The notes under the pieces: model-generated
Told to the model about the DNA's origin: nothing
What the model saw: only the letters and a program-made list of their open reading frames with translations
Databases searched by the model: none
NCBI RefSeq assembly: GCF_029504655.1
Contig: NZ_JAQFIL010000001.1
Span: 4,717,001-4,781,000 of the forward strand
Direction of reading: 5' to 3'
DNA: 64,000 bases
From: Catalinimonas alkaloidigena
GTDB lineage: Bacteria; Bacteroidota; Bacteroidia; Cytophagales; Cyclobacteriaceae
Shown: in pieces, positions 1-64,000 of the stretch
How the letters are laid out: every line of letters starts with the position of its first letter
Numbering within the stretch: position 1 is the stretch's first letter
Translations under genes and position numbers: made by a program

Positions 1-367
1 CTCAGCACAGGCATATCCCTGCTTCCAAAACTAGTATTGAGCCTCGGCTTGGTACTCGTCGCCTCCCTCCGAAATGATTTTTAGGCTTAGCCGGGCAATT
101 TCTTTAAGTATTATGAGGGTTTTGAACATCACTTTGCCCTCTGTACCTGCTGCTCAGGTAATTTTAAACCTCAGAAAACATATTTAAGCAGCTAACCTAC
201 CCTATTACAAGGCTCAGTCCAGCATTGGGTAGACGTTTCCCTTCATTGATTAAGCCTTATTTTCATCATTTCGCTCATTTTCCATCCATGTTATGTTAGT
301 ATAATTCATATAATTTATTTAAATATTAATATTTTTATCTTTGGTATTACAAAAAACTAAAGCGGAT
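1..367. other. Upstream intergenic stretch, no gene seen
   Basis: No convincing reading frame, RNA gene or repeat is visible in the first 367 bases. The last 100 bases are very AT-rich and end in a possible -7 promoter element for the following gene. A gene truncated at the left edge cannot be excluded, but no frame there has protein-like composition. Confidence 0.4.
336..343 (+). promoter_or_regulatory. Possible -7 promoter element TATCTTTG
   Basis: TATCTTTG matches the Bacteroidota -7 consensus TAnnTTTG, 24 bases before the ATG at 368. No TTG is visible at the expected -33 spacing, so this is half a promoter. It overlaps an in-frame TTG codon at 341, which argues that translation starts at 368 and not at 341. 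Confidence 0.4.
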
Positions 368-1012
368 ATGAAAATCTCATCTTTCAATCAAAATGAATTG
401 ACCTACTATGTAGACATCGCTGTGCAGGCAGTCATTTCTATTCCTGAACTTGAAGCTGCTATGGCAGAGGCAGGACTCACCCTTGAAAAGGTGAAAGTAG
501 GATTTGCGCTATGCGAAGATGTCTTCAACTGGCAGACAAAGCAGGAGGAAACCCAGAGTAATGCGAGTATAGCAAAGCGTCGTCTGAACCAGGCACGTGA
601 TACCATTGACAGCATTTATACCAAACACCGTATTGCCGCACGTTTTGTCTACCGGGAAGATGAAGGTATACTTAAGAAGCTGCAATTGCAGGGTAGTCGT
701 AAGAGACGTTATACGGATTGGCTGGATCAGGTACAGCAGTTTTACAAGCATCTGGATACAGAAGCGTTGCAGCCAGTAGGTATTCTTCCTGAAGAAGTTA
801 GCGAAGTGAAAAAGCTCATTGGTAAACTCACAGAACTACAGGTACTGCGTTTTGACAGCCGTCGTCTGGCCCAGCAGACTACCGAAATGAAACAGAAGGC
901 AGTACTAAAGCTGCGTCAGTGGTTCCGCTACTTCATCAGCACCGCCGAACTCGCCTGCAAAGATAACCCTCAACTGCTGGAAGCTATGGGAATTGTAGTG
1001 CCTTCTAAGTGA
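368..1012 (+). CDS. Hypothetical helical protein (214 aa)
   Basis: I do not recognise the family. The product is a 214-residue soluble protein without signal peptide or membrane segment. It is rich in charged residues and predicted to be almost wholly helical, with a basic central stretch (SRKRRYTDW) and a second helical hairpin near the C-terminus (RFDSRRLAQQTTEMKQKAVLKL in part). The layout suggests a cytoplasmic helical bundle. The ATG at 368 is preferred over an upstream in-frame TTG because that TTG lies inside a -7 promoter-like element. It stands alone: the next gene in the same direction starts 214 bases downstream, beyond a hairpin-rich spacer. No function is assigned. Confidence 0.75.
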   Translation: MKISSFNQNELTYYVDIAVQAVISIPELEAAMAEAGLTLEKVKVGFALCEDVFNWQTKQEETQSNASIAKRRLNQARDTIDSIYTKHRIAARFVYREDEGILKKLQLQGSRKRRYTDWLDQVQQFYKHLDTEALQPVGILPEEVSEVKKLIGKLTELQVLRFDSRRLAQQTTEMKQKAVLKLRQWFRYFISTAELACKDNPQLLEAMGIVVPSK

Positions 1013-1069
1013 AATAGACAGCATGGGTTATAAACGGCACGCCAGGTAGATACCTCCAGGGAAAAAATT

Positions 1070-1156
1070 GCGAGCAAGCGTTGTAAATGCGCGCTAGAAA
1101 AGGCTTAACTGACGCGCGTTTGTAACGTCAGGCGTGGAGCGTGTGATTACGCTCCC
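1070..1156. repeat. Cluster of short palindromes in the spacer
   Basis: Two clear hairpins lie close together: CTGACG (1109-1114) pairs with CGTCAG (1126-1131), and GGAGCGT (1136-1142) pairs with ACGCTCC (1149-1155) around a GTGATT loop. A third, imperfect GCG-rich palindrome lies just before them near 1074-1095. All three have TTGTAA- or TGATTA-like loops. No U-tract follows, so this is not a simple terminator. It may be a REP-like palindromic element or a structured leader of the M61 gene, whose start is 71 bases away. Confidence 0.5.
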
Positions 1157-1226
1157 CATGATAGATTTAGTCTGGTTTTTCTTTATTTTCGCAATTTGAG
1201 TATCACCGCCAACCCATACTATACTT

Positions 1227-3050
1227 ATGAGAGCTATTTCCATTGCCAGCCTGCTATTATTGCTGTGCCTTCATCTTACTGCTTTTGCGCAAACACATAA
1301 TGCTTACGAGATCTCATTTGCCAATGCGGTACATCATGAAGCCGAAATCAAAGCCACCTTTACCAATCTGGAGCACAAAGTCTTGGAAGTACGTATGAGC
1401 CGTACTTCTCCCGGTCGCTATGCCCTGCATGAGTTTGCCAAGAATGTATATGACGTCAAAGCGGTAGATAGTAAAGGCGAAGAATTGGAAATCACCCGTC
1501 CTAATCCTCACCAATGGAATATCAGCGGGCATGACGGCACAGTGGTATTAAGCTACACACTTTTCGCCAACCGAGGCGATGGTACTTATTCACAGGTAGA
1601 TGAAACGCATGCCCATCTCAATATACCCGCTACTTTTATATATGCTCCTGCCCTTGCTCAGCGCCCTGTTCAGGTGAAATTTAATGTACGGGATGATCTG
1701 AACTGGAAAGTAGCTACGCAACTCAAAGACTTAGGTGATAATCTGTACTACGCTCCTGACCTGGACTACTTTATGGACAGCCCTACCGAGATCAGCAATT
1801 ACCAGCTCCGCGAGTTTCAGGAAGAGTCTAATGGAAAAAGCTATAATATCCGCCTCGTTCTGCATCATCCCGGTACAGAAGCTGAACTGGATGAGTATTT
1901 TGAAAAAGTGAAGAAAGTAGTACAACAGGAAAAGGCAGTCTTTGGCACTTTACCCGATTTTGATTATGGTACATATACTTTTCTGGCCTGCTATATGCCT
2001 AACGCTTCCGGTGATGGCATGGAGCACCGTAACTCTACCATACTTACCAGCACCAGTAGTCTGGCCGAAGGTGGTATGGAGAATAATATAGGTACGGTTT
2101 CTCATGAGTTTTTCCATGCCTGGAATGTGGAAAGGATTCGTCCTCTTACCCTTAAGCCATTTGACTATGAAGAGGCTAATATGTCGGGGGAATTGTGGTT
2201 TGCTGAAGGTTTTACCAGCTACTATACCACTTTGATCTTGTGTCGGGCAGGCCTGATCAGTCAGGAAGCATATATAAATGGCCTCGCTGGTGGGCTCAAT
2301 TATGTATGGAACTCTCCTGCTTTGCAATACTTCACGCCTATTGAAATGAGTTATCAGGCGCCCTTTGTAGATGCTGCTCGTTCGGTTGACCCGGTGAACA
2401 GGGAGAATACTTTTATCTCTTATTATACTTACGGCAGTGTGCTTGGACTGGCACTTGATCTCTCTCTTAGAAATCTGGAGGGTGGTCATACGCTGGATGG
2501 CTATATGCGTGCACTATGGGAAAAGTATGGGACAACAGAGCAACCCTATACCATCAGAGATCTACAATCTACCTTAGCTGAGTATACCAATGCTGAATTT
2601 GCCAATACATTTTTTAGTCAATTCATCTTCGGTAGTCAGATGCCTGATTATGAAAACCTCCTTGCCAGCGTTGGGGTAGTTTTTGAGAGAGCTAATCCTG
2701 AAGCACCTTACTTTGGAGCTTATGTTCAGATGCAGGGAGGAAAGGGCATCATTGCCACTAATCCTACCGAAGGCAGCCCCGCTTATAAAGCAGGCTTAAA
2801 TCAGGGAGACGCCATACTAGCCCTGGGAGATACTCTTCTCACAGCAGTTGATGACTTTGGTAAGTTAATGAGCAGTTTTTCTGTTAAAGAAACAGTAGAA
2901 GTAGGCTTTGAGAGATATGGAAAACCTAGAAAAGTGAATATGGAGTTGAAAGCTGATCCAGCCTATGCTACCTCATTCATGGAACAAAAGGATGAAAAAC
3001 CCGGAAAAGAAATGCTGCAATTGAGGAACTCATGGCTGGAGGCCAAATAA
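1227..3050 (+). CDS. Secreted M61 family metallopeptidase with PDZ domain
   Basis: A predicted periplasmic or secreted zinc aminopeptidase of the M61 (glycyl aminopeptidase) family. The 607-residue product begins with a signal peptide (residues 1-22, cleaved after TAFAQ). It then has the M61 N-terminal beta domain, the zinc motif HEFFH at residues 293-297 within SHEFFHAWNVERIRP, the typical downstream glutamate region (ELWFAEGFTSYY), and a C-terminal PDZ domain at about 500-580 (GSPAYKAGLNQGDAILALG). Order and length fit the family. M61 enzymes remove N-terminal Gly or Ala from peptides; the true substrate here is unknown. The gene is monocistronic, closed by a hairpin terminator. Confidence 0.93.
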   Translation: MRAISIASLLLLLCLHLTAFAQTHNAYEISFANAVHHEAEIKATFTNLEHKVLEVRMSRTSPGRYALHEFAKNVYDVKAVDSKGEELEITRPNPHQWNISGHDGTVVLSYTLFANRGDGTYSQVDETHAHLNIPATFIYAPALAQRPVQVKFNVRDDLNWKVATQLKDLGDNLYYAPDLDYFMDSPTEISNYQLREFQEESNGKSYNIRLVLHHPGTEAELDEYFEKVKKVVQQEKAVFGTLPDFDYGTYTFLACYMPNASGDGMEHRNSTILTSTSSLAEGGMENNIGTVSHEFFHAWNVERIRPLTLKPFDYEEANMSGELWFAEGFTSYYTTLILCRAGLISQEAYINGLAGGLNYVWNSPALQYFTPIEMSYQAPFVDAARSVDPVNRENTFISYYTYGSVLGLALDLSLRNLEGGHTLDGYMRALWEKYGTTEQPYTIRDLQSTLAEYTNAEFANTFFSQFIFGSQMPDYENLLASVGVVFERANPEAPYFGAYVQMQGGKGIIATNPTEGSPAYKAGLNQGDAILALGDTLLTAVDDFGKLMSSFSVKETVEVGFERYGKPRKVNMELKADPAYATSFMEQKDEKPGKEMLQLRNSWLEAK

Positions 3051-3149
3051 TCTTAATGCTAAAAGTATAATCTTTCTTCAGCCTCAGTCAGCCGTTGGAA
3101 ATACAAGTCTTTAAAGCATCAGCTTTGTACAACAGTCTTACTTTCAAAA

Positions 3150-3177
3150 CCTTACAGTGGAGGTAAGGCTTTTTATT
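3150..3177 (+). terminator. Rho-independent terminator after the M61 gene
   Basis: A 6-bp stem CCTTAC/GTAAGG (3150-3155 with 3163-3168), a 7-nt loop and a T-rich tail (CTTTTTATTTT). It lies 100 bases after the M61 stop codon. The rest of the spacer from 3051 to 3386 is AT-rich with no other gene seen. Confidence 0.7.
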
Positions 3178-3386
3178 TTCTATAGCCATCCGGCATTCCA
3201 GTCAACAATTAATGTATAATATATCTACATTTATGTTGAATAATTTACCCAACAAATTATTGAATAGAATAAAAAATTATATGTAAATAGTTGATTTTCA
3301 GCAGATTACTAATTATTAAAAATTACTGGATCTATTTTTTCATAGTGTATTATAAATAAATTGGTAATAATTAAATTAATATAATT

Positions 3387-3767
3387 ATGAAAAAGATAAT
3401 ATTGACACTCGGAATAGCAGTTGCTTCATTTGCCACATTGCAAGCACAGGATCAAACCCAAACTCAGGATAAGCAAGAGATGATTGAAGGGGAAGGTATT
3501 GAGAAAATAAAGAACTCTGAAATTCCTGAGGAAGTAAACGAAGGATTGAAAAACAGTGATTTTGAAGGTGCTGAAGTGGCAGAAGCTTACATCTTGAGTG
3601 GAACTGCACTAGACCAGCATTTAGGAGACCAAGCATTAGAGATGTATATCGGTGATCAGTTCCCTGATAAAGTATATCAGTTACAGGTAAGCCATGATGA
3701 TAATCCCGCTATACTCTATTTCACTAAAGAGGGAGAGTTATATGCATCCAAAGATTTAGAAATGTAA
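3387..3767 (+). CDS. Small secreted PepSY-like protein (126 aa)
   Basis: The product has a clear signal peptide (about residues 1-20, ending LQAQ), a short Q/T-rich linker, then a small domain with the sequence style of PepSY-like/BLIP-fold proteins: a helix starting IPEEV, a strand pair, and a C-terminal hairpin ending YFTKEGELYASKD. The same pattern (ELPEAV, then two strand pairs, YDKNGNM) occurs in the small protein at 38236-38547, so the two look like distant paralogues. Such proteins are periplasmic or surface-exposed and usually of unknown role. The gene has its own AT-rich upstream region and a strong terminator, so it is probably transcribed alone. Confidence 0.8.
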   Translation: MKKIILTLGIAVASFATLQAQDQTQTQDKQEMIEGEGIEKIKNSEIPEEVNEGLKNSDFEGAEVAEAYILSGTALDQHLGDQALEMYIGDQFPDKVYQLQVSHDDNPAILYFTKEGELYASKDLEM

Positions 3768-3803
3768 TAGGTAGAGTAAGTTAAGTAGTTAGGAAGTCAA
3801 GTT

Positions 3804-3839
3804 AAAAAGGCTGTGCACGTATGTTGCACAGCCTTTTTT
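3804..3839 (+). terminator. Strong rho-independent terminator
   Basis: A perfect 14-bp stem: AAAAAGGCTGTGCA (3804-3817) pairs with the mirror arm at 3825-3838 around a 7-nt loop, running into a T-tract. It lies 36 bases after the small secreted protein at 3387-3767. The A-tract on the left arm means it could also stop transcripts arriving from the minus-strand side. Confidence 0.93.
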
Positions 3840-3952
3840 CATGCTTAACCACAATTTAACTACTAGAAATATTCCGAGACTATTTTATTCAAGCGCGAGG
3901 TAAATAGGTCACCAAAATATTAAATAAAAGCGTTCCATCTTGTCATCATCCA

Positions 3953-4348
3953 CTAAACAGTAGCTGCCTTTTGGGCATCCTGCTGGGCATTATGGTAGTA
4001 GAAATTCATTTCTTTGATTTTATCTCCCTCCCAGCGGTACACAACGATTTCTTCCATCGTCATTGGCGCAGGCGCGCCTTTAAAATTTACCTTCATCCAG
4101 GTCTCGGCCATGCTAACGCCTGCGTCTTCATTGGCAGTAATCACATTGGTTCCTCCGCCAAGAAACTCCTGTACCATCTCCAACCACTCATGTACTGCTT
4201 TCTTTTGGGCATCAACTCCTTTACGGACTTCTCCATTTGGCTTCTCAATAGCTTGCATGTCAGGGTGAAAAAAAATGTCCAATGCTTCCAGATCTTTTCC
4301 CTGATCCAGCATAGCATGTAACTCTTTGGTTTTTTGTAAATAGCTCAT
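3953..4348 (-). CDS. NTF2-like / SnoaL-like small protein
   Basis: A 131-residue cytoplasmic protein with the NTF2-like fold pattern: N-terminal helices (MSYLQKTKELHAMLDQGKDLEALDIFF), a conserved strand-helix region, and C-terminal strands (EEIVVYRWEGDKIKEMNFYYH). Members of this SnoaL-like group bind small hydrophobic ligands or act as small isomerases; no catalytic claim is made here. The gene is transcribed toward the strong terminator at 3804-3839. A perfect palindrome lies 27 bases upstream of its ATG, which suggests control by a dimeric repressor. No regulator gene is adjacent. Confidence 0.8.
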   Translation of the reverse strand: MSYLQKTKELHAMLDQGKDLEALDIFFHPDMQAIEKPNGEVRKGVDAQKKAVHEWLEMVQEFLGGGTNVITANEDAGVSMAETWMKVNFKGAPAPMTMEEIVVYRWEGDKIKEMNFYYHNAQQDAQKAATV

Positions 4349-4374
4349 AGTTAGGTAGGTGTTAAGGGTGAAAC

Positions 4375-4397
4375 AATATACTTTAAATAAGTATATT
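4375..4397. promoter_or_regulatory. Perfect palindrome, likely operator
   Basis: AATATACTT (4375-4383) and AAGTATATT (4389-4397) form a perfect 9-bp inverted repeat around TAAAT. It lies 27-49 bases upstream of the NTF2-like start codon. Size and position fit an operator for a dimeric winged-helix repressor; the ACTT...AAGT core resembles sites I associate with HxlR-type regulators. This is inference from symmetry and position. Confidence 0.55.
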
Positions 4398-4432
4398 TTA
4401 ATGACAAATCCAAGAGTTCAGAGGGGCAATTT

Positions 4433-4451
4433 ATCCCCCATGTTGGGGGAT
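4433..4451. repeat. G/C-armed hairpin between two minus-strand genes
   Basis: ATCCCCC (4433-4439) pairs with GGGGGAT (4445-4451) around ATGTT. It lies 90 bases beyond the stop of the Xaa-Pro aminopeptidase gene on the minus strand. There is no good U-tract after it, so it may stabilise the mRNA 3' end rather than terminate it. Confidence 0.5.
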
Positions 4452-4542
4452 TTATAAGAAAAAAGCTTCAAGAAAAATTACAGCACATATTTTTATACTT
4501 ATTTTGAGAATAAATATAAGCTACAATGAGAATTTCAGCTCT

Positions 4543-6024
4543 TTATTTGATTTGAGGGAGTTCAATAGCATCAAAAGCACTGGGTTCAGCCATCATAGCT
4601 TCTATGTCTTCTGCTTTGCGTGGGGCAAGATCTGAAAGCAGTTCGTAACCATCTTTCGTAATTAGATAGTCATCCTCAATGCGCACCGGAATATTCCACC
4701 ATTTTGGATCACAGGGACTTCCTTCCGGAATATATATACCGGGTTCGATCGTCACTACCATCCCTGCCCGTAGCGTATCATACTCACCAAGATCGTGGAC
4801 ATCCAGGCCAATGTGGTGGGTGCAACCGTGAGGATAATAACGATTACGGCCAGTAGCAGGGTTGATAATATCTTCTTTTTCCAGGCTTTCGTAAATACCA
4901 AGCTCCACCAAACCTTCGTTAATCACTTTTGCCGTAGCAGCATAAATTTCTTTGAAGGTAGTACCCTCTTTACAAATCGCCATCGCTGCTTCCTGTGCTT
5001 CATAAACCAGGTCATAAATAATTTTCTGTTCTTCGGTAAATTTACCATTTACCGGAATGGTACGGGTCACATCGGCAGTATAGCCGTGGTACTCTGCTCC
5101 CAAATCCATCAGGATAAGTTCTCCATCCTCTATTTCCGGCTTATAATTTTCAATGTAGTGCAATACACATCCATTGTGTCCGGCTCCCACAATACTCGGA
5201 TAACCTTCGTACTCTGCCTGATACTTTTTGTAAATAAACTCATGCATGCCCTGTACTTCCAGTTCCGACATGCCCGGCTGCATGGCTTTCATCACTTCTA
5301 CCTGACCCAGGGCTGATATTTTTACTGCTTTACGCAAAAGATCTAATTCTTGCTTAGTTTTGATTCCTCTAAGCTCACTCATCAGACTATCAAGAATTTT
5401 AATATCCAGGTTATTCTGACTAGGTTCAGGTTCTATGACCAGTTCTTTTTCATCCGGATAATTAATTTTTTGTTTGAAGGACGCTATCAGATCGTAGAGA
5501 TCACCTTTCTCCTTGGTGTCCCGTACATCATCATAAAAATCGTAGAAGAGCACTTTGTCAAACTTAGAAAAGTCAATATTGTAGTCCTGAAAATCTGTTC
5601 CTTCAAAAGTCAATTTAAATTCCAGTTTTTCTTTTGCTCCCTCTTTTCCCAGTCGCCCACCATCGTATAGCTCTTTTAAAGCGTCATGTCCTTTTACAAA
5701 GATGGTTTCATCTACGGAATGACCATTCATTTGCTGCTCTTCTTTGAATATCAACAGTACCGAATGAGGTTCACGATGCCCGGTGAGGTAATAAAAGTTT
5801 GGGTCCTGATGATACATATAATTTACATCATTGGCCCGGTTACGAACTGGATTGGCAAAAAATACTGCTACCGAATTGTCTGGCATTTTATCACGCAAAG
5901 CTTCACGCCGCTCGGCATGAAAGTCCATAGGAAGAAAATCGTCAGGAAGGTTAGGCTTCTGCGCAAAAACATCACTCCCCAGACATGCTGTCCAAAGCAA
6001 TAAGCTAATCCATATATTTTTCAT
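4543..6024 (-). CDS. Secreted Xaa-Pro aminopeptidase (M24B)
   Basis: Predicted exported metallopeptidase that removes N-terminal residues preceding proline. The 493-residue product has a signal peptide (MKNIWISLLLWTACLGSDVFAQ), an aminopeptidase P N-terminal domain (about 30-190) and the M24 'pita-bread' domain (about 215-470). The five metal ligands can be placed: D and D in LMDLGAEYHGYTADVTR, H in CTHHIGLDVHDLG, E in TIEPGIYIP and E in RIEDDYLIT. Cytosolic PepP lacks a signal peptide, so this is the exported variant common in Bacteroidota. Its stop precedes the NTF2-like gene by about 194 bases on the same strand, with a hairpin between. Confidence 0.93.
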   Translation of the reverse strand: MKNIWISLLLWTACLGSDVFAQKPNLPDDFLPMDFHAERREALRDKMPDNSVAVFFANPVRNRANDVNYMYHQDPNFYYLTGHREPHSVLLIFKEEQQMNGHSVDETIFVKGHDALKELYDGGRLGKEGAKEKLEFKLTFEGTDFQDYNIDFSKFDKVLFYDFYDDVRDTKEKGDLYDLIASFKQKINYPDEKELVIEPEPSQNNLDIKILDSLMSELRGIKTKQELDLLRKAVKISALGQVEVMKAMQPGMSELEVQGMHEFIYKKYQAEYEGYPSIVGAGHNGCVLHYIENYKPEIEDGELILMDLGAEYHGYTADVTRTIPVNGKFTEEQKIIYDLVYEAQEAAMAICKEGTTFKEIYAATAKVINEGLVELGIYESLEKEDIINPATGRNRYYPHGCTHHIGLDVHDLGEYDTLRAGMVVTIEPGIYIPEGSPCDPKWWNIPVRIEDDYLITKDGYELLSDLAPRKAEDIEAMMAEPSAFDAIELPQIK

Positions 6025-6157
6025 GCGACAATCTCAGGTTAGGTGCTAACAAAATTACGAATATAATCTCATCAAATTATATCATCTCTACTGAAATGCG
6101 CTTTTTGAAAGAATAGTTGCAAGTTCGCAATCTATCAGGCACTGAACTGCTCAGGCG

Positions 6158-7003
6158 CTACTGTAAACGAAGCACTGCCACTACCGGAAGGTGGTCAGAT
6201 GCATAAGTTTCGGAAACTACTTCATGCTGAAGCACCTCAAACGAGGACTGAGGCCGAAATGCGATAAAATCAATGGCTTTGGTAGGATTTAATACCGGAA
6301 TAGTGGGAGGACAATCATTACAGCTTCTTTGAAAGTGTTGGTCTAAAATTCCAATTACTTCAGAATCAAGAGTAGCATTGAGGTCTCCGGCAATGATTAT
6401 GGGGAGTTCTTCATCGGATATAAGTTCTCCTATCTTCTTGATCTGCAAGAGGCGATTGGTATTTTCTTTTTGGGCATCCAGATGAGTTGAGCCAAATCTT
6501 AGGGTCCTATTGTCGGGAAGTCGTACTTCAACAGTAGCTAGCACCCTGGCTTCTCCACCGGTGCCTGCTTGTGTAGGTAGAGGATGTGTCTGTTCTTCTG
6601 AGATTGGGAAGCGAGATAAAATGGCTACGCCATACGCTCCACCATCATGGTCAATGGCTTTGCCAAAGTAATAATTCATCTCTAACTGTTCGGCCAGCAT
6701 TTTAGCCTGATCTATCTCACCCGACCTGCCCGTCATCACATCTATTTCCTGCAGAGCGACCAGGTCAGGATTTTGCTTCCTGATCGTTTCAGCTACCGCT
6801 TTTACATCTATTTTACCAGCTTCGGAAGGTGGATTACAATGATGCACATTATAGGCCATGACGCGTAGTTCCGTTACAGCTTTTGCAGCTTCATTTTCCT
6901 GGCTGCTTTCCGAAGTGGTGGGTGTACAGGAAAAAGAAACCGCCCAAAGAGCGGCTCCTAATACTAATGCAAATGGATTAATTTTTAGCATTGAAACAAA
7001 CAT
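6158..7003 (-). CDS. Endonuclease/exonuclease/phosphatase-fold lipoprotein
   Basis: A Mg-dependent hydrolase of the EEP superfamily (DNase I/sphingomyelinase/inositol phosphatase fold). From the ATG at 7003 (a second is at 6991) the product starts with a lipoprotein-type signal (LGAALWAVSFSC), then a linker and the catalytic domain. Visible motifs are LQEIDVMTGR (metal-binding E), GSTHLDAQ, AGDLNATLDS (D and N) and SDHLPVVAVL (catalytic D-H). An upstream in-frame ATG exists at 7078, but it would add a low-complexity DGN repeat created by a 15-bp tandem repeat and would remove the signal peptide from the N-terminus, so it is rejected. It is the last gene of the sigma-FecR-SusC-SusD operon, which implies a phosphodiester or phosphate-bearing substrate. 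Confidence 0.88.
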   Translation of the reverse strand: MFVSMLKINPFALVLGAALWAVSFSCTPTTSESSQENEAAKAVTELRVMAYNVHHCNPPSEAGKIDVKAVAETIRKQNPDLVALQEIDVMTGRSGEIDQAKMLAEQLEMNYYFGKAIDHDGGAYGVAILSRFPISEEQTHPLPTQAGTGGEARVLATVEVRLPDNRTLRFGSTHLDAQKENTNRLLQIKKIGELISDEELPIIIAGDLNATLDSEVIGILDQHFQRSCNDCPPTIPVLNPTKAIDFIAFRPQSSFEVLQHEVVSETYASDHLPVVAVLRLQ

Positions 7004-7023
7004 TAGTGTTTTCTTTCCAACCT

Positions 7024-7068
7024 GATTACCATCCTGGGGATTACCATCCCGGAGATTACCATCCCGGA
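7024..7068. repeat. Three 15-bp tandem units at the susD stop
   Basis: Three near-identical 15-bp units (plus-strand consensus GATTACCATCCCGGA; 7024-7038, 7039-7053, 7054-7068). The last unit encodes the C-terminal Pro-Gly-Trp and stop codon of SusD, so the array is a local triplication of the gene end. It occupies most of the spacer before the EEP hydrolase. Confidence 0.9.
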
Positions 7069-8798
7069 TTCTGCTCAAGGTTGGGGTTTAACAATATTTC
7101 GGTTCTCGGTAAGGGATAAAGATAGTCTTTATTCTCGTCAAAATCTCTTTCTCCCAGACTGGGATAAGGATTAATCAAACCGTTAGCATCCAGCGCAATA
7201 TCTTCTCCCAGTTTCAGATACAATACACCATCCTGTTTATCTCCTGCTTCGCCACTGAAAATGATTACATCTATATCGCCATCATCTTCCAGATCGTATT
7301 CCCCTGCTCCCGGAAAATACATACCGCGGATATCCTGTACCAGCTTTTGGCCTTCTTTCCAGCGCATCAGGTCATCCCAGCGGTAGCCTTCCATAAACAG
7401 CTCAATGCGGCGTTCGCGACGTATTTCCAGAATAATGCCCTGATTTGGCCCTGCTTCTACATTGACATACTGCGCCTGCAGGTAAGGATCAGGATTATTG
7501 TTAGCAGCTTGCAGGTTCATACCCGGCATGCCTACTCGGGCTCTCAGCAAATTAACCGAGCGCTCCAGATCGTCTTGGGTTAGTATGCCCAGCTCTGCCC
7601 GGGCTTCGGCATAGTTTAGCAATACTTCTCCATAACGGAAGATGGGCATGTCTGTGATAGATTCATCATTACTGTCAAAAGCAGGCTCAGTCACAAATTT
7701 GGTGAGTTGATAACCAGTAACAGTAGCGCCCAGATCAGGAGGAAGCACGAAAGTTTCTCCCAGACGAGTATAACCAGGCGTACGAATCGTCTGTGAAAGT
7801 CGGGGATCACGGTTTTGTACTTCTTCCACAAACTCTATCTGGTTAAAATCAGGCTGATCGGTAAAGCGGCTTCCATCCTGCATCAGATAGCTGTTGACCA
7901 AATCTTTAGGCATGCCGGGCATACCGTAAGATGAGGTGATGGTAAAATAATTGACATTGTGGTCAATGCCATGCTCGGTTACAAACTGACGCCCTAAAAT
8001 CACTTCATCTCCAATAGCATCATGAGAAGAGAAGAAGTTACGATAATCTTCTTCCGGATTACCAGAAGAGTAAACTGTATAAGTACCGGACTCCATCAAT
8101 GCTTCAGCAGCTTCCCACGATGCATTCAAAAACTTTTCACTACCTTCCAGACCATGATATTTTCTAAAAGTCCCCTCATACAGCCCTGCACGGGACTTCA
8201 GGGCCATAGCAGTCCATTTGGTAGCACGATACACTTCTGTACTTGCATTCATATTTTCTATGGCGTAATCCAGATCAGCCAGTACCGAATCCATTACCAA
8301 CTGACGAGAGTCACGTGTTTTGTTCAGTGCTTCCTCATCGGTAGGTTCTACCGGCTCTGAATACCAGGGTACATCTCCAAAACGCTTGACCTTGTCAAAG
8401 TAGAAGTACGCTCTGAAGAAACGGGCTACCCCGCTATAATGACGCTTGGCAGCCTCATCCTGACAACGCTGATAGTTTTGCAGAAAGTAGTTGATCTTTC
8501 TCAGGTCATCCCAGGTCCAATCAGCCGTTGCTGCATCGGTAGGGATCACTCTATCACCCCTCAGGCGTTCATCGGCTGAGTTGAGAATTACATTATCTGT
8601 TCCATCATCTTCCCGGTAAATCCTTTCAGGAATCATCAGGTAAAAGGAATTGGTATAAAGCTGCAAATCGCTGGCTTTCTGAAAGAAGTTGTCAGTGGTT
8701 ACTTCTGACAAAGGGCTCATGTCCAGTTCATCCTCGCTACAGCCAGCAAACAGAAGAACAAACATTCCAAGAATGGCTAAATATATTTTACGTTGCAT
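7056..8798 (-). CDS. SusD/RagB family nutrient-binding lipoprotein
   Basis: Outer-surface lipoprotein that caps the SusC channel and binds the substrate. From the ATG at 8798 the product is 580 residues: lipoprotein signal MQRKIYLAILGMFVLLFAGC, then the SusD N-terminal motif (LDMSPLSEVTTDNFF), TPR-like helices (RFFRAYFYFDKVKRFGDVPWYS), the C-terminal motif RRERRIELFMEGYRWDDLMRW, and the canonical end NPNLEQNPGW. An in-frame extension to 8933 overlaps the end of SusC and lacks a signal at its start, so it is rejected. It starts 34 bases after the SusC stop, in the same operon. The stop codon lies within a triplicated 15-bp repeat. Confidence 0.95.
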   Translation of the reverse strand: MQRKIYLAILGMFVLLFAGCSEDELDMSPLSEVTTDNFFQKASDLQLYTNSFYLMIPERIYREDDGTDNVILNSADERLRGDRVIPTDAATADWTWDDLRKINYFLQNYQRCQDEAAKRHYSGVARFFRAYFYFDKVKRFGDVPWYSEPVEPTDEEALNKTRDSRQLVMDSVLADLDYAIENMNASTEVYRATKWTAMALKSRAGLYEGTFRKYHGLEGSEKFLNASWEAAEALMESGTYTVYSSGNPEEDYRNFFSSHDAIGDEVILGRQFVTEHGIDHNVNYFTITSSYGMPGMPKDLVNSYLMQDGSRFTDQPDFNQIEFVEEVQNRDPRLSQTIRTPGYTRLGETFVLPPDLGATVTGYQLTKFVTEPAFDSNDESITDMPIFRYGEVLLNYAEARAELGILTQDDLERSVNLLRARVGMPGMNLQAANNNPDPYLQAQYVNVEAGPNQGIILEIRRERRIELFMEGYRWDDLMRWKEGQKLVQDIRGMYFPGAGEYDLEDDGDIDVIIFSGEAGDKQDGVLYLKLGEDIALDANGLINPYPSLGERDFDENKDYLYPLPRTEILLNPNLEQNPGW

Positions 8799-8832
8799 GT
8801 GTTTAAAATTTTGGTGCATTGACACAATCATC

Positions 8833-11800
8833 TTAGAAATTGACAGTGACTCCAACAGAGAAAGTTTTACTGAATGGATAAGTTTGGGCCGTCCCACGGT
8901 CATCTGCCTGGGAAGTTTCCGAGAAATCCACATCGGCAGAAGCGGCTTCAGGGTCTACATAATCTGTAAGCTTGCTAAAGGTCACAAGATTCTCTCCGCT
9001 GAAGTAGAACCTTACGTTCTCCAGATTAATACCTTCCACCCATTGACGAGGCAAAGTATAACCAATACTCAGGTTTTTCAGGCGGAGGTAAGCTACGCTT
9101 TGCAGGTAGCGGTCATTGACCGTTCCTAGCTCACCATCACTGCTCAGGGCAGAGTAACCTCTCAAACGAGGAAAGTATGCATCGGGATTATCTTCTGACC
9201 ACATGTCATTCACCAGGTCTTTCCTCAGGAATGAGTTATAAGGGCGATTGTACATGGCCCAGAACAAACGGGAGTCACGGTTAGGATACCAGTCCTGTTT
9301 GCCAATGCCCTGGAAGAAAACGGAAATATCAAAATTATTCCAATCCGCCTGTATGCCGAAACTGTAAGGGAACTGAGGTGTAGCATTTCCAATTACTCTT
9401 CGGTCCCCGGGATTTTCCAGGGTATTGTCTCCTTCGCTGACCAGGCCATCACCATTCAGGTCAGCATATTTGACATCTCCTGCCCTGGGCATACCAAACT
9501 CCCCGGGAGATGAATTAATTCGGCCGTTCACCCGGGTCTGGTCCGCATGATTTAGCGCTTCTTCATCGGAAGCAAACAAACCTTCAATATGGTAGCCCCA
9601 GATTTCACCTACAGTCTGTCCTTCGTAGTAGTCTCCCAGGTAATTGTTAGGGTTATCAAATTTGGTGATTTCAGTTACCTGATTGGAGACTGTTCCATTC
9701 AGTACAAGGTTGAGAGGCTTGCCCCCCACATTAAAGCTTTCCTGGAATGAAAGTGATACTTCAAATCCTCTGGTCTGTAAGTCAGCGGCATTTTCCTCGG
9801 GAGAGGGTGTACCTAAAACCGCTGGAAGCGTTCTTCCCTGGGTAAGCATACCCAAAGTATTTCGCTGGAAGAAATCCACATTAGAAGTCAGGCGGTTTTT
9901 CAAAATTGAAATATCAAAACCCAGGTTGAGGGTATTTACTTTTTCCCAGGTAATATCCAGTGGATTGAGGCCAGGAGGATTTACATACTCTAATTTATTG
10001 CCATCTATAGCATAAGCGCCTGAAGTGTACTTGCTCAAGGTAGGTACATAAGCGTAATAATCATTTCCTAGCTGATTACCTAATGAGCCATAAGAAACCC
10101 TCAGCTTCAGATCGTTGACATACTCGTTTAATCTGGCGAAGAAGTCTTCGTTGGCAATAGACCATCCGGCAGAAACTGATGGGAAGAAGCCCCAACGGTA
10201 TTCGGAAGGAAAACGAGAAGAACCATCATATCGGCCGTTTACTTCTAACAAATAACGGCTGTCGTAATCATAATTGACACGGAAGAAATACCCATGAATA
10301 CCCCATTCCCAGGCATCCCCGTAAGCTTCAGGATCGCTACTTCCCAAATCCAGTGCGTTCAACTCATCAGAAAGGCTGTTTTTCTTACGAGCATCCACCG
10401 ACTCATAACTCTTAAGTTCGCGGTTAAAACCAATCATCTCACTGAAGTGATGACGTCCAATATTATGCTCATAATTGGCGTAAAGGTTTAGCGCAGTATA
10501 GTTTTCCTTTAAGTTCAATTCCCTCAGCTGATCATTGCCCAGATAATCTATCTGTCCGGGATATACCGACCAGGGCACTCTCACGTTTCTTTCTACTTCA
10601 TCATGAAAATCCCAGCGGTTGGTGTAGTTAAATTTAACACTCAGGTTTTCTACGGGAACAGGTGTGAGGGTAGCGCCAAAAGTGTTTACCAGTTGTCTTT
10701 TGTTGATGGTTTCTTTTGCTTTGCCATAAAGCAAAGAGGCAAACACCCCATCTCCAATAGTATAATTGTTCAACTCGGTTCGGAAAGTAGCGGTACCATC
10801 AGGATTGGTCAATGTGTAAGAAGGCAGGGCATGTACCCAGATCAGGCTTCCCCAGGGATCATCCCATCCATACATGCTACCACCATGGGTGAGCTGGTCG
10901 CTGGTATTGACCATGATATTTTCTGAAAGGCTCAGCCAGTCGTTTACTTTCAGGTCAAGCTTGGCTCTACCGTTATACGCCTCAAAATTATCATCCTGTA
11001 TTTTCAGGATACCGGTTTGCTTGTAAAAACGTCCTGAGAGCAAAACACTTAGTTTTTCTGTGCCACCGGTAATGGTAACATTGTGGTTTTGTGAAGGCTG
11101 CCATTTGCGGAACATGGTGTTCCACCAGTCCGTATTTCCATAGTAGATGTACTGCTCTCTCCCATTGCGATTATCCAACACTACATCAGGAAGCGAAGGA
11201 TCTTCTGACCTTCTTCTCAACTCTTCATAATCCGCTTCAGAATAACCGGTATAGGTCCTTCCTACAGACACCTGAAAAGCTTCATCCACCAGCATAGCCG
11301 CCTGATAAGGGTCAGTGACAAAGTCGGTATTAGTGGTAGCAGTTCCCCAGGCAAAGTTGTTGGTATAGCTTACTCGTGTACGGCCTGCCTGAGCGGTTTT
11401 GGTTGTTACCAATACTACGCCGAATGCCCCTCTGGCTCCATATATAGCTGAAGCAGCAGCATCTTTCAAAACTGTAACCGACTCGACATCAGCAGGGTTT
11501 ATCTTATTAATATCACCCTCTACACCGTCTATCAGTATCAGCGGGCCACCGCCATTGATAGAAGTATAACCTCTCACATTGAGCTTTGGCTCAGCACCGG
11601 GATTCCCGCTACCACGGTTAATATTTAAGCCGGGAAGTGTCCCCTGCAAGCTTTGGGTTAGGTTTACATTGGGACGCTTGGCCAGCTCCTGCGCATCCAG
11701 TTGAGAAACCGCACCGGTAAGATTGGCTTTCTTTTGCGTACCATAACCGACAACCACTACTTCGTTGAGGCTTTTTACATCTTCAAACAGACTTACATTC

Positions 11801-12387
11801 AGGCTGCTCTGTCCGTTTACTTTTACTTCCTGCGTCTGATAACCTACAAAAGAAAATACCAGGACAGGATCATCAATATCATCGGCGATGTTCAGCCTGA
11901 AATTTCCATCTATATCAGTGATCGTCCCGACAGTAGAATTTTGGATCAGCACGGAAACTCCGGGGATGGGCTGTCCTTCCTGATCGGTTACTTGACCACT
12001 TACATTTTCCAGAGGCTGTTTTTTGAGCTGAGGCCGGCGCTTTAAGGTCACAGAAATTGTTTGCCCGTTGATGCGGTATCTTATGGGAGCTTGATGAGCC
12101 AGCATTTCCAGTACTTGCTCAATGCTTTCTTCCCGGCTGATGATGGTAAACACCTGATTCAGTTTTGCTACCTCCTCTGCATAGGCAAACTGAAAATCGT
12201 ATCGAGATTCAATTTCCGCAAACACCTCTATCAGCTTTACATCACTAAGAGAAAGCGAGATGCTTGTCGGTTCATGATTTTCTGGTCCCGCTTTCAGAGG
12301 CGGTGAGGCCAGATGCAATAAGGCAAGCAATAGCAGCGCATAACTGCTGATGAAGCCCTTCTTCACAAAAGGTAATTTTGGTTTCAT
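8833..12387 (-). CDS. SusC/RagA TonB-linked outer membrane transporter with STN domain
   Basis: TonB-dependent import channel, 1184 residues. Order: signal peptide (about 1-33), STN domain (about 42-112, LSLSDVKLIEVFAEIESRYDF), CarboxypepD_reg-like domain (about 125-208), SusC/RagA signature (LNEVVVVGYGTQKKANLTGA), plug with VRGYTSINGGGPLILIDG, and a 22-strand barrel ending in a typical aromatic C-terminus (SKTFSVGVTVNF). The STN domain marks transporters that signal through a FecR anti-sigma factor. The fecR and sigma genes are immediately upstream, with fecR ending 8 bases before this start. The substrate is not evident; the downstream phosphodiesterase-fold gene is the best clue. Confidence 0.96.
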   Translation of the reverse strand: MKPKLPFVKKGFISSYALLLLALLHLASPPLKAGPENHEPTSISLSLSDVKLIEVFAEIESRYDFQFAYAEEVAKLNQVFTIISREESIEQVLEMLAHQAPIRYRINGQTISVTLKRRPQLKKQPLENVSGQVTDQEGQPIPGVSVLIQNSTVGTITDIDGNFRLNIADDIDDPVLVFSFVGYQTQEVKVNGQSSLNVSLFEDVKSLNEVVVVGYGTQKKANLTGAVSQLDAQELAKRPNVNLTQSLQGTLPGLNINRGSGNPGAEPKLNVRGYTSINGGGPLILIDGVEGDINKINPADVESVTVLKDAAASAIYGARGAFGVVLVTTKTAQAGRTRVSYTNNFAWGTATTNTDFVTDPYQAAMLVDEAFQVSVGRTYTGYSEADYEELRRRSEDPSLPDVVLDNRNGREQYIYYGNTDWWNTMFRKWQPSQNHNVTITGGTEKLSVLLSGRFYKQTGILKIQDDNFEAYNGRAKLDLKVNDWLSLSENIMVNTSDQLTHGGSMYGWDDPWGSLIWVHALPSYTLTNPDGTATFRTELNNYTIGDGVFASLLYGKAKETINKRQLVNTFGATLTPVPVENLSVKFNYTNRWDFHDEVERNVRVPWSVYPGQIDYLGNDQLRELNLKENYTALNLYANYEHNIGRHHFSEMIGFNRELKSYESVDARKKNSLSDELNALDLGSSDPEAYGDAWEWGIHGYFFRVNYDYDSRYLLEVNGRYDGSSRFPSEYRWGFFPSVSAGWSIANEDFFARLNEYVNDLKLRVSYGSLGNQLGNDYYAYVPTLSKYTSGAYAIDGNKLEYVNPPGLNPLDITWEKVNTLNLGFDISILKNRLTSNVDFFQRNTLGMLTQGRTLPAVLGTPSPEENAADLQTRGFEVSLSFQESFNVGGKPLNLVLNGTVSNQVTEITKFDNPNNYLGDYYEGQTVGEIWGYHIEGLFASDEEALNHADQTRVNGRINSSPGEFGMPRAGDVKYADLNGDGLVSEGDNTLENPGDRRVIGNATPQFPYSFGIQADWNNFDISVFFQGIGKQDWYPNRDSRLFWAMYNRPYNSFLRKDLVNDMWSEDNPDAYFPRLRGYSALSSDGELGTVNDRYLQSVAYLRLKNLSIGYTLPRQWVEGINLENVRFYFSGENLVTFSKLTDYVDPEAASADVDFSETSQADDRGTAQTYPFSKTFSVGVTVNF

Positions 12388-12395
12388 AGTAGGTT

Positions 12396-13376
12396 TTATT
12401 GTGGTGTAATAGATATATTTTGGTTTGCATTGATTTCGTATTCAGCCCCCAGCAGAAAGCAAAGGTCATCCAGTACATAGCTGATGGGCTGGTCTTGATA
12501 GCTTGCGGTAACTGAGCGGTCCAGCAGGCTGGCTTCACAATGAATTCTTACGCCATAAGCACGTTCCAGACGAACTATGACCTGGGCCATGTTAAGCGTC
12601 TTGAACGCCAGCACACCTTCCTTCCACGAGAAGACCTCTTCAGGAATATGGGAGATGTGATTGAGCTGAGCATGTTGCTGATCCAGCAGTGCTCCTTCAT
12701 GGGGTTTAAGTCTAATTTTTTCTTGCTGGCCGTGTTTATTGGTGCTGACTTCTACCAAGCCGCTGGCTACTGCTACCATAGCCTCACTGTCATGGACATT
12801 GACATTAAAGGAAGTGCCTAAAACGCGGGTGGAAAGCGACTCAGTTTCTACAATAAAAGGCGTCTGCTCATTTCTCCGAACTTCAAAAAAAGCCTCACCC
12901 TCCAGGTAAACTTTTCTTTCTTCTGTGCCGAAAAGATTTTTCTCAAACCTGATCATGCTCAGATAATTGAGCTGAACTGTTGAGCTATCCGGTAACATGA
13001 CTTTTCTTTGCTCGCCGGCCTGTGTACTGTAAGTTTGCCATGCTAATTTGGCTACGGATGGCTTCGTTGAAGTAGCATCACCTTTGAAATAAAAGAAGTA
13101 GCTAAATCCTAGTAGCAGCAGTAATGAAGCGGCTGCTTTCCCTATTAGCGCTGAACTCATAGAATTTTTGGAAGCAGAAGGACGAATGCCTCGCTGAACA
13201 TTTTTCAGTATTCTCTGCCTGACTTGCTCAGGTGAGTCTTTCAGTTCATTCCAAACCTCCCCTGAGTCTGACTGCTGTTCGTCAAAAAACTGGTCTAGCA
13301 CCTTAGTTTCAGTAGCTTGTGACTGCCCTTTTACATATCGGGCGAACAGCTGCCTCCAGAACTTTTGTTGCTCCAT
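12396..13376 (-). CDS. FecR family anti-sigma factor
   Basis: Inner-membrane anti-sigma factor that relays the state of the SusC transporter to the adjacent ECF sigma factor. From the ATG at 13376 it is 326 residues: cytoplasmic helical N-terminus (MEQQKFWRQLFARYVKGQ), one transmembrane helix (about residues 80-100, AAASLLLLLGFSYFFYF), a FecR domain (YSTQAGEQRKVMLPDSSTVQLN, then GEAFFEVRRNEQTPFIVET) and a C-terminal DUF4974-type domain (MAQVIVRLERAYGVRIHC). An ATG at 13394 is in frame but adds six unconserved residues. It lies 70 bases after the sigma gene and 8 bases before susC. Confidence 0.93.
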   Translation of the reverse strand: MEQQKFWRQLFARYVKGQSQATETKVLDQFFDEQQSDSGEVWNELKDSPEQVRQRILKNVQRGIRPSASKNSMSSALIGKAAASLLLLLGFSYFFYFKGDATSTKPSVAKLAWQTYSTQAGEQRKVMLPDSSTVQLNYLSMIRFEKNLFGTEERKVYLEGEAFFEVRRNEQTPFIVETESLSTRVLGTSFNVNVHDSEAMVAVASGLVEVSTNKHGQQEKIRLKPHEGALLDQQHAQLNHISHIPEEVFSWKEGVLAFKTLNMAQVIVRLERAYGVRIHCEASLLDRSVTASYQDQPISYVLDDLCFLLGAEYEINANQNISITPQ

Positions 13377-13446
13377 AGTTATCGCTTTACACAAGCAAGT
13401 ATCAGAAAGCAGGACTTCTACTTAGTGCAAAGCGATTATGGATATA

Positions 13447-14001
13447 TTAAATGAAATGCTTAAGAATTAACAGAATAGTAACGGGATTGATCTTGTTTTT
13501 CAAAATCTTAGTAGCATGGTACAAATGATTTTCTACCGTACGCACTGACATGCCCAGGCGCTCGGCAATTTCCGTCACACTCCGGTCTTCATACCTTCTT
13601 AAGACATAAACCTGCTTGCAGCGCGGGGGCAATTCTTCTACGACCTGTTCTATTTTTTCTCTCAACTCATTGAGAATATACTGATCTTCTGCCGAAGCCT
13701 GATGTAAAAGAGTTTCCAGTATATCAATGTTCCTTTCCGGAATATGATTGCGTGAGAGGGTGGTAAAGACTTTATTTTTTACCATTTGGGTCAGGTAAGC
13801 CTCAGGATTCTGCAAATCCAGGCTCTTTCTTCTGGACCACAAATCTATAAATACATCCTGCACCAGGTCTTCAGAAACTTTCTGATCCTGAAGAATTTTG
13901 TAGGCTATAGAAAAGCAGCGCTGCCACTGTTGGTTAAAAAATTCGCCAAAGGCAACTTCTGAATCGGACTGGATTTGCTCCCAGATAAGAAGATCGCACA
14001 T
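13447..14001 (-). CDS. ECF RNA polymerase sigma factor
   Basis: A 184-residue sigma-70 family factor of the Bacteroidota FecI-like group. Region 2 is visible as CFSIAYKILQDQKVSEDLVQDVFIDLW and region 4 as LPPRCKQVYVLRRYEDRSVTEIAERLGMSVRTVENHLYHATKIL (quoted in part). It heads the sigma-FecR-SusC-SusD-EEP operon on the minus strand and should activate that operon when SusC loads its substrate. Upstream, on the opposite strand, is a promoter-like sequence and a tiny reading frame at 14052-14196. Confidence 0.95.
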   Translation of the reverse strand: MCDLLIWEQIQSDSEVAFGEFFNQQWQRCFSIAYKILQDQKVSEDLVQDVFIDLWSRRKSLDLQNPEAYLTQMVKNKVFTTLSRNHIPERNIDILETLLHQASAEDQYILNELREKIEQVVEELPPRCKQVYVLRRYEDRSVTEIAERLGMSVRTVENHLYHATKILKNKINPVTILLILKHFI

Positions 14002-14051
14002 AGGAAATCAATTTTGAGGCAAATAACGAAGGCTAGAGAATGATTAGAAAA

Positions 14052-14079
14052 TTGGAAGGTTATGATTTTGTTATATTTG
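14052..14079 (+). promoter_or_regulatory. Bacteroidota-type promoter, plus strand
   Basis: TTG (14052-14054), a 17-bp spacer and TATATTTG (14072-14079), an excellent -33/-7 match with the same spacing as the promoter before the giant surface gene. It lies between two minus-strand genes and points against them. The only frame it could serve is the 35-codon one at 14089. Confidence 0.6.
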
Positions 14080-14088
14080 GATCCGGGC

Positions 14089-14196
14089 ATGAAGAAAAAA
14101 ACAGCACACTTCTGCGCACTGCTTTTATTATTAATACCATCTGCACAAGCAGATTTAGCGCAAATTATTTTAGCTGGAATACCCGTGAGATGTTAA
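14089..14196 (+). CDS. Tiny signal-peptide-like ORF (35 aa)
   Basis: An ATG nine bases after a good -7 element opens a 35-codon frame with a near-perfect signal peptide: basic start MKKKTAHF, a leucine/isoleucine core and an AQA cleavage-type site, followed by about a dozen residues and TAA. The end overlaps the 3' end of the barrel gene on the other strand. It is either the surviving 5' end of a lost exported-protein gene or a small peptide with a leaderless or very short-leader mRNA. Coding status is uncertain. Confidence 0.4.
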   Translation: MKKKTAHFCALLLLLIPSAQADLAQIILAGIPVRC

Positions 14197-15046
14197 AACC
14201 AAAATGGATATCTCCTGAGAAAAAATTGCCGGTCGTTTCGGTGATAAAACCTTCTTCTATCATCGCCCGGGCATTGGTGAAATGTAGCTGAAACACATGC
14301 CCTCCCGTTTCAATATCAAAACCGATGGCAAAGGGGTTGTAGTACATACTTTCTTCTGCCTCTGCATTGATGCGATAATAATATTCTGCATTCAACGCTA
14401 CTCTATTGGTGAGTTTGTAACGACCTCCTACTCCAAGTGCATACAGCTTATTGTCCATCTCCGCTGTAGCCACCAAATTACGATGTACCAGTGTGGGCAT
14501 AAGCTGAAGCGAGAGTTTACTACTGAACTTCCTTGCCATCAACAACTGATAGGTATAATCAACCCTTGATTTGAATTGTAGTTCACGCTCAGGATTTTCA
14601 ATTCTGAGGGTATTGATGGCCATACTCGTAAAAGCAGTAATGGTAAGAGGGAGCAGGCGTGCACCACGCTGCTGCTGCAAAAGTTGATATTTGACAAATC
14701 CATCTATTACTTTCTCCAAAGAGCTACGCCCAATACCAATATTTAAACGATCAGTAATGCCGTACTCTAAACCAAGGCGGATATTGGACTCGTCCAGTCC
14801 AAAAAACTCATAGGCCCCACCATTGAGTCTGCCAAAACGGTGAGAAATTAAAAAAGTAAGTGCGCCCTCTCCATCGGTTTCTACCGAATGTCCATTGATC
14901 AGCCGGCTGCCTTTAAAAGTTGCGTCTTCAATCAGTACTTGTGCACTGTCTTGTTCTTTTTCAAGCTCATCCAGCAGTCCCTGTGCCCTACCGGCACTAC
15001 CAATTATTAATAGAAGGCTTACAAAAATTATGGTTTTATTGCACAT
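14165..15046 (-). CDS. DUF5777-like outer membrane beta-barrel protein
   Basis: From the ATG at 15046 the product is 293 residues: signal peptide (MCNKTIIFVSLLLIIGSAGRAQ), a short linker, then alternating amphipathic strands typical of an outer membrane barrel. It has the segment HRFGRLNGGAYEFFGLDESNIRLGLEYGITDRL (quoted in part) that I associate with DUF5777 proteins, and ends with FNISRVFQLK. Transport or structural role unknown. It overlaps the end of the YceI gene by 11 bases, so the two are translationally linked in a four-gene operon with two cytochrome-like lipoproteins. A further in-frame ATG at 15070 would lengthen the overlap and is less likely. Confidence 0.82.
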   Translation of the reverse strand: MCNKTIIFVSLLLIIGSAGRAQGLLDELEKEQDSAQVLIEDATFKGSRLINGHSVETDGEGALTFLISHRFGRLNGGAYEFFGLDESNIRLGLEYGITDRLNIGIGRSSLEKVIDGFVKYQLLQQQRGARLLPLTITAFTSMAINTLRIENPERELQFKSRVDYTYQLLMARKFSSKLSLQLMPTLVHRNLVATAEMDNKLYALGVGGRYKLTNRVALNAEYYYRINAEAEESMYYNPFAIGFDIETGGHVFQLHFTNARAMIEEGFITETTGNFFSGDIHFGFNISRVFQLK

Positions 15047-15581
15047 AAGGCTGGTATTGAAAACTGACACTTACTTCTACTTCTTCTGCAATGTTATAAA
15101 AGACAACTTTGGGAATATCTATATCGTAATCTTCAAGTCTGATAGGAAAAGTGGCTTGCATGCTCAGGTCGGAACCATTGCTCTTCACCGTACCAGGCAC
15201 TTCAATCTGATGCGTAACTCCATGAATGGTCATTTCTCCCTGAGCAGTAACCTTTTGTTCAGTCTTGCCTGCTTTATAACCATGAAGCTTACCCTCAAAT
15301 TTAGCATTGGGATATTTATCAGACTCCATATAGTTTTCGTTAAAGTGCTCCTGCATGAGAGATTTCTTAAACTCAAAACCTTTGATAGGTATCACAAAAG
15401 CTATTTCTCCCGCTTCAGCATCAAAGATACTCTTGGCTTCCATATTATAGGCTTCTATGTCTTCCATGGGGGCTTCTGAAAAGAAGGATACTTCGCTGGA
15501 AGATAATCTGTACTTCTGTGCGTATGAGTTTGAGAAAAAATGACTAAACGTAAATACAGTGATGATCAAAAAATATTTCAT
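15036..15581 (-). CDS. YceI family periplasmic lipid-binding-like protein
   Basis: A 181-residue exported lipocalin-like protein with signal peptide MKYFLIITVFTFSHFFSNSYAQ. The YceI domain follows: SEVSFFSEAPMEDIEA, then FVIPIKGFEFKKSLMQEHFNENYMES (quoted in part), KYPNAKFEGKLHGY and MTIHGVTHQIEVPGT. The family binds isoprenoid or amide lipids in the periplasm; several members sit near redox proteins. Here it lies 6 bases downstream of a cytochrome-like lipoprotein and overlaps the next barrel gene, so a shared envelope redox or lipid role is plausible. Confidence 0.92.
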   Translation of the reverse strand: MKYFLIITVFTFSHFFSNSYAQKYRLSSSEVSFFSEAPMEDIEAYNMEAKSIFDAEAGEIAFVIPIKGFEFKKSLMQEHFNENYMESDKYPNAKFEGKLHGYKAGKTEQKVTAQGEMTIHGVTHQIEVPGTVKSNGSDLSMQATFPIRLEDYDIDIPKVVFYNIAEEVEVSVSFQYQPYVQ

Positions 15582-15587
15582 AAGAGA

Positions 15588-15929
15588 TTAGTTGTTAGGT
15601 GCTCCGCTATCTACCCAGCAGGCGATGGCCTGTATCTGGGCATCTGATAAGTCTTTTCCCGAGGAAGCAGGAGGCATAACCCCACTTTGCGTCACAGACC
15701 TGATACGTGAAGCATTGTTCATAATAAGCTGTGCTGAACTTAGGTTTGGAGCCTGTATCCCGCTATGGCAAGCAGGTATGGCACAATTGGCATTGATGAT
15801 GGGTGTAATATCATCAGCCAGTGAATGCGCTTCCTCACCACAGAACATTTTCCCAAACAGCTCTTCTTCATTGTCACTGGCACAGGCCATTACCATTATG
15901 CATACAGTGCATATCACCATTTTTTTCAT
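15588..15929 (-). CDS. Cytochrome c-like small lipoprotein with CX4CH motif
   Basis: A 113-residue lipoprotein (signal MKKMVICTVCIMVMAC). Its domain contains CAIPACH, a CX4CH variant of the haem c motif, followed by a MPP segment (SGVMPPASSG) where the distal Met ligand of class I cytochromes would be, and the ending IACWVDSGAPNN. The layout fits a small mono-haem cytochrome c domain; whether CX4CH is haem-loaded here is unproven. It is a close duplicate of the C-terminal domain encoded just upstream at 15961-16752 and lies 31 bases after it, in one operon with yceI. Confidence 0.8.
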   Translation of the reverse strand: MKKMVICTVCIMVMACASDNEEELFGKMFCGEEAHSLADDITPIINANCAIPACHSGIQAPNLSSAQLIMNNASRIRSVTQSGVMPPASSGKDLSDAQIQAIACWVDSGAPNN

Positions 15930-15960
15930 ACGTTTTCTACTTTATAGATTGTATAGGAAG

Positions 15961-16752
15961 TTAATTGTCAGGGGCTCCGCTATCTACCCAGCATGCGATG
16001 GCTTCTATTTGTTCATTGGAAAGTGAGCCCCCCGAACTTGGCGGAGGCATAGTTCCTGAGCCTGTTCTGCTTTTGATAGCAGCTGCCCTGTTCAATATGG
16101 TTTGTTTTTCCGTGAAGTTGGGCAGGCCGGTACCCGCTACATGGCAACCACTTACTGCACAGTTGGTGCTGATAATATCACTGATACGGGCACTAAAAGA
16201 TATTTCGGTATCTACACTGGCGGTAAGCTCGGTAGTACAACCATTGGCGTCCTGAACAGTCACTACATATTCACTGGCTTCCAGCTCTTCAAACGCATTG
16301 TCGGATTGAAAATTTTCACCATCCAGACTATAAGCATAGGGAGAAGTCCCTCCGTTTGCTTCCACCATAAGTGTACCTTCTGCCTGCCCACATTCAGAAG
16401 CAGTTGTGCTGGCCTGTGCATTTATTTCCACCTCTTCATTTCCAACAGTCACTGTCAGACTGGTAGTACAGCCTTCAGCATCTTCAGCACTAATCTCGTA
16501 GGTAGCGGGGGCTAGATCAGTAAAAGTATTATCGGACTGGCTGCTGCCTCCATCCAAACGATAACTTACTGTTCCCTGTGCACCACTTGCAGACAGGCTT
16601 ATTGTACCATTTTCCGCTTCGCAGGTAGCATTCGTAACATTTGTAGTGCTTAAAGTGAAGTTATCGGGACAGGTCACGCCTTCTTCATCTTCATCGCAGG
16701 AGAATAAAAAGCTACAGCATAGCAGGGCAAAAAAATAGTTAAAGTACTTCAT
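15961..16752 (-). CDS. SprB-repeat lipoprotein fused to a cytochrome-like domain
   Basis: From the ATG at 16752 the product is 263 residues: lipoprotein signal (MKYFNYFFALLCCSFLFSC), two SprB-type repeats of about 67 residues (each with a TCEAENG- or ECGQAEG-like start, YRLDGG/YSLDGE and a YxxxxxDAxGCTT end), and a C-terminal CX4CH domain (CAVSGCH, GTMPPPSSG, IACWVDSGAPDN). SprB repeats are adhesin modules of gliding Bacteroidota; joining them to a cytochrome-like domain is unusual. First gene of a four-gene operon. An in-frame ATG at 16773 is possible but spoils the signal peptide. Confidence 0.82.
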   Translation of the reverse strand: MKYFNYFFALLCCSFLFSCDEDEEGVTCPDNFTLSTTNVTNATCEAENGTISLSASGAQGTVSYRLDGGSSQSDNTFTDLAPATYEISAEDAEGCTTSLTVTVGNEEVEINAQASTTASECGQAEGTLMVEANGGTSPYAYSLDGENFQSDNAFEELEASEYVVTVQDANGCTTELTASVDTEISFSARISDIISTNCAVSGCHVAGTGLPNFTEKQTILNRAAAIKSRTGSGTMPPPSSGGSLSNEQIEAIACWVDSGAPDN

Positions 16753-16845
16753 AGCATCTGAGGTTTGTTTCACACACGATTGGTTGAGCAGCGTACTGCT
16801 TTTATGTTATTAGAACAAAGCCAAATATTGATTGGGGAAGATATT

Positions 16846-16863
16846 CCGGGGCAAATGCCCCGG
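16846..16863. repeat. Perfect GC hairpin in intergenic space
   Basis: CCGGGGC (16846-16852) and GCCCCGG (16857-16863) form a perfect 7-bp stem around AAAT. It sits downstream of the barrel-hybrid gene and upstream of the SprB-cytochrome gene, both on the minus strand. No U-tract follows in either direction, so it is more likely an mRNA-stabilising or attenuating structure than an ordinary terminator. Confidence 0.6.
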
Positions 16864-16914
16864 ATTATCCGTAGCCTAGATCCACTTATATGTGGTATTT
16901 TGAATGTCTTGGTT

Positions 16915-18135
16915 TCAGCGCTTTCCCCAACGGTAGTGGACTGATAAAAATGTCCCCAGTGTAGACAGCTTAAGGCTTCCTTCTCCTACCCCTGCCAGTG
17001 GAAGCTTTACAAAAGGTTCTACCTGCATCGCCCAGTGATTACCTAATGCTCGTTCGTAGCCGAGTGAAATATTAGCTACTTTGAACAAATGGTTATTCTC
17101 ATGCTTGTACCCATAATCTCTGCTATAATACTTCCCGTACTTACCACTTTCTTTATACACATATTCATAATCTTCAGTCAGCATCATATAAGATGAAAGC
17201 CCTCCGCTGATGAAAAATCTACTTTTAGCTCCACTCAGTGCATACCACCTCAGGTTGAGAGGAATATCCAGCACTTGGCATTGACCATTGATACCGACAG
17301 GTATATTTTTGTACTGATACTTCTGCTGATAATCATCAGGTGAAGCTGAATACACTTTTTTGGTGAAAACAGCCCCGCTGCTCACACTCAGATTAGGTAA
17401 GACAAAGAACTCCAATTGAATAGCCGCTTTGGTACTCACGTTATGAATATCTTGGAAGCCCACACTACTCAGATCAGGTGAAAGCGCAAAGCTTATACCC
17501 CAGCGATTTACCAACTGTCGTCTGTTAACGACCACATCCTCTTGTGCAGGTGCTGTTTCGGTCACACCTAGCAGGTGCAAAGTTTGCTTCGGCATTTTCC
17601 ATTTGTCTTGTGCTATTCCATTAGCATTTAGCAAGCGAACGGTTTCGGATTTGTCAATTTCATTCAGGATGATACCTGTAAAACCTGCATTGGCATTGGT
17701 TGTACCCTCATCCGCCTGCGTCATTTCAGTGTTCTGTTCAAAGGCTGATTGATTTTCTTCCATTTTCGCACCTTCCTTTAATGCTTGGCCTTCGGTATCT
17801 ACACTTTCCTGCCCCTCCGTTTTATCTTCTGCCAGTATAGGTGGCGGTGGCACTATAGGAAACTTCTCAGCTGAGTAAGCCTGTCGCGCTTGACTTAATT
17901 CTATTTTTTCTTCTAACTGAGCTTCTGTGTTCCTGCTTTCATTTAACCACCAGGCTGTGCCCAAGACCAAAAGCAGTACTGTTAACCCAATTAAACCCTT
18001 CCTTAAGCCCCCCCAATAACCACCTCCAGCCCTGTTGAGACGAGCCTGCATACCTTTCCATCCTTTGGAGTTATAGGGCACCTCCAGGTTATCGGCTGCT
18101 TTTTTAAACAAAGCATCAAGTTCTTTATCGCTCAT
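16915..18135 (-). CDS. Membrane-anchored protein with outer-membrane-barrel-like C-terminus
   Basis: Product of 406 residues from the ATG at 18135. The N-terminal 40 residues (MSDKELDALFKKAADNLEVP) look cytoplasmic and anti-sigma-like. One transmembrane helix follows (about 45-65, LIGLTVLLLVLGTAWWL), then an acidic Q/E-rich linker to about 190, and a C-terminal half of alternating strands (WGISFALSPDLSSVGF, then IPLNLRWYALSG, ending LSVHYRWGKR) typical of a PF13568-like outer membrane barrel. The start codon overlaps the sigma stop as ATGA, so the two are translationally coupled. The most likely role is a regulator of that sigma factor; the barrel-like region is odd for an inner-membrane-anchored protein. 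Confidence 0.78.
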   Translation of the reverse strand: MSDKELDALFKKAADNLEVPYNSKGWKGMQARLNRAGGGYWGGLRKGLIGLTVLLLVLGTAWWLNESRNTEAQLEEKIELSQARQAYSAEKFPIVPPPPILAEDKTEGQESVDTEGQALKEGAKMEENQSAFEQNTEMTQADEGTTNANAGFTGIILNEIDKSETVRLLNANGIAQDKWKMPKQTLHLLGVTETAPAQEDVVVNRRQLVNRWGISFALSPDLSSVGFQDIHNVSTKAAIQLEFFVLPNLSVSSGAVFTKKVYSASPDDYQQKYQYKNIPVGINGQCQVLDIPLNLRWYALSGAKSRFFISGGLSSYMMLTEDYEYVYKESGKYGKYYSRDYGYKHENNHLFKVANISLGYERALGNHWAMQVEPFVKLPLAGVGEGSLKLSTLGTFLSVHYRWGKR

Positions 18136-18683
18136 ACCTTGCATGCTATTTTGCTATTTTTTTTCAACATCACACGCAAATTTGCCCTTGCCCTGAATAA
18201 GTTGGACTTGGAAGCTCCTACAGAAATTTGCAATGCTTCAGCAATCTCTTCATGCGTATAACCATCAATAACAAATAGGTTAAAGACAGTACGATAAACC
18301 GGGGATAAGTCTTGTATCAGCCTGATCATCTCTTCATATGAAAGATGACTTAGTATGCTGCGCTCATCCGCCACCTGATTACCTTCTTCAATGGGTTGAT
18401 GATGCTTGTGCTTTTCATTTTTGTGATAATGATTAATAGAGGTATTAATCAGTATTCTCCTGAACCAGGACTGAAAAGGCTTTTGCTGGTCAAAAGTTTC
18501 CAGCTTGGCAAAGACCTTCATAAAACCATCATTTAACACTTCTATCGCCTCTTCTTCCGTATCTGTGTAGCGTAAACAAACACTCATACCGTAGGGATAA
18601 AACCTCTGGTAAAGTTTTTCCTGGCTTTTTCTTTTACCTTTCAGGCAACCAGTGATTAGTGTCTGTAGTGTACCATCACTCAC
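18132..18683 (-). CDS. ECF sigma-70 family RNA polymerase sigma factor
   Basis: A 183-residue ECF sigma factor. Region 2 reads YGMSVCLRYTDTEEEAIEVLNDGFMKVFAKL with the following FQSWFRRILINTSINHYH; region 4 reads LSPVYRTVFNLFVIDGYTHEEIAEALQISVGASKSNLFRARANL (quoted in part). It is of a different subgroup from the FecI-like factor at 13447-14001. The coupled downstream gene with an inner-membrane anchor is its probable regulator or target. Nothing TonB-related is adjacent. Confidence 0.93.
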   Translation of the reverse strand: MSDGTLQTLITGCLKGKRKSQEKLYQRFYPYGMSVCLRYTDTEEEAIEVLNDGFMKVFAKLETFDQQKPFQSWFRRILINTSINHYHKNEKHKHHQPIEEGNQVADERSILSHLSYEEMIRLIQDLSPVYRTVFNLFVIDGYTHEEIAEALQISVGASKSNLFRARANLRVMLKKNSKIACKV

Positions 18684-19214
18684 GTCTAGGCTTTTGTTTT
18701 TGATCTATACAAGCGAATTGAAGGGGGGGTTGCTTAAGGTAAGGAAAAAAATAAAAATAGCTGGCCCGCAACATGCGAACCAGCTATTTGCTTCAGCAAT
18801 CTAGCTCTACCTACGAAGTTTAACTAACTATGAGAATTCCTAATTTTTATAGTTAGTAGTCAGGACAGGAAGGATGTAACCTATGATTTCAATTTTTTTT
18901 AATATTTTTTTTATACCTGAACCGGTGAAGAAAAAATAATCCCAAAAATCGCTTTTCTAATACAATAGCACTGTCAAAAAAGTCAAGATTTCCACAATGA
19001 ATTCCTATCACTCTCTGTCTAAAGCACAAAGCTGCTTTTCGCCAGCCTGAAGTTTTTGCTTGCAAGCTTGTACGCCATCGGATAAAAGTGTCCACCTATG
19101 AACATTAACCTTATTTTACAGGCTACACAAACCCTTGTTTATCAATTATTTATAATTTATGGTACACTGCTAGCATTTCATAGTGTCACTGCTGTATCCC
19201 TGAGCGCGGGAGAT
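18684..19214. other. Intergenic region with orphan hairpins
   Basis: About 530 bases without a supported gene. It holds a minus-strand terminator-like hairpin (18755-18789) and a 9-bp perfect inverted repeat, ACTAACTAT (18823-18831) with ATAGTTAGT (18849-18857). A 68-codon minus-strand frame at 18889-19095 has composition unlike a protein and is not called. A minus-strand small RNA ending at the hairpin is possible. Confidence 0.5.
18755..18789 (-). terminator. Minus-strand terminator without an assigned gene
   Basis: AAATAGCTGG (18755-18764) pairs with CCAGCTATTT (18780-18789); an inner CGCA/TGCG stem continues the hairpin. Read on the minus strand it runs into TTATTTTTTT, a good U-tract. 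No supported minus-strand gene lies just upstream (18790-19214), so the transcript it ends is unknown. Confidence 0.65.
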
Positions 19215-19748
19215 ATGAAAAACTTAAACACTCATGAAATGCGAACTCTGTTATTTACATACATAATTTTACTTTTTGCCGTAAACGCAAGTCTGGGACA
19301 GGCTACGATAGTTGTCAAGAACGATCCCATGCCAGAGGAAATTTTGCTTCAGGCAAAGCACTATGCAGATATTTTTGGTTTTAAAGATGATGTACTAATT
19401 GTCATTAGCTTCAGCCATAGCGTATCTAAAATCAATAGTGGGTATACTCTATATCAGAATGTACAACATTTAGGCGGAGGACATCAGGTTCATATCATCA
19501 TCAGTAAGAGAGAGGACCGTAATTTCCAGTTTTATACTTTGGCGCATGAGATGGTGCATGCACAGCAGTTCGTAGAAGGCAAACTGGTCAAGTGCGGGGA
19601 TTCCTTTTTTAGCTGGAAGGGAGACAAATGCCTGAACACCCGATACATTGCCTATCATCACAGGCCCTGGGAAAAAGAAGCGCATAAGCTTGGCACAAAA
19701 CTTTATCAGGAGTATCGGAAAACCAAGCAGATGCTGGCATCACACTAA
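19215..19748 (+). CDS. Small exported HExxH protein, putative metallopeptidase
   Basis: Family not recognised. From the ATG at 19215 the product is 177 residues with a signal peptide ending near NASLGQ (an alternative ATG at 19239 shortens it). The mature part carries LAHEMVHAQQF, an HExxH zinc motif, and a following WEKEAHKLG where the glutamate could be the third zinc ligand, as in gluzincin-type folds. Cysteines at CGDSF and KCLNT may form a disulfide. A long in-frame extension to 19098 exists but would bury the signal peptide. It overlaps the convergent TIM-barrel gene by 4 bases. Peptidase activity is inferred from the motif only. Confidence 0.72.
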   Translation: MKNLNTHEMRTLLFTYIILLFAVNASLGQATIVVKNDPMPEEILLQAKHYADIFGFKDDVLIVISFSHSVSKINSGYTLYQNVQHLGGGHQVHIIISKREDRNFQFYTLAHEMVHAQQFVEGKLVKCGDSFFSWKGDKCLNTRYIAYHHRPWEKEAHKLGTKLYQEYRKTKQMLASH

Positions 19749-20566
19749 GCCTGATATCTTTCTCTGAGCAACCCCATCATGTAGAGATTAGCTTCCCACT
19801 GGTTGGTGAGCGGCTCCTTAACAAAAGGCAGTTGCGGCATATAAGGTGCCGGCCCGAACTCAGGGGTTACAGTAAGCACTTTAGCCCCTTGCTCTTTTTT
19901 GAGTTTTATAATTTCATCCCACCACACAAGGTGCCGATGCAATGTCTCCTGAAACTCAGGGGCTTTGGGCTCAGAAACCTGGGGTGCCTGCTGAAAGCCG
20001 ATACGGGCATGAATATGATCCACCCTGGGGTATACTTCTTTGAGCATGGCTTCCTGCTCAGGAGCTTCCAATAGCGACTCAGATACCACACACCAATGTG
20101 AAAAATCCGCACATAGCCTTAAGCCAGGCAATGTTTTCAGGTAATAGGGCATTGTATCAATAGCGTAAGAAAACTTCCCACGATGAGTTTCATGTACTAT
20201 TTCAACGCCTGTTTCTTCAGCGATCTTATCGGCCAGCTTGAGGATCTGCACATTGTGCTCCTGCGAAAAATAGTCTTTCCCGCTTTGCGAATTGATAAAA
20301 AGAGGCTTTACCGCTGCCAGGTTCCTCAAGTACTTATCATAGTCTGCTTCGTAGGTCTCCGTAGGCGATAATATGCATTCCCAATGCTGAGCAATGAACT
20401 CCAGCTTATATTGTTGCATTAGTCCTGCAATCTCATCTCTTTCATCTTCATCCAATGGCAAGGACATTTCCACACCATCGTAACCCGCTGTTTTTACATT
20501 TTCAAAAAAAGCTTCATAAGGCAGACTTTCACTTCCCCATCGGGGGCAAAAAAATTGTATATTCAT
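19745..20566 (-). CDS. Sugar phosphate isomerase/epimerase-like TIM barrel
   Basis: A 273-residue cytoplasmic protein of the xylose isomerase-like TIM barrel (AP endonuclease 2) superfamily. Visible segments: YDGVEMSLPLDEDERDEI, FIAQHWECILSP, VEIVHETHRGKFSY (metal-binding E and H), LRLCADFSHWCVVSE (D and H), VDHIHARIGF and VTPEFGPAPYMP (E). These fit a divalent-metal sugar epimerase or isomerase. It is third in a minus-strand run after a dehydrogenase and a sulfatase, consistent with catabolism of a sulfated or unusual sugar, though the substrate cannot be read from sequence. Confidence 0.87.
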   Translation of the reverse strand: MNIQFFCPRWGSESLPYEAFFENVKTAGYDGVEMSLPLDEDERDEIAGLMQQYKLEFIAQHWECILSPTETYEADYDKYLRNLAAVKPLFINSQSGKDYFSQEHNVQILKLADKIAEETGVEIVHETHRGKFSYAIDTMPYYLKTLPGLRLCADFSHWCVVSESLLEAPEQEAMLKEVYPRVDHIHARIGFQQAPQVSEPKAPEFQETLHRHLVWWDEIIKLKKEQGAKVLTVTPEFGPAPYMPQLPFVKEPLTNQWEANLYMMGLLRERYQA

Positions 20567-20601
20567 TGGGTTGATTGGTTAAAGGGTCAGCCTGAATTTA
20601 T

Positions 20602-20637
20602 TCCTGACAGCGCGGCTGCCGCCTGTCGTCAGGACAG
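20602..20637. repeat. Alternative hairpins between sulfatase and isomerase genes
   Basis: CCTGAC (20602-20607) can pair with GTCAGG (20627-20632), or CCTGTC (20621-20626) with GACAGG (20632-20637). The two structures are mutually exclusive. They sit in the 108-base spacer between the sulfatase stop and the TIM-barrel start. Role unknown; no U-tract. Confidence 0.45.
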
Positions 20638-20674
20638 GTTCAGGGTCAAACGAGAAGCATTGTATTGCTCAGGC

Positions 20675-22516
20675 TCACAACTTTGTAATGTATACATAAT
20701 ACCCTCCGTAGGTATTTCCTTGCTGATCTTTGTACCAGGACAGCAATTCAGTTTTTCCAGCCGGCAGATTAATTTCAAAACCCACCAGCTTTTGGTCATC
20801 TTCAATACTGCTACTTGCTTTGTGCTCGCCAATTTGTATTCCCGCCTCGGTCAATGGTAATGCCTTACCTACTGAATAGGCTTCGCCTCCGGGAATTTGG
20901 TCACCGCGGGCTACGGTACCACTGATCAAGGCATCTGCTTCTTTGGGCCATCGGCTAAGCTCAATACGATAGTCACCGGCTTCAGCTACTTCCAGTGTCC
21001 AATATCCCTGATTGTTTTGGGCATTGCGAATAAGCTCCTGATTCCAGGCAGGGTAACCTTCTTGGGTGGGATGGAAATCATGACAGGTCAGGGTGACTGA
21101 CTCAGCCTTTTCATTGCCAATAATGATGCGTGCATATTGTTCAGCATCTTCGCTTACCTTGGTCCACCATGCTTCATAGTCTTGTCTCAATTTATCGGCT
21201 ACCTCCGGATACTCATCAATCAAATTCTGAGTCTGCCCAGGATCGTTTTCCATGTCAAAGAGAAGGGTATCATAGACCAGACGCCAGCGATTGGTCATCA
21301 CAGCAGCATTTTTTCCTTTCTGCAGCATTTCTCCCCTTTGCGTATCTGTCACCAATGTTCGTTCCTCCCAGATCGGCTCATCTTCCCGGATCAGACGCAC
21401 CAGGCTTTTTCCAAAAAAACTTTGGGGAGTTACACCGGCCACTTCCATATCCAGGCCACATAAATCAATCAGGCTGGGCAGTATATCCGTATAGGCTGAG
21501 ATTTCATCCACATCTTTTCCTTCGGGCACATTCCCTTCAGGCCAGCGGATGAATAGCGGTACTCTGTGCCCTCCATCATAAGGAGATCCCTTTTTACCCC
21601 GCATCCCAGCGTTGAAACCATTTTGGGGAAAGCTCTGCTGATCCAGATTCACACCGGCTGATGTTCCATTATCTGTCATAAATACCAACACCGTATTTTC
21701 TCTTAACCCCAGTTCTTCCAGCTTCTTTTCCAGCAAGCCTAGGTTATCATCAATATTACTGATCATGCCATAAAAGTTAGGATTAGGAATGTCAGGATTG
21801 TTGGCATACATATCTATATAGGATTGGGGGACATGAAAAGGGCTATGGGGCGCATTGGTACTGATATAGCAGAAGAAAGGCTGATCCTGGTTTTCCTCTA
21901 CAAATCTTATGGCTTCGCTAAACCAAACATCGGTACAATAACCTTCGTATTTTTCCGGCTTACCGTTGTGGTAGTAAGTATCATCAAAATAATCGTTGTT
22001 CCAATAGTCGGGGGTTTGCCCTACCCCACCTCCTCCATGTACCACTACCTCTTCAAATCCATTGTCCTGAGGTCGGAAGGGATAGTTATCACCCAAATGC
22101 CACTTACCGAATATACCGGTACGATATCCATTATCCTGGAAAACCTCTGCCATCGTAGGAAAGCCTTCTTTCAGCAGCGACCTTCCGATGATGGTATGCC
22201 ACACTCCTACCCTGTTGCAGTGTACACCCGTCATGATACCTGAACGGGTGGGGGCACAGGTGGTCCCGACGTGGAAATTAGTAAAGCGGGCACTTTGCGC
22301 ATGCAGCGCATCCATATTAGGGGTTTTAATCCAGGGATTGCCATGCGCCGCAATATCGCCGTAACCCTGATCATCGGTGATGATGAAAATGACATTGGGC
22401 TGGGAAGCTGCTCCCTCTTCATTCTGCGTGTTTTCTGAAGGCTGGCAGGCGATCAGTGAAATACTGAGAAATACAAAAAATGCTATTTTAAAGTACAGAG
22501 ACTTCTTCACACTCAT
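20675..22516 (-). CDS. Secreted sulfatase (S1 family)
   Basis: A formylglycine-dependent sulfatase. From the ATG at 22516 the product is 613 residues with a lipoprotein-type signal (FFVFLSISLIAC). The sulfatase core starts PNVIFIITDDQGYGD (metal-binding DD), carries the formylglycine signature CAPTRSG, with Cys as the residue modified, and has GIFGKWHLGD and FMTDNGTSAG metal and active-site segments. A C-terminal extension of about 130 residues (YWTLEVAEAGDYRIELSRWPKEA, quoted in part) looks like an added beta-sandwich. It starts 28 bases after the dehydrogenase stop. A formylglycine-generating or anaerobic maturase enzyme must be encoded elsewhere. Confidence 0.94.
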   Translation of the reverse strand: MSVKKSLYFKIAFFVFLSISLIACQPSENTQNEEGAASQPNVIFIITDDQGYGDIAAHGNPWIKTPNMDALHAQSARFTNFHVGTTCAPTRSGIMTGVHCNRVGVWHTIIGRSLLKEGFPTMAEVFQDNGYRTGIFGKWHLGDNYPFRPQDNGFEEVVVHGGGGVGQTPDYWNNDYFDDTYYHNGKPEKYEGYCTDVWFSEAIRFVEENQDQPFFCYISTNAPHSPFHVPQSYIDMYANNPDIPNPNFYGMISNIDDNLGLLEKKLEELGLRENTVLVFMTDNGTSAGVNLDQQSFPQNGFNAGMRGKKGSPYDGGHRVPLFIRWPEGNVPEGKDVDEISAYTDILPSLIDLCGLDMEVAGVTPQSFFGKSLVRLIREDEPIWEERTLVTDTQRGEMLQKGKNAAVMTNRWRLVYDTLLFDMENDPGQTQNLIDEYPEVADKLRQDYEAWWTKVSEDAEQYARIIIGNEKAESVTLTCHDFHPTQEGYPAWNQELIRNAQNNQGYWTLEVAEAGDYRIELSRWPKEADALISGTVARGDQIPGGEAYSVGKALPLTEAGIQIGEHKASSSIEDDQKLVGFEINLPAGKTELLSWYKDQQGNTYGGYYVYITKL

Positions 22517-22544
22517 TATCCATTCAGTCATTGGTCATCAATCA

Positions 22545-23447
22545 TTAGTCATTACTTATATTAGAAAGCTTCTCTAAGCCCAGCATTAGCGCTTGCGTAC
22601 CTAGTTTGCCGTGTCCCTGTGCTTTTACGGCTTCATACATCTGCTTGACAAGTGCCAACCCGGGCAGTGCCAGTCCCATGCGGTTGGCTTCCATCAGGGC
22701 AATGCCCATGTCCTTAATAAAATGCTCCACATAGAAGCCGGGATCAAAATTACGATCTACGATACGAGGCGCCAGATTATCCAAAGTCCAGCAGGCAGCG
22801 GCACCTCCACTGATAGATTTGAGCATGGTAGGTAAATCTAAGCCAGCTTTATAGCCGTAAAGCAAACATTCACATACGCCTATCATAGTGCCGGAAATAG
22901 TAATCTGATTACACATCTTGGTATGCTGACCATTTCCCGCACCACCCTGATAGACAATATTTTTGCCCATAATCTCGAAGAGTGGCATCACAATATCTAC
23001 TGCTTCTTTGTCACCCCCTACCATGATGGACAAGCTACCATTTTTTGCACCGACGTCTCCCCCCGATACCGGGGCGTCAATAGCTGATACACCCTTTTGC
23101 TTCGCTTCAGCGTAGATCTCCTCCGCCAGGCTGGGCTCGGTAGTCGTCATATCTACCACAATGCTACCTTCTTTGGCAGACTGTAACACACCTTGCTCTC
23201 CCAAATAAACTTCCCGCACATCCTCAGGGAAACCTACTATGGTAAAAATGATCTGTGCTTTCTCGGCCACTGCTTTAGGAGAATCTGCCCATTCAGCACC
23301 TGCCTCTATAAGGGGCTGTGCTTTCTCCTTGGTCCGATTATATACTACTGACTGATATCCCTGCTGCTGAATGAGTGAAAGCATAGAAGCTCCCATAACA
23401 CCTGTCCCTATCCATCCAATGCTTGTTTTTTGGTCTAAATTTTTCAT
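22545..23447 (-). CDS. NAD(P)-dependent beta-hydroxyacid dehydrogenase
   Basis: A 300-residue enzyme of the 3-hydroxyisobutyrate/tartronate-semialdehyde dehydrogenase family. The Rossmann motif is [12 protein letters not shown] near the N-terminus. The family signature [22 protein letters not shown] is intact at about 118-139, and the catalytic Lys lies in [11 protein letters not shown]. The C-terminal helical domain is complete ([18 protein letters not shown]). It oxidises a beta-hydroxyacid with NAD(P)+ or runs in reverse. It heads a minus-strand trio with a sulfatase and a TIM-barrel isomerase, divergent from an aldo/keto reductase. Confidence 0.92.
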
Positions 23448-23568
23448 AAAAGTCTAAAAAAGTTAAGGTTTGATTGCTCACTAAGATAGTATTTATAACC
23501 GCAAAACCACAAACATGTAGCATGTCTGCCAGTTAAAAGTCTGCCAACTAAACCAATAAAATAAGAAT

Positions 23569-24381
23569 ATGAAGTTTATCAATATCAAAGACAGCAGGAT
23601 GCCCGCTCTGGGATTTGGGACCTATACACTGAAAGGAAAAAATTGTGAGGAAGGCGTAGAAGACGCTATTCGTCTGGGCTATCGCCATATTGATACTGCT
23701 GAAATGTATGATAATGAAACTGAAGTAGGAAAAGGCATCAAAGTTTCGGGCATCAGTCGCGAAGAACTCTTTATCACCACTAAGGTCTGGTATACACATC
23801 TCCATAAAGACGCGCTGATCAATGCGGCCCATCAAAGTTTACAAAAACTAGCGCTAGATTTTGTAGACCTTTTATTGATTCATTGGCCTAATGATAGTGT
23901 AGCGCTGGAAGAATCACTTCAGGCGATGATGCAACTTCAGGAGGAAGGTAAAGTCAAACATATCGGAGTCAGCAATTTTAATCGTAAGATGGTGGAAGAA
24001 GCCAGAAAAATAGCCCCCGTAGTTTGTAACCAGGTTGAATATCACCCTTACCTGGACCAGTCTAAGCTGCTGGATACTGTACATGAAAATGACATGTTTC
24101 TGACAGCTTACTGCCCTATTGCCAAGGGTAAAGTAATGGATGATGAGCAACTTCGTGCTATTGGGGAGAAATATAACAAAACTGCTGCGCAGATTTGTTT
24201 AAAGTGGCATATGCTTCAAAAGGGGGTTGCTGCGGTGCCTCGCTCCGGAAATCACGAAAGGCGTAAACTAAACCTTGATATTTTTGATTTTGAGCTTACC
24301 GCTGAAGAAATAGATCAAATCTGCGGGAAACAGGGAGACAAACGCTTGATAAACCCTGCTTGGGCACCTGAGTGGAATTAG
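23569..24381 (+). CDS. Aldo/keto reductase
   Basis: A 270-residue NADPH-dependent reductase of the AKR5-like group. The catalytic tetrad is visible: D in YRHIDTAEMYDNE, Y in the same segment, K in ITTKVW and H in LLIHWPND. The cofactor region VPRSGNHERRKLNLDIFDFEL is in place near the C-terminus. It is divergent from the dehydrogenase-sulfatase-isomerase genes with a 121-base spacer, so the four may be co-regulated. Substrate unknown. Confidence 0.93.
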   Translation: MKFINIKDSRMPALGFGTYTLKGKNCEEGVEDAIRLGYRHIDTAEMYDNETEVGKGIKVSGISREELFITTKVWYTHLHKDALINAAHQSLQKLALDFVDLLLIHWPNDSVALEESLQAMMQLQEEGKVKHIGVSNFNRKMVEEARKIAPVVCNQVEYHPYLDQSKLLDTVHENDMFLTAYCPIAKGKVMDDEQLRAIGEKYNKTAAQICLKWHMLQKGVAAVPRSGNHERRKLNLDIFDFELTAEEIDQICGKQGDKRLINPAWAPEWN

Positions 24382-25000
24382 ATAATTTCTCGGTATGCAG
24401 GCTTGACCAGATAGGCGTGGCAACATATGCTCTGATAACCTAATAAATTTAATTATTCTCATATGCACCCTGCTGGACTGTCTGTCCCGGATGACATTCA
24501 CAGTTACATAATAAGCTCAAATCAGCACTTTTTTTGCGAAAATCTTTCATAGATCACATTCAAATTAATCTTTGTTTTATTGTACTATTTTAATAATTAA
24601 TATAATAATATCATTATAAAATGAGAGCAAATACCGTTGGTCGGTCATGATTCCAGAAGTTCCCAAAATGCTTATCTGTTAAAATATTGCCCATTATTAC
24701 ATCTGTGTATTTTGTTAAATTGGCTACTGTTTAAGTAAAAAAATAAGTTTTTATTGCGTAAAAAGCAGTTTTCGCTAGCATTAACTTTTCCTGTCTTCCC
24801 AAGCTTTATCCCTTCTTCTTTCATTCCTACATGATCAGGGCTATATCAAAGTTGAAATATCCGCTTTAATATAGCTTTGCAAATAATGAATGTAACTTTA
24901 TCGCTAAAAAGAGAAATTAAATTGCACTAAATCATGATAATTTAGCAAAAATTTGTCCGTATTAGGTAATCTGGCAAATCAAATATTCAGATTGAAGCGT
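24382..25000. other. AT-rich leader region of the giant surface gene
   Basis: About 620 bases with no supported gene. It is strongly AT-rich and contains the promoter at 24852-24879. The rest shows no repeat or RNA structure I can support. Confidence 0.5.
24852..24879 (+). promoter_or_regulatory. Promoter of the giant surface protein gene
   Basis: TTG (24852-24854), 17-bp spacer, TAGCTTTG (24872-24879), a full match to the Bacteroidota -33/-7 pattern. It predicts an mRNA leader of roughly 115 bases before the ATG at 25001. Confidence 0.6.
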
Positions 25001-28000
25001 ATGAAGAACTTTTCCAAAATATTATTTGCATTGCTTTTTTTTGGCCTCCTTTCGGAAGTCAATGCACAAAACTGCCCTACTGGTGGTGGTGGATACATTA
25101 TCCAAAGTGAGCAATTATGTGCCGATCAGGATGTACAGTACCAAATTATCTATCCCAATTTAAAGACATATAATGATAATAAGGTAAACATTGATTGGGG
25201 AGATGGAACCGTAGAGGAATTTGATTTGGTGCAAAACGGGTCTATGTGGGAGTATAATGCCCATCATACTTACCCCCAGGGATTAGGTGATTGTATATAT
25301 ACAGCAAGAGCCTCTGCCTATGTCAATGGAACTGAATGTGAAGAGTCTATCATTACAAAGGATGTGATTGTCTGGGACACCGATGATGTTTTAGGCGAAG
25401 GTTTACAACCTAATGTAGAGACTTATTATGTTTGTGCGGGTAACTCGATTAATGTAAGCTTTGAAGACTTAACACAATTTACCTGTCTTGATCCTGAGCA
25501 CCCGGACAATTTAGGTAGATGGGTTGAGTGGGAATATGGTACTGCCAATACCATCACAGGCGATGTCAAGATCGGTGGACAAACCAAGACCTTTCCTTTC
25601 AAAGAAGCTGCTGAGCCAGTATGGCTGGACCCTACTGCTACCTCTTCAAACGTTTCCACACTCAATATCAGTGTGCCTAATACCAGTAAATCAGGTGAGT
25701 TTTTTGAACTTACGTTGCACAACTGGAACAGCTGTAACCCTTATAAGGATTCTACTGGAGTTTTGACGGGTATTCCTTCAGTATCCAAAACGGTGTATAT
25801 CCGCGTAACAAACGGTGCTCATGCTGATTTTGAAATAGATAATAATCCTGCATGTGTGGATAACCCTGTTCTGTTTACCAATAAAAGCTCTCCGGGCATG
25901 CAGTATGAATGGGATTTTGGAGATTCCAGCACTTCTACAGATGTTAGCCCTACAAAAACCTATTCAGCCCCGGGAGATTATACTGTTTCTTTAAAAGTAA
26001 CCAATACTTCTGTTACCGGTAATACAGGTACCTGTTTCAATACTGTTTATAAAACAATCACCATTTTACCTCAACCCGTAGCAGATTTTGATATTAGCCC
26101 ATCTGGTCCTCAATGCGGAAATACCAATGTAACACTGAGCAATACCTCAACCAATACCCCAAGCGGAACAACATGGAACTGGGAAATTAGAAGAGAAAAA
26201 ACTGACGGACAACTGGTTGACCTAAACGGAAGCGCGACCGCTGGGTTTGCAGCGACTACCGAAGATATCACCAGCTCACTTCCGTACTTTGGAAGTAAAC
26301 CTACGGCTACTTATTATGTCAAGCTCTACGCCAATACACCCAATGCCTGTAGTGACGAATCTGGTTGGAAGACATTGGTAGTCAATGCTAATGTAGGTAC
26401 TCCTGTGTTTTCCTCTCCCGTAACGAGCCTTTGCCAGGGAAACAATACCACACAATATAATGTGACTGCTACTAATGTGGTGAGCTACCTTTGGGAACTA
26501 ACGCCTGCAACGGCCGGTAGCATTAGCAATACCGGTGAAGTTAGCTGGAACAGCAGTTTCAGTGGTGCAGCCACTGTCAAGGTAACGGCTAAAGGTTGTG
26601 GAGCAGATAAGTCTGAGAGTGTAAATGTTACTGTAACTCCGGCAGTGGGCGATCCTGATCCAATTTCTGGAGATGAGGAAGTGTGCCAGGGAATTAGCAG
26701 CAGTACTTATTCTACCCTGGCATCCGATGCTATCAGCTATGAGTGGACCCTCTTAAATGCAGGCAGCAGCAGCATTTCAGGCAGCTCAACCTCCGCAGTG
26801 GTCAGCTGGGACCCTAGCTTTGTAGGCACTGCGATGATAATCGTAAGGGCGGAAGGCTGCAATGGCTTTTCTGCACCTGACACCCTTTCAGTAGAGGTAA
26901 TACAATCACCACAATTAGATAATCCAGCTTCTGACTACGAAGAAAATATCTGTTCAGGAGAAACCGCAAGCTTTACCCCTTCCGTCACATTAGGTGGGTC
27001 TTCCTTTAAATGGACCACCACAGTAAGCGGTTCAATATCAGGTGTGACCACAAGTGGAGATCAGCTTGTTGGCAGTAGTATCTCAGATGTATTGACAAAT
27101 TCGGGTACAATTACTGGCACAGTTACATATCATATTACGCCTTATAAAGATAGTTGTGAAGGAGAAACAAAAGATTTTACAGTCACTGTAAACCCTGGCA
27201 AGCCGGATGATGCAGGAATTATTAGCGGCCCCACCCCTGCTGCTATCTGTGAAAAAGAAAGCGGCATTGACTTTAGTGTAGCAGCTATTACCAATGCTAA
27301 AGACTACATCTGGACATTACCTGCAGGCGCAAGTATTACCTCAGGTGACAAAACGAATACAATTACTGTAGACTTTGGCACTGTAGCAGCTGGTAATCAT
27401 GTTGTGGAGGTGTATGGTGAAAACGGTTGTGGAATTGGTGCAAGTTCTTCATTTAATATCGAGGTTAAGCCCAATCCTGACCTCATTGTTAATGTGACCA
27501 ATTCTGAAATTTGTCACGAAGAAGAAGCGATTGCCACCTTAAGCAGCAGCCCTGCTTTTACCGGCACTTTATATTCCTGGACGATAGAAAGTATAGGGGC
27601 TGATATTACAGGAGCCAGTAATGAGAGCAATCAAACAGAGCTCCGCCAGCAGCTTTCCAATACTGGTATTGCTCCACAGGATATTACCTACAGAATCACC
27701 CCTGTGCTTAACGGGTGTGAGGGAGACTATCAGGATGTTACCTTTACTGTTAACCCATCTCCTGTGCTTACCATTAGCCCAACTGCTACTACTTTATGTA
27801 ATGGTAAAGAAACAGATATTAGCCTTAGCGCTAATGTATCTGGTACTACTACTTACAACTGGACTGCAATAGCCGATGAGGCTGATTCATTATCCGGTTT
27901 TAGTGATGGCACAGGTGATGAAATCAAGCACACGCTTGTAAATACAAGTAGTAAGCCACAAAAGATCACGTATACAATAACCCCTACGGCTTACGGCTGT

Positions 28001-31000
28001 GATGGAGATAGTAAGACGGTAGAAATTACTGTCCAGCCTACACCTGTACTTACTACCACCGTAGTAGCCAGCGCCATTTGCACTGAAGAAGATGCGGAAA
28101 TCAGCTTATCCAGCAATGTCGTCGGTACTACTTTTGAATGGACAGTTTCCAGCGATGCAGGAATTACAGGGGCTGCCCCGGGAAGCGGGAGTTTAATTCA
28201 GCAGACTTTGGAGAATACTACTTCTGCTCCTAAAGCAGTAACATATACCATCACTCCCAAATTCAATGGTTGCGAAGGGGCAAGCCAGGATATAACAATC
28301 ACCGTTAATCCTAAACCTGATTTACAGGTCACTAATTCATCTCCTGAGATTTGTGATGGCGAGCAAACCAATGTCAGCCTTTCGTCTTTGGTAAGCGGTA
28401 CTATTATTAGCTGGACAGCCAGCTATGATGCTACTTATGTGAGCGGAGTTTCTGATGACAGTGGGACCAAAATTGAACAAACATTAAGCAACAGCAGCAA
28501 TGTGGTTCAGACGGTAACTTACCATATTACCACTGAAGCCAATGGCTGTAGCGGAGAGAGCCAGGATATAGAAATCAAGGTTAAACCTACACCTATTCTG
28601 ACGCTTAACTACGCTGGCACCGTCATCTGTAGCAAAGATAAAGCAGAGGTAGTTTTCAGCAGTTCGGTAGCAAGTGGTATGACTTATTCCTGGACAGTAG
28701 ACATCAGTGATCCCTCCAAAATCAACGGAGCGTTTCCCGGATCAGGAAGTGGTTTCAGTCAAACCTTAACCAATAGCGGTACATCTCCGGTAGATGTAAC
28801 CTATAAGGTAACGCCCTCTGCCAATGGATGCTCGGGAGAGATAAAAGAAGTAACATTTACCGTGAACCCAACCATCAGCGATGCTGTTGCCGGCGGAGAT
28901 GCTGAGCTTTGTGGACTCAATTATGACATGTCAGCCACTACTCCAGCTGTAGGATCAGGAAAATGGACATTCGTAAGCGGTCCGGGAACTGCTAGTTTTG
29001 ACGATGAAAACGCTCCAAATGCAAATGTAACAGTTTCTACTTCTGGCATTTACACTTTCCGCTGGACCGTAAGTGGTGTTTGCGGAGGTAGTAATATGAA
29101 CGATGTTACACTGAATTTTAAAGATTATCCTACTACTTCTGATATCAGCGGGCCGACAGAAGTTTGTGTAAACTCAAGTGATATACTTTATTATGTAGAC
29201 TGGCATTCAGGCTCTTCTTACAGTTGGAGTGTTTCCCCTGACAATGCTGATGCTCCGGAAGTGTTGTCTTCTAACCAGATTGCTGTATTAAACTTTGGAA
29301 GTAACCCCTGGTCGGGAGAACTGATTGTTACAGAAACTAATGATGGTTGTACTGCTCCACCTAAAAAGATTGCGATTAACGCCTATTCTATTCCTGTAGC
29401 TGATGCCGGTGATGATCAAACTATCTGCGCAAACAGTACCACCACTTTAGGTGGCACACCAAGTGCCAGCGGAGGATCTGGCGATTATTCATACCAGTGG
29501 TCACCTACTACCGATTTAGATGATGCAAACTCAGCTAACCCTACGGTCACGCTTAGCAGTAACCGTACCTATACGCTTAAGGTTACCGACCTTAATACCG
29601 GCTGTATTTCTGCAATTGATGAAGTAAAAATTACAGTAAAACCCCAGTTGGAGGCAGGTCTTATCAATGGTACCCAAAGCATCTGCTCAGGAACTGCACC
29701 TGCTGCTTTCACTCAGAATCCTGCCAGCGGAGGTGATGGAGCTTATACCTATCAGTGGCAAATATCTAGCGATGGAGGAGCTACTTATGCGGATATTACA
29801 GGAGCTGATGATGAATTGTATAAAGAAAACTCAACTTTAACTGCCACCACATACTACCGAAGAAAAGTTACCGACGGAGTTTGTGGAGAAAAAATAACGG
29901 ACCCCATCAAAGTAACTGTGGAGCCTCCACTGACCGCTGGTACCATTGGTACTGATGATATTATTGTAGCGGGAGATACTCCGAATAAACTTATAAATAT
30001 TGCGGATGCTCAGGGTGGCAGCGGCTTACAGTACAAATGGCAAAAGTCCACCAACGGAGGTAGTACATTTACAGACATAGTGGGTACCAATAGCGCGGAG
30101 TACCAGCCCGGTGCGCTGTTCATGACGACAGTATTCAGAAGAGTCGCTTTTGATGGTGTCTGTACTGATATAGCATCCAATACAGTAACCATAGAAATAG
30201 AAGATGCAGCGGAAGCCGGTACCATTGAAGAGGACCAGCTGATCTGTATTAATTCTGTTCCCGCTCCTATTACTCAGAAAGACCCAGCAACAGGAGGTGT
30301 CGGAAGTTTTGATTATCGCTGGTTGTATTCTGAAGATGGAACCAACTTCACCGTTATTTCCAGTGAAAATGATATCAATTACACCCCAGTCAATCCTTTA
30401 GACACTACGACTTATTACAAAAGAGAAGTGAAGTCTGGTACGGCTGGCTCCTGGGTAAGCTCTAATACCATTATTGTAACGGTAGAACCTGAACTTGATC
30501 CCGGAGTAATTGGTGGAACGCAAACTATTTGTGAAGGAAGTAACCCTTCGGCTTTCACTGAAGAGCAGGCTGCGAAAGGTGGCTCGGGACAATATGGTTA
30601 TCAGTGGAAGTTTTCTACCGACCCCAGCCCTGGCCGTACTTATACAGATATTCCTTTTGCCACCAATAAGCTGTATGATGAGATGGCTCCTTTGTCCGAT
30701 ACAACTTATTACGTAAGGGAAGTACGTTCCAGAAATGGCGCCTGTGATCCTGCACTTTCCAATGTGATAGTTGTTTATGTAAACCCTGCTTTGGAAACCG
30801 GTACTATTACAGGAGAGCAAACTATCTGTGAAAACACCAGGCCCTTCACATTCACGCAGACTGAGGCATCAGGAGGAAATGATACTCTGGTGTATCAATG
30901 GCAAAGAAAAATCAATAACGGAGATTTTGTAGATATTCCAGGAGCTGATGCGAAAGAAGCGAACTATACTGAGCCAGATTCGTTGGTGGCAGTGGCTGAG

Positions 31001-34000
31001 CAGATCACGAAATATACCTATCGCAGAAAAGTTACAGGAGGCGTTTGCGGATATGATTTCTCCAATGAGATAGTAGTGACAGTGGAACCTACGCTTAATC
31101 CCGGTGACCTCACTGGCGACCAGGTAATTTGTGCAGGAAGTCAACCTAATCCGTTTCCTACACAAAATCCTGCCAGCGGTGGAAGTGGTTCTTACAGCTA
31201 TCAGTGGCAGAAAGCTACAGGAAACGGAGCCTTTGCAAATATTGATGGAGCAGAGTCTGCGGATTATATAGAAACTCAAAACCTGTCCGATACCACCTAT
31301 TACCGGAGAAAAGTCTTTTCCGGTGAATGCGGAGAGCAGATTTCTGATACCATTCGGGTAGTAGTACTTCCTGCTCTTGACCCCGGGAGTATAGCAGAAG
31401 ATCAAGCCGTTGTATTGTTAGGTACACCTGATAAGTTCACTGAAGTTGATCCGGTCACCGGTGGAGACCCTGCTGACAGAGAGTATGTCTGGCAATATTC
31501 ATCCTCTGAAAATGGCGTATACACTAGCATTTCCAGTTCAAACTCAAAAGAGTATCAGGTGACTGGCAAATTAACTCAAACTACCTATTATCGCAGAGGG
31601 GTAAAATCAGGAAACTGTGATACATTCGTATATACCGAGCCTGTAGAAGTGATTGTACAGACCACCCTTTTGCCGGGAGCCATAGGGGGTGAGCAGACAA
31701 TCTGTGAAGGCGGTATTCCTAATAATATCGTAGAAACAGTACCAGCTAGCGGAGGAGATGTAAACTCATACTTATATCGTTGGAAATACACTACTGATCC
31801 CAATGAACCATATCAGGATATAGATGCAAGCTGGGTATTAGATCCTGAGGGGCAAGAACTGCAGTTTGTTCAGGGATTGATGGATACTACTTATTTCAAA
31901 AGGGAAGTGAAGTCCGGAGCCTATTTATGGATAATCTCCGAAGACTCAATGGTCATCAATGTACAGCCTGCTTTACAGCCCGGCTCTGTTAAAATTGAAG
32001 GAGCAGATGAGGTGTGCTTTGGTGATACTCTCGGTACATTTGAGGAAGAAACTGCTCCTCAGGGTGGAAGTGGTAGCTATGAGTACCAATGGATGTATGC
32101 CACCCAAAGCGGAGGACCTTACCAAACGATAGCTGGTGCTACAGATTCTGTTTTCCAGGCAGCTGCTACCCTTGCTCCTGATACTTACTATTATGTAAGA
32201 AAAGTAATCTCCGGTGAATGTGATGATGTACTTTCTAATGAATTAGTGGTCACCGTTCATGAGTTGCCCAATGTTTCACTTGCCAGTTCAGTTCCGGACA
32301 ACATTATCTGCCAGTGGACGGAGGTGACTTTTACAGCAGGAGGAGCGGATATATATGAGTTTTTCCTGAATGGTGTTTCCGTACAGGGGCCTTCAGCCAA
32401 TAATATGTATATCACCGATAGTCTTGTAAATATGGATGAGGTATATGTAGTAGGAACTGATGAGAAGTCATGTAACGCAGCAAGTAGCAGTATCACTACC
32501 TTAGTCAATGATCTGCCAACAGCCAGTATTGAGGGTTCTACCGATATTTGCAAAGGTAGTCAGACCGGTCTTACGCTGAGGATGACAGGAAATATACCGA
32601 TGGAGGTAGTGTATACTGATGGCATACAGAACTATACCCTGAAAAACCTGTCGTATGAAACGATCCTGAATGTTAAACCTTCAGTAAGTACTACTTATAC
32701 CTTACTATCAGTGAAAGACGCGAATGGCTGCGCTCAGCAAATTTCAGATCAGGAAGCGGTGGTGAATGTAGGTGATCCAGTGGCGGAATTTAGCATCCAG
32801 GGTGATAATCCCGCTTGTAACCCTCAGACATTAATCTTTGTCAATGAAAATATCCAGGAAGGGGTAAGCTATACCTGGAGCTGGGGAGATGGAACAGAGG
32901 ATGTGGTAACCACTGCCAGTGATTCCGCTGAAATAGAGCATACATTTGTCAACTATTCCAATAGCCGGGACATGACGTTTCAGGTTACCCTGACTGCTAC
33001 GCATGAAAGCATAGGCTGTACTGACAGAGCGGTTTCCAGCGTGCATGTTTATCCATCTCCTGAAGTGAGGGTAGAAGCCGACAAGCAGGAAGGTTGCGGA
33101 CCTTTGCTGGTCAACTTTTTCAACAAATCTTTTGGTGTAGATGGACATCGCTGGTATTACCGAGTGAAAGGAACTGATCAGGTGTTGGAAGAAACTGCCA
33201 GCAAGAATGCTTCTTATATTTTACCGAACACTACTTCAGAAACCATTACTTACGAAGTCGTGTATGAAGCCAGTCTGGATAAGTGTCCCGCCCAGCCCGA
33301 AATCATTGAAGTAGTTGTGCATCCTGAGCTGGAGCCGTTTTTTACAGTGACTCCCGCTCATCAGAACCTCCCGAATTCTACTGTCAGCATTTCCAATCAG
33401 ACCAATGAAGGGGATTGGGATTACCATTGGGATTTTGGTGATGGCAATACCAGTACTGAGAAAGACCCTGCTAGTCATACATACGAAGATTACGGGCAGT
33501 ATATTATTACACTTACAGTCTCTAATGGAGCGTGTGAAAAGCAGTATGAAGAAAGGGTGATGATTGATATTGACCCCAGCCTGCCTTTCGTTGAGTTTAA
33601 TGTTGATACCCACGAAGGCTGCGGTCCGCTGACGGTTACCTTTACCAATGCGTCCAATTATGTAAACCCTGCTACTTTCCAGTGGAATTTTGGTGATGGC
33701 ACAGGAGCTTCGGGAGTTGAGCACCCTATCCATACCTATGACAAGCCAGGGAAATACTCTGTAAAACTGGAAGCTGTCAACATTTTTGGAGAGCATAAGG
33801 TGATCATGAAAAAGTTTCTGGTAGAAGTATACGATCAGCCCACTGCGATCTTCAGTGCAGGACCTCCAACTGTGTATTTGCCTGACAGGCCCATTGCCAC
33901 AGTCAATCAGAGCACGGGGGCTACCGCTTACGAGTGGCACTTTGGTGATGGCACAGTATCCAATGAGTTTGAACCTACACATATCTACACCGAAGAGGGT

Positions 34001-34399
34001 TTATATGATGTGATGCTGATTGCCTTTAACGACAGTGGCTGTTCCGATACCTTACTGATAGAAAGACTGATCAATGTGAAGAAACCAGAGGCGGGTAAAA
34101 CCAGAATTCCCAACTCGTTCACTCCGAATCCTGATGGATCTAATGGAGGAAACTATCAGTATGGAGATGTCAGCAACGATATATTCATCCCTATAATTGA
34201 TGGTGTCTCAGATATGTCCATGACTATCTACAATCGTTGGGGTAAAGTGATGTTTACCAGTAAAAGCAAAAACATAGGTTGGGATGGCTATTATGAAGGA
34301 CAACTTTGTCCGGCGGATGTATATTACTATAAAATTGAGTTGAATTTTTCTAATGGAGAAAGGAAAACGGAGTATGGAGATGTGACATTAATTCGCTAA
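25001..34399 (+). CDS. Giant PKD-repeat T9SS surface protein (SprB-like adhesin)
   Basis: A 3132-residue secreted protein from the ATG at 25001. An in-frame TTG at 24953 is rejected because the signal peptide MKNFSKILFALLFFGLLSEVNAQ starts at 25001. Order: a unique N-terminal region, PKD domains (YEWDFGDSSTSTDVSPTKTYS), PKD-like repeats, six copies of an about 90-residue repeat, nine copies of another of about 95 residues, further PKD domains with WxFGDG motifs, and a C-terminal type B T9SS sorting domain (IPNSFTPNPDG, YNRWGKVMF, GWDGYY, ending YGDVTLIR). Such proteins are exported by T9SS and act as adhesins or gliding adhesins. The PorP/SprF gene downstream is the expected partner. There are few Lys/Arg and many Thr/Ser/Gly residues. 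Confidence 0.93.
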   Translation: MKNFSKILFALLFFGLLSEVNAQNCPTGGGGYIIQSEQLCADQDVQYQIIYPNLKTYNDNKVNIDWGDGTVEEFDLVQNGSMWEYNAHHTYPQGLGDCIYTARASAYVNGTECEESIITKDVIVWDTDDVLGEGLQPNVETYYVCAGNSINVSFEDLTQFTCLDPEHPDNLGRWVEWEYGTANTITGDVKIGGQTKTFPFKEAAEPVWLDPTATSSNVSTLNISVPNTSKSGEFFELTLHNWNSCNPYKDSTGVLTGIPSVSKTVYIRVTNGAHADFEIDNNPACVDNPVLFTNKSSPGMQYEWDFGDSSTSTDVSPTKTYSAPGDYTVSLKVTNTSVTGNTGTCFNTVYKTITILPQPVADFDISPSGPQCGNTNVTLSNTSTNTPSGTTWNWEIRREKTDGQLVDLNGSATAGFAATTEDITSSLPYFGSKPTATYYVKLYANTPNACSDESGWKTLVVNANVGTPVFSSPVTSLCQGNNTTQYNVTATNVVSYLWELTPATAGSISNTGEVSWNSSFSGAATVKVTAKGCGADKSESVNVTVTPAVGDPDPISGDEEVCQGISSSTYSTLASDAISYEWTLLNAGSSSISGSSTSAVVSWDPSFVGTAMIIVRAEGCNGFSAPDTLSVEVIQSPQLDNPASDYEENICSGETASFTPSVTLGGSSFKWTTTVSGSISGVTTSGDQLVGSSISDVLTNSGTITGTVTYHITPYKDSCEGETKDFTVTVNPGKPDDAGIISGPTPAAICEKESGIDFSVAAITNAKDYIWTLPAGASITSGDKTNTITVDFGTVAAGNHVVEVYGENGCGIGASSSFNIEVKPNPDLIVNVTNSEICHEEEAIATLSSSPAFTGTLYSWTIESIGADITGASNESNQTELRQQLSNTGIAPQDITYRITPVLNGCEGDYQDVTFTVNPSPVLTISPTATTLCNGKETDISLSANVSGTTTYNWTAIADEADSLSGFSDGTGDEIKHTLVNTSSKPQKITYTITPTAYGCDGDSKTVEITVQPTPVLTTTVVASAICTEEDAEISLSSNVVGTTFEWTVSSDAGITGAAPGSGSLIQQTLENTTSAPKAVTYTITPKFNGCEGASQDITITVNPKPDLQVTNSSPEICDGEQTNVSLSSLVSGTIISWTASYDATYVSGVSDDSGTKIEQTLSNSSNVVQTVTYHITTEANGCSGESQDIEIKVKPTPILTLNYAGTVICSKDKAEVVFSSSVASGMTYSWTVDISDPSKINGAFPGSGSGFSQTLTNSGTSPVDVTYKVTPSANGCSGEIKEVTFTVNPTISDAVAGGDAELCGLNYDMSATTPAVGSGKWTFVSGPGTASFDDENAPNANVTVSTSGIYTFRWTVSGVCGGSNMNDVTLNFKDYPTTSDISGPTEVCVNSSDILYYVDWHSGSSYSWSVSPDNADAPEVLSSNQIAVLNFGSNPWSGELIVTETNDGCTAPPKKIAINAYSIPVADAGDDQTICANSTTTLGGTPSASGGSGDYSYQWSPTTDLDDANSANPTVTLSSNRTYTLKVTDLNTGCISAIDEVKITVKPQLEAGLINGTQSICSGTAPAAFTQNPASGGDGAYTYQWQISSDGGATYADITGADDELYKENSTLTATTYYRRKVTDGVCGEKITDPIKVTVEPPLTAGTIGTDDIIVAGDTPNKLINIADAQGGSGLQYKWQKSTNGGSTFTDIVGTNSAEYQPGALFMTTVFRRVAFDGVCTDIASNTVTIEIEDAAEAGTIEEDQLICINSVPAPITQKDPATGGVGSFDYRWLYSEDGTNFTVISSENDINYTPVNPLDTTTYYKREVKSGTAGSWVSSNTIIVTVEPELDPGVIGGTQTICEGSNPSAFTEEQAAKGGSGQYGYQWKFSTDPSPGRTYTDIPFATNKLYDEMAPLSDTTYYVREVRSRNGACDPALSNVIVVYVNPALETGTITGEQTICENTRPFTFTQTEASGGNDTLVYQWQRKINNGDFVDIPGADAKEANYTEPDSLVAVAEQITKYTYRRKVTGGVCGYDFSNEIVVTVEPTLNPGDLTGDQVICAGSQPNPFPTQNPASGGSGSYSYQWQKATGNGAFANIDGAESADYIETQNLSDTTYYRRKVFSGECGEQISDTIRVVVLPALDPGSIAEDQAVVLLGTPDKFTEVDPVTGGDPADREYVWQYSSSENGVYTSISSSNSKEYQVTGKLTQTTYYRRGVKSGNCDTFVYTEPVEVIVQTTLLPGAIGGEQTICEGGIPNNIVETVPASGGDVNSYLYRWKYTTDPNEPYQDIDASWVLDPEGQELQFVQGLMDTTYFKREVKSGAYLWIISEDSMVINVQPALQPGSVKIEGADEVCFGDTLGTFEEETAPQGGSGSYEYQWMYATQSGGPYQTIAGATDSVFQAAATLAPDTYYYVRKVISGECDDVLSNELVVTVHELPNVSLASSVPDNIICQWTEVTFTAGGADIYEFFLNGVSVQGPSANNMYITDSLVNMDEVYVVGTDEKSCNAASSSITTLVNDLPTASIEGSTDICKGSQTGLTLRMTGNIPMEVVYTDGIQNYTLKNLSYETILNVKPSVSTTYTLLSVKDANGCAQQISDQEAVVNVGDPVAEFSIQGDNPACNPQTLIFVNENIQEGVSYTWSWGDGTEDVVTTASDSAEIEHTFVNYSNSRDMTFQVTLTATHESIGCTDRAVSSVHVYPSPEVRVEADKQEGCGPLLVNFFNKSFGVDGHRWYYRVKGTDQVLEETASKNASYILPNTTSETITYEVVYEASLDKCPAQPEIIEVVVHPELEPFFTVTPAHQNLPNSTVSISNQTNEGDWDYHWDFGDGNTSTEKDPASHTYEDYGQYIITLTVSNGACEKQYEERVMIDIDPSLPFVEFNVDTHEGCGPLTVTFTNASNYVNPATFQWNFGDGTGASGVEHPIHTYDKPGKYSVKLEAVNIFGEHKVIMKKFLVEVYDQPTAIFSAGPPTVYLPDRPIATVNQSTGATAYEWHFGDGTVSNEFEPTHIYTEEGLYDVMLIAFNDSGCSDTLLIERLINVKKPEAGKTRIPNSFTPNPDGSNGGNYQYGDVSNDIFIPIIDGVSDMSMTIYNRWGKVMFTSKSKNIGWDGYYEGQLCPADVYYYKIELNFSNGERKTEYGDVTLIR
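27480..28870 (+). repeat. Five adjacent about 90-residue PKD-like repeats
   Basis: Within the giant gene, five contiguous units share an ICxxExxxISLSS start, a central W of the form (T/S)W(T/A), a QTLxN segment, VTYxITPxxNGC and a closing xITVNPxP. A sixth, more diverged copy lies upstream near 26920-27200, separated by a different PKD-like unit. They are protein-level repeats with diverged DNA, indicating old duplications. Confidence 0.8.
29641..32262 (+). repeat. Nine tandem about 95-residue repeats in the giant protein
   Basis: Each unit starts LxPGxIxGxQTIC, continues with ASGGxGxYxYQW, then YxDI, TTYYRRxVxSGxCG and ends xVTVxPAL. Nine units can be counted from 29641 to about 32262. Units 2 and 7 have lost the QTIC cysteine (IIVAG and AVVLLG). 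Ig-like repeats of this style are frequent in long Cytophagales surface proteins. Confidence 0.85.
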
Positions 34400-34433
34400 T
34401 GAATTAAAACTTGTATAAACAGTTTGTGTGTAT

Positions 34434-34464
34434 AGCTAGCCTGGAATCAGGCTAGCTTTTTTTT
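34434..34464 (+). terminator. Strong rho-independent terminator
   Basis: Perfect 10-bp stem AGCTAGCCTG (34434-34443) with CAGGCTAGCT (34448-34457), loop GAAT, then a T8 tract. It lies 35 bases after the giant gene and separates it from the PorP/SprF gene, which has its own promoter. Confidence 0.95.
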
Positions 34465-34837
34465 CTTCCCGGAATTTCTTTCCCATCAGCAATTGCTGGT
34501 TTCCAATCATTTTTCAATGCCCTATAAATCAAACAAAGTAAGAAAGTTAATTCTGAGCTTCATATAATGGCTCCTTACTTCAATTGTGCGGTTGTGTTAC
34601 CCGCATCAAAATACTTACTAAATATCACTTTCATTTTCTAAATACATTGTAAGTATGCTCTTCAGGAGTAATAAAAAGGACACTAGCATGATTCTCCATC
34701 CCTCCAAAAAGGTGTAATTTGTAATTTTCTAATAAAATTTATGAATAATACAGGTGTAATATTTTTTGTATTTAACTATTTTTATATATATTTGTATTAT
34801 ATCAATGCCAAATAAACTTTTATCTGACTGAATTATT
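34465..34837. other. AT-rich intergenic region before porP-like gene
   Basis: About 370 bases without a gene. Apart from the promoter at 34765-34794 I see no repeat or RNA structure. Confidence 0.5.
34765..34794 (+). promoter_or_regulatory. Promoter of the PorP/SprF gene
   Basis: TTTG (34765-34768), an 18-bp spacer and TATATTTG (34787-34794), a full Bacteroidota -33/-7 match 43 bases before the ATG at 34838. It shows that the gene is transcribed on its own despite its functional pairing with the giant gene upstream. Confidence 0.65.
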
Positions 34838-35941
34838 ATGAAAGCTTGCAACAAAAGAATAAGCGCCCAGTCAAATACTACTGTCCGTTCTGGAGAAGAT
34901 AGACTTAAAGGTTTAGCAATAAATACTTTCTTTTTATTTTTTATCCTTACCAGCTTAACCAATCAGGTCAATGCTCAGGATCCTCAGTTTAGCCAGTTCT
35001 TCGCTGCTCCTTTGTATTTGAACCCTGCCTTCACGGGTACTACCAAAGAACATCGTTTTGTAGCCAATTATCGGAATCAATGGAGAAATGTAGCAAACGG
35101 ATATGTGACTTATGCGTTTTCCTACGACTACAATATGAGAGATGCGAGAAGTGGTTTCGGCCTGATGGCCACAGCCGATAAAGCTGGTGCCGTAGAAATG
35201 GGAACCAAGAGTGTAGGCTTCTTATATTCTTATAAGATTAAACTGTCAAACAACTGGATCTTAACGCCCGGTCTCCATTTTGCATATGGTAGCAGAGGTA
35301 TTGATAAAGATAAAGTAGTGTTACTGGATCAATTGTCTTACGGAGACGCTACTATCGCTTCAAATGACCCTTTGGTATTCTCACTAAAAGACCACGACTA
35401 CTTCGACTTCGGATCAGGCTTATTGTTGTATAGCAAAACCTTCTGGATAGGGGCTTCTGCTTTCCACATGAATCAGCCTAACATCAGTATGATAAGTGAT
35501 AACAGTGAGCTTGCTATGAAAACTTCTATACATGGAGGAGCTAGAATAAGACTATATAACGGTCCTTTCCGTAGAAATATCGTACCTAGTATCGCTCCAT
35601 CTTTTATTCTGAAAAAGCAGGGAAGCATAGAGCAGTTAGATCTTGGCGTTAACTTCCACTACGATCCTGTAATGTTCGGGATGTGGTATCGTGGTATGCC
35701 CTCCAAACAGAATTTAGAGGAAAAAAATATAAGCCAGGATGCTCTTATTTTCTTAGTGGGTATGAAGCATAAGCAATTGGAGTTTGGCTATAGCTATGAC
35801 GTTACACTCTCTTCCTTAGGACCTACTTCAGGTGGTGCGCACGAAGTGTCTTTGACCTATCATTTGCATAACCCCAATCGTCGTCGTCCTAAAGTAAAAT
35901 ATAAAGATATTCCATGCCCTACTTTCTTGCTGGATAATTAG
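34838..35941 (+). CDS. PorP/SprF family T9SS outer membrane protein
   Basis: A 367-residue protein with a membrane-export signal (residues about 22-46, ending NQVNAQ) and the PorP/SprF start DPQFSQFFAAPLYLNPAFTGT, followed by the family's strand-rich body (NYRNQWRNV, then GFGLMATADKAGAVE, LQLGV-like and FGMWYRG segments). PorP/SprF proteins are outer membrane barrels that bind the T9SS ring or assist secretion of a specific type B client. The giant type B protein immediately upstream is the likely client. The N-terminus is longer than usual; an internal start was not evident. Confidence 0.93.
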   Translation: MKACNKRISAQSNTTVRSGEDRLKGLAINTFFLFFILTSLTNQVNAQDPQFSQFFAAPLYLNPAFTGTTKEHRFVANYRNQWRNVANGYVTYAFSYDYNMRDARSGFGLMATADKAGAVEMGTKSVGFLYSYKIKLSNNWILTPGLHFAYGSRGIDKDKVVLLDQLSYGDATIASNDPLVFSLKDHDYFDFGSGLLLYSKTFWIGASAFHMNQPNISMISDNSELAMKTSIHGGARIRLYNGPFRRNIVPSIAPSFILKKQGSIEQLDLGVNFHYDPVMFGMWYRGMPSKQNLEEKNISQDALIFLVGMKHKQLEFGYSYDVTLSSLGPTSGGAHEVSLTYHLHNPNRRRPKVKYKDIPCPTFLLDN

Positions 35942-35996
35942 AAAAAAGGATGAAATTTCTCAATCGCTGAAATGCTCTTTATTCCAGCCTTGATCG

Positions 35997-36242
35997 TTAA
36001 TCTTCCACAAACATAATTATGAGTCGCTTATAGTCAACATAACATTTTGCTTCTTTAATCATACTAACTGAACTATCCATGCCCATTACTTTATAACTTT
36101 TATCATGGATTTGAGCAGTCAGCTGCCCGCTTCCATAACCTGCATCCGGTATACGTTCGCCTGCTTTGGGAGCTAACAAATCAGTCAGGCTTTCACCATA
36201 TTGATATACATAGGCATGTTTACTATTATATAGAATAGGAAT
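35997..36242 (-). pseudogene. Remnant of a class I SAM-dependent methyltransferase
   Basis: Reading the minus strand from 36242 gives YNSKHAYVYQYGESLTDLLAPKAGERI, then PDAGYGSGQLTAQIHDKSYKVMGMDSSVSMIKEAK (quoted in pieces below the limit: motif I is PDAGYGSGQ, where intact enzymes have LDxGCGTGQ). The frame then runs into an unrelated tail YKRLIIMFVED and stops. There is no start codon before an in-frame stop at 36243-36245, and about two thirds of the domain is missing. This is a decayed gene with the start lost and an internal or 3' deletion. An ATG at 36179 could still give a 60-residue peptide, unlikely to be functional. Confidence 0.82.
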
Positions 36243-36327
36243 TCAGGCAGTCACTGTTTTATGGTGTTATATTAATAAATAATAAAATTAACCATAACGC
36301 TATAAGAGCACTATAATACTTAAGAAA

Positions 36328-36780
36328 CTACTCAGCTTCCTTGAGTAATTTGATGGACTCAGAATTGATACAATAGCGTAATCCGCTGGGAGCAGGCCCA
36401 TCAGGAAATACGTGTCCGAGATGACAGTCGCATACATTGCACATCACTTCTACTCTCACCATCCCAAAGGAATTATCTTTCTCGTACTTAATTACATTAT
36501 CTTTTACCGGCTCGGTAAAACTGGGCCAGCCTGATCCTGACTCAAACTTTTCGGAAGAATCAAATAATATGGTCTCGCAACAGATACAGGCATATTGTCC
36601 CGGTTCGTGTGCATGACAGAGCGCACCAGAAAAAGCCGCTTCAGTACCTTTAAGACGAGCTATTTTATACTGTTCTGGCGTAAGTTGAGCTTTCCACTCT
36701 TCATCCGTTTTTTCTACTCTTTTGTCAGGCTTCGGGCTTCCCTGATTGGCATATCTGATTACATCATTCCAGTTTATCAT
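36328..36780 (-). CDS. msrB: Peptide-methionine (R)-S-oxide reductase MsrB
   Basis: Repairs methionine-R-sulfoxide in proteins. From the ATG at 36780 (MINWNDVIRYANQG) the product is 150 residues; an in-frame ATG at 36810 adds ten unconserved residues. The zinc cysteines are CICC and CNVC, and the core motif SGSGWPSFTEP and catalytic cysteine in GLRYCINS are intact. The resolving-cysteine region GTEAAFSGALCHAHEPGQYAC (partly quoted) is complete. No MsrA is fused or adjacent. Cytoplasmic. Confidence 0.95.
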   Translation of the reverse strand: MINWNDVIRYANQGSPKPDKRVEKTDEEWKAQLTPEQYKIARLKGTEAAFSGALCHAHEPGQYACICCETILFDSSEKFESGSGWPSFTEPVKDNVIKYEKDNSFGMVRVEVMCNVCDCHLGHVFPDGPAPSGLRYCINSESIKLLKEAE

Positions 36781-36869
36781 ATTCTTTAATTTTACGTAAT
36801 TAATTTTCACATCCGGCTAATTTGTATTACCTGAATGAGCAGGATATGTTCAGTTAAAATGTGTTTTTT

Positions 36870-38048
36870 TCAACTCACCTTCTGATCAAAGCGGCGCATA
36901 GCTAACAAACCCAGTACCGGCCCAACCGCCAGAAACACATAAATATAGGTAGGCTCAATATGCTCTAACAACATACTCAGCAATTGAATACTTAATATAG
37001 TGATAGAGAAGCCCAGGCAATTGACAATCGTAAGCGCGGTGCCCCGGGATGCTGCCGGAGCGTTCTGAGCCACCAAGGTTGAAAATTGTGGGGAGTCCGC
37101 AACAACTAACATTCCCCAAAACAGCAAAAAAATAATAAGGACAACAGAGGGTAGATAAAACGCAAGTGGGGAAAGTATACAGCAGATACATGAACCTAGA
37201 AGTGCGAAATAAGCAGCCTTTTTGCTACCGTACTTCTGAGAAAAATATCCGCTAGCGACACATGCCAAACCTCCTATCGCAATGGTATAAAAAGAGAGCA
37301 TGGATGTGCTCCACTTTATCTCGGTATGCAATTGCTGATAGCTTAGTAATAGTACAGGCACAAAAGCCCAAAAAGCATACAGCTCCCACATATGGCCAAA
37401 GTATCCAAAAGCAGCCAGACGGAAGCGACGATTCTTAAAAACTTTAAAAAAAGCGCTAAGATCAGGCGTTTTAGAAAACTTACGATGCGGTCCGTCGGCT
37501 ACCAAAAAAAGTATCAACAATCCACCTATGAAGGACATGGCCGAGGTAATCACAAAAATAAATCTCCAGGGCAGTGACAGGTTCAGGCTCTTCAGCAGGT
37601 GAGGGAAAGCAGTGCCTATCACCAATGCTCCTACCAAAAAGCCTAAAGCTTTGCCTAATCCTTCATGGAAGTAATCTGAGGCGATCTTCATACCTACCGG
37701 ATAAATACCTGCCAGAAAGAAACCGCACATGAACCGTAGCAGAAGTACTGTCAATTCTGATTGCCCTTCTATGATCAATCCGAGATTAGCTGCACCCGCT
37801 GCCAAAGCACTAAAAAAGAATACTTTTGAAGGAGAGAAGCGATCTGAGAGCGTCAGAAAAGCATAGCTTAAAGTACCTACAATAAAGCCAAACTGAACGG
37901 AAGAAGTAATATAGCCCAGGTCAGAAAGAGCGAAATTAAAAGCTTCAATAAGATCAGGCATCACTGCGTTGCCTGCAAACCAAAGTGAGGTACAGGCAAA
38001 CTGAGAAAATACAATAACTACCAGTACCCAACTTCTACTACGAATCAT
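36870..38048 (-). CDS. MFS transporter
   Basis: A 392-residue major facilitator with about 12 transmembrane helices. The N-terminal half has SLWFAGNAVMPDLIEAF, then SSVQFGFIVGTLSYAFLTLSDRFSP, the family loop 2-3 area with the D-R of GxxxDR-type motif A. Loop 6-7 contains the basic segment GPHRKFSKTPD. It resembles the group of MFS proteins annotated as nitrate/cyanate-like permeases, but no substrate can be assigned. It is separate from msrB by 89 bases on the same strand and may share its transcript. Confidence 0.9.
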   Translation of the reverse strand: MIRSRSWVLVVIVFSQFACTSLWFAGNAVMPDLIEAFNFALSDLGYITSSVQFGFIVGTLSYAFLTLSDRFSPSKVFFFSALAAGAANLGLIIEGQSELTVLLLRFMCGFFLAGIYPVGMKIASDYFHEGLGKALGFLVGALVIGTAFPHLLKSLNLSLPWRFIFVITSAMSFIGGLLILFLVADGPHRKFSKTPDLSAFFKVFKNRRFRLAAFGYFGHMWELYAFWAFVPVLLLSYQQLHTEIKWSTSMLSFYTIAIGGLACVASGYFSQKYGSKKAAYFALLGSCICCILSPLAFYLPSVVLIIFLLFWGMLVVADSPQFSTLVAQNAPAASRGTALTIVNCLGFSITILSIQLLSMLLEHIEPTYIYVFLAVGPVLGLLAMRRFDQKVS

Positions 38049-38144
38049 TTTTTAACACCCTGCTTAAATGGATTTTAAATACAAATAAACACCAATACTT
38101 TGAAAATAGTAACTTGCGAACACCATCGCATGGATTATTTATCA

Positions 38145-38181
38145 TAAATAAAGAAACCCGCTCCAAAAGGAACAGGTTTCT
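38145..38181 (-). terminator. Minus-strand terminator of the PepSY-like gene
   Basis: AGAAACC (38152-38158) pairs with GGTTTCT (38175-38181), with an inner TCC/GGA stem. Read on the minus strand it is followed by TTATTTATG. It lies 54 bases after the small secreted gene at 38236-38547. Confidence 0.75.
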
Positions 38182-38235
38182 AGTTCTTGTCAGCGACATG
38201 ACAAGTTATTGGATTATAAAAAAGAAGATGTTTGT

Positions 38236-38547
38236 TTACCCTATCATATTTCCATTTTTATCATAGGCAATAGTACCAGTCTGTGTACCATCAGATAGAG
38301 TGATTTCATACCTTATTTTTTCTGCTTGCTTTACTTCGTGTACTTTGGATACCTCCCAGTTGCTAAACTGCGAATCTTCAAAAGAAACCTTTACTGCTTC
38401 AGGTAATTCTTCATATTTGATTTCTTTGCGATCATCAAGCGTGACCTCTACTGAGGACTTTTCCTGTTGACTGAGATTTGCCTGTGCACCAAATGAGGCA
38501 AAAGAAAAGGTGGCCAGGGCGGCTAAAGCAATTACTGAACGTTTCAT
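38236..38547 (-). CDS. Small secreted PepSY-like protein (103 aa)
   Basis: A signal peptide (about residues 1-23, FASFGAQA) precedes an about 80-residue domain: ELPEAVKVSFEDSQFSNWEV, then KIRYEITLSDGTQTGTIAYDKNGNMIG (quoted in parts). The helix-strand order and the final DKNGN hairpin fit PepSY-like/BLIP-fold proteins that bind peptides or other ligands in the envelope. It resembles the protein at 3387-3767. It is monocistronic with its own terminator. Function unknown. Confidence 0.83.
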   Translation of the reverse strand: MKRSVIALAALATFSFASFGAQANLSQQEKSSVEVTLDDRKEIKYEELPEAVKVSFEDSQFSNWEVSKVHEVKQAEKIRYEITLSDGTQTGTIAYDKNGNMIG

Positions 38548-38996
38548 ATCTAAAAAATTAATTTGTTTAAAAAATCAAATAAAAAAATACAGTATGTCTT
38601 AAGGAAATAAGCATGCCAATCGCGCCAATTTATTCATAACGTTCTTTATATCAATGACATATAAGGATATTTTCGCTTTAATACAGAAAAAATTGAACGT
38701 ATATTATTTTAAGAATATGTACCCAAAATGAGGTTTTATTCTACATACTAACGGAATTTTATTCTTTCTCATCACTCAAATTGCTTTCATATGGTAATAC
38801 CGAGACGTGCTGCTGTTACAGAAAAAGCTCCGTCTGTTCTTGTGATAAACTGAGTTGGCAAATCTAAGCAGAATTTACTTTACGGTTCTCCCGATGAGCA
38901 AATGGTATTTTTCACGCTACTATAAGGAATTACATTGTTCATTTAGGTTTAAAACATTTGCGCTATATGTTACTCAAATGTATTTCTCATGCGCTC
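38548..38996. other. Intergenic region flanking the permease pseudogene
   Basis: About 450 bases without a supported gene. A 65-codon plus-strand frame at 38855-39052 begins with a non-ATG codon, has no protein-like pattern and runs into the pseudogene. No repeat was noticed. Confidence 0.45.
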
Positions 38997-40228
38997 TTAC
39001 AGTAGGAAAAAATTCACCAGCAATCCTCCCAGCAGCCACAGATAAGAAATGATTGCCAGATACTTGAGCACAATTTCTATCGCTCCCTTATCGGCCATTT
39101 CGTGGTGGTGATGATGTCCGCCTTTATCTTTTTTTCCGAAGGCCAACCAGGCAAAAATACCCAAAATTACCAGGAAAGCGATATTAAGAAAGAATGTATA
39201 GTTGATCTCAAAATGCGACTGCTCAGCCATACTTTTCCCCCTGTCACAGGCAGTAAGCCAAAAGCGCTAAAACCGAAGTGCAGAAGAAGTGAAGTGACAA
39301 AGAGGGCGGTAAAAAGTAGGAAAAGAATGTAAAATGACATTTTCCACCCCTAGTATTTGGCATTAATCCTCAAGACAGGAAACACGACCAGGTCGCTGAA
39401 AATAAAAGCCATGATACCAGCAAAGCTAACACCATTACTATAGAGTAAAGATGCCAGGGGAATATTTCCCATTGAGCCGATAACGGTACAGAATGCTGCT
39501 ACCGGACCTACTACCACATGTTCCAGCAGCGTAAAGAAACTGTATGACGTTTGATCACCTCCGGTTCCGATGAATAATGTCTCAAAAAAACTGGAAGGAA
39601 CAAAGGCAGCGATAATTCCGGCCAATGTGAAACCTACTGTTACATCTTTCCATACCATATTCCACTCCATAAAATACTGCATGCTTACCTTTTTCCAGCC
39701 CTTAACAGAGGTGATTTGTTTTTTCCAGTCGGTTTTTCCATATGTGATTGTCCATCCTCGCCTAAGCGTTCCCGTACCTTTTTAATGAGCTTTTGTGGTT
39801 TGGTAAGTCTTACCACAAGCTATGAGATAAGTATCAGTAAGACTCCTCCTACATACTCTCCCACAACGAACTGCCAGGTCAGAAAGATGGAAATGATGAT
39901 GCCCAGCTCAACCACAAGATTGGTTAAGATTGGTTGAAGCCAACAGAAAAGCGATAGAAGGGACGAAACCCGCCCCTTTCTTGAATAATGATTTGGTAGT
40001 TGCCAAAGCAGCGAAGCTGCATGAGCTGCTGATAAAACCAAAAAATGTCCCTAGAAATACGGCCTTGCTATCTGCCTTACCCATACTCTTTTTCATACGT
40101 TCCTGCGTCACAAAGACCTGTATCATACTGCTTACCGCATAGCCCAGAATAAATGCCCACAGTGCCATCCAGAAAAAGCCCAAAGAAGTCATGGCAGCTA
40201 CGGCATACTGCTCAAAAAATGAATTCAT
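38997..40228 (-). pseudogene. Broken permease (COG0701/DUF318, ArsP-like)
   Basis: Fragments in different frames form one membrane permease: MNSFFEQYAVAAMTSLGFFW, then VVELGIIISIFLTWQFVVGEY, FMEWNMVWKDVTVGFTLAGI and the C-terminal LKYLAIISYLWLLGGLLVNF. Five lesions are readable. (1) A 10-bp tandem duplication (39916-39935) shifts the frame. (2) TAG at 39820-39822 sits where Trp is expected. (3) A frameshift lies around 39720-39745. (4) TAG at 39350-39352 sits where Tyr is expected in NAKYYGWK. (5) A one-base loss lies in a G5A4 tract near 39231-39244. The intact protein would be about 400 residues, a family that exports organoarsenicals or similar ions. An insertion sequence lies 162 bases upstream. 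Confidence 0.9.
39916..39935. repeat. 10-bp tandem duplication inactivating the permease
   Basis: AAGATTGGTT occurs twice in direct succession (39916-39925 and 39926-39935). Removing one copy restores the permease frame exactly as LLASTNLVVELG on the minus strand, so the duplication is the causal frameshift. Confidence 0.93.
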
Positions 40229-40380
40229 CCGTGTGAAATTAAAGAATGCAAAAAAATAAAGACGCTATTCAATTGCCCTAACTTAAACATAGCCTATATG
40301 TTCGTCAGTGAAAAAATGACATGCTGTTACCAATTAAGCTTATCAGGCAATATACATTTTAGCTATTAGGCTGAACATAA

Positions 40381-40389
40381 GTTAGTGAG
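40381..40389. repeat. Target site duplication, left copy
   Basis: GTTAGTGAG at 40381-40389 is repeated exactly at 41798-41806, directly flanking the IS4-family element. A 9-bp duplication is the size made by Tn5/IS50-type IS4 elements. Confidence 0.8.
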
Positions 40390-40433
40390 CTATTCATGTC
40401 TTATAAAAGTTGTAAATTAGGTTGAAAAAAAAA

Positions 40434-40440
40434 GGGAGGT
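40434..40440 (+). promoter_or_regulatory. Unusually strong Shine-Dalgarno site of the transposase
   Basis: GGGAGGT lies 6 bases before the transposase ATG. Most genes here have AT-rich leaders without such a site, as is normal in Bacteroidota, so this one stands out and supports the start at 40447. Confidence 0.6.
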
Positions 40441-40446
40441 AAACAG

Positions 40447-41796
40447 ATGGAAGAGAGTTGGGGCATGCAAGAGTTTATGGGAAGTGCAGTAGAAGATAAA
40501 CGCGAGGCAAAGAGTTTGTCACTGATGGCTGATCGTCTTTTAGCTAACCCTGAGCTTTCCTTTAGTAGTGCAGTAGGAGAGAATTTCCGTAAATCAGCCT
40601 GGCGGATATTTTCCAAACAGGAAGTAGACGTCAGCTACGGCCACTATAGGCAAACGAGCAAGCGCTGTGCCGACCAGGATGTGGTTTTGGTGAGTCAGGA
40701 TACAACAGACTTGAATTATGCCAGTCATGTCGCTACTGAAGGTCTGGGCGACTTAGGCGGCAGTCATGTAAATCCAGGGCTTTGCCTGCATACGGCCATG
40801 GCTCTGAGTGAGCAGGGAACGGCTTTGGGCCTGGTAGGACAAAAGCTGTGGCCTCCCCAATCCACAGGACGTACAAAGCAGGTGCAGTTTTATCCTTTAG
40901 AAGAAAAAGAAAGTTATCGGTGGGTAGAAGCCCTACAGTGGGTGGATCAGCATTTAGCTAAAGCCAAGAAGGTGATCGTAATCTCCGACAGAGAATCTGA
41001 TTTTTATGAGTACATGGCTGCTCGCCGCTCCAAACATGTAGAATTACTCTTCAGGGCACATCATCTCAACCGAAAGGTGCATTATGAGCAAGAAAAGATG
41101 CTTCTTAAAGAAGTGGTTTTTCCCAATACTACTAAAGTAGAAGTTTACCTGCCCAGGACCAGCAAGAGAAAAGAGCGTAATGCTAAGCTGCAGGTAAGCT
41201 GGGGTAAGATCACATGCCCTGTCCCTACTTATAAAAAAGGAGAAGATATTGACTTATGGGTGGTAGTAGCTCAAGAAACACATACTCCGGCAGGAGAAGA
41301 ACCGCGCAGCGAACCGCCTCTGCTATGGTATTTACTCACTACCATCAATATAGAAGATCAAGCTGCTGCTTTGCTGATGATAGATTATTACCGGAAACGA
41401 TGGGTGATTGAACGCTGGCATATGGTGCTGAAGAGTGGTATGCAGATAGAAAAGCTACAGTTTGATACTTTCACACGACTATCTCATGCCATTGCTATGC
41501 TCTGTATTGTAGCCTGGCAATTGATCTGGCTTAAGCATCTGGCAGCAGAAAGTGCCCAATTAGCTGCAGAGAAAATATTTGAACCGCTACAAATAGAAGT
41601 CTTAGAAAAGCATAGTGGCAGAAAAGAACTCAGTGTACAGCAGGCATTGATCATCATCGCTGCCCTGGCCGGGTTTACGCCTACTAAAAAGCAGCCCTTC
41701 CCTGGAGAAAAAACCATGTGGAGAGGGTGGGCCATCTTCTCTCAACTCTGCCATGGATACCTTCTCGCTTCGCAGATAAATTATGAGACAGGATAA
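40447..41796 (+). CDS. IS4-family transposase
   Basis: A 449-residue DDE transposase of the IS4 family, Tn5-like branch. The N-terminal Tnp_DNA_bind-like region (WGMQEFMGSAVEDKREAKSL) is followed by the catalytic core: D85 in SQDTTDLNY, D181 in ISDRESDFYEY and E322 within the YREK signature (Y315, R318, E322, K329 in YRKRWVIERWHMVLK). The C-terminal dimerisation region is present. The reading frame is intact, so the element may be active. The stop codon lies inside the right terminal repeat. The target is double-strand DNA, moved by cut and paste with hairpin ends if it works like Tn5. Confidence 0.95.
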   Translation: MEESWGMQEFMGSAVEDKREAKSLSLMADRLLANPELSFSSAVGENFRKSAWRIFSKQEVDVSYGHYRQTSKRCADQDVVLVSQDTTDLNYASHVATEGLGDLGGSHVNPGLCLHTAMALSEQGTALGLVGQKLWPPQSTGRTKQVQFYPLEEKESYRWVEALQWVDQHLAKAKKVIVISDRESDFYEYMAARRSKHVELLFRAHHLNRKVHYEQEKMLLKEVVFPNTTKVEVYLPRTSKRKERNAKLQVSWGKITCPVPTYKKGEDIDLWVVVAQETHTPAGEEPRSEPPLLWYLLTTINIEDQAAALLMIDYYRKRWVIERWHMVLKSGMQIEKLQFDTFTRLSHAIAMLCIVAWQLIWLKHLAAESAQLAAEKIFEPLQIEVLEKHSGRKELSVQQALIIIAALAGFTPTKKQPFPGEKTMWRGWAIFSQLCHGYLLASQINYETG

Positions 41797-41797
41797 G

Positions 41798-41806
41798 GTT
41801 AGTGAG
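41798..41806. repeat. Target site duplication, right copy
   Basis: GTTAGTGAG, identical to 40381-40389, immediately after the right end of the insertion sequence. Confidence 0.8.
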
Positions 41807-41882
41807 AGAAAACCCTGCCCGGTTAACATAAAAACAAATGGCAGGATTTATGACATTTTTTAGGCTGTAAGCATTAGCTACA

Positions 41883-43598
41883 CTATAAATTCCTTTTTTT
41901 CATCTCTTCCATAGCATAATTCGTTGCCCGGGCAGTGAGTGCCATAAAGGTCAGGGAAGGATTTTGGTTACCCACTGAAGTCATGCAGGCACCGTCAGTT
42001 ACAAATACATTCTTACAAGCATGCAACTGGTTCCAGCGGTTGAGTAAAGAAGTTTTAGGGTCCCTGCCCATTCTTACTCCGCCCATTTCATGGATGTCCA
42101 GGCCGGGTGCTTGCTTGCTATCCATGGTACGGATGTTTTTGCAGCCGGACTTATCCAGCATCTCTTCGCCCTGTTCCAGAAAGTCCTGCAAAACTTTCTC
42201 ATCATTGTCATCATAACCTACTGAAGTAATCAGTTGCGGGATGCCATAAGGATCTTTCTGATCTTCACTAAGACGTACATGGTTCTCTTCTTTGGGTACG
42301 GTTTCACCCTGCATCATCATGTAAACCTGCCAGTCACCGGGCTGACTGAGTTCATCTTTCCACTCTCCACCAAAACGATTTGCTTCTACCATACCCCGCT
42401 GCCAGCCCTGACGTGAAGCACTAAAAGCCACCATGTAGCCACGTAAAAAATCAGTATCCTGCTGAAAAACGTTGCGGAAAGAAGGCATAAAAGCAGTGGT
42501 AGGCCTTCGGCCATAGTAGTATTTATCTTCAAAACCTTCATAGCTGGCCAGCATACTGCCGCGATAATTATGAAAAGCCACATACTTGCCCAGTAACCCG
42601 TTGTCATTACCCAAACCTTTGGGAAAGCGGTTTGACGTGGAGTTGAGCAGAAGTAAGTTAGAATTGAGTGCTGCGGCATTGACAAAAATGATATTGGCGT
42701 AATACTCCATCATCTCTTTGGTATGAGCATCTATTACCCTTACGCCGACTGCTTTACCTTTGTCCTCATCATAAATAATAGAATGTACCACTGAGTCAGG
42801 TCTTAATGTCAGATTGCCAGTTTTAGATGCCCAGGGAATAGTGGATGAGTTAGAACTGAAGTAAGCGCCAAAAGGACAACCCCGATAACAAAGATGACGT
42901 GCCTGGCACTTGCCCCTACCCTGTTGAATATGAATTTCCTGAGGCTCGGTGAGATGGGCACAACGACCGATGATCACATGACGGTCAGCATAATTTTCTT
43001 TTACCCGCTGCTGTATGTGTTTCTCCACACAGTTCAGATCAAAAGGAGGCAAAACCTCACTATCGGGAAGGTTAGGGATATTATCGCGATTACCGCTGAT
43101 GCCTACAAACTTTTCTACATGAGCGTACCAGGGTGCAAGATCATTATAACGAATAGGCCAATCTACTGCGAAACCATCCCGGGCGGGAGCTTCAAATTCA
43201 TAGTTACTCCAGCGCTGTGTCTGTCTTGCCCAGATCAGTGACTTACCTCCTACCTGATAGCCCCTGATCCAGTCAAAAGGTTTTTCCTGCACATAGGGAT
43301 GCTCCTTATCCTTTACAAAAAAGTGCTCGGTAGCTTCTTCAAAAGCATAGCAACGGTCTGCGATTGGGTTTTCTTTCGCAAACGCAGGCGTGAACCTACC
43401 CCGATGAGGAATCTCCCAGGGAAACTTGTTGGTGGTGGGATAATCTTTGACATGTTCTACCTGCCTGCCCCTTTCCAGCACCAATGTTTTCACACCTTTT
43501 TCGCAAAGCTCCTTGGCTGCCCAGCCTCCACTGACTCCCGAACCGATGACGATTGCATCATAGGTCATATCCTTTTTAGCGTCTCCCTGAATATACAT
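41883..43598 (-). CDS. GMC family FAD-dependent oxidoreductase
   Basis: A 571-residue glucose-methanol-choline oxidoreductase. The N-terminal FAD motif is YDAIVIGSGVSGGWAAKEL (GxGxxG) with the following acidic LVLERGR. The substrate-domain hallmark GYQVGGKSLIWARQTQRWS and a cysteine cluster (CQARHLCYRGCPFG) are present. The C-terminal GMC region has LDIHEMGGVRMG and VFVTDGACMTSVGNQNPSLTFMALTARAT (quoted in part), with the catalytic His and Asn. No signal peptide is seen. Bacteroidota homologues often pair with a gluconate 2-dehydrogenase subunit 3-like gene; none is adjacent here. It oxidises an alcohol or sugar, identity unknown. Confidence 0.92.
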   Translation of the reverse strand: MYIQGDAKKDMTYDAIVIGSGVSGGWAAKELCEKGVKTLVLERGRQVEHVKDYPTTNKFPWEIPHRGRFTPAFAKENPIADRCYAFEEATEHFFVKDKEHPYVQEKPFDWIRGYQVGGKSLIWARQTQRWSNYEFEAPARDGFAVDWPIRYNDLAPWYAHVEKFVGISGNRDNIPNLPDSEVLPPFDLNCVEKHIQQRVKENYADRHVIIGRCAHLTEPQEIHIQQGRGKCQARHLCYRGCPFGAYFSSNSSTIPWASKTGNLTLRPDSVVHSIIYDEDKGKAVGVRVIDAHTKEMMEYYANIIFVNAAALNSNLLLLNSTSNRFPKGLGNDNGLLGKYVAFHNYRGSMLASYEGFEDKYYYGRRPTTAFMPSFRNVFQQDTDFLRGYMVAFSASRQGWQRGMVEANRFGGEWKDELSQPGDWQVYMMMQGETVPKEENHVRLSEDQKDPYGIPQLITSVGYDDNDEKVLQDFLEQGEEMLDKSGCKNIRTMDSKQAPGLDIHEMGGVRMGRDPKTSLLNRWNQLHACKNVFVTDGACMTSVGNQNPSLTFMALTARATNYAMEEMKKRNL

Positions 43599-43669
43599 AG
43601 CTCAATTTTTTAGCGGATAAATCTAATAAGCATTCTTCAGCAATACCAACAATATTTTTGAGGAACCTA

Positions 43670-44473
43670 TCATTGGGAAAGAAATAATTCACCCTGCATT
43701 ACCGCCACTGCCTTTCCTTTAAGCTTCACTCTCTCCCCCAGGTATTCTAGTTCCAGATCTCCTCCCCTCGCAGAAGCCTGATGTGCTTTCAGCATTTTCT
43801 TACCTAATATCTCTGACCAGTAGGGAGCCAATGTGCAATGGGCAGAACCTGTAACAGGATCTTCATTAATGCCACAGGCAGGGGCAAAAAAGCGGGAAAT
43901 GATATCGTAATCAGAATGAGTAGAGCTTGCACTTACAATTATTCCCCGACAATCTATCTCTGCCATCCGGTTGAAATCAGGCTTCAGCCTTCTCACTTCT
44001 TCTACATTCTCTAAGACTACCAGATAATCGTAATCGTTCTTGCCCAAGAACTTAATTTCAGTATCAAATAATGCTTTTATTTCTTCCTGTGCTATCGCCT
44101 GAGCAGGAGTAGCGGGGAAATTCAGCACAATCTTGTCATGTTCTTTACTAGCCCTTAGTTCACCACTCAATGTATAAAATACAGCCGTCTCATCTGATGA
44201 AAGTAGCCCCATATCCCATAACAAATAAGCACTGGCCAGTGTAGCATGGCCACATAGCTCTACTTCATTAGCAGGGGTAAACCAGCGAAGATGAAAGCCC
44301 TTATCTTTTTTTACCAAAAAGGCGGTTTCCGATAAATTCATTTCGATAGCAATCTGCTGCATTAAGCTATCTTCAAGAGGTGCTGAAGTGATACAAATGG
44401 CAGCTGGATTTCCTCCGAAAAGCTTGTCTGTAAATGCATCAATTTGGGTAATTATGATCGGTTCGTTCATCAT
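43670..44473 (-). CDS. PhzF family isomerase-like protein
   Basis: From the ATG at 44473 the product is 267 residues of the PhzF/diaminopimelate-epimerase fold. Conserved parts: IITQIDAFTDKLFGGNPAAIC, LSETAFLV with the catalytic Glu, WFTPANEVELCGHATLASA (the second lobe signature), and DPVTGSAHCTLAPYWSE. These are complete, so the enzyme is probably active, though most family members outside phenazine clusters have unknown substrates. There is no phenazine gene set here. It lies 8 bases after the small NAGS-like gene and is probably co-transcribed. Confidence 0.92.
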   Translation of the reverse strand: MMNEPIIITQIDAFTDKLFGGNPAAICITSAPLEDSLMQQIAIEMNLSETAFLVKKDKGFHLRWFTPANEVELCGHATLASAYLLWDMGLLSSDETAVFYTLSGELRASKEHDKIVLNFPATPAQAIAQEEIKALFDTEIKFLGKNDYDYLVVLENVEEVRRLKPDFNRMAEIDCRGIIVSASSTHSDYDIISRFFAPACGINEDPVTGSAHCTLAPYWSEILGKKMLKAHQASARGGDLELEYLGERVKLKGKAVAVMQGELFLSQ

Positions 44474-44481
44474 GTAGTGCG

Positions 44482-44820
44482 TTATATTTCTTCTATGGTG
44501 GACGTACCTTTTGCCTGGTCGCCGCTGGTCCACTGCCACTGTTCGTGCAATCTGATTCTTCCTTCAATCAGCGCTGGGCTTGATATACATTTACCTGTTT
44601 TAAATGCATTGTCTGTGCTCACATGCTGATAGCGCATTTCCAGCCGCCCGCTTTCCAGCCAGCGACCGATCATATTGCCCTGCCGTATTGTTCCTCCACT
44701 GTATGTTGCCCATACCAAATCCTGCTGCTGATAGTAATGAAAAATTGTCTCATTGCCCACATCCCCATGAGCATCATTAGATAAGGAACGAAAACGTTTG
44801 TTATTAAGATCGTATTGCAT
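44482..44820 (-). CDS. Small NAGS-like protein (112 aa)
   Basis: A short soluble protein often annotated as an N-acetylglutamate synthase-like protein, though it has no acetyltransferase domain that I can see. From the ATG at 44820 it reads MQYDLNNKRFRSLSNDAHGD, followed by VWATYSGGTIRQGNMIGR and a strand-rich C-terminus (EGRIRLHEQWQWTSGD). The repeated strand pattern suggests a small beta barrel or clam fold. An in-frame ATG at 44859 adds 13 residues that are poorly conserved in style. It precedes phzF by 8 bases. Function unknown; the usual name is likely misleading. Confidence 0.75.
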   Translation of the reverse strand: MQYDLNNKRFRSLSNDAHGDVGNETIFHYYQQQDLVWATYSGGTIRQGNMIGRWLESGRLEMRYQHVSTDNAFKTGKCISSPALIEGRIRLHEQWQWTSGDQAKGTSTIEEI

Positions 44821-44918
44821 AAACTTTGCGTGTAGTGGAACAATAATAATATATTTCATCTAAGCATAACAACTTTTTTAAATATAAGCTACCATAAGTT
44901 ATACATAGCTAATCTTCC

Positions 44919-45827
44919 ATGCTAAGATTTTTAGAAGCGCTCCTGCCCATTTTTGGTGTTGTGATACTCGGCCAATTCTTTTACAGGTATAAATTTCCCG
45001 GAAAAGCTTTCTGGCCTCTGGCAGACCGGCTTACCTACTATGTTTTACTTCCTGCCTTACTGATTAGTAAAATTGCAGAGGCAAAGCTTACTGATACCAG
45101 TATTCTACCAATGGCTGGTTTATTGGTGCTGGCCACTTTTATGCTGGCGTTGACTTTAGTTTTACTGCAATTTTTTATTAAAACTTCTCCTTCTCGCTTT
45201 ACATCTATATTCCAGGGTAGTATTCGGCCCAATACGTATGTAGGTCTGGCAGCGGCTAGTGCCCTTTACCATGAACAGGGACTGGCGCTTATTGCAATTG
45301 CTATAGCAGGAGTGGTGCCTTTGGTCAATATACTGAGCGTCGGTGCTTTTACGATTTATGTTCCACAAACAAACCGTAACGGGCAGCAACTGGCCCGAAC
45401 ATTTGTCACCAACCCCCTCATTATTGCCTGCCTGCTGGGGATAGTATTTAATATAACAGGCCTGCCAGAGACTGGAATTGAGCTACTGAATATTTTCAGC
45501 CGTGCCGCACTACCACTGGGCTTGCTATCAGTGGGAGCCGGGCTTAATTTCATCGCTTTGAGAGCTTCTATGCGCGCTATCAGCATCACAACTATCCTGA
45601 AGTTAATAGCCTTGCCCTCACTGGTTATGCTGCTTTTTTACCTTTCCGGCATTGAAGGCATTAGTCGTGAGGTAGCACTTATCTATGCTGCCGTTCCCGG
45701 GGCTATTTCTTCATATATCCTTGCCCGACAGCTGGGAGGAGACAGTGAACTTATGGCAGGAATCATTACGCTGGAAACCTTTCTGGCAATGTTCTCTATT
45801 CCCTTCTTATTATGGCTTTATACCTAA
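44919..45827 (+). CDS. AEC family transporter (auxin efflux carrier-like)
   Basis: A 302-residue membrane protein with about 10 transmembrane helices in two five-helix halves, typical of the AEC family. Signature parts: FGVVILGQFFYRYKF at the start, LTYYVLLPALLISKIAEAKL, and FQGSIRPNTYVGLAAASALY with the N-x-x-x-x-G pattern. The C-terminal half has LPLGLLSVGAGLNF and EVALIYAAVPGAISSYILAR. Bacterial members export or import carboxylates such as malate. It is divergent from the NAGS-like/PhzF pair and ends in a hairpin terminator. Confidence 0.92.
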   Translation: MLRFLEALLPIFGVVILGQFFYRYKFPGKAFWPLADRLTYYVLLPALLISKIAEAKLTDTSILPMAGLLVLATFMLALTLVLLQFFIKTSPSRFTSIFQGSIRPNTYVGLAAASALYHEQGLALIAIAIAGVVPLVNILSVGAFTIYVPQTNRNGQQLARTFVTNPLIIACLLGIVFNITGLPETGIELLNIFSRAALPLGLLSVGAGLNFIALRASMRAISITTILKLIALPSLVMLLFYLSGIEGISREVALIYAAVPGAISSYILARQLGGDSELMAGIITLETFLAMFSIPFLLWLYT

Positions 45828-45828
45828 A

Positions 45829-45902
45829 AGAGTAATTATATAAAGGGCTTTCATAATTATTCTCTGTTTTTTGATAAATCTTTTTTTTTAAGAGAATAAT
45901 TA
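45829..45902 (+). terminator. Terminator with a competing second hairpin
   Basis: AGAGTAATTAT (from 45829) can pair with ATAATTATTCTCT (45853-45865), followed by GTTTTTT. The same right arm TAATTATTCTCT (45854-45865) is also perfectly complementary over 12 bp to AGAGAATAATTA (45891-45902), which lies beyond an T-rich run. The first is a terminator of the AEC gene; the second is a mutually exclusive alternative. Confidence 0.7.
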
Positions 45903-46036
45903 ACCGGAATACCTTATCTTAACGTTTAATTAATTATTTTAGCATTGTTATTTTTTGTCTGATCAAACCAATAAGGGTAAGTGATGATCCCCCTCCGAGA
46001 AGGATAAATTAATATTTACATTCAAGTTTGTATACG

Positions 46037-46324
46037 ATGCACCTTAGTGAGTCTGATGTAGCTAATTATCTGATCAATAATGACTACTTCTACAAAATAG
46101 AAGAACTGGCAGAGGTGCGCAATGTCAATGTACAGATCATCATTGAAGATATTTATGATCAGCTGAACCACAATATCGGTTCATATTACCAAATATCTAA
46201 GCAGTATATGACGCATCACTGCTCCAGCACTTATTTTTTATCCCTTGCCAGCAGGATCCTGGATATGTTTTATGCAAAAGAAATAGAAGGAACTGCCCGT
46301 GGCTTCCCAATGCCTGGCAATTAA
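46037..46324 (+). CDS. Small hypothetical protein (95 aa)
   Basis: Not recognised. From the ATG at 46037 (an in-frame TTG at 46028 is less likely) it encodes MHLSESDVANYLINNDYFYK, helices, then IQIIIEDIYDQLNHNIGSYY-like amphipathic segments and the ending GTARGFPMPGN. It is soluble with no signal peptide. It precedes the CYTH gene by 11 bases on the same strand, so the two are probably one transcript. The long hydrophilic helices suggest a small helical bundle. Confidence 0.65.
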   Translation: MHLSESDVANYLINNDYFYKIEELAEVRNVNVQIIIEDIYDQLNHNIGSYYQISKQYMTHHCSSTYFLSLASRILDMFYAKEIEGTARGFPMPGN

Positions 46325-46335
46325 TTTTTTTGTTT

Positions 46336-46818
46336 ATGGCCAAAGAGATTGAAAGAAAATTTTTAGTCGATGAGCTTCCCGCTTTCATTACCAGCCAGTA
46401 CCATGGTATAGATATCTTACAGGGTTACATTACTAACGATACTTCCGGCCGCCAAGTGAGGATCAGAAGGAAAGGGGGTAAGTATTACCTCACTGTAAAA
46501 GACAGGGGGCTTCTGGAAAGAGAGGAAGTGGAAATAGAGCTTTCAGAAGCGCAGTTTCATGCACTCTGGCCCCTCACTGAAGCGCGCAACTTACATAAAA
46601 AACGTTTTGAAGTTCCTCATGGCACCTTTACCATTGAAGTGGACGTGTTTGAAGACAAACTTTGTGGTCTGGTGATGGCTGAAGTTGAGTTTACATCTGT
46701 TCAGCAGAGCCAGCAGTTAGATGTTCCCTCCTGGTTTGGCAAAGAAGTAACCGAGGACTTACACTATACGAATAGTCATCTGGCCAGTAGCCAGCAGGTT
46801 CCGGACGTAAGGCTCTAG
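46336..46818 (+). CDS. CYTH domain protein
   Basis: A 160-residue protein of the CYTH (CyaB/thiamine triphosphatase) family. The signature ExExK is EIERK in MAKEIERKFLVDELP. The tunnel strands follow with alternating charged residues: RQVRIRRKGGKYYLTVK, LEREEVEIELSE, FTIEVDVFEDKLCGLVMAEVEF (quoted in part). Members hydrolyse tripolyphosphate or nucleoside triphosphates, or bind organic phosphates, in the cytosol with Mg. The start at 46336 is chosen because the conserved MAKEIERK begins there; an in-frame TTG precedes it. The stop overlaps a convergent small gene by 4 bases. Confidence 0.92.
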   Translation: MAKEIERKFLVDELPAFITSQYHGIDILQGYITNDTSGRQVRIRRKGGKYYLTVKDRGLLEREEVEIELSEAQFHALWPLTEARNLHKKRFEVPHGTFTIEVDVFEDKLCGLVMAEVEFTSVQQSQQLDVPSWFGKEVTEDLHYTNSHLASSQQVPDVRL

Positions 46819-47087
46819 ATTTTTTGAGAGGATACGCTCTTAATATCCACTCGCTCATACCAGTGTGAGAGCTCGGATATACATTCATAGGAACGTATCT
46901 CTTTGACCCGGTCTCCCTGCATCCCATCAAAACTTACTTCTATAAAAATCGCGTTGTCATAATAAAGACATATACCAAAAGTCTTGTACTGCTCCCGCAC
47001 TACCTGAAAATCAATCAACTTACAATTTTCATAAATGTAGTTGATCTGTTCTTTAGGCTTCAATAAGTTAAAACTATAACATTCCAT
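46815..47087 (-). CDS. Small hypothetical protein (90 aa)
   Basis: Not recognised. The product MECYSFNLLKPKEQINYIYE... is 90 residues, soluble, with mixed strands and helices (KTFGICLYYDNAIFIEVSFDGMQGD is a strand-rich core, quoted here in part). No signal peptide or metal motif. It faces the CYTH gene and overlaps its stop by 4 bases. Natural amino-acid composition and a clear ATG favour a real gene. No role proposed. Confidence 0.6.
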   Translation of the reverse strand: MECYSFNLLKPKEQINYIYENCKLIDFQVVREQYKTFGICLYYDNAIFIEVSFDGMQGDRVKEIRSYECISELSHWYERVDIKSVSSQKI

Positions 47088-47294
47088 AGATACAAATAAG
47101 CTAAACTCTACCCTGAAGCACCAGACAAATTTTTAGCATTCCTTACAATGTAGTGGTAGTGCAGATATGCATCTAAAAATCCTGTTGGTCATAAGCAGGT
47201 TACGATTCATCCTAAAATACTGCCGCTTCAGTTGGTTAAATTATTAATCTCATGACTTGCAGACCACCTTTGTCATATATCCTAACTAACGTAT

Positions 47295-49463
47295 ATGAAA
47301 ACGGTTATTATATTTCTTTTTTCTCATGCATTTTTATTTGCAAGTCAGGCTCAAACTCTCCTGCAGGGCAATATTCATGACCAACAGAATAAGCCGCTCA
47401 CTGGAGCAAATGTCTATCTGCTAAACACCTATGATGGTACTTCAAGTGACTCTCTGGGTGACTTTTCTTTTGAAAGCAGCGCTGAAGGACAGCAAAGCCT
47501 GGTGGTAAGTGCCATCGGATATCAGCCTTACCAGAAAGTAATTCAAATTGGAGATACTCTCCTCACAGTTGATGTTAGACTGCAAGAAAGCAGCAGTGCC
47601 CTGGATGCAGTTACTATCACTGCCGGAGCCTTTGAGGCGGGCGAAAGCAAAAAATCAGTAGTACTGACACCTCTGGACATCGTTACTACTGCCGGAGCTC
47701 TGGGGGATATCAATGGTGCCTTACAAACGCTACCCGGCACACAAACTGTTGGAGAAGATGGCAGACTGTTTATCAGAGGCGGTGAAGGGTATGAAACACA
47801 GGTTTTTATTGATGGAATGCTGGCACATACCCCCTACAATGCCAGTGTGCCTAACTTACCTACCCGAGGCCGCTTTTCTCCTTTTCTCTTCCGGGGTACC
47901 ACCTTTAGTACTGGCGGCTATTCCGCAGAATATGGGCAGGCACTTTCTTCAGCCCTGATACTGGCAACGCATGACAAAGCGGAACAAACCCAAACCGATA
48001 TCTCACTGATGACAGTAGGTACAGATCTTACCCATCAGCATGCCTGGGAAAAAGCTTCAATAGCGGCTAAGGCTGAGTATGTCAATCTGAAACCCTACCA
48101 GCTTCTAATGCCCCAGGATCTGGATATGTATAAGGCCCCAGAAACTTTTGGCGGATCACTGGTGGGACGTAAACGAACTTCAAATACCGGCTTACTCAAA
48201 GGCTATGTGAACTATAACCAGGCTGAGCTAGGCCTGCATCAAAATAATATCAATCATCTGGATAAAGCTGATAGTATTTATCTCTCTAACAATAATTTAT
48301 ACGCTAACCTCAGTTATCGTGAAGTTATTGGTGAAAAATGGACAGTACGTTCAGGGCTTTCCTACACTTTTGACCGACAGTACAGAAGTCTGAACGAAAA
48401 TCGGATAGAAGAAGAAAAGCAGTACTGGCATGCTAAAACCGTTTTCACTTATGACTTGTCAGATGAAGTAGCGATCAGAATGGGTGGAGAACATATGGAT
48501 CAGCAAACAGAGCAAAAGTATGGTCAGGACATGTATGTTGAGACCCAGAAATTTGAGCTCGGACAAAACATTAGCGCAACATTTATTGAAGGAGATATTT
48601 ACCTGAGCTCTCGTCTGGTAATTCGTCCGGGACTAAGATACACTTATTCAGGCACGCAGGATCAATACGCCCTTTCGCCTCGTTTCTCCATGGCATACAA
48701 GACAAGTAAAGACAGTCAGCTCTCATGGGCATACGGGCAGTATTATCAACAAGCAATTACACAATGGCTATTACAAAAACCAGAACTTGAAGCAGCACGA
48801 GCAGACCATTACATTCTCAACTATCAGTTGGTCCGGCAGGGTAAAACTTTCAGAATTGAAGCCTACCACAAGCAATATGACCAACTGATCAAATTTGAGA
48901 CTGATCCAAGCGGAAAGCCTGTCGACCTGAACAATGAAGGAAAAGGCTACGCCCGGGGCCTTGACATTTTTTGGCGGGATCGCAAGTCTATTCCTAATGG
49001 AGATTACTGGATCTCCTATTCTCTGCTGGACACAGAGCGAGATTATCTGAACTACCCTCAAGCCGCTATGCCCGGTTTTGCTTCCCGCCATAATTTCTCT
49101 GCCGTGTACAAGCATTTTATTCCGGAGGTAAGAACCCAGTTTGGAGGTAGTTATCAGTGGGCGAGCAGCCGCTCATACCATGACCCTAACCAGGAAGAAT
49201 TTCAGTCGGGCAGAACCCCTTCCTACCACAACCTAAGCCTGAACGCTGCATTTCTTTACAAGCAAAATATTATTTTCTACGCTTCTATGAGCAATGTGCT
49301 GGGCACCCGTAACATTTTTGGATACGAATATGCCGAGCAGGCGGATATGAGCGGAAAGTTTGCCCGGGAGGCCATTGTACCACCCGCTCCCAGATTCTTC
49401 TTTATGGGAGTGTTCATTACCCTTAGCAAAGACCAACAAGCCAATCAGTTAGACCAACTATAA
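47295..49463 (+). CDS. TonB-dependent receptor with CarboxypepD_reg-like domain
   Basis: A 722-residue outer membrane transporter. Signal peptide (about 1-19, FASQAQ), then a carboxypeptidase-regulatory-like domain (about 22-100, GNIHDQQNKPLTGANVYLLNT), a plug (about 120-220, GTQTVGEDGRLFIRGGEGYETQVFIDG) and a barrel with a C-terminal strand end FFMGVFITLSKD. It differs from SusC: shorter, no STN domain and no SusD partner. Such receptors import siderophores, metals or peptides; the substrate is not evident. It heads a small run with a 117-residue exported protein and a TPR-like protein. Confidence 0.93.
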   Translation: MKTVIIFLFSHAFLFASQAQTLLQGNIHDQQNKPLTGANVYLLNTYDGTSSDSLGDFSFESSAEGQQSLVVSAIGYQPYQKVIQIGDTLLTVDVRLQESSSALDAVTITAGAFEAGESKKSVVLTPLDIVTTAGALGDINGALQTLPGTQTVGEDGRLFIRGGEGYETQVFIDGMLAHTPYNASVPNLPTRGRFSPFLFRGTTFSTGGYSAEYGQALSSALILATHDKAEQTQTDISLMTVGTDLTHQHAWEKASIAAKAEYVNLKPYQLLMPQDLDMYKAPETFGGSLVGRKRTSNTGLLKGYVNYNQAELGLHQNNINHLDKADSIYLSNNNLYANLSYREVIGEKWTVRSGLSYTFDRQYRSLNENRIEEEKQYWHAKTVFTYDLSDEVAIRMGGEHMDQQTEQKYGQDMYVETQKFELGQNISATFIEGDIYLSSRLVIRPGLRYTYSGTQDQYALSPRFSMAYKTSKDSQLSWAYGQYYQQAITQWLLQKPELEAARADHYILNYQLVRQGKTFRIEAYHKQYDQLIKFETDPSGKPVDLNNEGKGYARGLDIFWRDRKSIPNGDYWISYSLLDTERDYLNYPQAAMPGFASRHNFSAVYKHFIPEVRTQFGGSYQWASSRSYHDPNQEEFQSGRTPSYHNLSLNAAFLYKQNIIFYASMSNVLGTRNIFGYEYAEQADMSGKFAREAIVPPAPRFFFMGVFITLSKDQQANQLDQL

Positions 49464-49474
49464 ACATTACACTT

Positions 49475-49828
49475 ATGGTAGTATTATTTATTCTATTCCA
49501 CTTTCTAACAAGTCTAGGCTTGGCAGATTGTCAAATCAACCCACCAGCGTATCCACTTACCTTAAGCATTCAGAGCATCTGCCTGGCGGAGGGTAGAATC
49601 AGGCTGGACATATTTGATGTGCCGGATAGCTTTCTTGAAACTTCTATTGTTTCTCGCATAGCTCAGTTAAAAAAGAAAGTCAGCATCCAACGGGACTTCG
49701 AATTACTACCACAGGCTACCTGTGTAGTCTCTGTAATCCTTGAGCAGCATGCAAAGGAAGACTGGACGTTAACGCAGTGGGTATTTCCTGTGAAGGCTAC
49801 GACTTTTCTCAAGACGCAATGGGGATAG
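49475..49828 (+). CDS. Small exported protein, DUF2141-like at low confidence
   Basis: A 117-residue protein with a hydrophobic signal-type N-terminus (MVVLFILFHFLTSLGLADC) followed by strand-rich sequence: YPLTLSIQSICLAEGRIRLDIFDVPDSFLE. The GRIxLxIF...F pattern recalls DUF2141 proteins that often accompany TonB receptors, but the match is weak. The region after is charged (QLKKKVSIQRD) with two cysteines. It starts 11 bases after the receptor stop, so it is co-transcribed. Role unknown. Confidence 0.55.
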   Translation: MVVLFILFHFLTSLGLADCQINPPAYPLTLSIQSICLAEGRIRLDIFDVPDSFLETSIVSRIAQLKKKVSIQRDFELLPQATCVVSVILEQHAKEDWTLTQWVFPVKATTFLKTQWG

Positions 49829-49910
49829 CCTCCCTCTGTTGAAAAATGTACAGATCAACATCCATAAATCACAAAGCATATAAATTCATTTACACTAAAC
49901 GATAAAAACC

Positions 49911-50546
49911 ATGAAATCATTAACATTTAGTATCGGATTGTTATTCATCACCTTCTCTCACACCCTCCTTGCCCTGAGCGACTATGAAGAAGCCATGAAA
50001 AAAGGGATCACCGAACTGCATAGTGCACAGGGGCCTGAAGCTATGAATCGCGCTGCCAATTTTTTTGAAAGGATTGCGGCCACCGAAAATGAAGAATGGT
50101 TACCCGCTTACTATGCCGCGTATGCGAGAATTACTCTGGGCGCCATGGAGAACTCAGACGAACAATTGGATTTGGCTCAAGCTCATTTAGATAATATCGC
50201 TGATAAAGAAAGTGAAAATTCTGAAGTAATTGCCCTGCAAGGATATTTGTATACGATACGTGTAGCCCTTGACCCGGCTAATCGCGGTCCTCAACTGGCT
50301 CCCAAGACGATACAAACTTTGTCAGAAGCTGTGCAAATGAACTCCAGGAATCCAAGAGCGCTTATGCTCCTGGCTCAGATGCAGTATGGTACTGCCCAAT
50401 TTTTTAACAGCGATACCCAGGAAGCCTGTCAAATGATTGATAAGTCCATTTTATTATTTGAAGAGAATACAGGTAGCGGGCCTCTGCAACCCAATTGGGG
50501 ACAAGACATAGCAGAAAGAATCAAACAGCAATGCACAGAAGAATAA
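49911..50546 (+). CDS. Exported TPR-like helical protein
   Basis: A 211-residue protein: signal peptide (about 1-21, ITFSHTLLAL), then helical repeats of the TPR type (YEEAMKKGITELHSAQGPEAMNRAANFFERI, quoted in part; AYYAAYARITLGA; PRALMLLAQMQYGTA). No catalytic motif. It resembles periplasmic TPR proteins that follow TonB-dependent receptors in Bacteroidota. It lies 82 bases after the previous gene on the same strand, in the same cluster. Likely an interaction scaffold in the periplasm. Confidence 0.8.
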   Translation: MKSLTFSIGLLFITFSHTLLALSDYEEAMKKGITELHSAQGPEAMNRAANFFERIAATENEEWLPAYYAAYARITLGAMENSDEQLDLAQAHLDNIADKESENSEVIALQGYLYTIRVALDPANRGPQLAPKTIQTLSEAVQMNSRNPRALMLLAQMQYGTAQFFNSDTQEACQMIDKSILLFEENTGSGPLQPNWGQDIAERIKQQCTEE

Positions 50547-50775
50547 AAGCAATAAACAAATAAAAAAATTCACAAAATTTTATTCTGTTTGATGTAAAAA
50601 TCCTAAAAACCAAGACAATCCCGCCACTTTTATTTGGTATAGATTGTAATTATTTGCGAAATAAATATTGCTATTATATAACTATATGGTAATTTTATAA
50701 CTATTCCTGTGTAGCTCCGTATCTCTGATTACCAAATATTATTTGGCATCTATAACATTAACCAAAAATCAGAAG

Positions 50776-51411
50776 ATGGAACTCAGAATTGTAAAATCAT
50801 TTAAGACATTCAGTATCGTGGCATTAGCAAGCATGATATCACTTAGCAGCTTTGCCTCTGTCAGTCCTTTTGACGACGCACATATTCAACTCAAGTCTAT
50901 TGAGTCAGGAAAAAAAGCTATAGTAACAGTTTGGAATTTACCCGAAACCCAGTCAGCTAGTCTCAGAGTACTCAATGCCGAAGGCAAGTTAGTGTACAAA
51001 GAAAGCTTTACCAGCGCTGCTTATGCCAAAAAGTTTGACTTCTCTCAACTTCCAGCCGGTCAGTACAAAGTATTGTTATGGGCGGGTACTCATACCCAGA
51101 GCGAAAGTTTTGAGGTCATGCATAATGGCAGCATAAACATAATGGAAGACAAATTCGCTGATAAAGGTTTTAAGCCATATTTAAAAGTTCGTGAAGGCAA
51201 TAAAGTAGACTTACAGATAGAAAACCGCTTCGCTAAAAAGATGAATATCACCATTAAAAACCAAAAAGGACAAGTTGCCTATCAAAAACAAATTGACCCT
51301 CAGGGAAAATATGCGCATAGATTAAATCTCAGTCAATTACCCAAAGATAATTATATGCTAAGTGTAAAGGGTGAAGGTTTTGAGTATGCCCAGGAGATCA
51401 GTATATTCTAG
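50776..51411 (+). CDS. Exported beta-sandwich protein, two similar domains
   Basis: From the ATG at 50776 (an in-frame TTG at 50743 is rejected) the product is 211 residues. Signal peptide about 1-27 (ISLSSFASVS), then two copies of a strand-rich unit with a shared LNLSQLP/DFSQLP turn: YAKKFDFSQLPAGQYKVLLW and YAHRLNLSQLPKDNYMLSVK. The units resemble DUF3244-like or T9SS-linked Ig-type domains, but no sorting sequence follows. It is monocistronic and ends in a terminator. Role unknown; probably periplasmic or surface-exposed. Confidence 0.78.
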   Translation: MELRIVKSFKTFSIVALASMISLSSFASVSPFDDAHIQLKSIESGKKAIVTVWNLPETQSASLRVLNAEGKLVYKESFTSAAYAKKFDFSQLPAGQYKVLLWAGTHTQSESFEVMHNGSINIMEDKFADKGFKPYLKVREGNKVDLQIENRFAKKMNITIKNQKGQVAYQKQIDPQGKYAHRLNLSQLPKDNYMLSVKGEGFEYAQEISIF

Positions 51412-51432
51412 TATTAAGTATTTTTTATCATG

Positions 51433-51461
51433 AAAAAGCCTGGTCCTTGCCGGGCTTTTTT
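51433..51461 (+). terminator. Rho-independent terminator
   Basis: AAAAAGCC(T)GG (51433-51443) pairs with CC(G)GGCTTTTTT (51449-51461) around TCCTTG, ending in a T6 run. It closes the exported beta-sandwich gene 22 bases upstream. Confidence 0.9.
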
Positions 51462-51559
51462 ACTTTCCAGCGCTCCTATTTACCACTCATCCTTACAATT
51501 CTGCAGTTCAGCAATTTTTCTTAGCTTGGAGCATCCTAAGTACCTTACTTTAGAAACTT

Positions 51560-52618
51560 ATGTACACTCTTAGCTTCAGCAAACTAAACATTCGTAAGCT
51601 TATGTCAGAACTTGGGATTAACCTGGGACTGGCTATGCTCATTATGTTTTCTATCTCTCCACAAAGCTTCTTCTCATTGGAAGGACTGAGCAAAATCTGG
51701 GATGATGTGCTGTACTCATTTGTACTTTGTCTTGGGCTGGGCTATGGTAATGGTACCCTCAACTGTATTCTTGATAAACACTACAGTTGGATTGATTTTC
51801 CAGTGAAAAGGCTGATCTATAATGTGGTCGTACTTCTGCTTTATTCATTTTTATTTTCACTCATTACCGTTTATGTTTTTATCAACATACGCTTCAGGGA
51901 AGAAGCTTCCGGCCTAACCTTATCAGAATATATTTCATTTACCTATATGCCATTGGCGATCGCGGCAGTCATTACCATTTTTATTACCAGCCGTGGATTT
52001 TTGATGGGATGGCGACAATCGGTGATAGAAGCAGAGCAACTCAAGAGAGCACAGATCGCTTCTCAGTACGAATCCCTGAAAAATCAGATCAATCCCCACT
52101 TTCTGTTCAACAGCCTCAATGCCTTAACCAACTTGGTTTACGAGGATCAGGACCAGGCGGCACGCTTTATTCGCAAGCTCTCTGAAATCTACCGTTATGT
52201 CTTAGATACCCAGGATAAAGAAGTAATCTCCCTAAGGGAAGAAGTAGCTTTTGTGCATTCCTGTATTTTTTTGCACCAGATTCGTTTTGAAGATAATCTT
52301 CGGGTTGACATACAATTGGCTGAAGATGAAAACCTTATGATTCCTCCCCTATCCCTGCAAATGTTAGTAGAGAATGCCATCAAACACAATGAAATATCTG
52401 GTGAACAGCCTTTACACATTTGTATTAAAAGTACAGACGGTCAAATTGAGGTCACGAATAACTTACAGAGGAAGCGGCAGGGGGAAAATTCCTTAGGCTT
52501 AGGCCTTCAAAATATCAAAGCACGCTACGAGCATCTGAGTGGAAGCCCAATTGAGATTACTGAAGACCAAAAAAGCTTTACCGTAAAATTACCCCTGCTT
52601 AAATTTTCTGCCACATGA
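51560..52618 (+). CDS. LytS-type sensor histidine kinase
   Basis: A 352-residue inner-membrane kinase of the PF06580 family. Four transmembrane helices occupy about residues 15-150 (for example GLAMLIMFSISP and VVVLLLYSFLFSLITVYVFI), followed by a coiled-coil and the H-box INPHFLFNSLNALTNL with the phosphorylated His, and an ATP-binding domain (VENAIKHNE, GLGLQNIKARYEHL). No extracellular sensor domain is visible, so sensing is probably in the membrane or through a partner. Its stop overlaps the start of the LytTR regulator (ATGA), so the two are translationally coupled and make one signalling pair. Confidence 0.95.
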   Translation: MYTLSFSKLNIRKLMSELGINLGLAMLIMFSISPQSFFSLEGLSKIWDDVLYSFVLCLGLGYGNGTLNCILDKHYSWIDFPVKRLIYNVVVLLLYSFLFSLITVYVFINIRFREEASGLTLSEYISFTYMPLAIAAVITIFITSRGFLMGWRQSVIEAEQLKRAQIASQYESLKNQINPHFLFNSLNALTNLVYEDQDQAARFIRKLSEIYRYVLDTQDKEVISLREEVAFVHSCIFLHQIRFEDNLRVDIQLAEDENLMIPPLSLQMLVENAIKHNEISGEQPLHICIKSTDGQIEVTNNLQRKRQGENSLGLGLQNIKARYEHLSGSPIEITEDQKSFTVKLPLLKFSAT

Positions 52619-53373
52619 AGATATTGATCATTGAAGATGAAAAAGCAGCTGCCAAACGCTTAATTTCACTGATAAGGCAACTTGATGCCAAGGCTGAAGT
52701 ATTGGATGTATTAGATACTGTAAAACTTTCAGTTCGTTGGTTTCATGAAAACCCCGGGCCAGACCTTGTCTTTATGGACATACAATTGGCTGACGGGCTC
52801 AGTTTTGATATTTTTGAGCAGTATACCCTCAGCATTCCGGTCATATTCACTACTGCCTATGATCAGTACGCGATCAAAGCCTTTAAGGTAAATAGTATTG
52901 ATTATCTGCTCAAGCCCATTGTTCCGGAAGAATTAGAAAGTGCGTTAAAAAAGTTCAAAGATCATTACCATCAGCAATCCGGACAAATTGACTTTCGCCA
53001 GATTCAACAGACGATGAAGGCCCTGACAAAAGCGTACAAGAGCCGTTTTATTGTAAAAGTAGGTGAACATATCAAAGCGGTTGAGGTGGGTGATATACAT
53101 TATTTCTGCAGCCGGGAAAAGATGACATATATGTTTGCTCACGATGGTCGCCATTACATTGTAGATTATTCATTAGATCATCTGGAAAACAGCCTGGATC
53201 CCAAAGTATTTTTCAGGATAAGCCGTAAATATATTGTTAGCGTGCAAGCCATCGCGGATATTATCACCTATTCCAGCAGCCGGCTCAGGCTCATACTCCG
53301 GCAATCAGATGATAAGGATATATTGGTGAGCAGGGAAAGAGTAGCAGGATTCAAAGCCTGGCTTGACCAGTAA
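52615..53373 (+). CDS. LytTR-type response regulator
   Basis: A 252-residue regulator. The receiver domain (about 1-120) has IIEDEKAAAKRL, the phospho-acceptor D in LVFMDIQLADG, TTAYDQYAIKAF and KPI. The C-terminal LytTR DNA-binding domain (about 150-250) has RFIVKVGEHIKAVEVGDIHYF and KVFFRISRKYIVSVQAI. LytTR proteins bind direct repeats near promoters. It overlaps the kinase stop by 4 bases. Which genes it controls is not known; the TonB-receptor cluster just upstream is a candidate. Confidence 0.95.
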   Translation: MKILIIEDEKAAAKRLISLIRQLDAKAEVLDVLDTVKLSVRWFHENPGPDLVFMDIQLADGLSFDIFEQYTLSIPVIFTTAYDQYAIKAFKVNSIDYLLKPIVPEELESALKKFKDHYHQQSGQIDFRQIQQTMKALTKAYKSRFIVKVGEHIKAVEVGDIHYFCSREKMTYMFAHDGRHYIVDYSLDHLENSLDPKVFFRISRKYIVSVQAIADIITYSSSRLRLILRQSDDKDILVSRERVAGFKAWLDQ

Positions 53374-53377
53374 GGAC

Positions 53378-53447
53378 CACACTGGGTGTTCCATACTGGA
53401 TGTTCCATATTGGATGTTCCACACTGGGTGTTCCACACTGGGTAATT
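53378..53447. repeat. 14-bp tandem repeat array, five units
   Basis: Five units of 14 bp starting right after the response regulator stop: CACACTGGGTGTTC (53378-53391), CATACTGGATGTTC, CATATTGGATGTTC, CACACTGGGTGTTC and a last CACACTGGGTAATT (53434-53447). Units vary at four positions. No spacers or cas genes, so it is a minisatellite and not a CRISPR array. Confidence 0.92.
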
Positions 53448-53643
53448 AATACCCAGCCAATGTAGAATAAAGTTCATACACCAGAAGTCCAATATGCTGT
53501 TTAGAGGGGTTTGGCACGCTGGCAACAAGTTTGACTATACACAGGTGAAGTAAAGGTTAATAGCTGGGCTTAATTTTTTAAACTAGATAAATAATATTTT
53601 TTCATTACTAAGCTCTTCTAATGAGGTTTACATGAGGCTAGCG

Positions 53644-53677
53644 AAAGCGGTACAGAAATTCTGTACCGCTTTTTTTT
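53644..53677 (+). terminator. Strong rho-independent terminator
   Basis: AAAGCGGTACAGAA (53644-53657) pairs perfectly with TTCTGTACCGCTTT (53659-53672), running into a T-rich tract. It lies 270 bases after the LytTR gene, so either that mRNA has a long 3' end carrying the tandem repeats or a separate small transcript ends here. Confidence 0.9.
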
Positions 53678-54204
53678 ATTTACCTTTGTTCATATACAGT
53701 CTGATTCTTCTGTCAAGCCTATGCTTAAATTGGAGACCATTTTTAGATTTGAGGTCTATTCATTCTACTTTAAATTATCATGCTGAGCTTAGTATAGATA
53801 AGCCCGTCCTTCTGGACAAATTCAAAAGATACATTTGTCATTCACATCTGACCTGTCTCAGATCAGCATAGCGGTTTGCCTGTTAGACACACATATAAAA
53901 TATGCTACTACCCATGTTTTTTTTTATCATTCAATATTTCATATAAGATTCACCATATTTATTTTAAGATTAGTTTAATAGCCATCTTAAATAATAGCTT
54001 TTATTTTTTCACTGAGGAGGAATAGGAGTAAAAAAAACAGAAAAATACTCACTAGTGGGTATTGACTTTTTGACAATAAGAAAATCTACGTAAAGTAATC
54101 CTATTTAATTAAATATTATTTCAATTCTCTATGGTTGAGAGCTTGTTTTTACTTATTTTTAATATTGAACATTACATCAAAAGTACATTCATTTCACATT
54201 TGTG

Positions 54205-55245
54205 ATGATAGAGCCGTTTAAATTTTTTGCCAGTTTATATGTTTGCTTAGCGGTGGCTTTAGCTCCATTCGTCACTTTTGCTCAACCTCAAGACGTTATT
54301 TATACTACCGAGGGTGGTGCAGTTAAAGGATTTATAAAGAGCGTTGATGATTCCCGAATTCTTTTTGAAAACAATCAATCTATCAGTTTGGGAAAACTAA
54401 TACTGGGCATCAAGGTTAATGGTGATATTTTAACAGCCTCCACTAAAGATCAGCACTATAAATGGATTTTTAATGACAACCCCCAACACGATAAAATAAT
54501 CACTTCTAAGCATGAGGTTTTTGCAGCCGAAAAGGTAGATATCATTAATGAAAAAATAGCCTTTCAGGATCTCTTCAATGGTAGATACTTTGTATTGGAT
54601 AAATCCGAAGTAGCCTTGATATTAAGAAACTCAGGCCATCATTATTTGGCAGATCCGATAAAAGCAAAAAAAAGCCTGGAGTCTTTAGATAACCTTAATA
54701 CTTATTCTTCTCGGGAGCCAACAAGCACCGTTGAGTTAAGCGCGGAGGAGCAGGATTATTTTTCCCGCAGAGCTTTAAAAAAAACCCAGGCTTTAAGTGT
54801 GTACCTAAGCATTATTTCTGACGCTAAGGCCGATGAGCTAGATCAGGATGATGCAGTACAACAAGCCATACAGCTTTTCATTGATGAAGACAGATTGGTA
54901 GAAGTTACGAGCCTGAACAGCGAAAATGTACGGAGTTATAAGATTGGAGAGTATTTGAACCATGTCAGGGTGCTGCCTTACGCAAGGGTAGAAATATTAT
55001 GGAACCAGGTAGCTTACGTCAATCAGATCAAGCGAAGTGCCGATGGTAATTATTATGGTCTGATTACCGTAGAACAAATTTTCAGAGGATTCAACGAAGA
55101 GCAGGTAGTAGTGTATGAGGACTTAACTCGAAAAAATCTGCAAGTAGTCGTAAAGCCTTACAATCAGGTAATTGATGGCAAGGAAATTAAAAAGTGGGAT
55201 GTGTTCCTTTCGGACATAGGCGTACAAAATACCAGTTCATTATGA
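54205..55245 (+). CDS. Exported protein of unknown function (347 aa), operon gene A
   Basis: Not recognised. From the ATG at 54205 the product has a signal peptide (residues about 1-26, ending VTFAQ), a strand-rich N-terminal part (DVIYTTEGGAVKGFIKSVDD, with GKLILGIKVNGD), a helical middle (AEEQDYFSRRALKKTQALSVYLSIISDAKADELD, quoted in part) and a C-terminal strand domain ending DVFLSDIGVQNTSSL. No sorting domain or catalytic motif is seen. Its stop overlaps the next start (ATGA at 55242-55245), so genes A and B are translationally coupled. First gene of a four-gene exported-protein operon ending in a T9SS protein. Confidence 0.8.
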   Translation: MIEPFKFFASLYVCLAVALAPFVTFAQPQDVIYTTEGGAVKGFIKSVDDSRILFENNQSISLGKLILGIKVNGDILTASTKDQHYKWIFNDNPQHDKIITSKHEVFAAEKVDIINEKIAFQDLFNGRYFVLDKSEVALILRNSGHHYLADPIKAKKSLESLDNLNTYSSREPTSTVELSAEEQDYFSRRALKKTQALSVYLSIISDAKADELDQDDAVQQAIQLFIDEDRLVEVTSLNSENVRSYKIGEYLNHVRVLPYARVEILWNQVAYVNQIKRSADGNYYGLITVEQIFRGFNEEQVVVYEDLTRKNLQVVVKPYNQVIDGKEIKKWDVFLSDIGVQNTSSL

Positions 55246-56048
55246 GGCTGCTCCTAAGCTTAGTGCTTATCACAAATTGTGCAATGGGGCAAAATACACC
55301 TATGCATTTTGACGATGAAAATTTTGCGTACCAGGTAAAGCAGGTGGATGAGTTTATAGAGCGCTTTAATAATACCAATGAAACGCTGATCAAAAGTTAT
55401 CTCAAAGACAGGTACAACCTTGAGGTATCCAGAGAGGAACTGGTCGCCAGTTTATTTGATTTTTCAAAAAAAGACTGGAATAAGCAACAGATAGAACAGT
55501 TTTTAGAAGATGTAGTCTACCAAACCGACCCTCCATACATTAGTTTTTATGACCAGGGCTGGTATGCAAAAGTAGTTTGCAAGGGTAGGTATGATAGAAA
55601 AAATGTTTATTTCTCACTAATTATGTCTGTCAAGCATGACCTGGATAACGAAACCGTCAACTGGGTAATCAACAGTATAGACGCAGATTTTTTAAGGATT
55701 CATGGAGAGGTAACAAATGATATGATACTGCCGCCTAACAGCCACGGAACAGATTTTCTGGAGCTGAAAAGAATCTTTAATTCTCCTGAACTATACATAG
55801 ATCGTAGCCGCTCAAATGAAAATCCGGTAAATAAACTTTTACAGAGTGTGAGGCAGGGAAAGCTACAATACATGCATGTGGACAATGTATCTTATCATTT
55901 TATGCAGTTGGATAACTGGATTTTCAAAGTAGAAGAATTTGACCGGCAGGAAAAAAATAATGGTTGGCTGATCAGCGAACTATACACTGCTGACCAGGCT
56001 GAGAAAGACCGGTACTTAAGCAGTCAATTATACATTTTGCCTCACTAG
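55242..56048 (+). CDS. Exported protein of unknown function (268 aa), operon gene B
   Basis: Not recognised. From the ATG at 55242 (overlapping the gene A stop) the product has a short signal peptide (MRLLLSLVLITNCAMGQ), then a mostly alpha/beta domain: DDENFAYQVKQVDEFIERFN, ETLIKSYLKDRYNLEVSREEL and a repeated-strand middle, WYAKVVCKGRYDRKNVYFSLIM. It resembles NTF2-like or lipocalin-style small periplasmic domains at low confidence. An in-frame upstream start at 55194 would remove the signal and is rejected. Gap to gene C is 23 bases. Confidence 0.8.
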   Translation: MRLLLSLVLITNCAMGQNTPMHFDDENFAYQVKQVDEFIERFNNTNETLIKSYLKDRYNLEVSREELVASLFDFSKKDWNKQQIEQFLEDVVYQTDPPYISFYDQGWYAKVVCKGRYDRKNVYFSLIMSVKHDLDNETVNWVINSIDADFLRIHGEVTNDMILPPNSHGTDFLELKRIFNSPELYIDRSRSNENPVNKLLQSVRQGKLQYMHVDNVSYHFMQLDNWIFKVEEFDRQEKNNGWLISELYTADQAEKDRYLSSQLYILPH

Positions 56049-56071
56049 CTTATGATATATATTCTTATGAT

Positions 56072-57169
56072 ATGAAGGGAAAAATACATTACCTGATGCT
56101 TATGCTTTGTCTGAGTATTACAATTTCCAGTACTCAGGGACAAGGCCTGACAGAATTTGACAAAAGTCAGATTGAGAGAAGAGCGAGGTTGAAAATGGAT
56201 GAGTTTGAAGAATTACTTTTTCTAATCTCTGACCCTACCCGTAGTAGAGGAGCAGTAAACAGGTATATTCTGAGCAGCTACTCTCAGGAAGACAGCCTGT
56301 TTAACCGGGTTTTCTACAACGAAGATGTCATCATTGAAGACGATATTTCAAAGATTGTGCTCACAAATGACAACATTGAAGTATCAGCACTTGATGTAGT
56401 AACCTACCTTAATAATTTTAAACTGCAGTACGAAAAGAATATTGAAAAGACCGTTCACTTCACTGACTATAGCTTTTCTGAGCCTGTCCAGGACGCATAT
56501 ACCTATATTGTTGTCAGTTATACCAGTAAGTTTAATGGAAAAAATATTAACCTTGATGACTATAACTATCCTGCTGTAAAAAGAAAAGCCACCTTGAGGA
56601 CAGAATACAACTTTAAGCGTGATGCATGGCAGGTATGGATCTCAGGCGTAAACTACGACCGTGATGTATTGACTTCAGAAGCAGAGGAGTTGACGGTGAT
56701 TGAAGATAAAGACCTGAAAAAAGAGACAATCGCTCCACCTCCTGATCAGCAAGAAGAAGAAAGCCTCCCTGAGCTTCAGTTTACCTCTACCATTCCAAAA
56801 AATATTAAAAAAGGAGCAAGCCTCCCTTTGAAATGGAACAACTCCGTTGAGGATGCGGAAATCAGTCTCTATCAGGAAGGGCAGGAGATGATGACCTTAA
56901 GAAAAGGTTTATATGGACAGCAATGGGATTGGAATGTAAATCAAAAGCCCGGCAAAAATTACAGCATTACGCTATACGAACCAGCTACCAACAGAACAGT
57001 GAAGAGCTCTTCTTTCCAGCTTAAGCCTCGCTTTCCATTGGTATTAAAAGTTGGAATTCCTTTAGCAGCAATAGGGGTAGCGGTATTACTACTAAATGAT
57101 CCTGGTCCTGGCCCCGGACCTGAGCCAACGCAAGATCTCTCAGAGCCTCCCGGTTTACCTACGAATTAG
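56072..57169 (+). CDS. Exported protein with C-terminal membrane anchor (365 aa), operon gene C
   Basis: Not recognised as a family. A signal peptide (MKGKIHYLMLMLCLSITISSTQGQ) is followed by a helical/strand domain to about 215, an acidic linker (PPPDQQEEESLPELQF), an Ig-like domain (about 240-320, with IPLKWNNSVEDAEISLYQEG and QWDWNV, ending SITLYEP) and one transmembrane helix (PLVLKVGIPLAAIGVAVLLLNDP) with a short Pro/Gly-rich tail outside it. The layout suggests a periplasmic protein anchored in the inner membrane by its C-terminus. Genes of a four-gene set with 44 bases before gene D. Confidence 0.78.
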   Translation: MKGKIHYLMLMLCLSITISSTQGQGLTEFDKSQIERRARLKMDEFEELLFLISDPTRSRGAVNRYILSSYSQEDSLFNRVFYNEDVIIEDDISKIVLTNDNIEVSALDVVTYLNNFKLQYEKNIEKTVHFTDYSFSEPVQDAYTYIVVSYTSKFNGKNINLDDYNYPAVKRKATLRTEYNFKRDAWQVWISGVNYDRDVLTSEAEELTVIEDKDLKKETIAPPPDQQEEESLPELQFTSTIPKNIKKGASLPLKWNNSVEDAEISLYQEGQEMMTLRKGLYGQQWDWNVNQKPGKNYSITLYEPATNRTVKSSSFQLKPRFPLVLKVGIPLAAIGVAVLLLNDPGPGPGPEPTQDLSEPPGLPTN

Positions 57170-57213
57170 CCAAGCGAAGATTAAAAACAACGACCCTTTG
57201 AAACACATTCTGT

Positions 57214-60200
57214 ATGAAAAAATGTTGTAAACAAATCACTATTGGTTTACTAATATTCATTAGTATAATATCAAGCTCACCTTTAGTTGCACAAACTCTG
57301 GACGACTACAAGCTTGTTACATCTGAGGGCACAGCCAATGCTGTAGATACTTATATTGACCAGTCCACAGGTGACTATTACCTAATAGGCCTGATGAACA
57401 AAGCAATTACATTTAGAGGCTGGGGAAGTAGTCGTACGCTGAATGATGATCCCCTAACGCGTGATTTCTTTTACGCAAAAGCTAATTCATTAGGTGTACA
57501 GCATCTTTACAGAATCTCAGTTCAGGGAGATGAAGCCTATATAAGTAATATTGCAGTCGGAAAAGAGTATGTGTACGTGCTTGGCTCTTTTACAGGCTCA
57601 CTAAGAGTATTTGATAGCAATGGTAATGTAATAGCAAACGACTTTGGAAGTACAGTAGTCAATTCAAATGGGAATACCGATGCGTTTCTGTTGAAGATAC
57701 AAAAAAGTAATGGGCAACTGCGAAGAAGCTATGCCATAGGAGGTGCAGGAAGAGATTTTGGCCACAAGGTAGTTATAGATAATACCAATGATGTTATGAT
57801 AGGCGGGAGATTTAATGGCACTGTCAACTTCGGGCTAAATTTCCTAGACTTTGTCTCTAGGACGAGCGATGGTAATGATTTGTATGTGGTTAAATATGAT
57901 AGCGATGACTTTTTTGTTGACTTTGCACAAATAGGTGGGGATGAACCACAGGATCAGATTTGGGCGATGACATCAAATAATAATAATGATATTTTTATAT
58001 CCGGAGTGTTCAACAGAAGTGTAGAAATAGGGTCTTTTTCATTGAATCCCGATAAAGTCAAACAGTTTTTTGTAGCCAAACTGGATGTCAACCTTAATCC
58101 ACAATGGCTTAAACTTTTAGAAAGTGACTCTACTACCACAGAAGTTAGAGATTTAACATTTGATGAATACAGTCAGAACCTTTACCTGCTTGGAAGAATA
58201 GAAGGTAACCCAAAGTACGATGGGACTAGCCTCAATACGCCATCTCCGAATGATGATGCTTTACTATTAAAAATAAATTCTAACAATGGTTCACTTGTGA
58301 AATCAAGTATTTTTGGAGGAAACAGTTATGAAGATGGCAAACAAATTACATTTGACTCGTTCGGTAATTACTTTATTACAGGCACTTTCAATAATACATT
58401 TACCATTTCAAGTAATAACCTTAGCAAAACCACCAATGGAAGTACAAACAGTACTTTTTTAGCAGCATTTAACAGAAACGATGATATCGTATACCTCAAC
58501 AGTTTCACCTCTTCCAACACAGTATTCGGAAGCAGATCTCTAATATTAGCCGAGGGTAGTGAGTTGCAACTTAGTGTGCCTCTTGTATATAATAATAATG
58601 TAGCCGTAGGGCTGGATGCGGAAGAAATAATTGTTAATAATTCAGGTAATCTGGATTCATATATTGGAAGTTATAAATTTAGCACCATACCTATAATCAT
58701 CAGCGGTGCTCATGATTCTGACAATGGCTCAACGGATAGATTTTATGATTATATAGTGTTTGGAATAAACCTGGGCTCTGATGACTTAGCACTACAATCC
58801 AGGTTCGTAGATGAGAACGGAAATTATACCGACTTTATTACCCCTACTTCTGATGGCCCAGAGGACGTAAAATTTAGTATTCCCACCAACATTGTTGCAG
58901 GAATTTCTTACCGACTTGAAATGAATAAATCAGAATACAAAGATATATTTCGTTTCAATACTTTTAGTATTCCTCCCGATATACATCAAACTGGATCGGA
59001 AGCAGACGTAGTCGCCGGGGATAACCTCAATATCCCTGGCCGCTACTTCGGGAACCAGACCAGTGGGGTAAGCGTAAGTTTAGTAAATGAGGAAAATGGG
59101 AATGTGGTTCCTGCTCAGGTAAGTTCAGTAGCTCCTAATATGATTACCATAAGTATTCCCCAAGCCTATCCAGGTCGGTATACGGAACGAGTAACCGTAA
59201 ATGGTGAGACAACGGATGGGGGGAATATCATAAATGTATTCCCTCAAATCACTGAAATCATTCCTACAAACAATATTCCCGGAGGTAATATGGTGATCAA
59301 TGGGAACACATTTATAGACGACAGCCATGCTGAAGATAAACTGGAAGTCAGGTTGATAGAAGAGGATAATACTACAAACACAATTGCTATTACTGACTTT
59401 ACGAGCGTAGAAGCTGAAAAAATCACCCTGAAGCTTCCTGAAGATTTAGCCGATGGTACGTATCAGGTAGAGGTAGAAACAGATGGATTTGTTTCCAATA
59501 AAAAAACCATCACGATAGAGAACACAAACCCTGTTGTAAACGCTCTCCTGCCTACTTCAGGTCTGGTTGGAGATGAAATTACCATTTCTGGGCTTAATCT
59601 TGAAGCAAGCACTGTAAAAGTAACCATCAATGGAGTTGAAGCTTCCCTGGTTACTGCAAGTGATATTGAAGTTAAAGCAGTGGTTCCTGAGCTTGAACCC
59701 GGTGTTTATGAGGTGATACTGGCATTAGATGAAGTAGCTTATAAATTGGCAGACACGTTTACTGTGCTCGCGCCTCCTATTATAGTAAATCCCTTGAATG
59801 TTACTTCCGGTGTAGCAGGGGGTGAAATTATTATTACAGGACTCAACCTGGAAGCCAGTACGGTACAGCTTACAGTTGATGGAGTAGATGCTCCTATCAT
59901 AAGCGCAAGTGATACTCAGATCAAAGCTACAATACCTGAACTTGAAGCAGGCACATATCAGGTTTTGCTCTATTTAGATGGTGAGGAGTATAACATAACA
60001 GATACGTTTAAAATTATTTTTAATAAGCCTGTTATCACCGAAGTAGATCAGGACTCTGTGGATATAGGAACTATCGTTACAGTGAGTGGCTTAAATCTTA
60101 ATCTGGCAACAAGTGTTTCTTTGGGCAGTAATGAAACGTCCTTTGAGACTGTTGATAACACTACTTTAAAACTAACTGTACCGGATTTATTTCCTGGAAA

Positions 60201-62124
60201 TTACCGAATTAGCATAAGTGACCAAAGTGGCGAGGAACCCGCTACTTATGAGTCATTGATAGTCTCCCAAAAAATCAGCAGTTTATCTCCCTCTGAAGTA
60301 TTTAGCAGTAGCGAGATTACAATAGTTGGAAGTAATTTCCGCTCTATAGCCTCCCCTCCTACTATTGAAGTATTACTGAATGACTTAGCAGTAGATGATA
60401 TCAGTGTAAATGAGGAAGGCACTGAAATCTCTTTTATGCTAACTGTCAGTCAAGACATCATCAATGAAGAATATACTGTCAAAGTCAATGTCAATGGTGT
60501 TGTCGTAACTGCCGATGAAACCATTCTGATCAAGGAGGATGAAACAGCTGCACTGGTAGTATCTACTTTTCCTTCCAATGCGCTTAGAAAAAATGAATTT
60601 AATGTTTCTGTTCAGGCATCTGATGCTGAGTCCAGCATACAAAAAGTAGAAGCCGCCTTTGCCGGAATCATGGATGAAGCATTCGGTCCCTTTCAGGAGA
60701 TCACACCAGACGAAAGCCTTTACACACTGTTGACCGATAATGGAGATGAGTTAGGCGTAAAGTACCAATTCAAAGTCACTAACGGTGCTGGCCTGGAGAA
60801 AATAGAGACAGGCCGTACCTATTGGCGTTATGCTGAAAACATTGAAAAAGTAAACCGTAAGAGCTTTACTTCCGCTCCTACTCAACAAAACTACCAACTG
60901 GTGGCTATTCCCTTTAAGCAGCAGACAGTAAATGCAGCTTTAGGAAACAAAGAGTATAAAAAAGAAGACTGGCGCTTATTTCGCCTCAACCAGGCTAATA
61001 CTAGTGAAAATGTATATCAGGAGTATAATGCGGGATTTACCCAATTTAAAGCTGGTGAAGGGTACTGGCTCATTGCTAAAGAAGGTATACTTGATAGTAT
61101 AAAAGGTGATGTGGCAGAGCCTAATGAAGAGGGGAATATTATCATTCCCGTAAGGGAGGGATGGAATCTTATAGGTAACCCCTTTCCTTTTGCGCTGGAT
61201 TGGAGCGTAGTGGTATCAGCTAACCCTGATATCTTTTTAGATCAGGCAAGACTTAGTGTATATAATGGTAGCTATAATAAAGAAGATGAAAGCTTATCAG
61301 CTTATGAAGGAGCATTTGTTAACATCAAAGAAAGTGGCAACTTAGTTATTCCCTTTAGTGCAAAAGCCGGAAACAATCAAAAACAAAGCAATGTGGAAAA
61401 AGAAAAAGGAGTCACTCTGGACGCATCAGCATGGCAGGTGAGTTTATCAGTGCATGTTTCTGACGAATTGAAAGAGGACTTAATATTAGGTATGCATAAT
61501 GCATCGGAATCAGGTAAAGATTTTTATGATGCAGATGTTTTTCCATCGTTTTTTAGTTCTTCTGCTGCCTCATTTACCAGAGAAGGCCTGGTGCTAGCCA
61601 CTGACATCATTCCTCCATCTTCATTTGCGGAATGGACCGTTAAGCTTGATGAAAAAGTTAATAATGAAACTGTCTATCTCAGTTGGGATAATGATCAGTG
61701 GGTGAATAATAAATTCAGACTATGGCTCTATGATGAAAATCAAAAGCAGGTGATAGATATGCAGGCTGCGCAATCTTACCAATTCCAACCGGCTGCCTCT
61801 CAACATCTTAAAGTATTGTATGGTACTGAAGAAGCATTGCTCAGGTACGTACTTCCTACAGAGGTACAAATCGGACCGGCATACCCTAACCCAGTTGTGG
61901 ATGAGGTCAATGTTACTTTGATGGTTCCCGATCATGCTAGTGGTTTCGTCAACTGGCAATTAGTGGATATAAAAGGAAGAATTACTAAATCCGGGACGAT
62001 ACCACTGCACTACGGCATACAGAAAACCTCCGTTCAGCTCGCTGAAAAGCAGGGGGTATATTTACTACAATTTTTGTCTTCGGAAGGTGAAGTGCTAAGC
62101 CAGGAAAGGCTCATCATCAGGTAA
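57214..62124 (+). CDS. Large T9SS protein with beta-propeller and IPT repeats (1636 aa), operon gene D
   Basis: An exported surface protein. Order: signal peptide (about 1-26, SSPLVAQ), a beta-propeller-like N-terminal region (about 30-560) with repeated YLLGR/FGGNSYEDGK/NIFI-type motifs, about six IPT/TIG-like domains (about 590-1105, for example PTSGLVGDEITISGLNLEAS and NVTSGVAGGEIIITGLNLEAS, which are clear duplicates), a further region with YQLVAIPFKQQ and GWNLIGNPFPFALDW, and a C-terminal type A T9SS sorting domain (IGPAYPNPVVDEVNV, ending SQERLIIR). The type A signal implies sortase-linked or A-LPS attachment after T9SS export. Ends 31 bases from the convergent kinase gene. Confidence 0.9.
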   Translation: MKKCCKQITIGLLIFISIISSSPLVAQTLDDYKLVTSEGTANAVDTYIDQSTGDYYLIGLMNKAITFRGWGSSRTLNDDPLTRDFFYAKANSLGVQHLYRISVQGDEAYISNIAVGKEYVYVLGSFTGSLRVFDSNGNVIANDFGSTVVNSNGNTDAFLLKIQKSNGQLRRSYAIGGAGRDFGHKVVIDNTNDVMIGGRFNGTVNFGLNFLDFVSRTSDGNDLYVVKYDSDDFFVDFAQIGGDEPQDQIWAMTSNNNNDIFISGVFNRSVEIGSFSLNPDKVKQFFVAKLDVNLNPQWLKLLESDSTTTEVRDLTFDEYSQNLYLLGRIEGNPKYDGTSLNTPSPNDDALLLKINSNNGSLVKSSIFGGNSYEDGKQITFDSFGNYFITGTFNNTFTISSNNLSKTTNGSTNSTFLAAFNRNDDIVYLNSFTSSNTVFGSRSLILAEGSELQLSVPLVYNNNVAVGLDAEEIIVNNSGNLDSYIGSYKFSTIPIIISGAHDSDNGSTDRFYDYIVFGINLGSDDLALQSRFVDENGNYTDFITPTSDGPEDVKFSIPTNIVAGISYRLEMNKSEYKDIFRFNTFSIPPDIHQTGSEADVVAGDNLNIPGRYFGNQTSGVSVSLVNEENGNVVPAQVSSVAPNMITISIPQAYPGRYTERVTVNGETTDGGNIINVFPQITEIIPTNNIPGGNMVINGNTFIDDSHAEDKLEVRLIEEDNTTNTIAITDFTSVEAEKITLKLPEDLADGTYQVEVETDGFVSNKKTITIENTNPVVNALLPTSGLVGDEITISGLNLEASTVKVTINGVEASLVTASDIEVKAVVPELEPGVYEVILALDEVAYKLADTFTVLAPPIIVNPLNVTSGVAGGEIIITGLNLEASTVQLTVDGVDAPIISASDTQIKATIPELEAGTYQVLLYLDGEEYNITDTFKIIFNKPVITEVDQDSVDIGTIVTVSGLNLNLATSVSLGSNETSFETVDNTTLKLTVPDLFPGNYRISISDQSGEEPATYESLIVSQKISSLSPSEVFSSSEITIVGSNFRSIASPPTIEVLLNDLAVDDISVNEEGTEISFMLTVSQDIINEEYTVKVNVNGVVVTADETILIKEDETAALVVSTFPSNALRKNEFNVSVQASDAESSIQKVEAAFAGIMDEAFGPFQEITPDESLYTLLTDNGDELGVKYQFKVTNGAGLEKIETGRTYWRYAENIEKVNRKSFTSAPTQQNYQLVAIPFKQQTVNAALGNKEYKKEDWRLFRLNQANTSENVYQEYNAGFTQFKAGEGYWLIAKEGILDSIKGDVAEPNEEGNIIIPVREGWNLIGNPFPFALDWSVVVSANPDIFLDQARLSVYNGSYNKEDESLSAYEGAFVNIKESGNLVIPFSAKAGNNQKQSNVEKEKGVTLDASAWQVSLSVHVSDELKEDLILGMHNASESGKDFYDADVFPSFFSSSAASFTREGLVLATDIIPPSSFAEWTVKLDEKVNNETVYLSWDNDQWVNNKFRLWLYDENQKQVIDMQAAQSYQFQPAASQHLKVLYGTEEALLRYVLPTEVQIGPAYPNPVVDEVNVTLMVPDHASGFVNWQLVDIKGRITKSGTIPLHYGIQKTSVQLAEKQGVYLLQFLSSEGEVLSQERLIIR

Positions 62125-62155
62125 GCCAGGCCGAAATGGAAAAAGCGTTAAGGCA

Positions 62156-63691
62156 TCAGTATTTGTTTATTGATAGGGTTTTGATTTTATCACCCTTCAG
62201 TTCAGTAAGTAAAGTATCTATCACCCAGCTACGTTCTTCTATACCGGAGGTGTTCACTACATACCGCATAAAGCTTTCTATGCTTTCCTGGTTAATACTA
62301 TCATTAACAGTGAAATACACTTTTGCTTCTTCATCAACAAAGTACTCATTTACATAATTATTGATTCTGCTTAACCTGAGATTTGTATTGATAATTTCAT
62401 TATCAAGAGATTCAATTTCTCTGAGTAAATTATCATATAGCATATTTTTCTGAGCATTGGTTAAGCCAAGGGGTAATGGCAATGATTTGGGCTGATTGGC
62501 TAGGGTAGAATCCTCTGTCAGTATTGTATCTGCTTCAATCACATTTTGCCCTGATGCTTTAATGGGCGGCATAGTTTCCTGAGTGAGCCGGGAAGAATCT
62601 GTGCCTGCTGAAGTAGAATCCATCAACTGTGCGGGAACACTTTCGCTCTTCTGGCTCTGTATCTGCGCAGTTTCTTCATTTTTTACAGCCGGTGCATCAG
62701 AGGAAGTAAAGACATACCAGAAACCAAATGCCAGCAATACGAATACCAGCAGGATGCCGGCAATCATAGCTTTATTCATTTTCTTTTTGGTAGGAACAGG
62801 GGCCTGCAATATCTCTATCAGTTCCAGGCTGGATTGCACTCTCTTCTTGGCATCCTTGATGAGGCATTTGCTGATTATTTTCCTATAGGGCTCAGGTACA
62901 TTTTTAATTTCTGAGGGGAGTGGGTTATGCAATACATTATGCATTATTTCCATTGGGCTTTGGGAAGTATTTCTATCGCCAAAAGGAGATTTATCAGTAA
63001 AGATCTCTGTCAGTATCACGCCAAACGACCACAAATCCACATTGGTAGTAATCTGCTGATTGATCCCGTACTTTTTAGGGTCAAACTGTTCAGGAGCCAT
63101 ATATTCCATCTTACCCACCAGCTCAGATGAGGCCTTTTTTTGCCCCATATTGAGCGTCTTCATATCAATTTCTTTGGATATCCCAAAGTCAGCAATTTTG
63201 GGAATCCAGGTCTCCTTCTCTTTTACCATCAAAATATTATCAGGAGAAAGGTCACGGTGTATGACTCTTTTTTCAGTATGAATATAGTGTAAGCCCTGAA
63301 GTATTTCTTTGATTACTTCCTTGAAAACTTCTTTTGAGGGTGAGGATTTCAAGAAATCCAGCAAATTACCCGCATTGGCATATTCAAGTATACCCACCTG
63401 CACATCTTCGGCTATACCAAAGCTATTGGTAAACCTTACGATACGAGCGTCATGCACTCTAATGATATTTTTGTGGGTAAACCTGCGCGAGTTGCGCATT
63501 TCGCTTATTATATCATATTTCTGGGCATCGGTATTTGTGTAAAATTTGAGCGCGACTGTTTCTTCAAATTGACGATCGTACGCCTGATAAACTTTGGCAA
63601 AGCCTCCCTCCCCTAGTAAATTGGTATGATCGTAAACAAACCTTCTTCTAAAATCCTGTTCAGAGATGACTACTTTTTCACCCTCCTGCAT
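62156..63691 (-). CDS. Transmembrane Hanks-type Ser/Thr protein kinase
   Basis: A 511-residue receptor-like kinase. The kinase domain (about 22-295) has the glycine loop GEGGFA (27-32), Lys49 in VALKFY, HRD at 145-147 in HRDLSPDNIL, DFG at 168-170 and MAPEQF at 198-203; all catalytic residues are intact, so it should be active. One transmembrane helix follows (about 306-328, MIAGILLVFVLLAFGFWYVF), then a periplasmic part of about 180 residues with a low-complexity Ser/Thr/Gln linker and a predicted helical C-terminal domain. It faces the T9SS operon and is divergent from an FHA-like gene, a typical substrate-reader for such kinases. Confidence 0.95.
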   Translation of the reverse strand: MQEGEKVVISEQDFRRRFVYDHTNLLGEGGFAKVYQAYDRQFEETVALKFYTNTDAQKYDIISEMRNSRRFTHKNIIRVHDARIVRFTNSFGIAEDVQVGILEYANAGNLLDFLKSSPSKEVFKEVIKEILQGLHYIHTEKRVIHRDLSPDNILMVKEKETWIPKIADFGISKEIDMKTLNMGQKKASSELVGKMEYMAPEQFDPKKYGINQQITTNVDLWSFGVILTEIFTDKSPFGDRNTSQSPMEIMHNVLHNPLPSEIKNVPEPYRKIISKCLIKDAKKRVQSSLELIEILQAPVPTKKKMNKAMIAGILLVFVLLAFGFWYVFTSSDAPAVKNEETAQIQSQKSESVPAQLMDSTSAGTDSSRLTQETMPPIKASGQNVIEADTILTEDSTLANQPKSLPLPLGLTNAQKNMLYDNLLREIESLDNEIINTNLRLSRINNYVNEYFVDEEAKVYFTVNDSINQESIESFMRYVVNTSGIEERSWVIDTLLTELKGDKIKTLSINKY

Positions 63692-63860
63692 AATGTATGA
63701 TTCAGTGTCTGAAGTTAAATAAAATTGCTAAGTGAGCAGCAAATAAATTTAACATTATTTATTGTAATTGTTAAATGTTCAGCACAGACAAAATGAGGAT
63801 TTTCAATAAAATTTTAATATATTTAACTACAATTAGTCCTTAGCTTATCACAACATTTTT

Positions 63861-64000
63861 ATGTCCAGAGCTACACAATCCTTTAAGACAGGCATGTCTT
63901 TTATAGGGGGTGGAAATGTTCCTGCTTACACACTTGAATTTCTTACCGCCTCACCTAAACACGAGGTGTCAAGCTTTGAAACTATAGTAGTGCCATATAT
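63861..64000 (+). CDS. FHA-like protein, N-terminal part, cut by window end
   Basis: An open frame from the ATG at 63861 continues past the window edge. The visible 46 residues read MSRATQSFKTGMSFIGGGNV, then PAYTLEFLTASPKHEVSSFE and TIVVPYI. The YTLEFLT...H...E-IVV-YI pattern is the style seen just before the GR-containing core of FHA domains in Bacteroidota, but the diagnostic core lies outside the window. It is divergent from the Ser/Thr kinase gene with 169 bases between them, supporting an FHA reader of phospho-threonine. Identity is tentative; the frame itself is well supported. Confidence 0.6.
   Translation, partial: MSRATQSFKTGMSFIGGGNVPAYTLEFLTASPKHEVSSFETIVVPY

Follow-up and report, generated by a model that had tools for sequence, protein, structure and literature searches.

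A Bacteroidota type VI secretion locus with a putative threonine-phosphorylation module and a candidate envelope input arm

The window analysed here, a 64,000-nucleotide stretch of a 7.9-Mb genome (G000:C1:4717001-4781000), carries a four-gene surface operon, A-D, that converges on a kinase gene at the edge of a type VI secretion system (T6SS) cluster. Our favoured interpretation, held with slightly better than even confidence, is that the locus is a Bacteroidota T6SSiii under threonine-phosphorylation control, with A-D as its surface or periplasmic input arm. The T6SS identity of the cluster is near certain, and phosphorylation control of the T6SS with an envelope input arm is the best-supported reading; the link from A-D to the kinase is one that we infer from position, recurrence and topology. 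If correct, this reading would extend threonine-phosphorylation control to the Bacteroidota T6SS and would link two secretion systems, with T9SS cargo as input and T6SS as output, via an unnamed, widely distributed envelope family.

The operon lies on the plus strand. Gene A (54202..55245, 347 aa) has a GTG start with an ATG at 54205; gene B (55242..56048, 268 aa) begins at a first in-frame ATG overlapping the end of A by 4 bases; gene C (56072..57169, 365 aa) follows after 23 bases and gene D (57214..62124, 1636 aa) after a further 44. D converges, with a gap of 31 bases, on the kinase gene kin1 (62156..63691, minus strand), which is a different transcription unit. This layout is in full agreement with the first-pass annotation, made from the sequence alone, as is its failure to recognise a family for A-C, since none of the three matched a Pfam or NCBIfam family above its cut-off. 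By sequence, A-B-C is a conserved, unnamed envelope protein family. Signal peptides had been proposed for all four genes: a simple hydrophobicity scan detected N-terminal segments in A and D, but the N-termini of B and C fell below its threshold and are signal-like by eye. The same scan placed a transmembrane segment (TM) at residues 323-341 of C, in keeping with the C-terminal anchor described earlier.

Gene A is predicted to consist of a signal peptide, an N-terminal beta domain and a C-terminal half with an NTF2-like fold (model residues 181-347). VirB8 and TraM are NTF2-like periplasmic secretion proteins, and gene A would share this fold with them; Foldseek matches of the predicted structure include TraM (3wz3, rank 38, E 0.062), although ordinary NTF2-like proteins outscore it. 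Gene B belongs to a conserved family with VKQxDEF and GWLI stretches. Gene C comprises an N-terminal domain, an Ig-like stretch, the TM and a proline-rich tail, where the Ig-like assignment is that of the first-pass annotation and has no family match. The N-terminal half of C is homologous to the C-terminal half of A (hhalign probability 96.6%, E 5e-10, 162 columns), and the C-terminal module of C stands alone elsewhere, upstream of very large genes. Gene D contains six TIG/IPT stretches and partial similarity to an SBBP-like beta-propeller. The type A T9SS sorting domain reported at its C-terminus was recovered with TIGR04183 (NCBIfam; 26.2 bits against a cut-off of 23), while Pfam's T9SS model scored 18.5 bits, under its cut-off of 27. 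A second A-B copy in the source genome stands with an LRR protein.

On the other side of the convergence, kin1 encodes an intact Hanks-type Ser/Thr kinase with one TM, as had been proposed: it scores 163.4 bits with Pkinase (Pfam), retains the VALK, HRD and DFG motifs and has a PpkA-like layout, with the TM at 310-328 followed by a 183-residue tail that is periplasmic by topology. The next gene, called FHA-like in the earlier reading, indeed encodes an FHA protein; it starts at 63861 on the plus strand and leaves the window (full gene L004:10861-12378, 505 aa), with the FHA domain lying just outside at G000:C1:4781002-4781196 (PF00498, E=1.6e-14). The order of its parts is FHA, TM, coiled coil and trypsin-like domain, hence our term FHA-protease; the His and Ser of the trypsin-like domain, and an aligned Asp picked by eye, are conserved across G000, G091 and G025. 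Against the T6SS-type Fha family TagH (TIGR03354) the protein scores 25.6 bits (cut-off 120.25), with the FHA domain alone matching. Beyond the window and on the same strand, genes for p261, a membrane-spanning PP2C phosphatase, a double FHA protein and a kinase-FHA fusion follow, to L004:16985. The 261-aa product of p261 has a signal-like start, no family match and an end that by eye resembles a degenerate trypsin domain, and the PP2C also matches NF033484 (NCBIfam) at 231.1 bits against a cut-off of 230. In total, the module holds two kinases with intact motifs, one PP2C phosphatase and three FHA proteins, which supports the earlier suggestion of kinase-FHA signalling. A hydrophobic-helix scan of 24 cluster proteins yielded four inner-membrane candidates with one TM each: kin1, the FHA-protease, the PP2C and C. 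Judged on their sequences, the kinase, FHA and PP2C genes make up a phosphorylation module that resembles PpkA/PppA/Fha and accompanies a Bacteroidota T6SS.

The T6SS genes lie directly to the right of the signalling genes, on the minus strand (L004:17045 to L005:10772), so that extension past the window, as the first-pass annotation had advised, led from the FHA core through further signalling genes to a T6SSiii core. Their order is Ssp4-like effector, PAAR, TssK, TssG, TssF, TssE, a 164-aa gene, VgrG, Hcp (TssD), TssC, TssB, a 136-aa gene that is HNH-like by eye, a ClpV-type ATPase and a LuxR-type gene called by eye. Scores above cut-off were obtained for TssC (646.7 bits), TssD (81.9), TssF (27.6), gp25/TssE (44.1), PAAR (94.7) and the VgrG hub and OB domains (84.4 and 75.3). 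TssK, TssG and TssB match their own families below cut-off, and the Ssp4-like effector scores 193.5 bits over residues 12-279 of 285, under the cut-off of 300. The ATPase, whose best score is with ClpB and next best with ClpV (neither reaching cut-off), is assigned to ClpV on the basis of context and synteny. The single locus contains TssB, C, D, E, F, G, H, I and K, the core set of T6SSiii. Since the kinase and FHA genes belong to this cluster, control of the T6SS is a likelier output than control of surface-complex assembly, the output proposed earlier.

In the mechanism that we envisage, D would be exported to the surface by the T9SS, while A, B and C would assemble in the periplasm into a complex containing NTF2-like domains, in which C would be tethered by its C-terminal TM and would turn its Ig-like module towards D. 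The kin1 tail in the periplasm would receive the signal of a surface or envelope change, as perhaps would the portions of the FHA-protease and PP2C on that side of the membrane. Kin1 and kinase-FHA would then phosphorylate partners bound by FHA domains, which would license baseplate and sheath assembly, and the PP2C would reset the phosphorylation state. In this way A-D may give the cell a means of monitoring its surface and of setting off the T6SS.

The A-D/kinase arrangement is kept in the same-genus genome G091, including the convergence of D and the kinase, and for that reason is probably more than chance. C is 52% identical there, the block is syntenic from the LuxR-type gene to A, with unlabelled genes in place of the Ssp4-like and 164-aa genes, and the kinase/FHA-protease/p261/PP2C/FHA/kinase-FHA set is retained. 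The other same-genus genome searched, G012, does not keep the arrangement and yielded no C and no TssC. The expectation that the six genes stay together therefore held in G091, but the whole block is conserved in this one congener only, and a kinase adjacent to A-B-C-D, with D included, is confined to this genus (G000 and G091). In the T6SS genome G025 the parts are dispersed: the signalling set, with a p261-like gene, forms a stand-alone module on contig C4, A-B-C-D lies beside TssR-like/TssK/TssN on C12 and beside TssR-like/TssN on C23, and an A/C fusion with D stands upstream of an eCIS (eCIS_core, CIS_tube, CIS_TMP) on C45. The T6SS of G101 is surrounded by three kinase blocks. Each includes a PP2C and a C protein 880-920 aa long (TPR repeats at the end in the two scanned), and one block also has A and B. 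G027 and G099, which have no TssC, carry kinase-A-B-C, and G030 carries kinase-PP2C-C-FHA-FHA with no B match. FHA-protease relatives occur in 7/148 family genomes (G000, G091, G008, G025, G030, G101, G138); in genus g30 (G030, G101, G138) the FHA-TM half alone matches, and G008 (83% complete), G030 and G138 have no TssC match despite these relatives.

T9SS cargo genes are common in this bacterial group. In genomes of other genera (G101, G027, G099) a T9SS type B giant neighbours the kinase and A-B-C, and in G030 one neighbours the kinase and C, without B. Type B domains exceeded the cut-off of 35 in G101 (47.6 and 53.7; a third protein reached 31.7), G027 (39.4), G099 (44.4) and G030 (47.2), and PorP/SprF exceeded 90.55 in G027 (114.6), G099 (94.9) and G030 (94.5), with the single G101 protein scanned slightly under it at 88.0. 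The T9SS-domain scan of D homologues covered those of G025 C12 and C45, G071, G098 and G091: type A domains passed the cut-off of 23 in G025 C12 (23.1), G071 (34.0) and G098 (29.2), that of G025 C45 scored 19.0, and the D of G091 gave no sorting-domain match at E 0.01, its C-terminus being similar by eye. The giants beside kinases favour the earlier idea that the kinase senses or controls the surface complex, but kinase-free A-B-C-D loci speak against it.

Those loci are central to a rival explanation that we consider possible but rather unlikely, namely that A-D encodes a surface structure or adhesin independently of the T6SS/kinase cluster, which it merely adjoins, with conservation in the congener reflecting shared ancestry. 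A-B-C-D without an adjacent kinase occurs at two loci in G025 and in G071, G125 and G098, of which G098 has no TssC; the first-pass annotation had named kinase-free homologues, or a right-hand gene that is not FHA, as grounds against its proposal, and only the former were found. G071 and G125 have their T6SS far from A-B-C-D, and neither these two nor G020 gave a Hanks kinase match (PF00069, E 1e-10). The retention of the full arrangement in a single congener and the separate, convergent transcription unit also fit an independent operon. Repeated closeness to T6SS genes (specialised A-B-C in G000, G091, G101 and G025 C12 and C23) and to kinases in other genera (G101, G027, G099) argues against it, as does the distribution of B. 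Among 148 family genomes, 9 with and 139 without TssC, B in general occurs in 97, and specialised B, defined as scoring over 250 bits by a split chosen after the scores were seen, with 9/11 specialised loci having been rows of the search profile (A1), which raised their scores, occurs in 6/9 TssC-positive genomes (G000, G091, G025, G071, G101, G125) and 4/139 TssC-negative ones (G099, G098, G027, G020, all with A-B-C). This enrichment is significant by genome (Fisher p=1.2e-6) and by genus (4/7 versus 2/77, p=2.6e-4), with shared ancestry not fully removed from either. The 10 specialised-B genomes contain 16 PF00069 matches at E 1e-10, 11 of them clustered: 9 in T6SS or A-B-C clusters and 2 in the stand-alone module of G025. 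The remaining five are outside these clusters: G000 has two, at 6.93 Mb, G101 has two and G098 has one.

Phylum-wide, A-B-C also adjoins MoxR/Bat, ubiquitin-like conjugation and caspase-like genes, and is therefore not T6SS-specific. This would suit a role for A-B-C in envelope quality control, as a general adaptor serving machines that remodel or modify (ClpV, MoxR/Bat, ubiquitin-like conjugation and caspase-like proteins), with T6SS and kinase as two of several uses, an explanation to which we give little credence. It accommodates the MoxR AAA, DUF58, vWA and BatD-like neighbours in L105, L112 and L117 (by clustering, one member each scanned), kinase and PP2C neighbours in L105 and L107, a DnaK-like gene in L105 by eye, ThiF and E2-like neighbours in L115, a caspase-like gene family in 10 loci (one member scanned) and the LRR context of the second A-B copy; several of these contexts are based on one to four loci, however, and the recurrence of T9SS giants and kinases with specialised copies is left unexplained.

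Quite improbable in our estimation is an exchanged T6SS membrane complex, in which kinase, FHA-protease, PP2C and periplasmic A-B-C would form a baseplate docking platform replacing TssN and its partners, the anchor acting as a phospho-switch. TssN, the hub of the known Bacteroidota T6SS inner-membrane complex, gave no match over cut-off in the G000, G091 and G101 genomes, and the same search found it over cut-off in all six remaining TssC-bearing genomes sampled from the family (best hits at least 131.5 bits). Pfam searches with 20 cluster proteins gave no match to any Tss membrane-complex family. The T6SS loci of G091 and G101, like that of G000, carry kinase, PP2C and FHA genes, and TssN absence coincides with kinase-bearing T6SS loci at p=0.012 (n=9, ancestry ignored); both TssN-less lineages have a kinase, a PP2C and an FHA-TM protein within the T6SS locus. 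On a TssC tree of 11 rows, with a very long G332 row (its ORF checked) and a weak fork placing G101 (71/76), TssN absence takes two changes (G000/G091 and G101), and the three genomes were never joined in 200 bootstrap trees (0/200). A single TssR/O-like query matched G071, G125 and G025 and not G000, G091, G101 or G332, its sensitivity being limited in that it missed G332 despite that genome's TssN and, judged by eye, short TssO-like ORF next to TssK. In Hymenobacter L113, A-B-C lies near a T6SS together with TssN; in the present data, then, absence of TssN is tracked by the kinase/FHA-TM set but not by A-B-C. TssN and the signalling module do co-occur in G025, albeit on different contigs, and a further two TssC genomes have neither a TssN match nor a known kinase link.

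Compared with the T6SSiii of Bacteroidota described by Bongiovanni et al. (2024, PMC10781749), the locus has the same core set, with Bacteroidota-type TssC (PF17541) and TssD (PF17642). It differs in that TssN, which that paper describes as almost ubiquitous, was undetected here, and in its kinase and FHA genes, neither word occurring in the paper's main text. For threonine-phosphorylation control, PMC10482370 and PMC12607579 describe TagQ/TagR, RtkS and TssW, which reside in the periplasm or outer membrane, as acting on PpkA, a membrane kinase. No Pfam or NCBIfam model links A, B or C to TagQRST, RtkS or TssW above cut-off. As in the PpkA-Fha-PppA pathway with TagQRST, RtkS or TssW described there, the locus has a Hanks kinase that crosses the membrane once and extends a tail past it, and unites PP2C, FHA, nearby envelope genes and T6SS in one cluster. 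In contrast to that pathway as described, the PP2C here is membrane-spanning, as is one of the FHA proteins, which also has a trypsin-like domain, and the second kinase is fused to FHA. By analogy, the locus would follow the design of TagQRST-PpkA-Fha-PppA, RtkS-PpkA or TssW-PpkA-Fha but use other envelope components.

Beyond the A-B-C-D set, pairs of the envelope-protein genes A and B adjoin one shared gene family in ten loci (L118-L124, L126, L128 and L129), whose hosts are for the most part Bacteroidales. The caspase-like label for this family comes from one scanned member, that of L120, which matched Peptidase_C14 with 23 bits against a cut-off of 21.4. Elsewhere, A-B is found with ThiF (E1), an E2-like protein and a short protein judged by eye to resemble ubiquitin (L115, positions 4939-10696), and these neighbours constitute a bacterial ubiquitin-like conjugation set.

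The genome of C. alkaloidigena itself carries a second A-B set (L138 7447-12006, corresponding to 3159447-3164006 of contig C1), in which B is followed by an 817-aa leucine-rich-repeat protein. An 811-833-aa gene occupies the corresponding place after B in five additional loci, and low-scoring copies of B are present in most genomes of the family. The B proteins of three records titled Thalassobius/Thalassovita (Pseudomonadota; L093, L095 and L096) are nested among those of Bacteroidota; these records are probably misnamed or mixed bins.

Proteins of 241-253 aa encoded in L046-L051 match only the Ig-TM half of C, and very large genes lie directly 3′ of them in all six fetched loci, some of these genes being truncated where the stretch or contig ends. 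The C-terminal half of C is thus a mobile module that is paired with giants. On contig C45 of genome G025, an eCIS (L039 and L147) has an A/C fusion and a D-like gene on its upstream side, with a PKD protein in between, and a caspase-domain gene on its downstream side.

A second, unrelated kinase locus of C. alkaloidigena (L160 7521-12566; contig C1, 6923521-6928566) comprises a gene read by eye as vWA-like, followed by two divergent kinase-like frames. Within the window, a tandem array of about five 14-bp copies (CCACACTGGGTGTT) lies upstream of gene A (53377-53443), and a 449-aa transposase-like gene was read by eye at 40447-41796. Inspection by eye also revealed a 3148-aa PKD-like giant and, after it, a PorP/SprF-like gene (24953-35941 for both); the C-terminal end of the giant resembles a T9SS type B domain. 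By the same reading, the two form the cargo-plus-anchor pairing seen beside the relatives' kinases.
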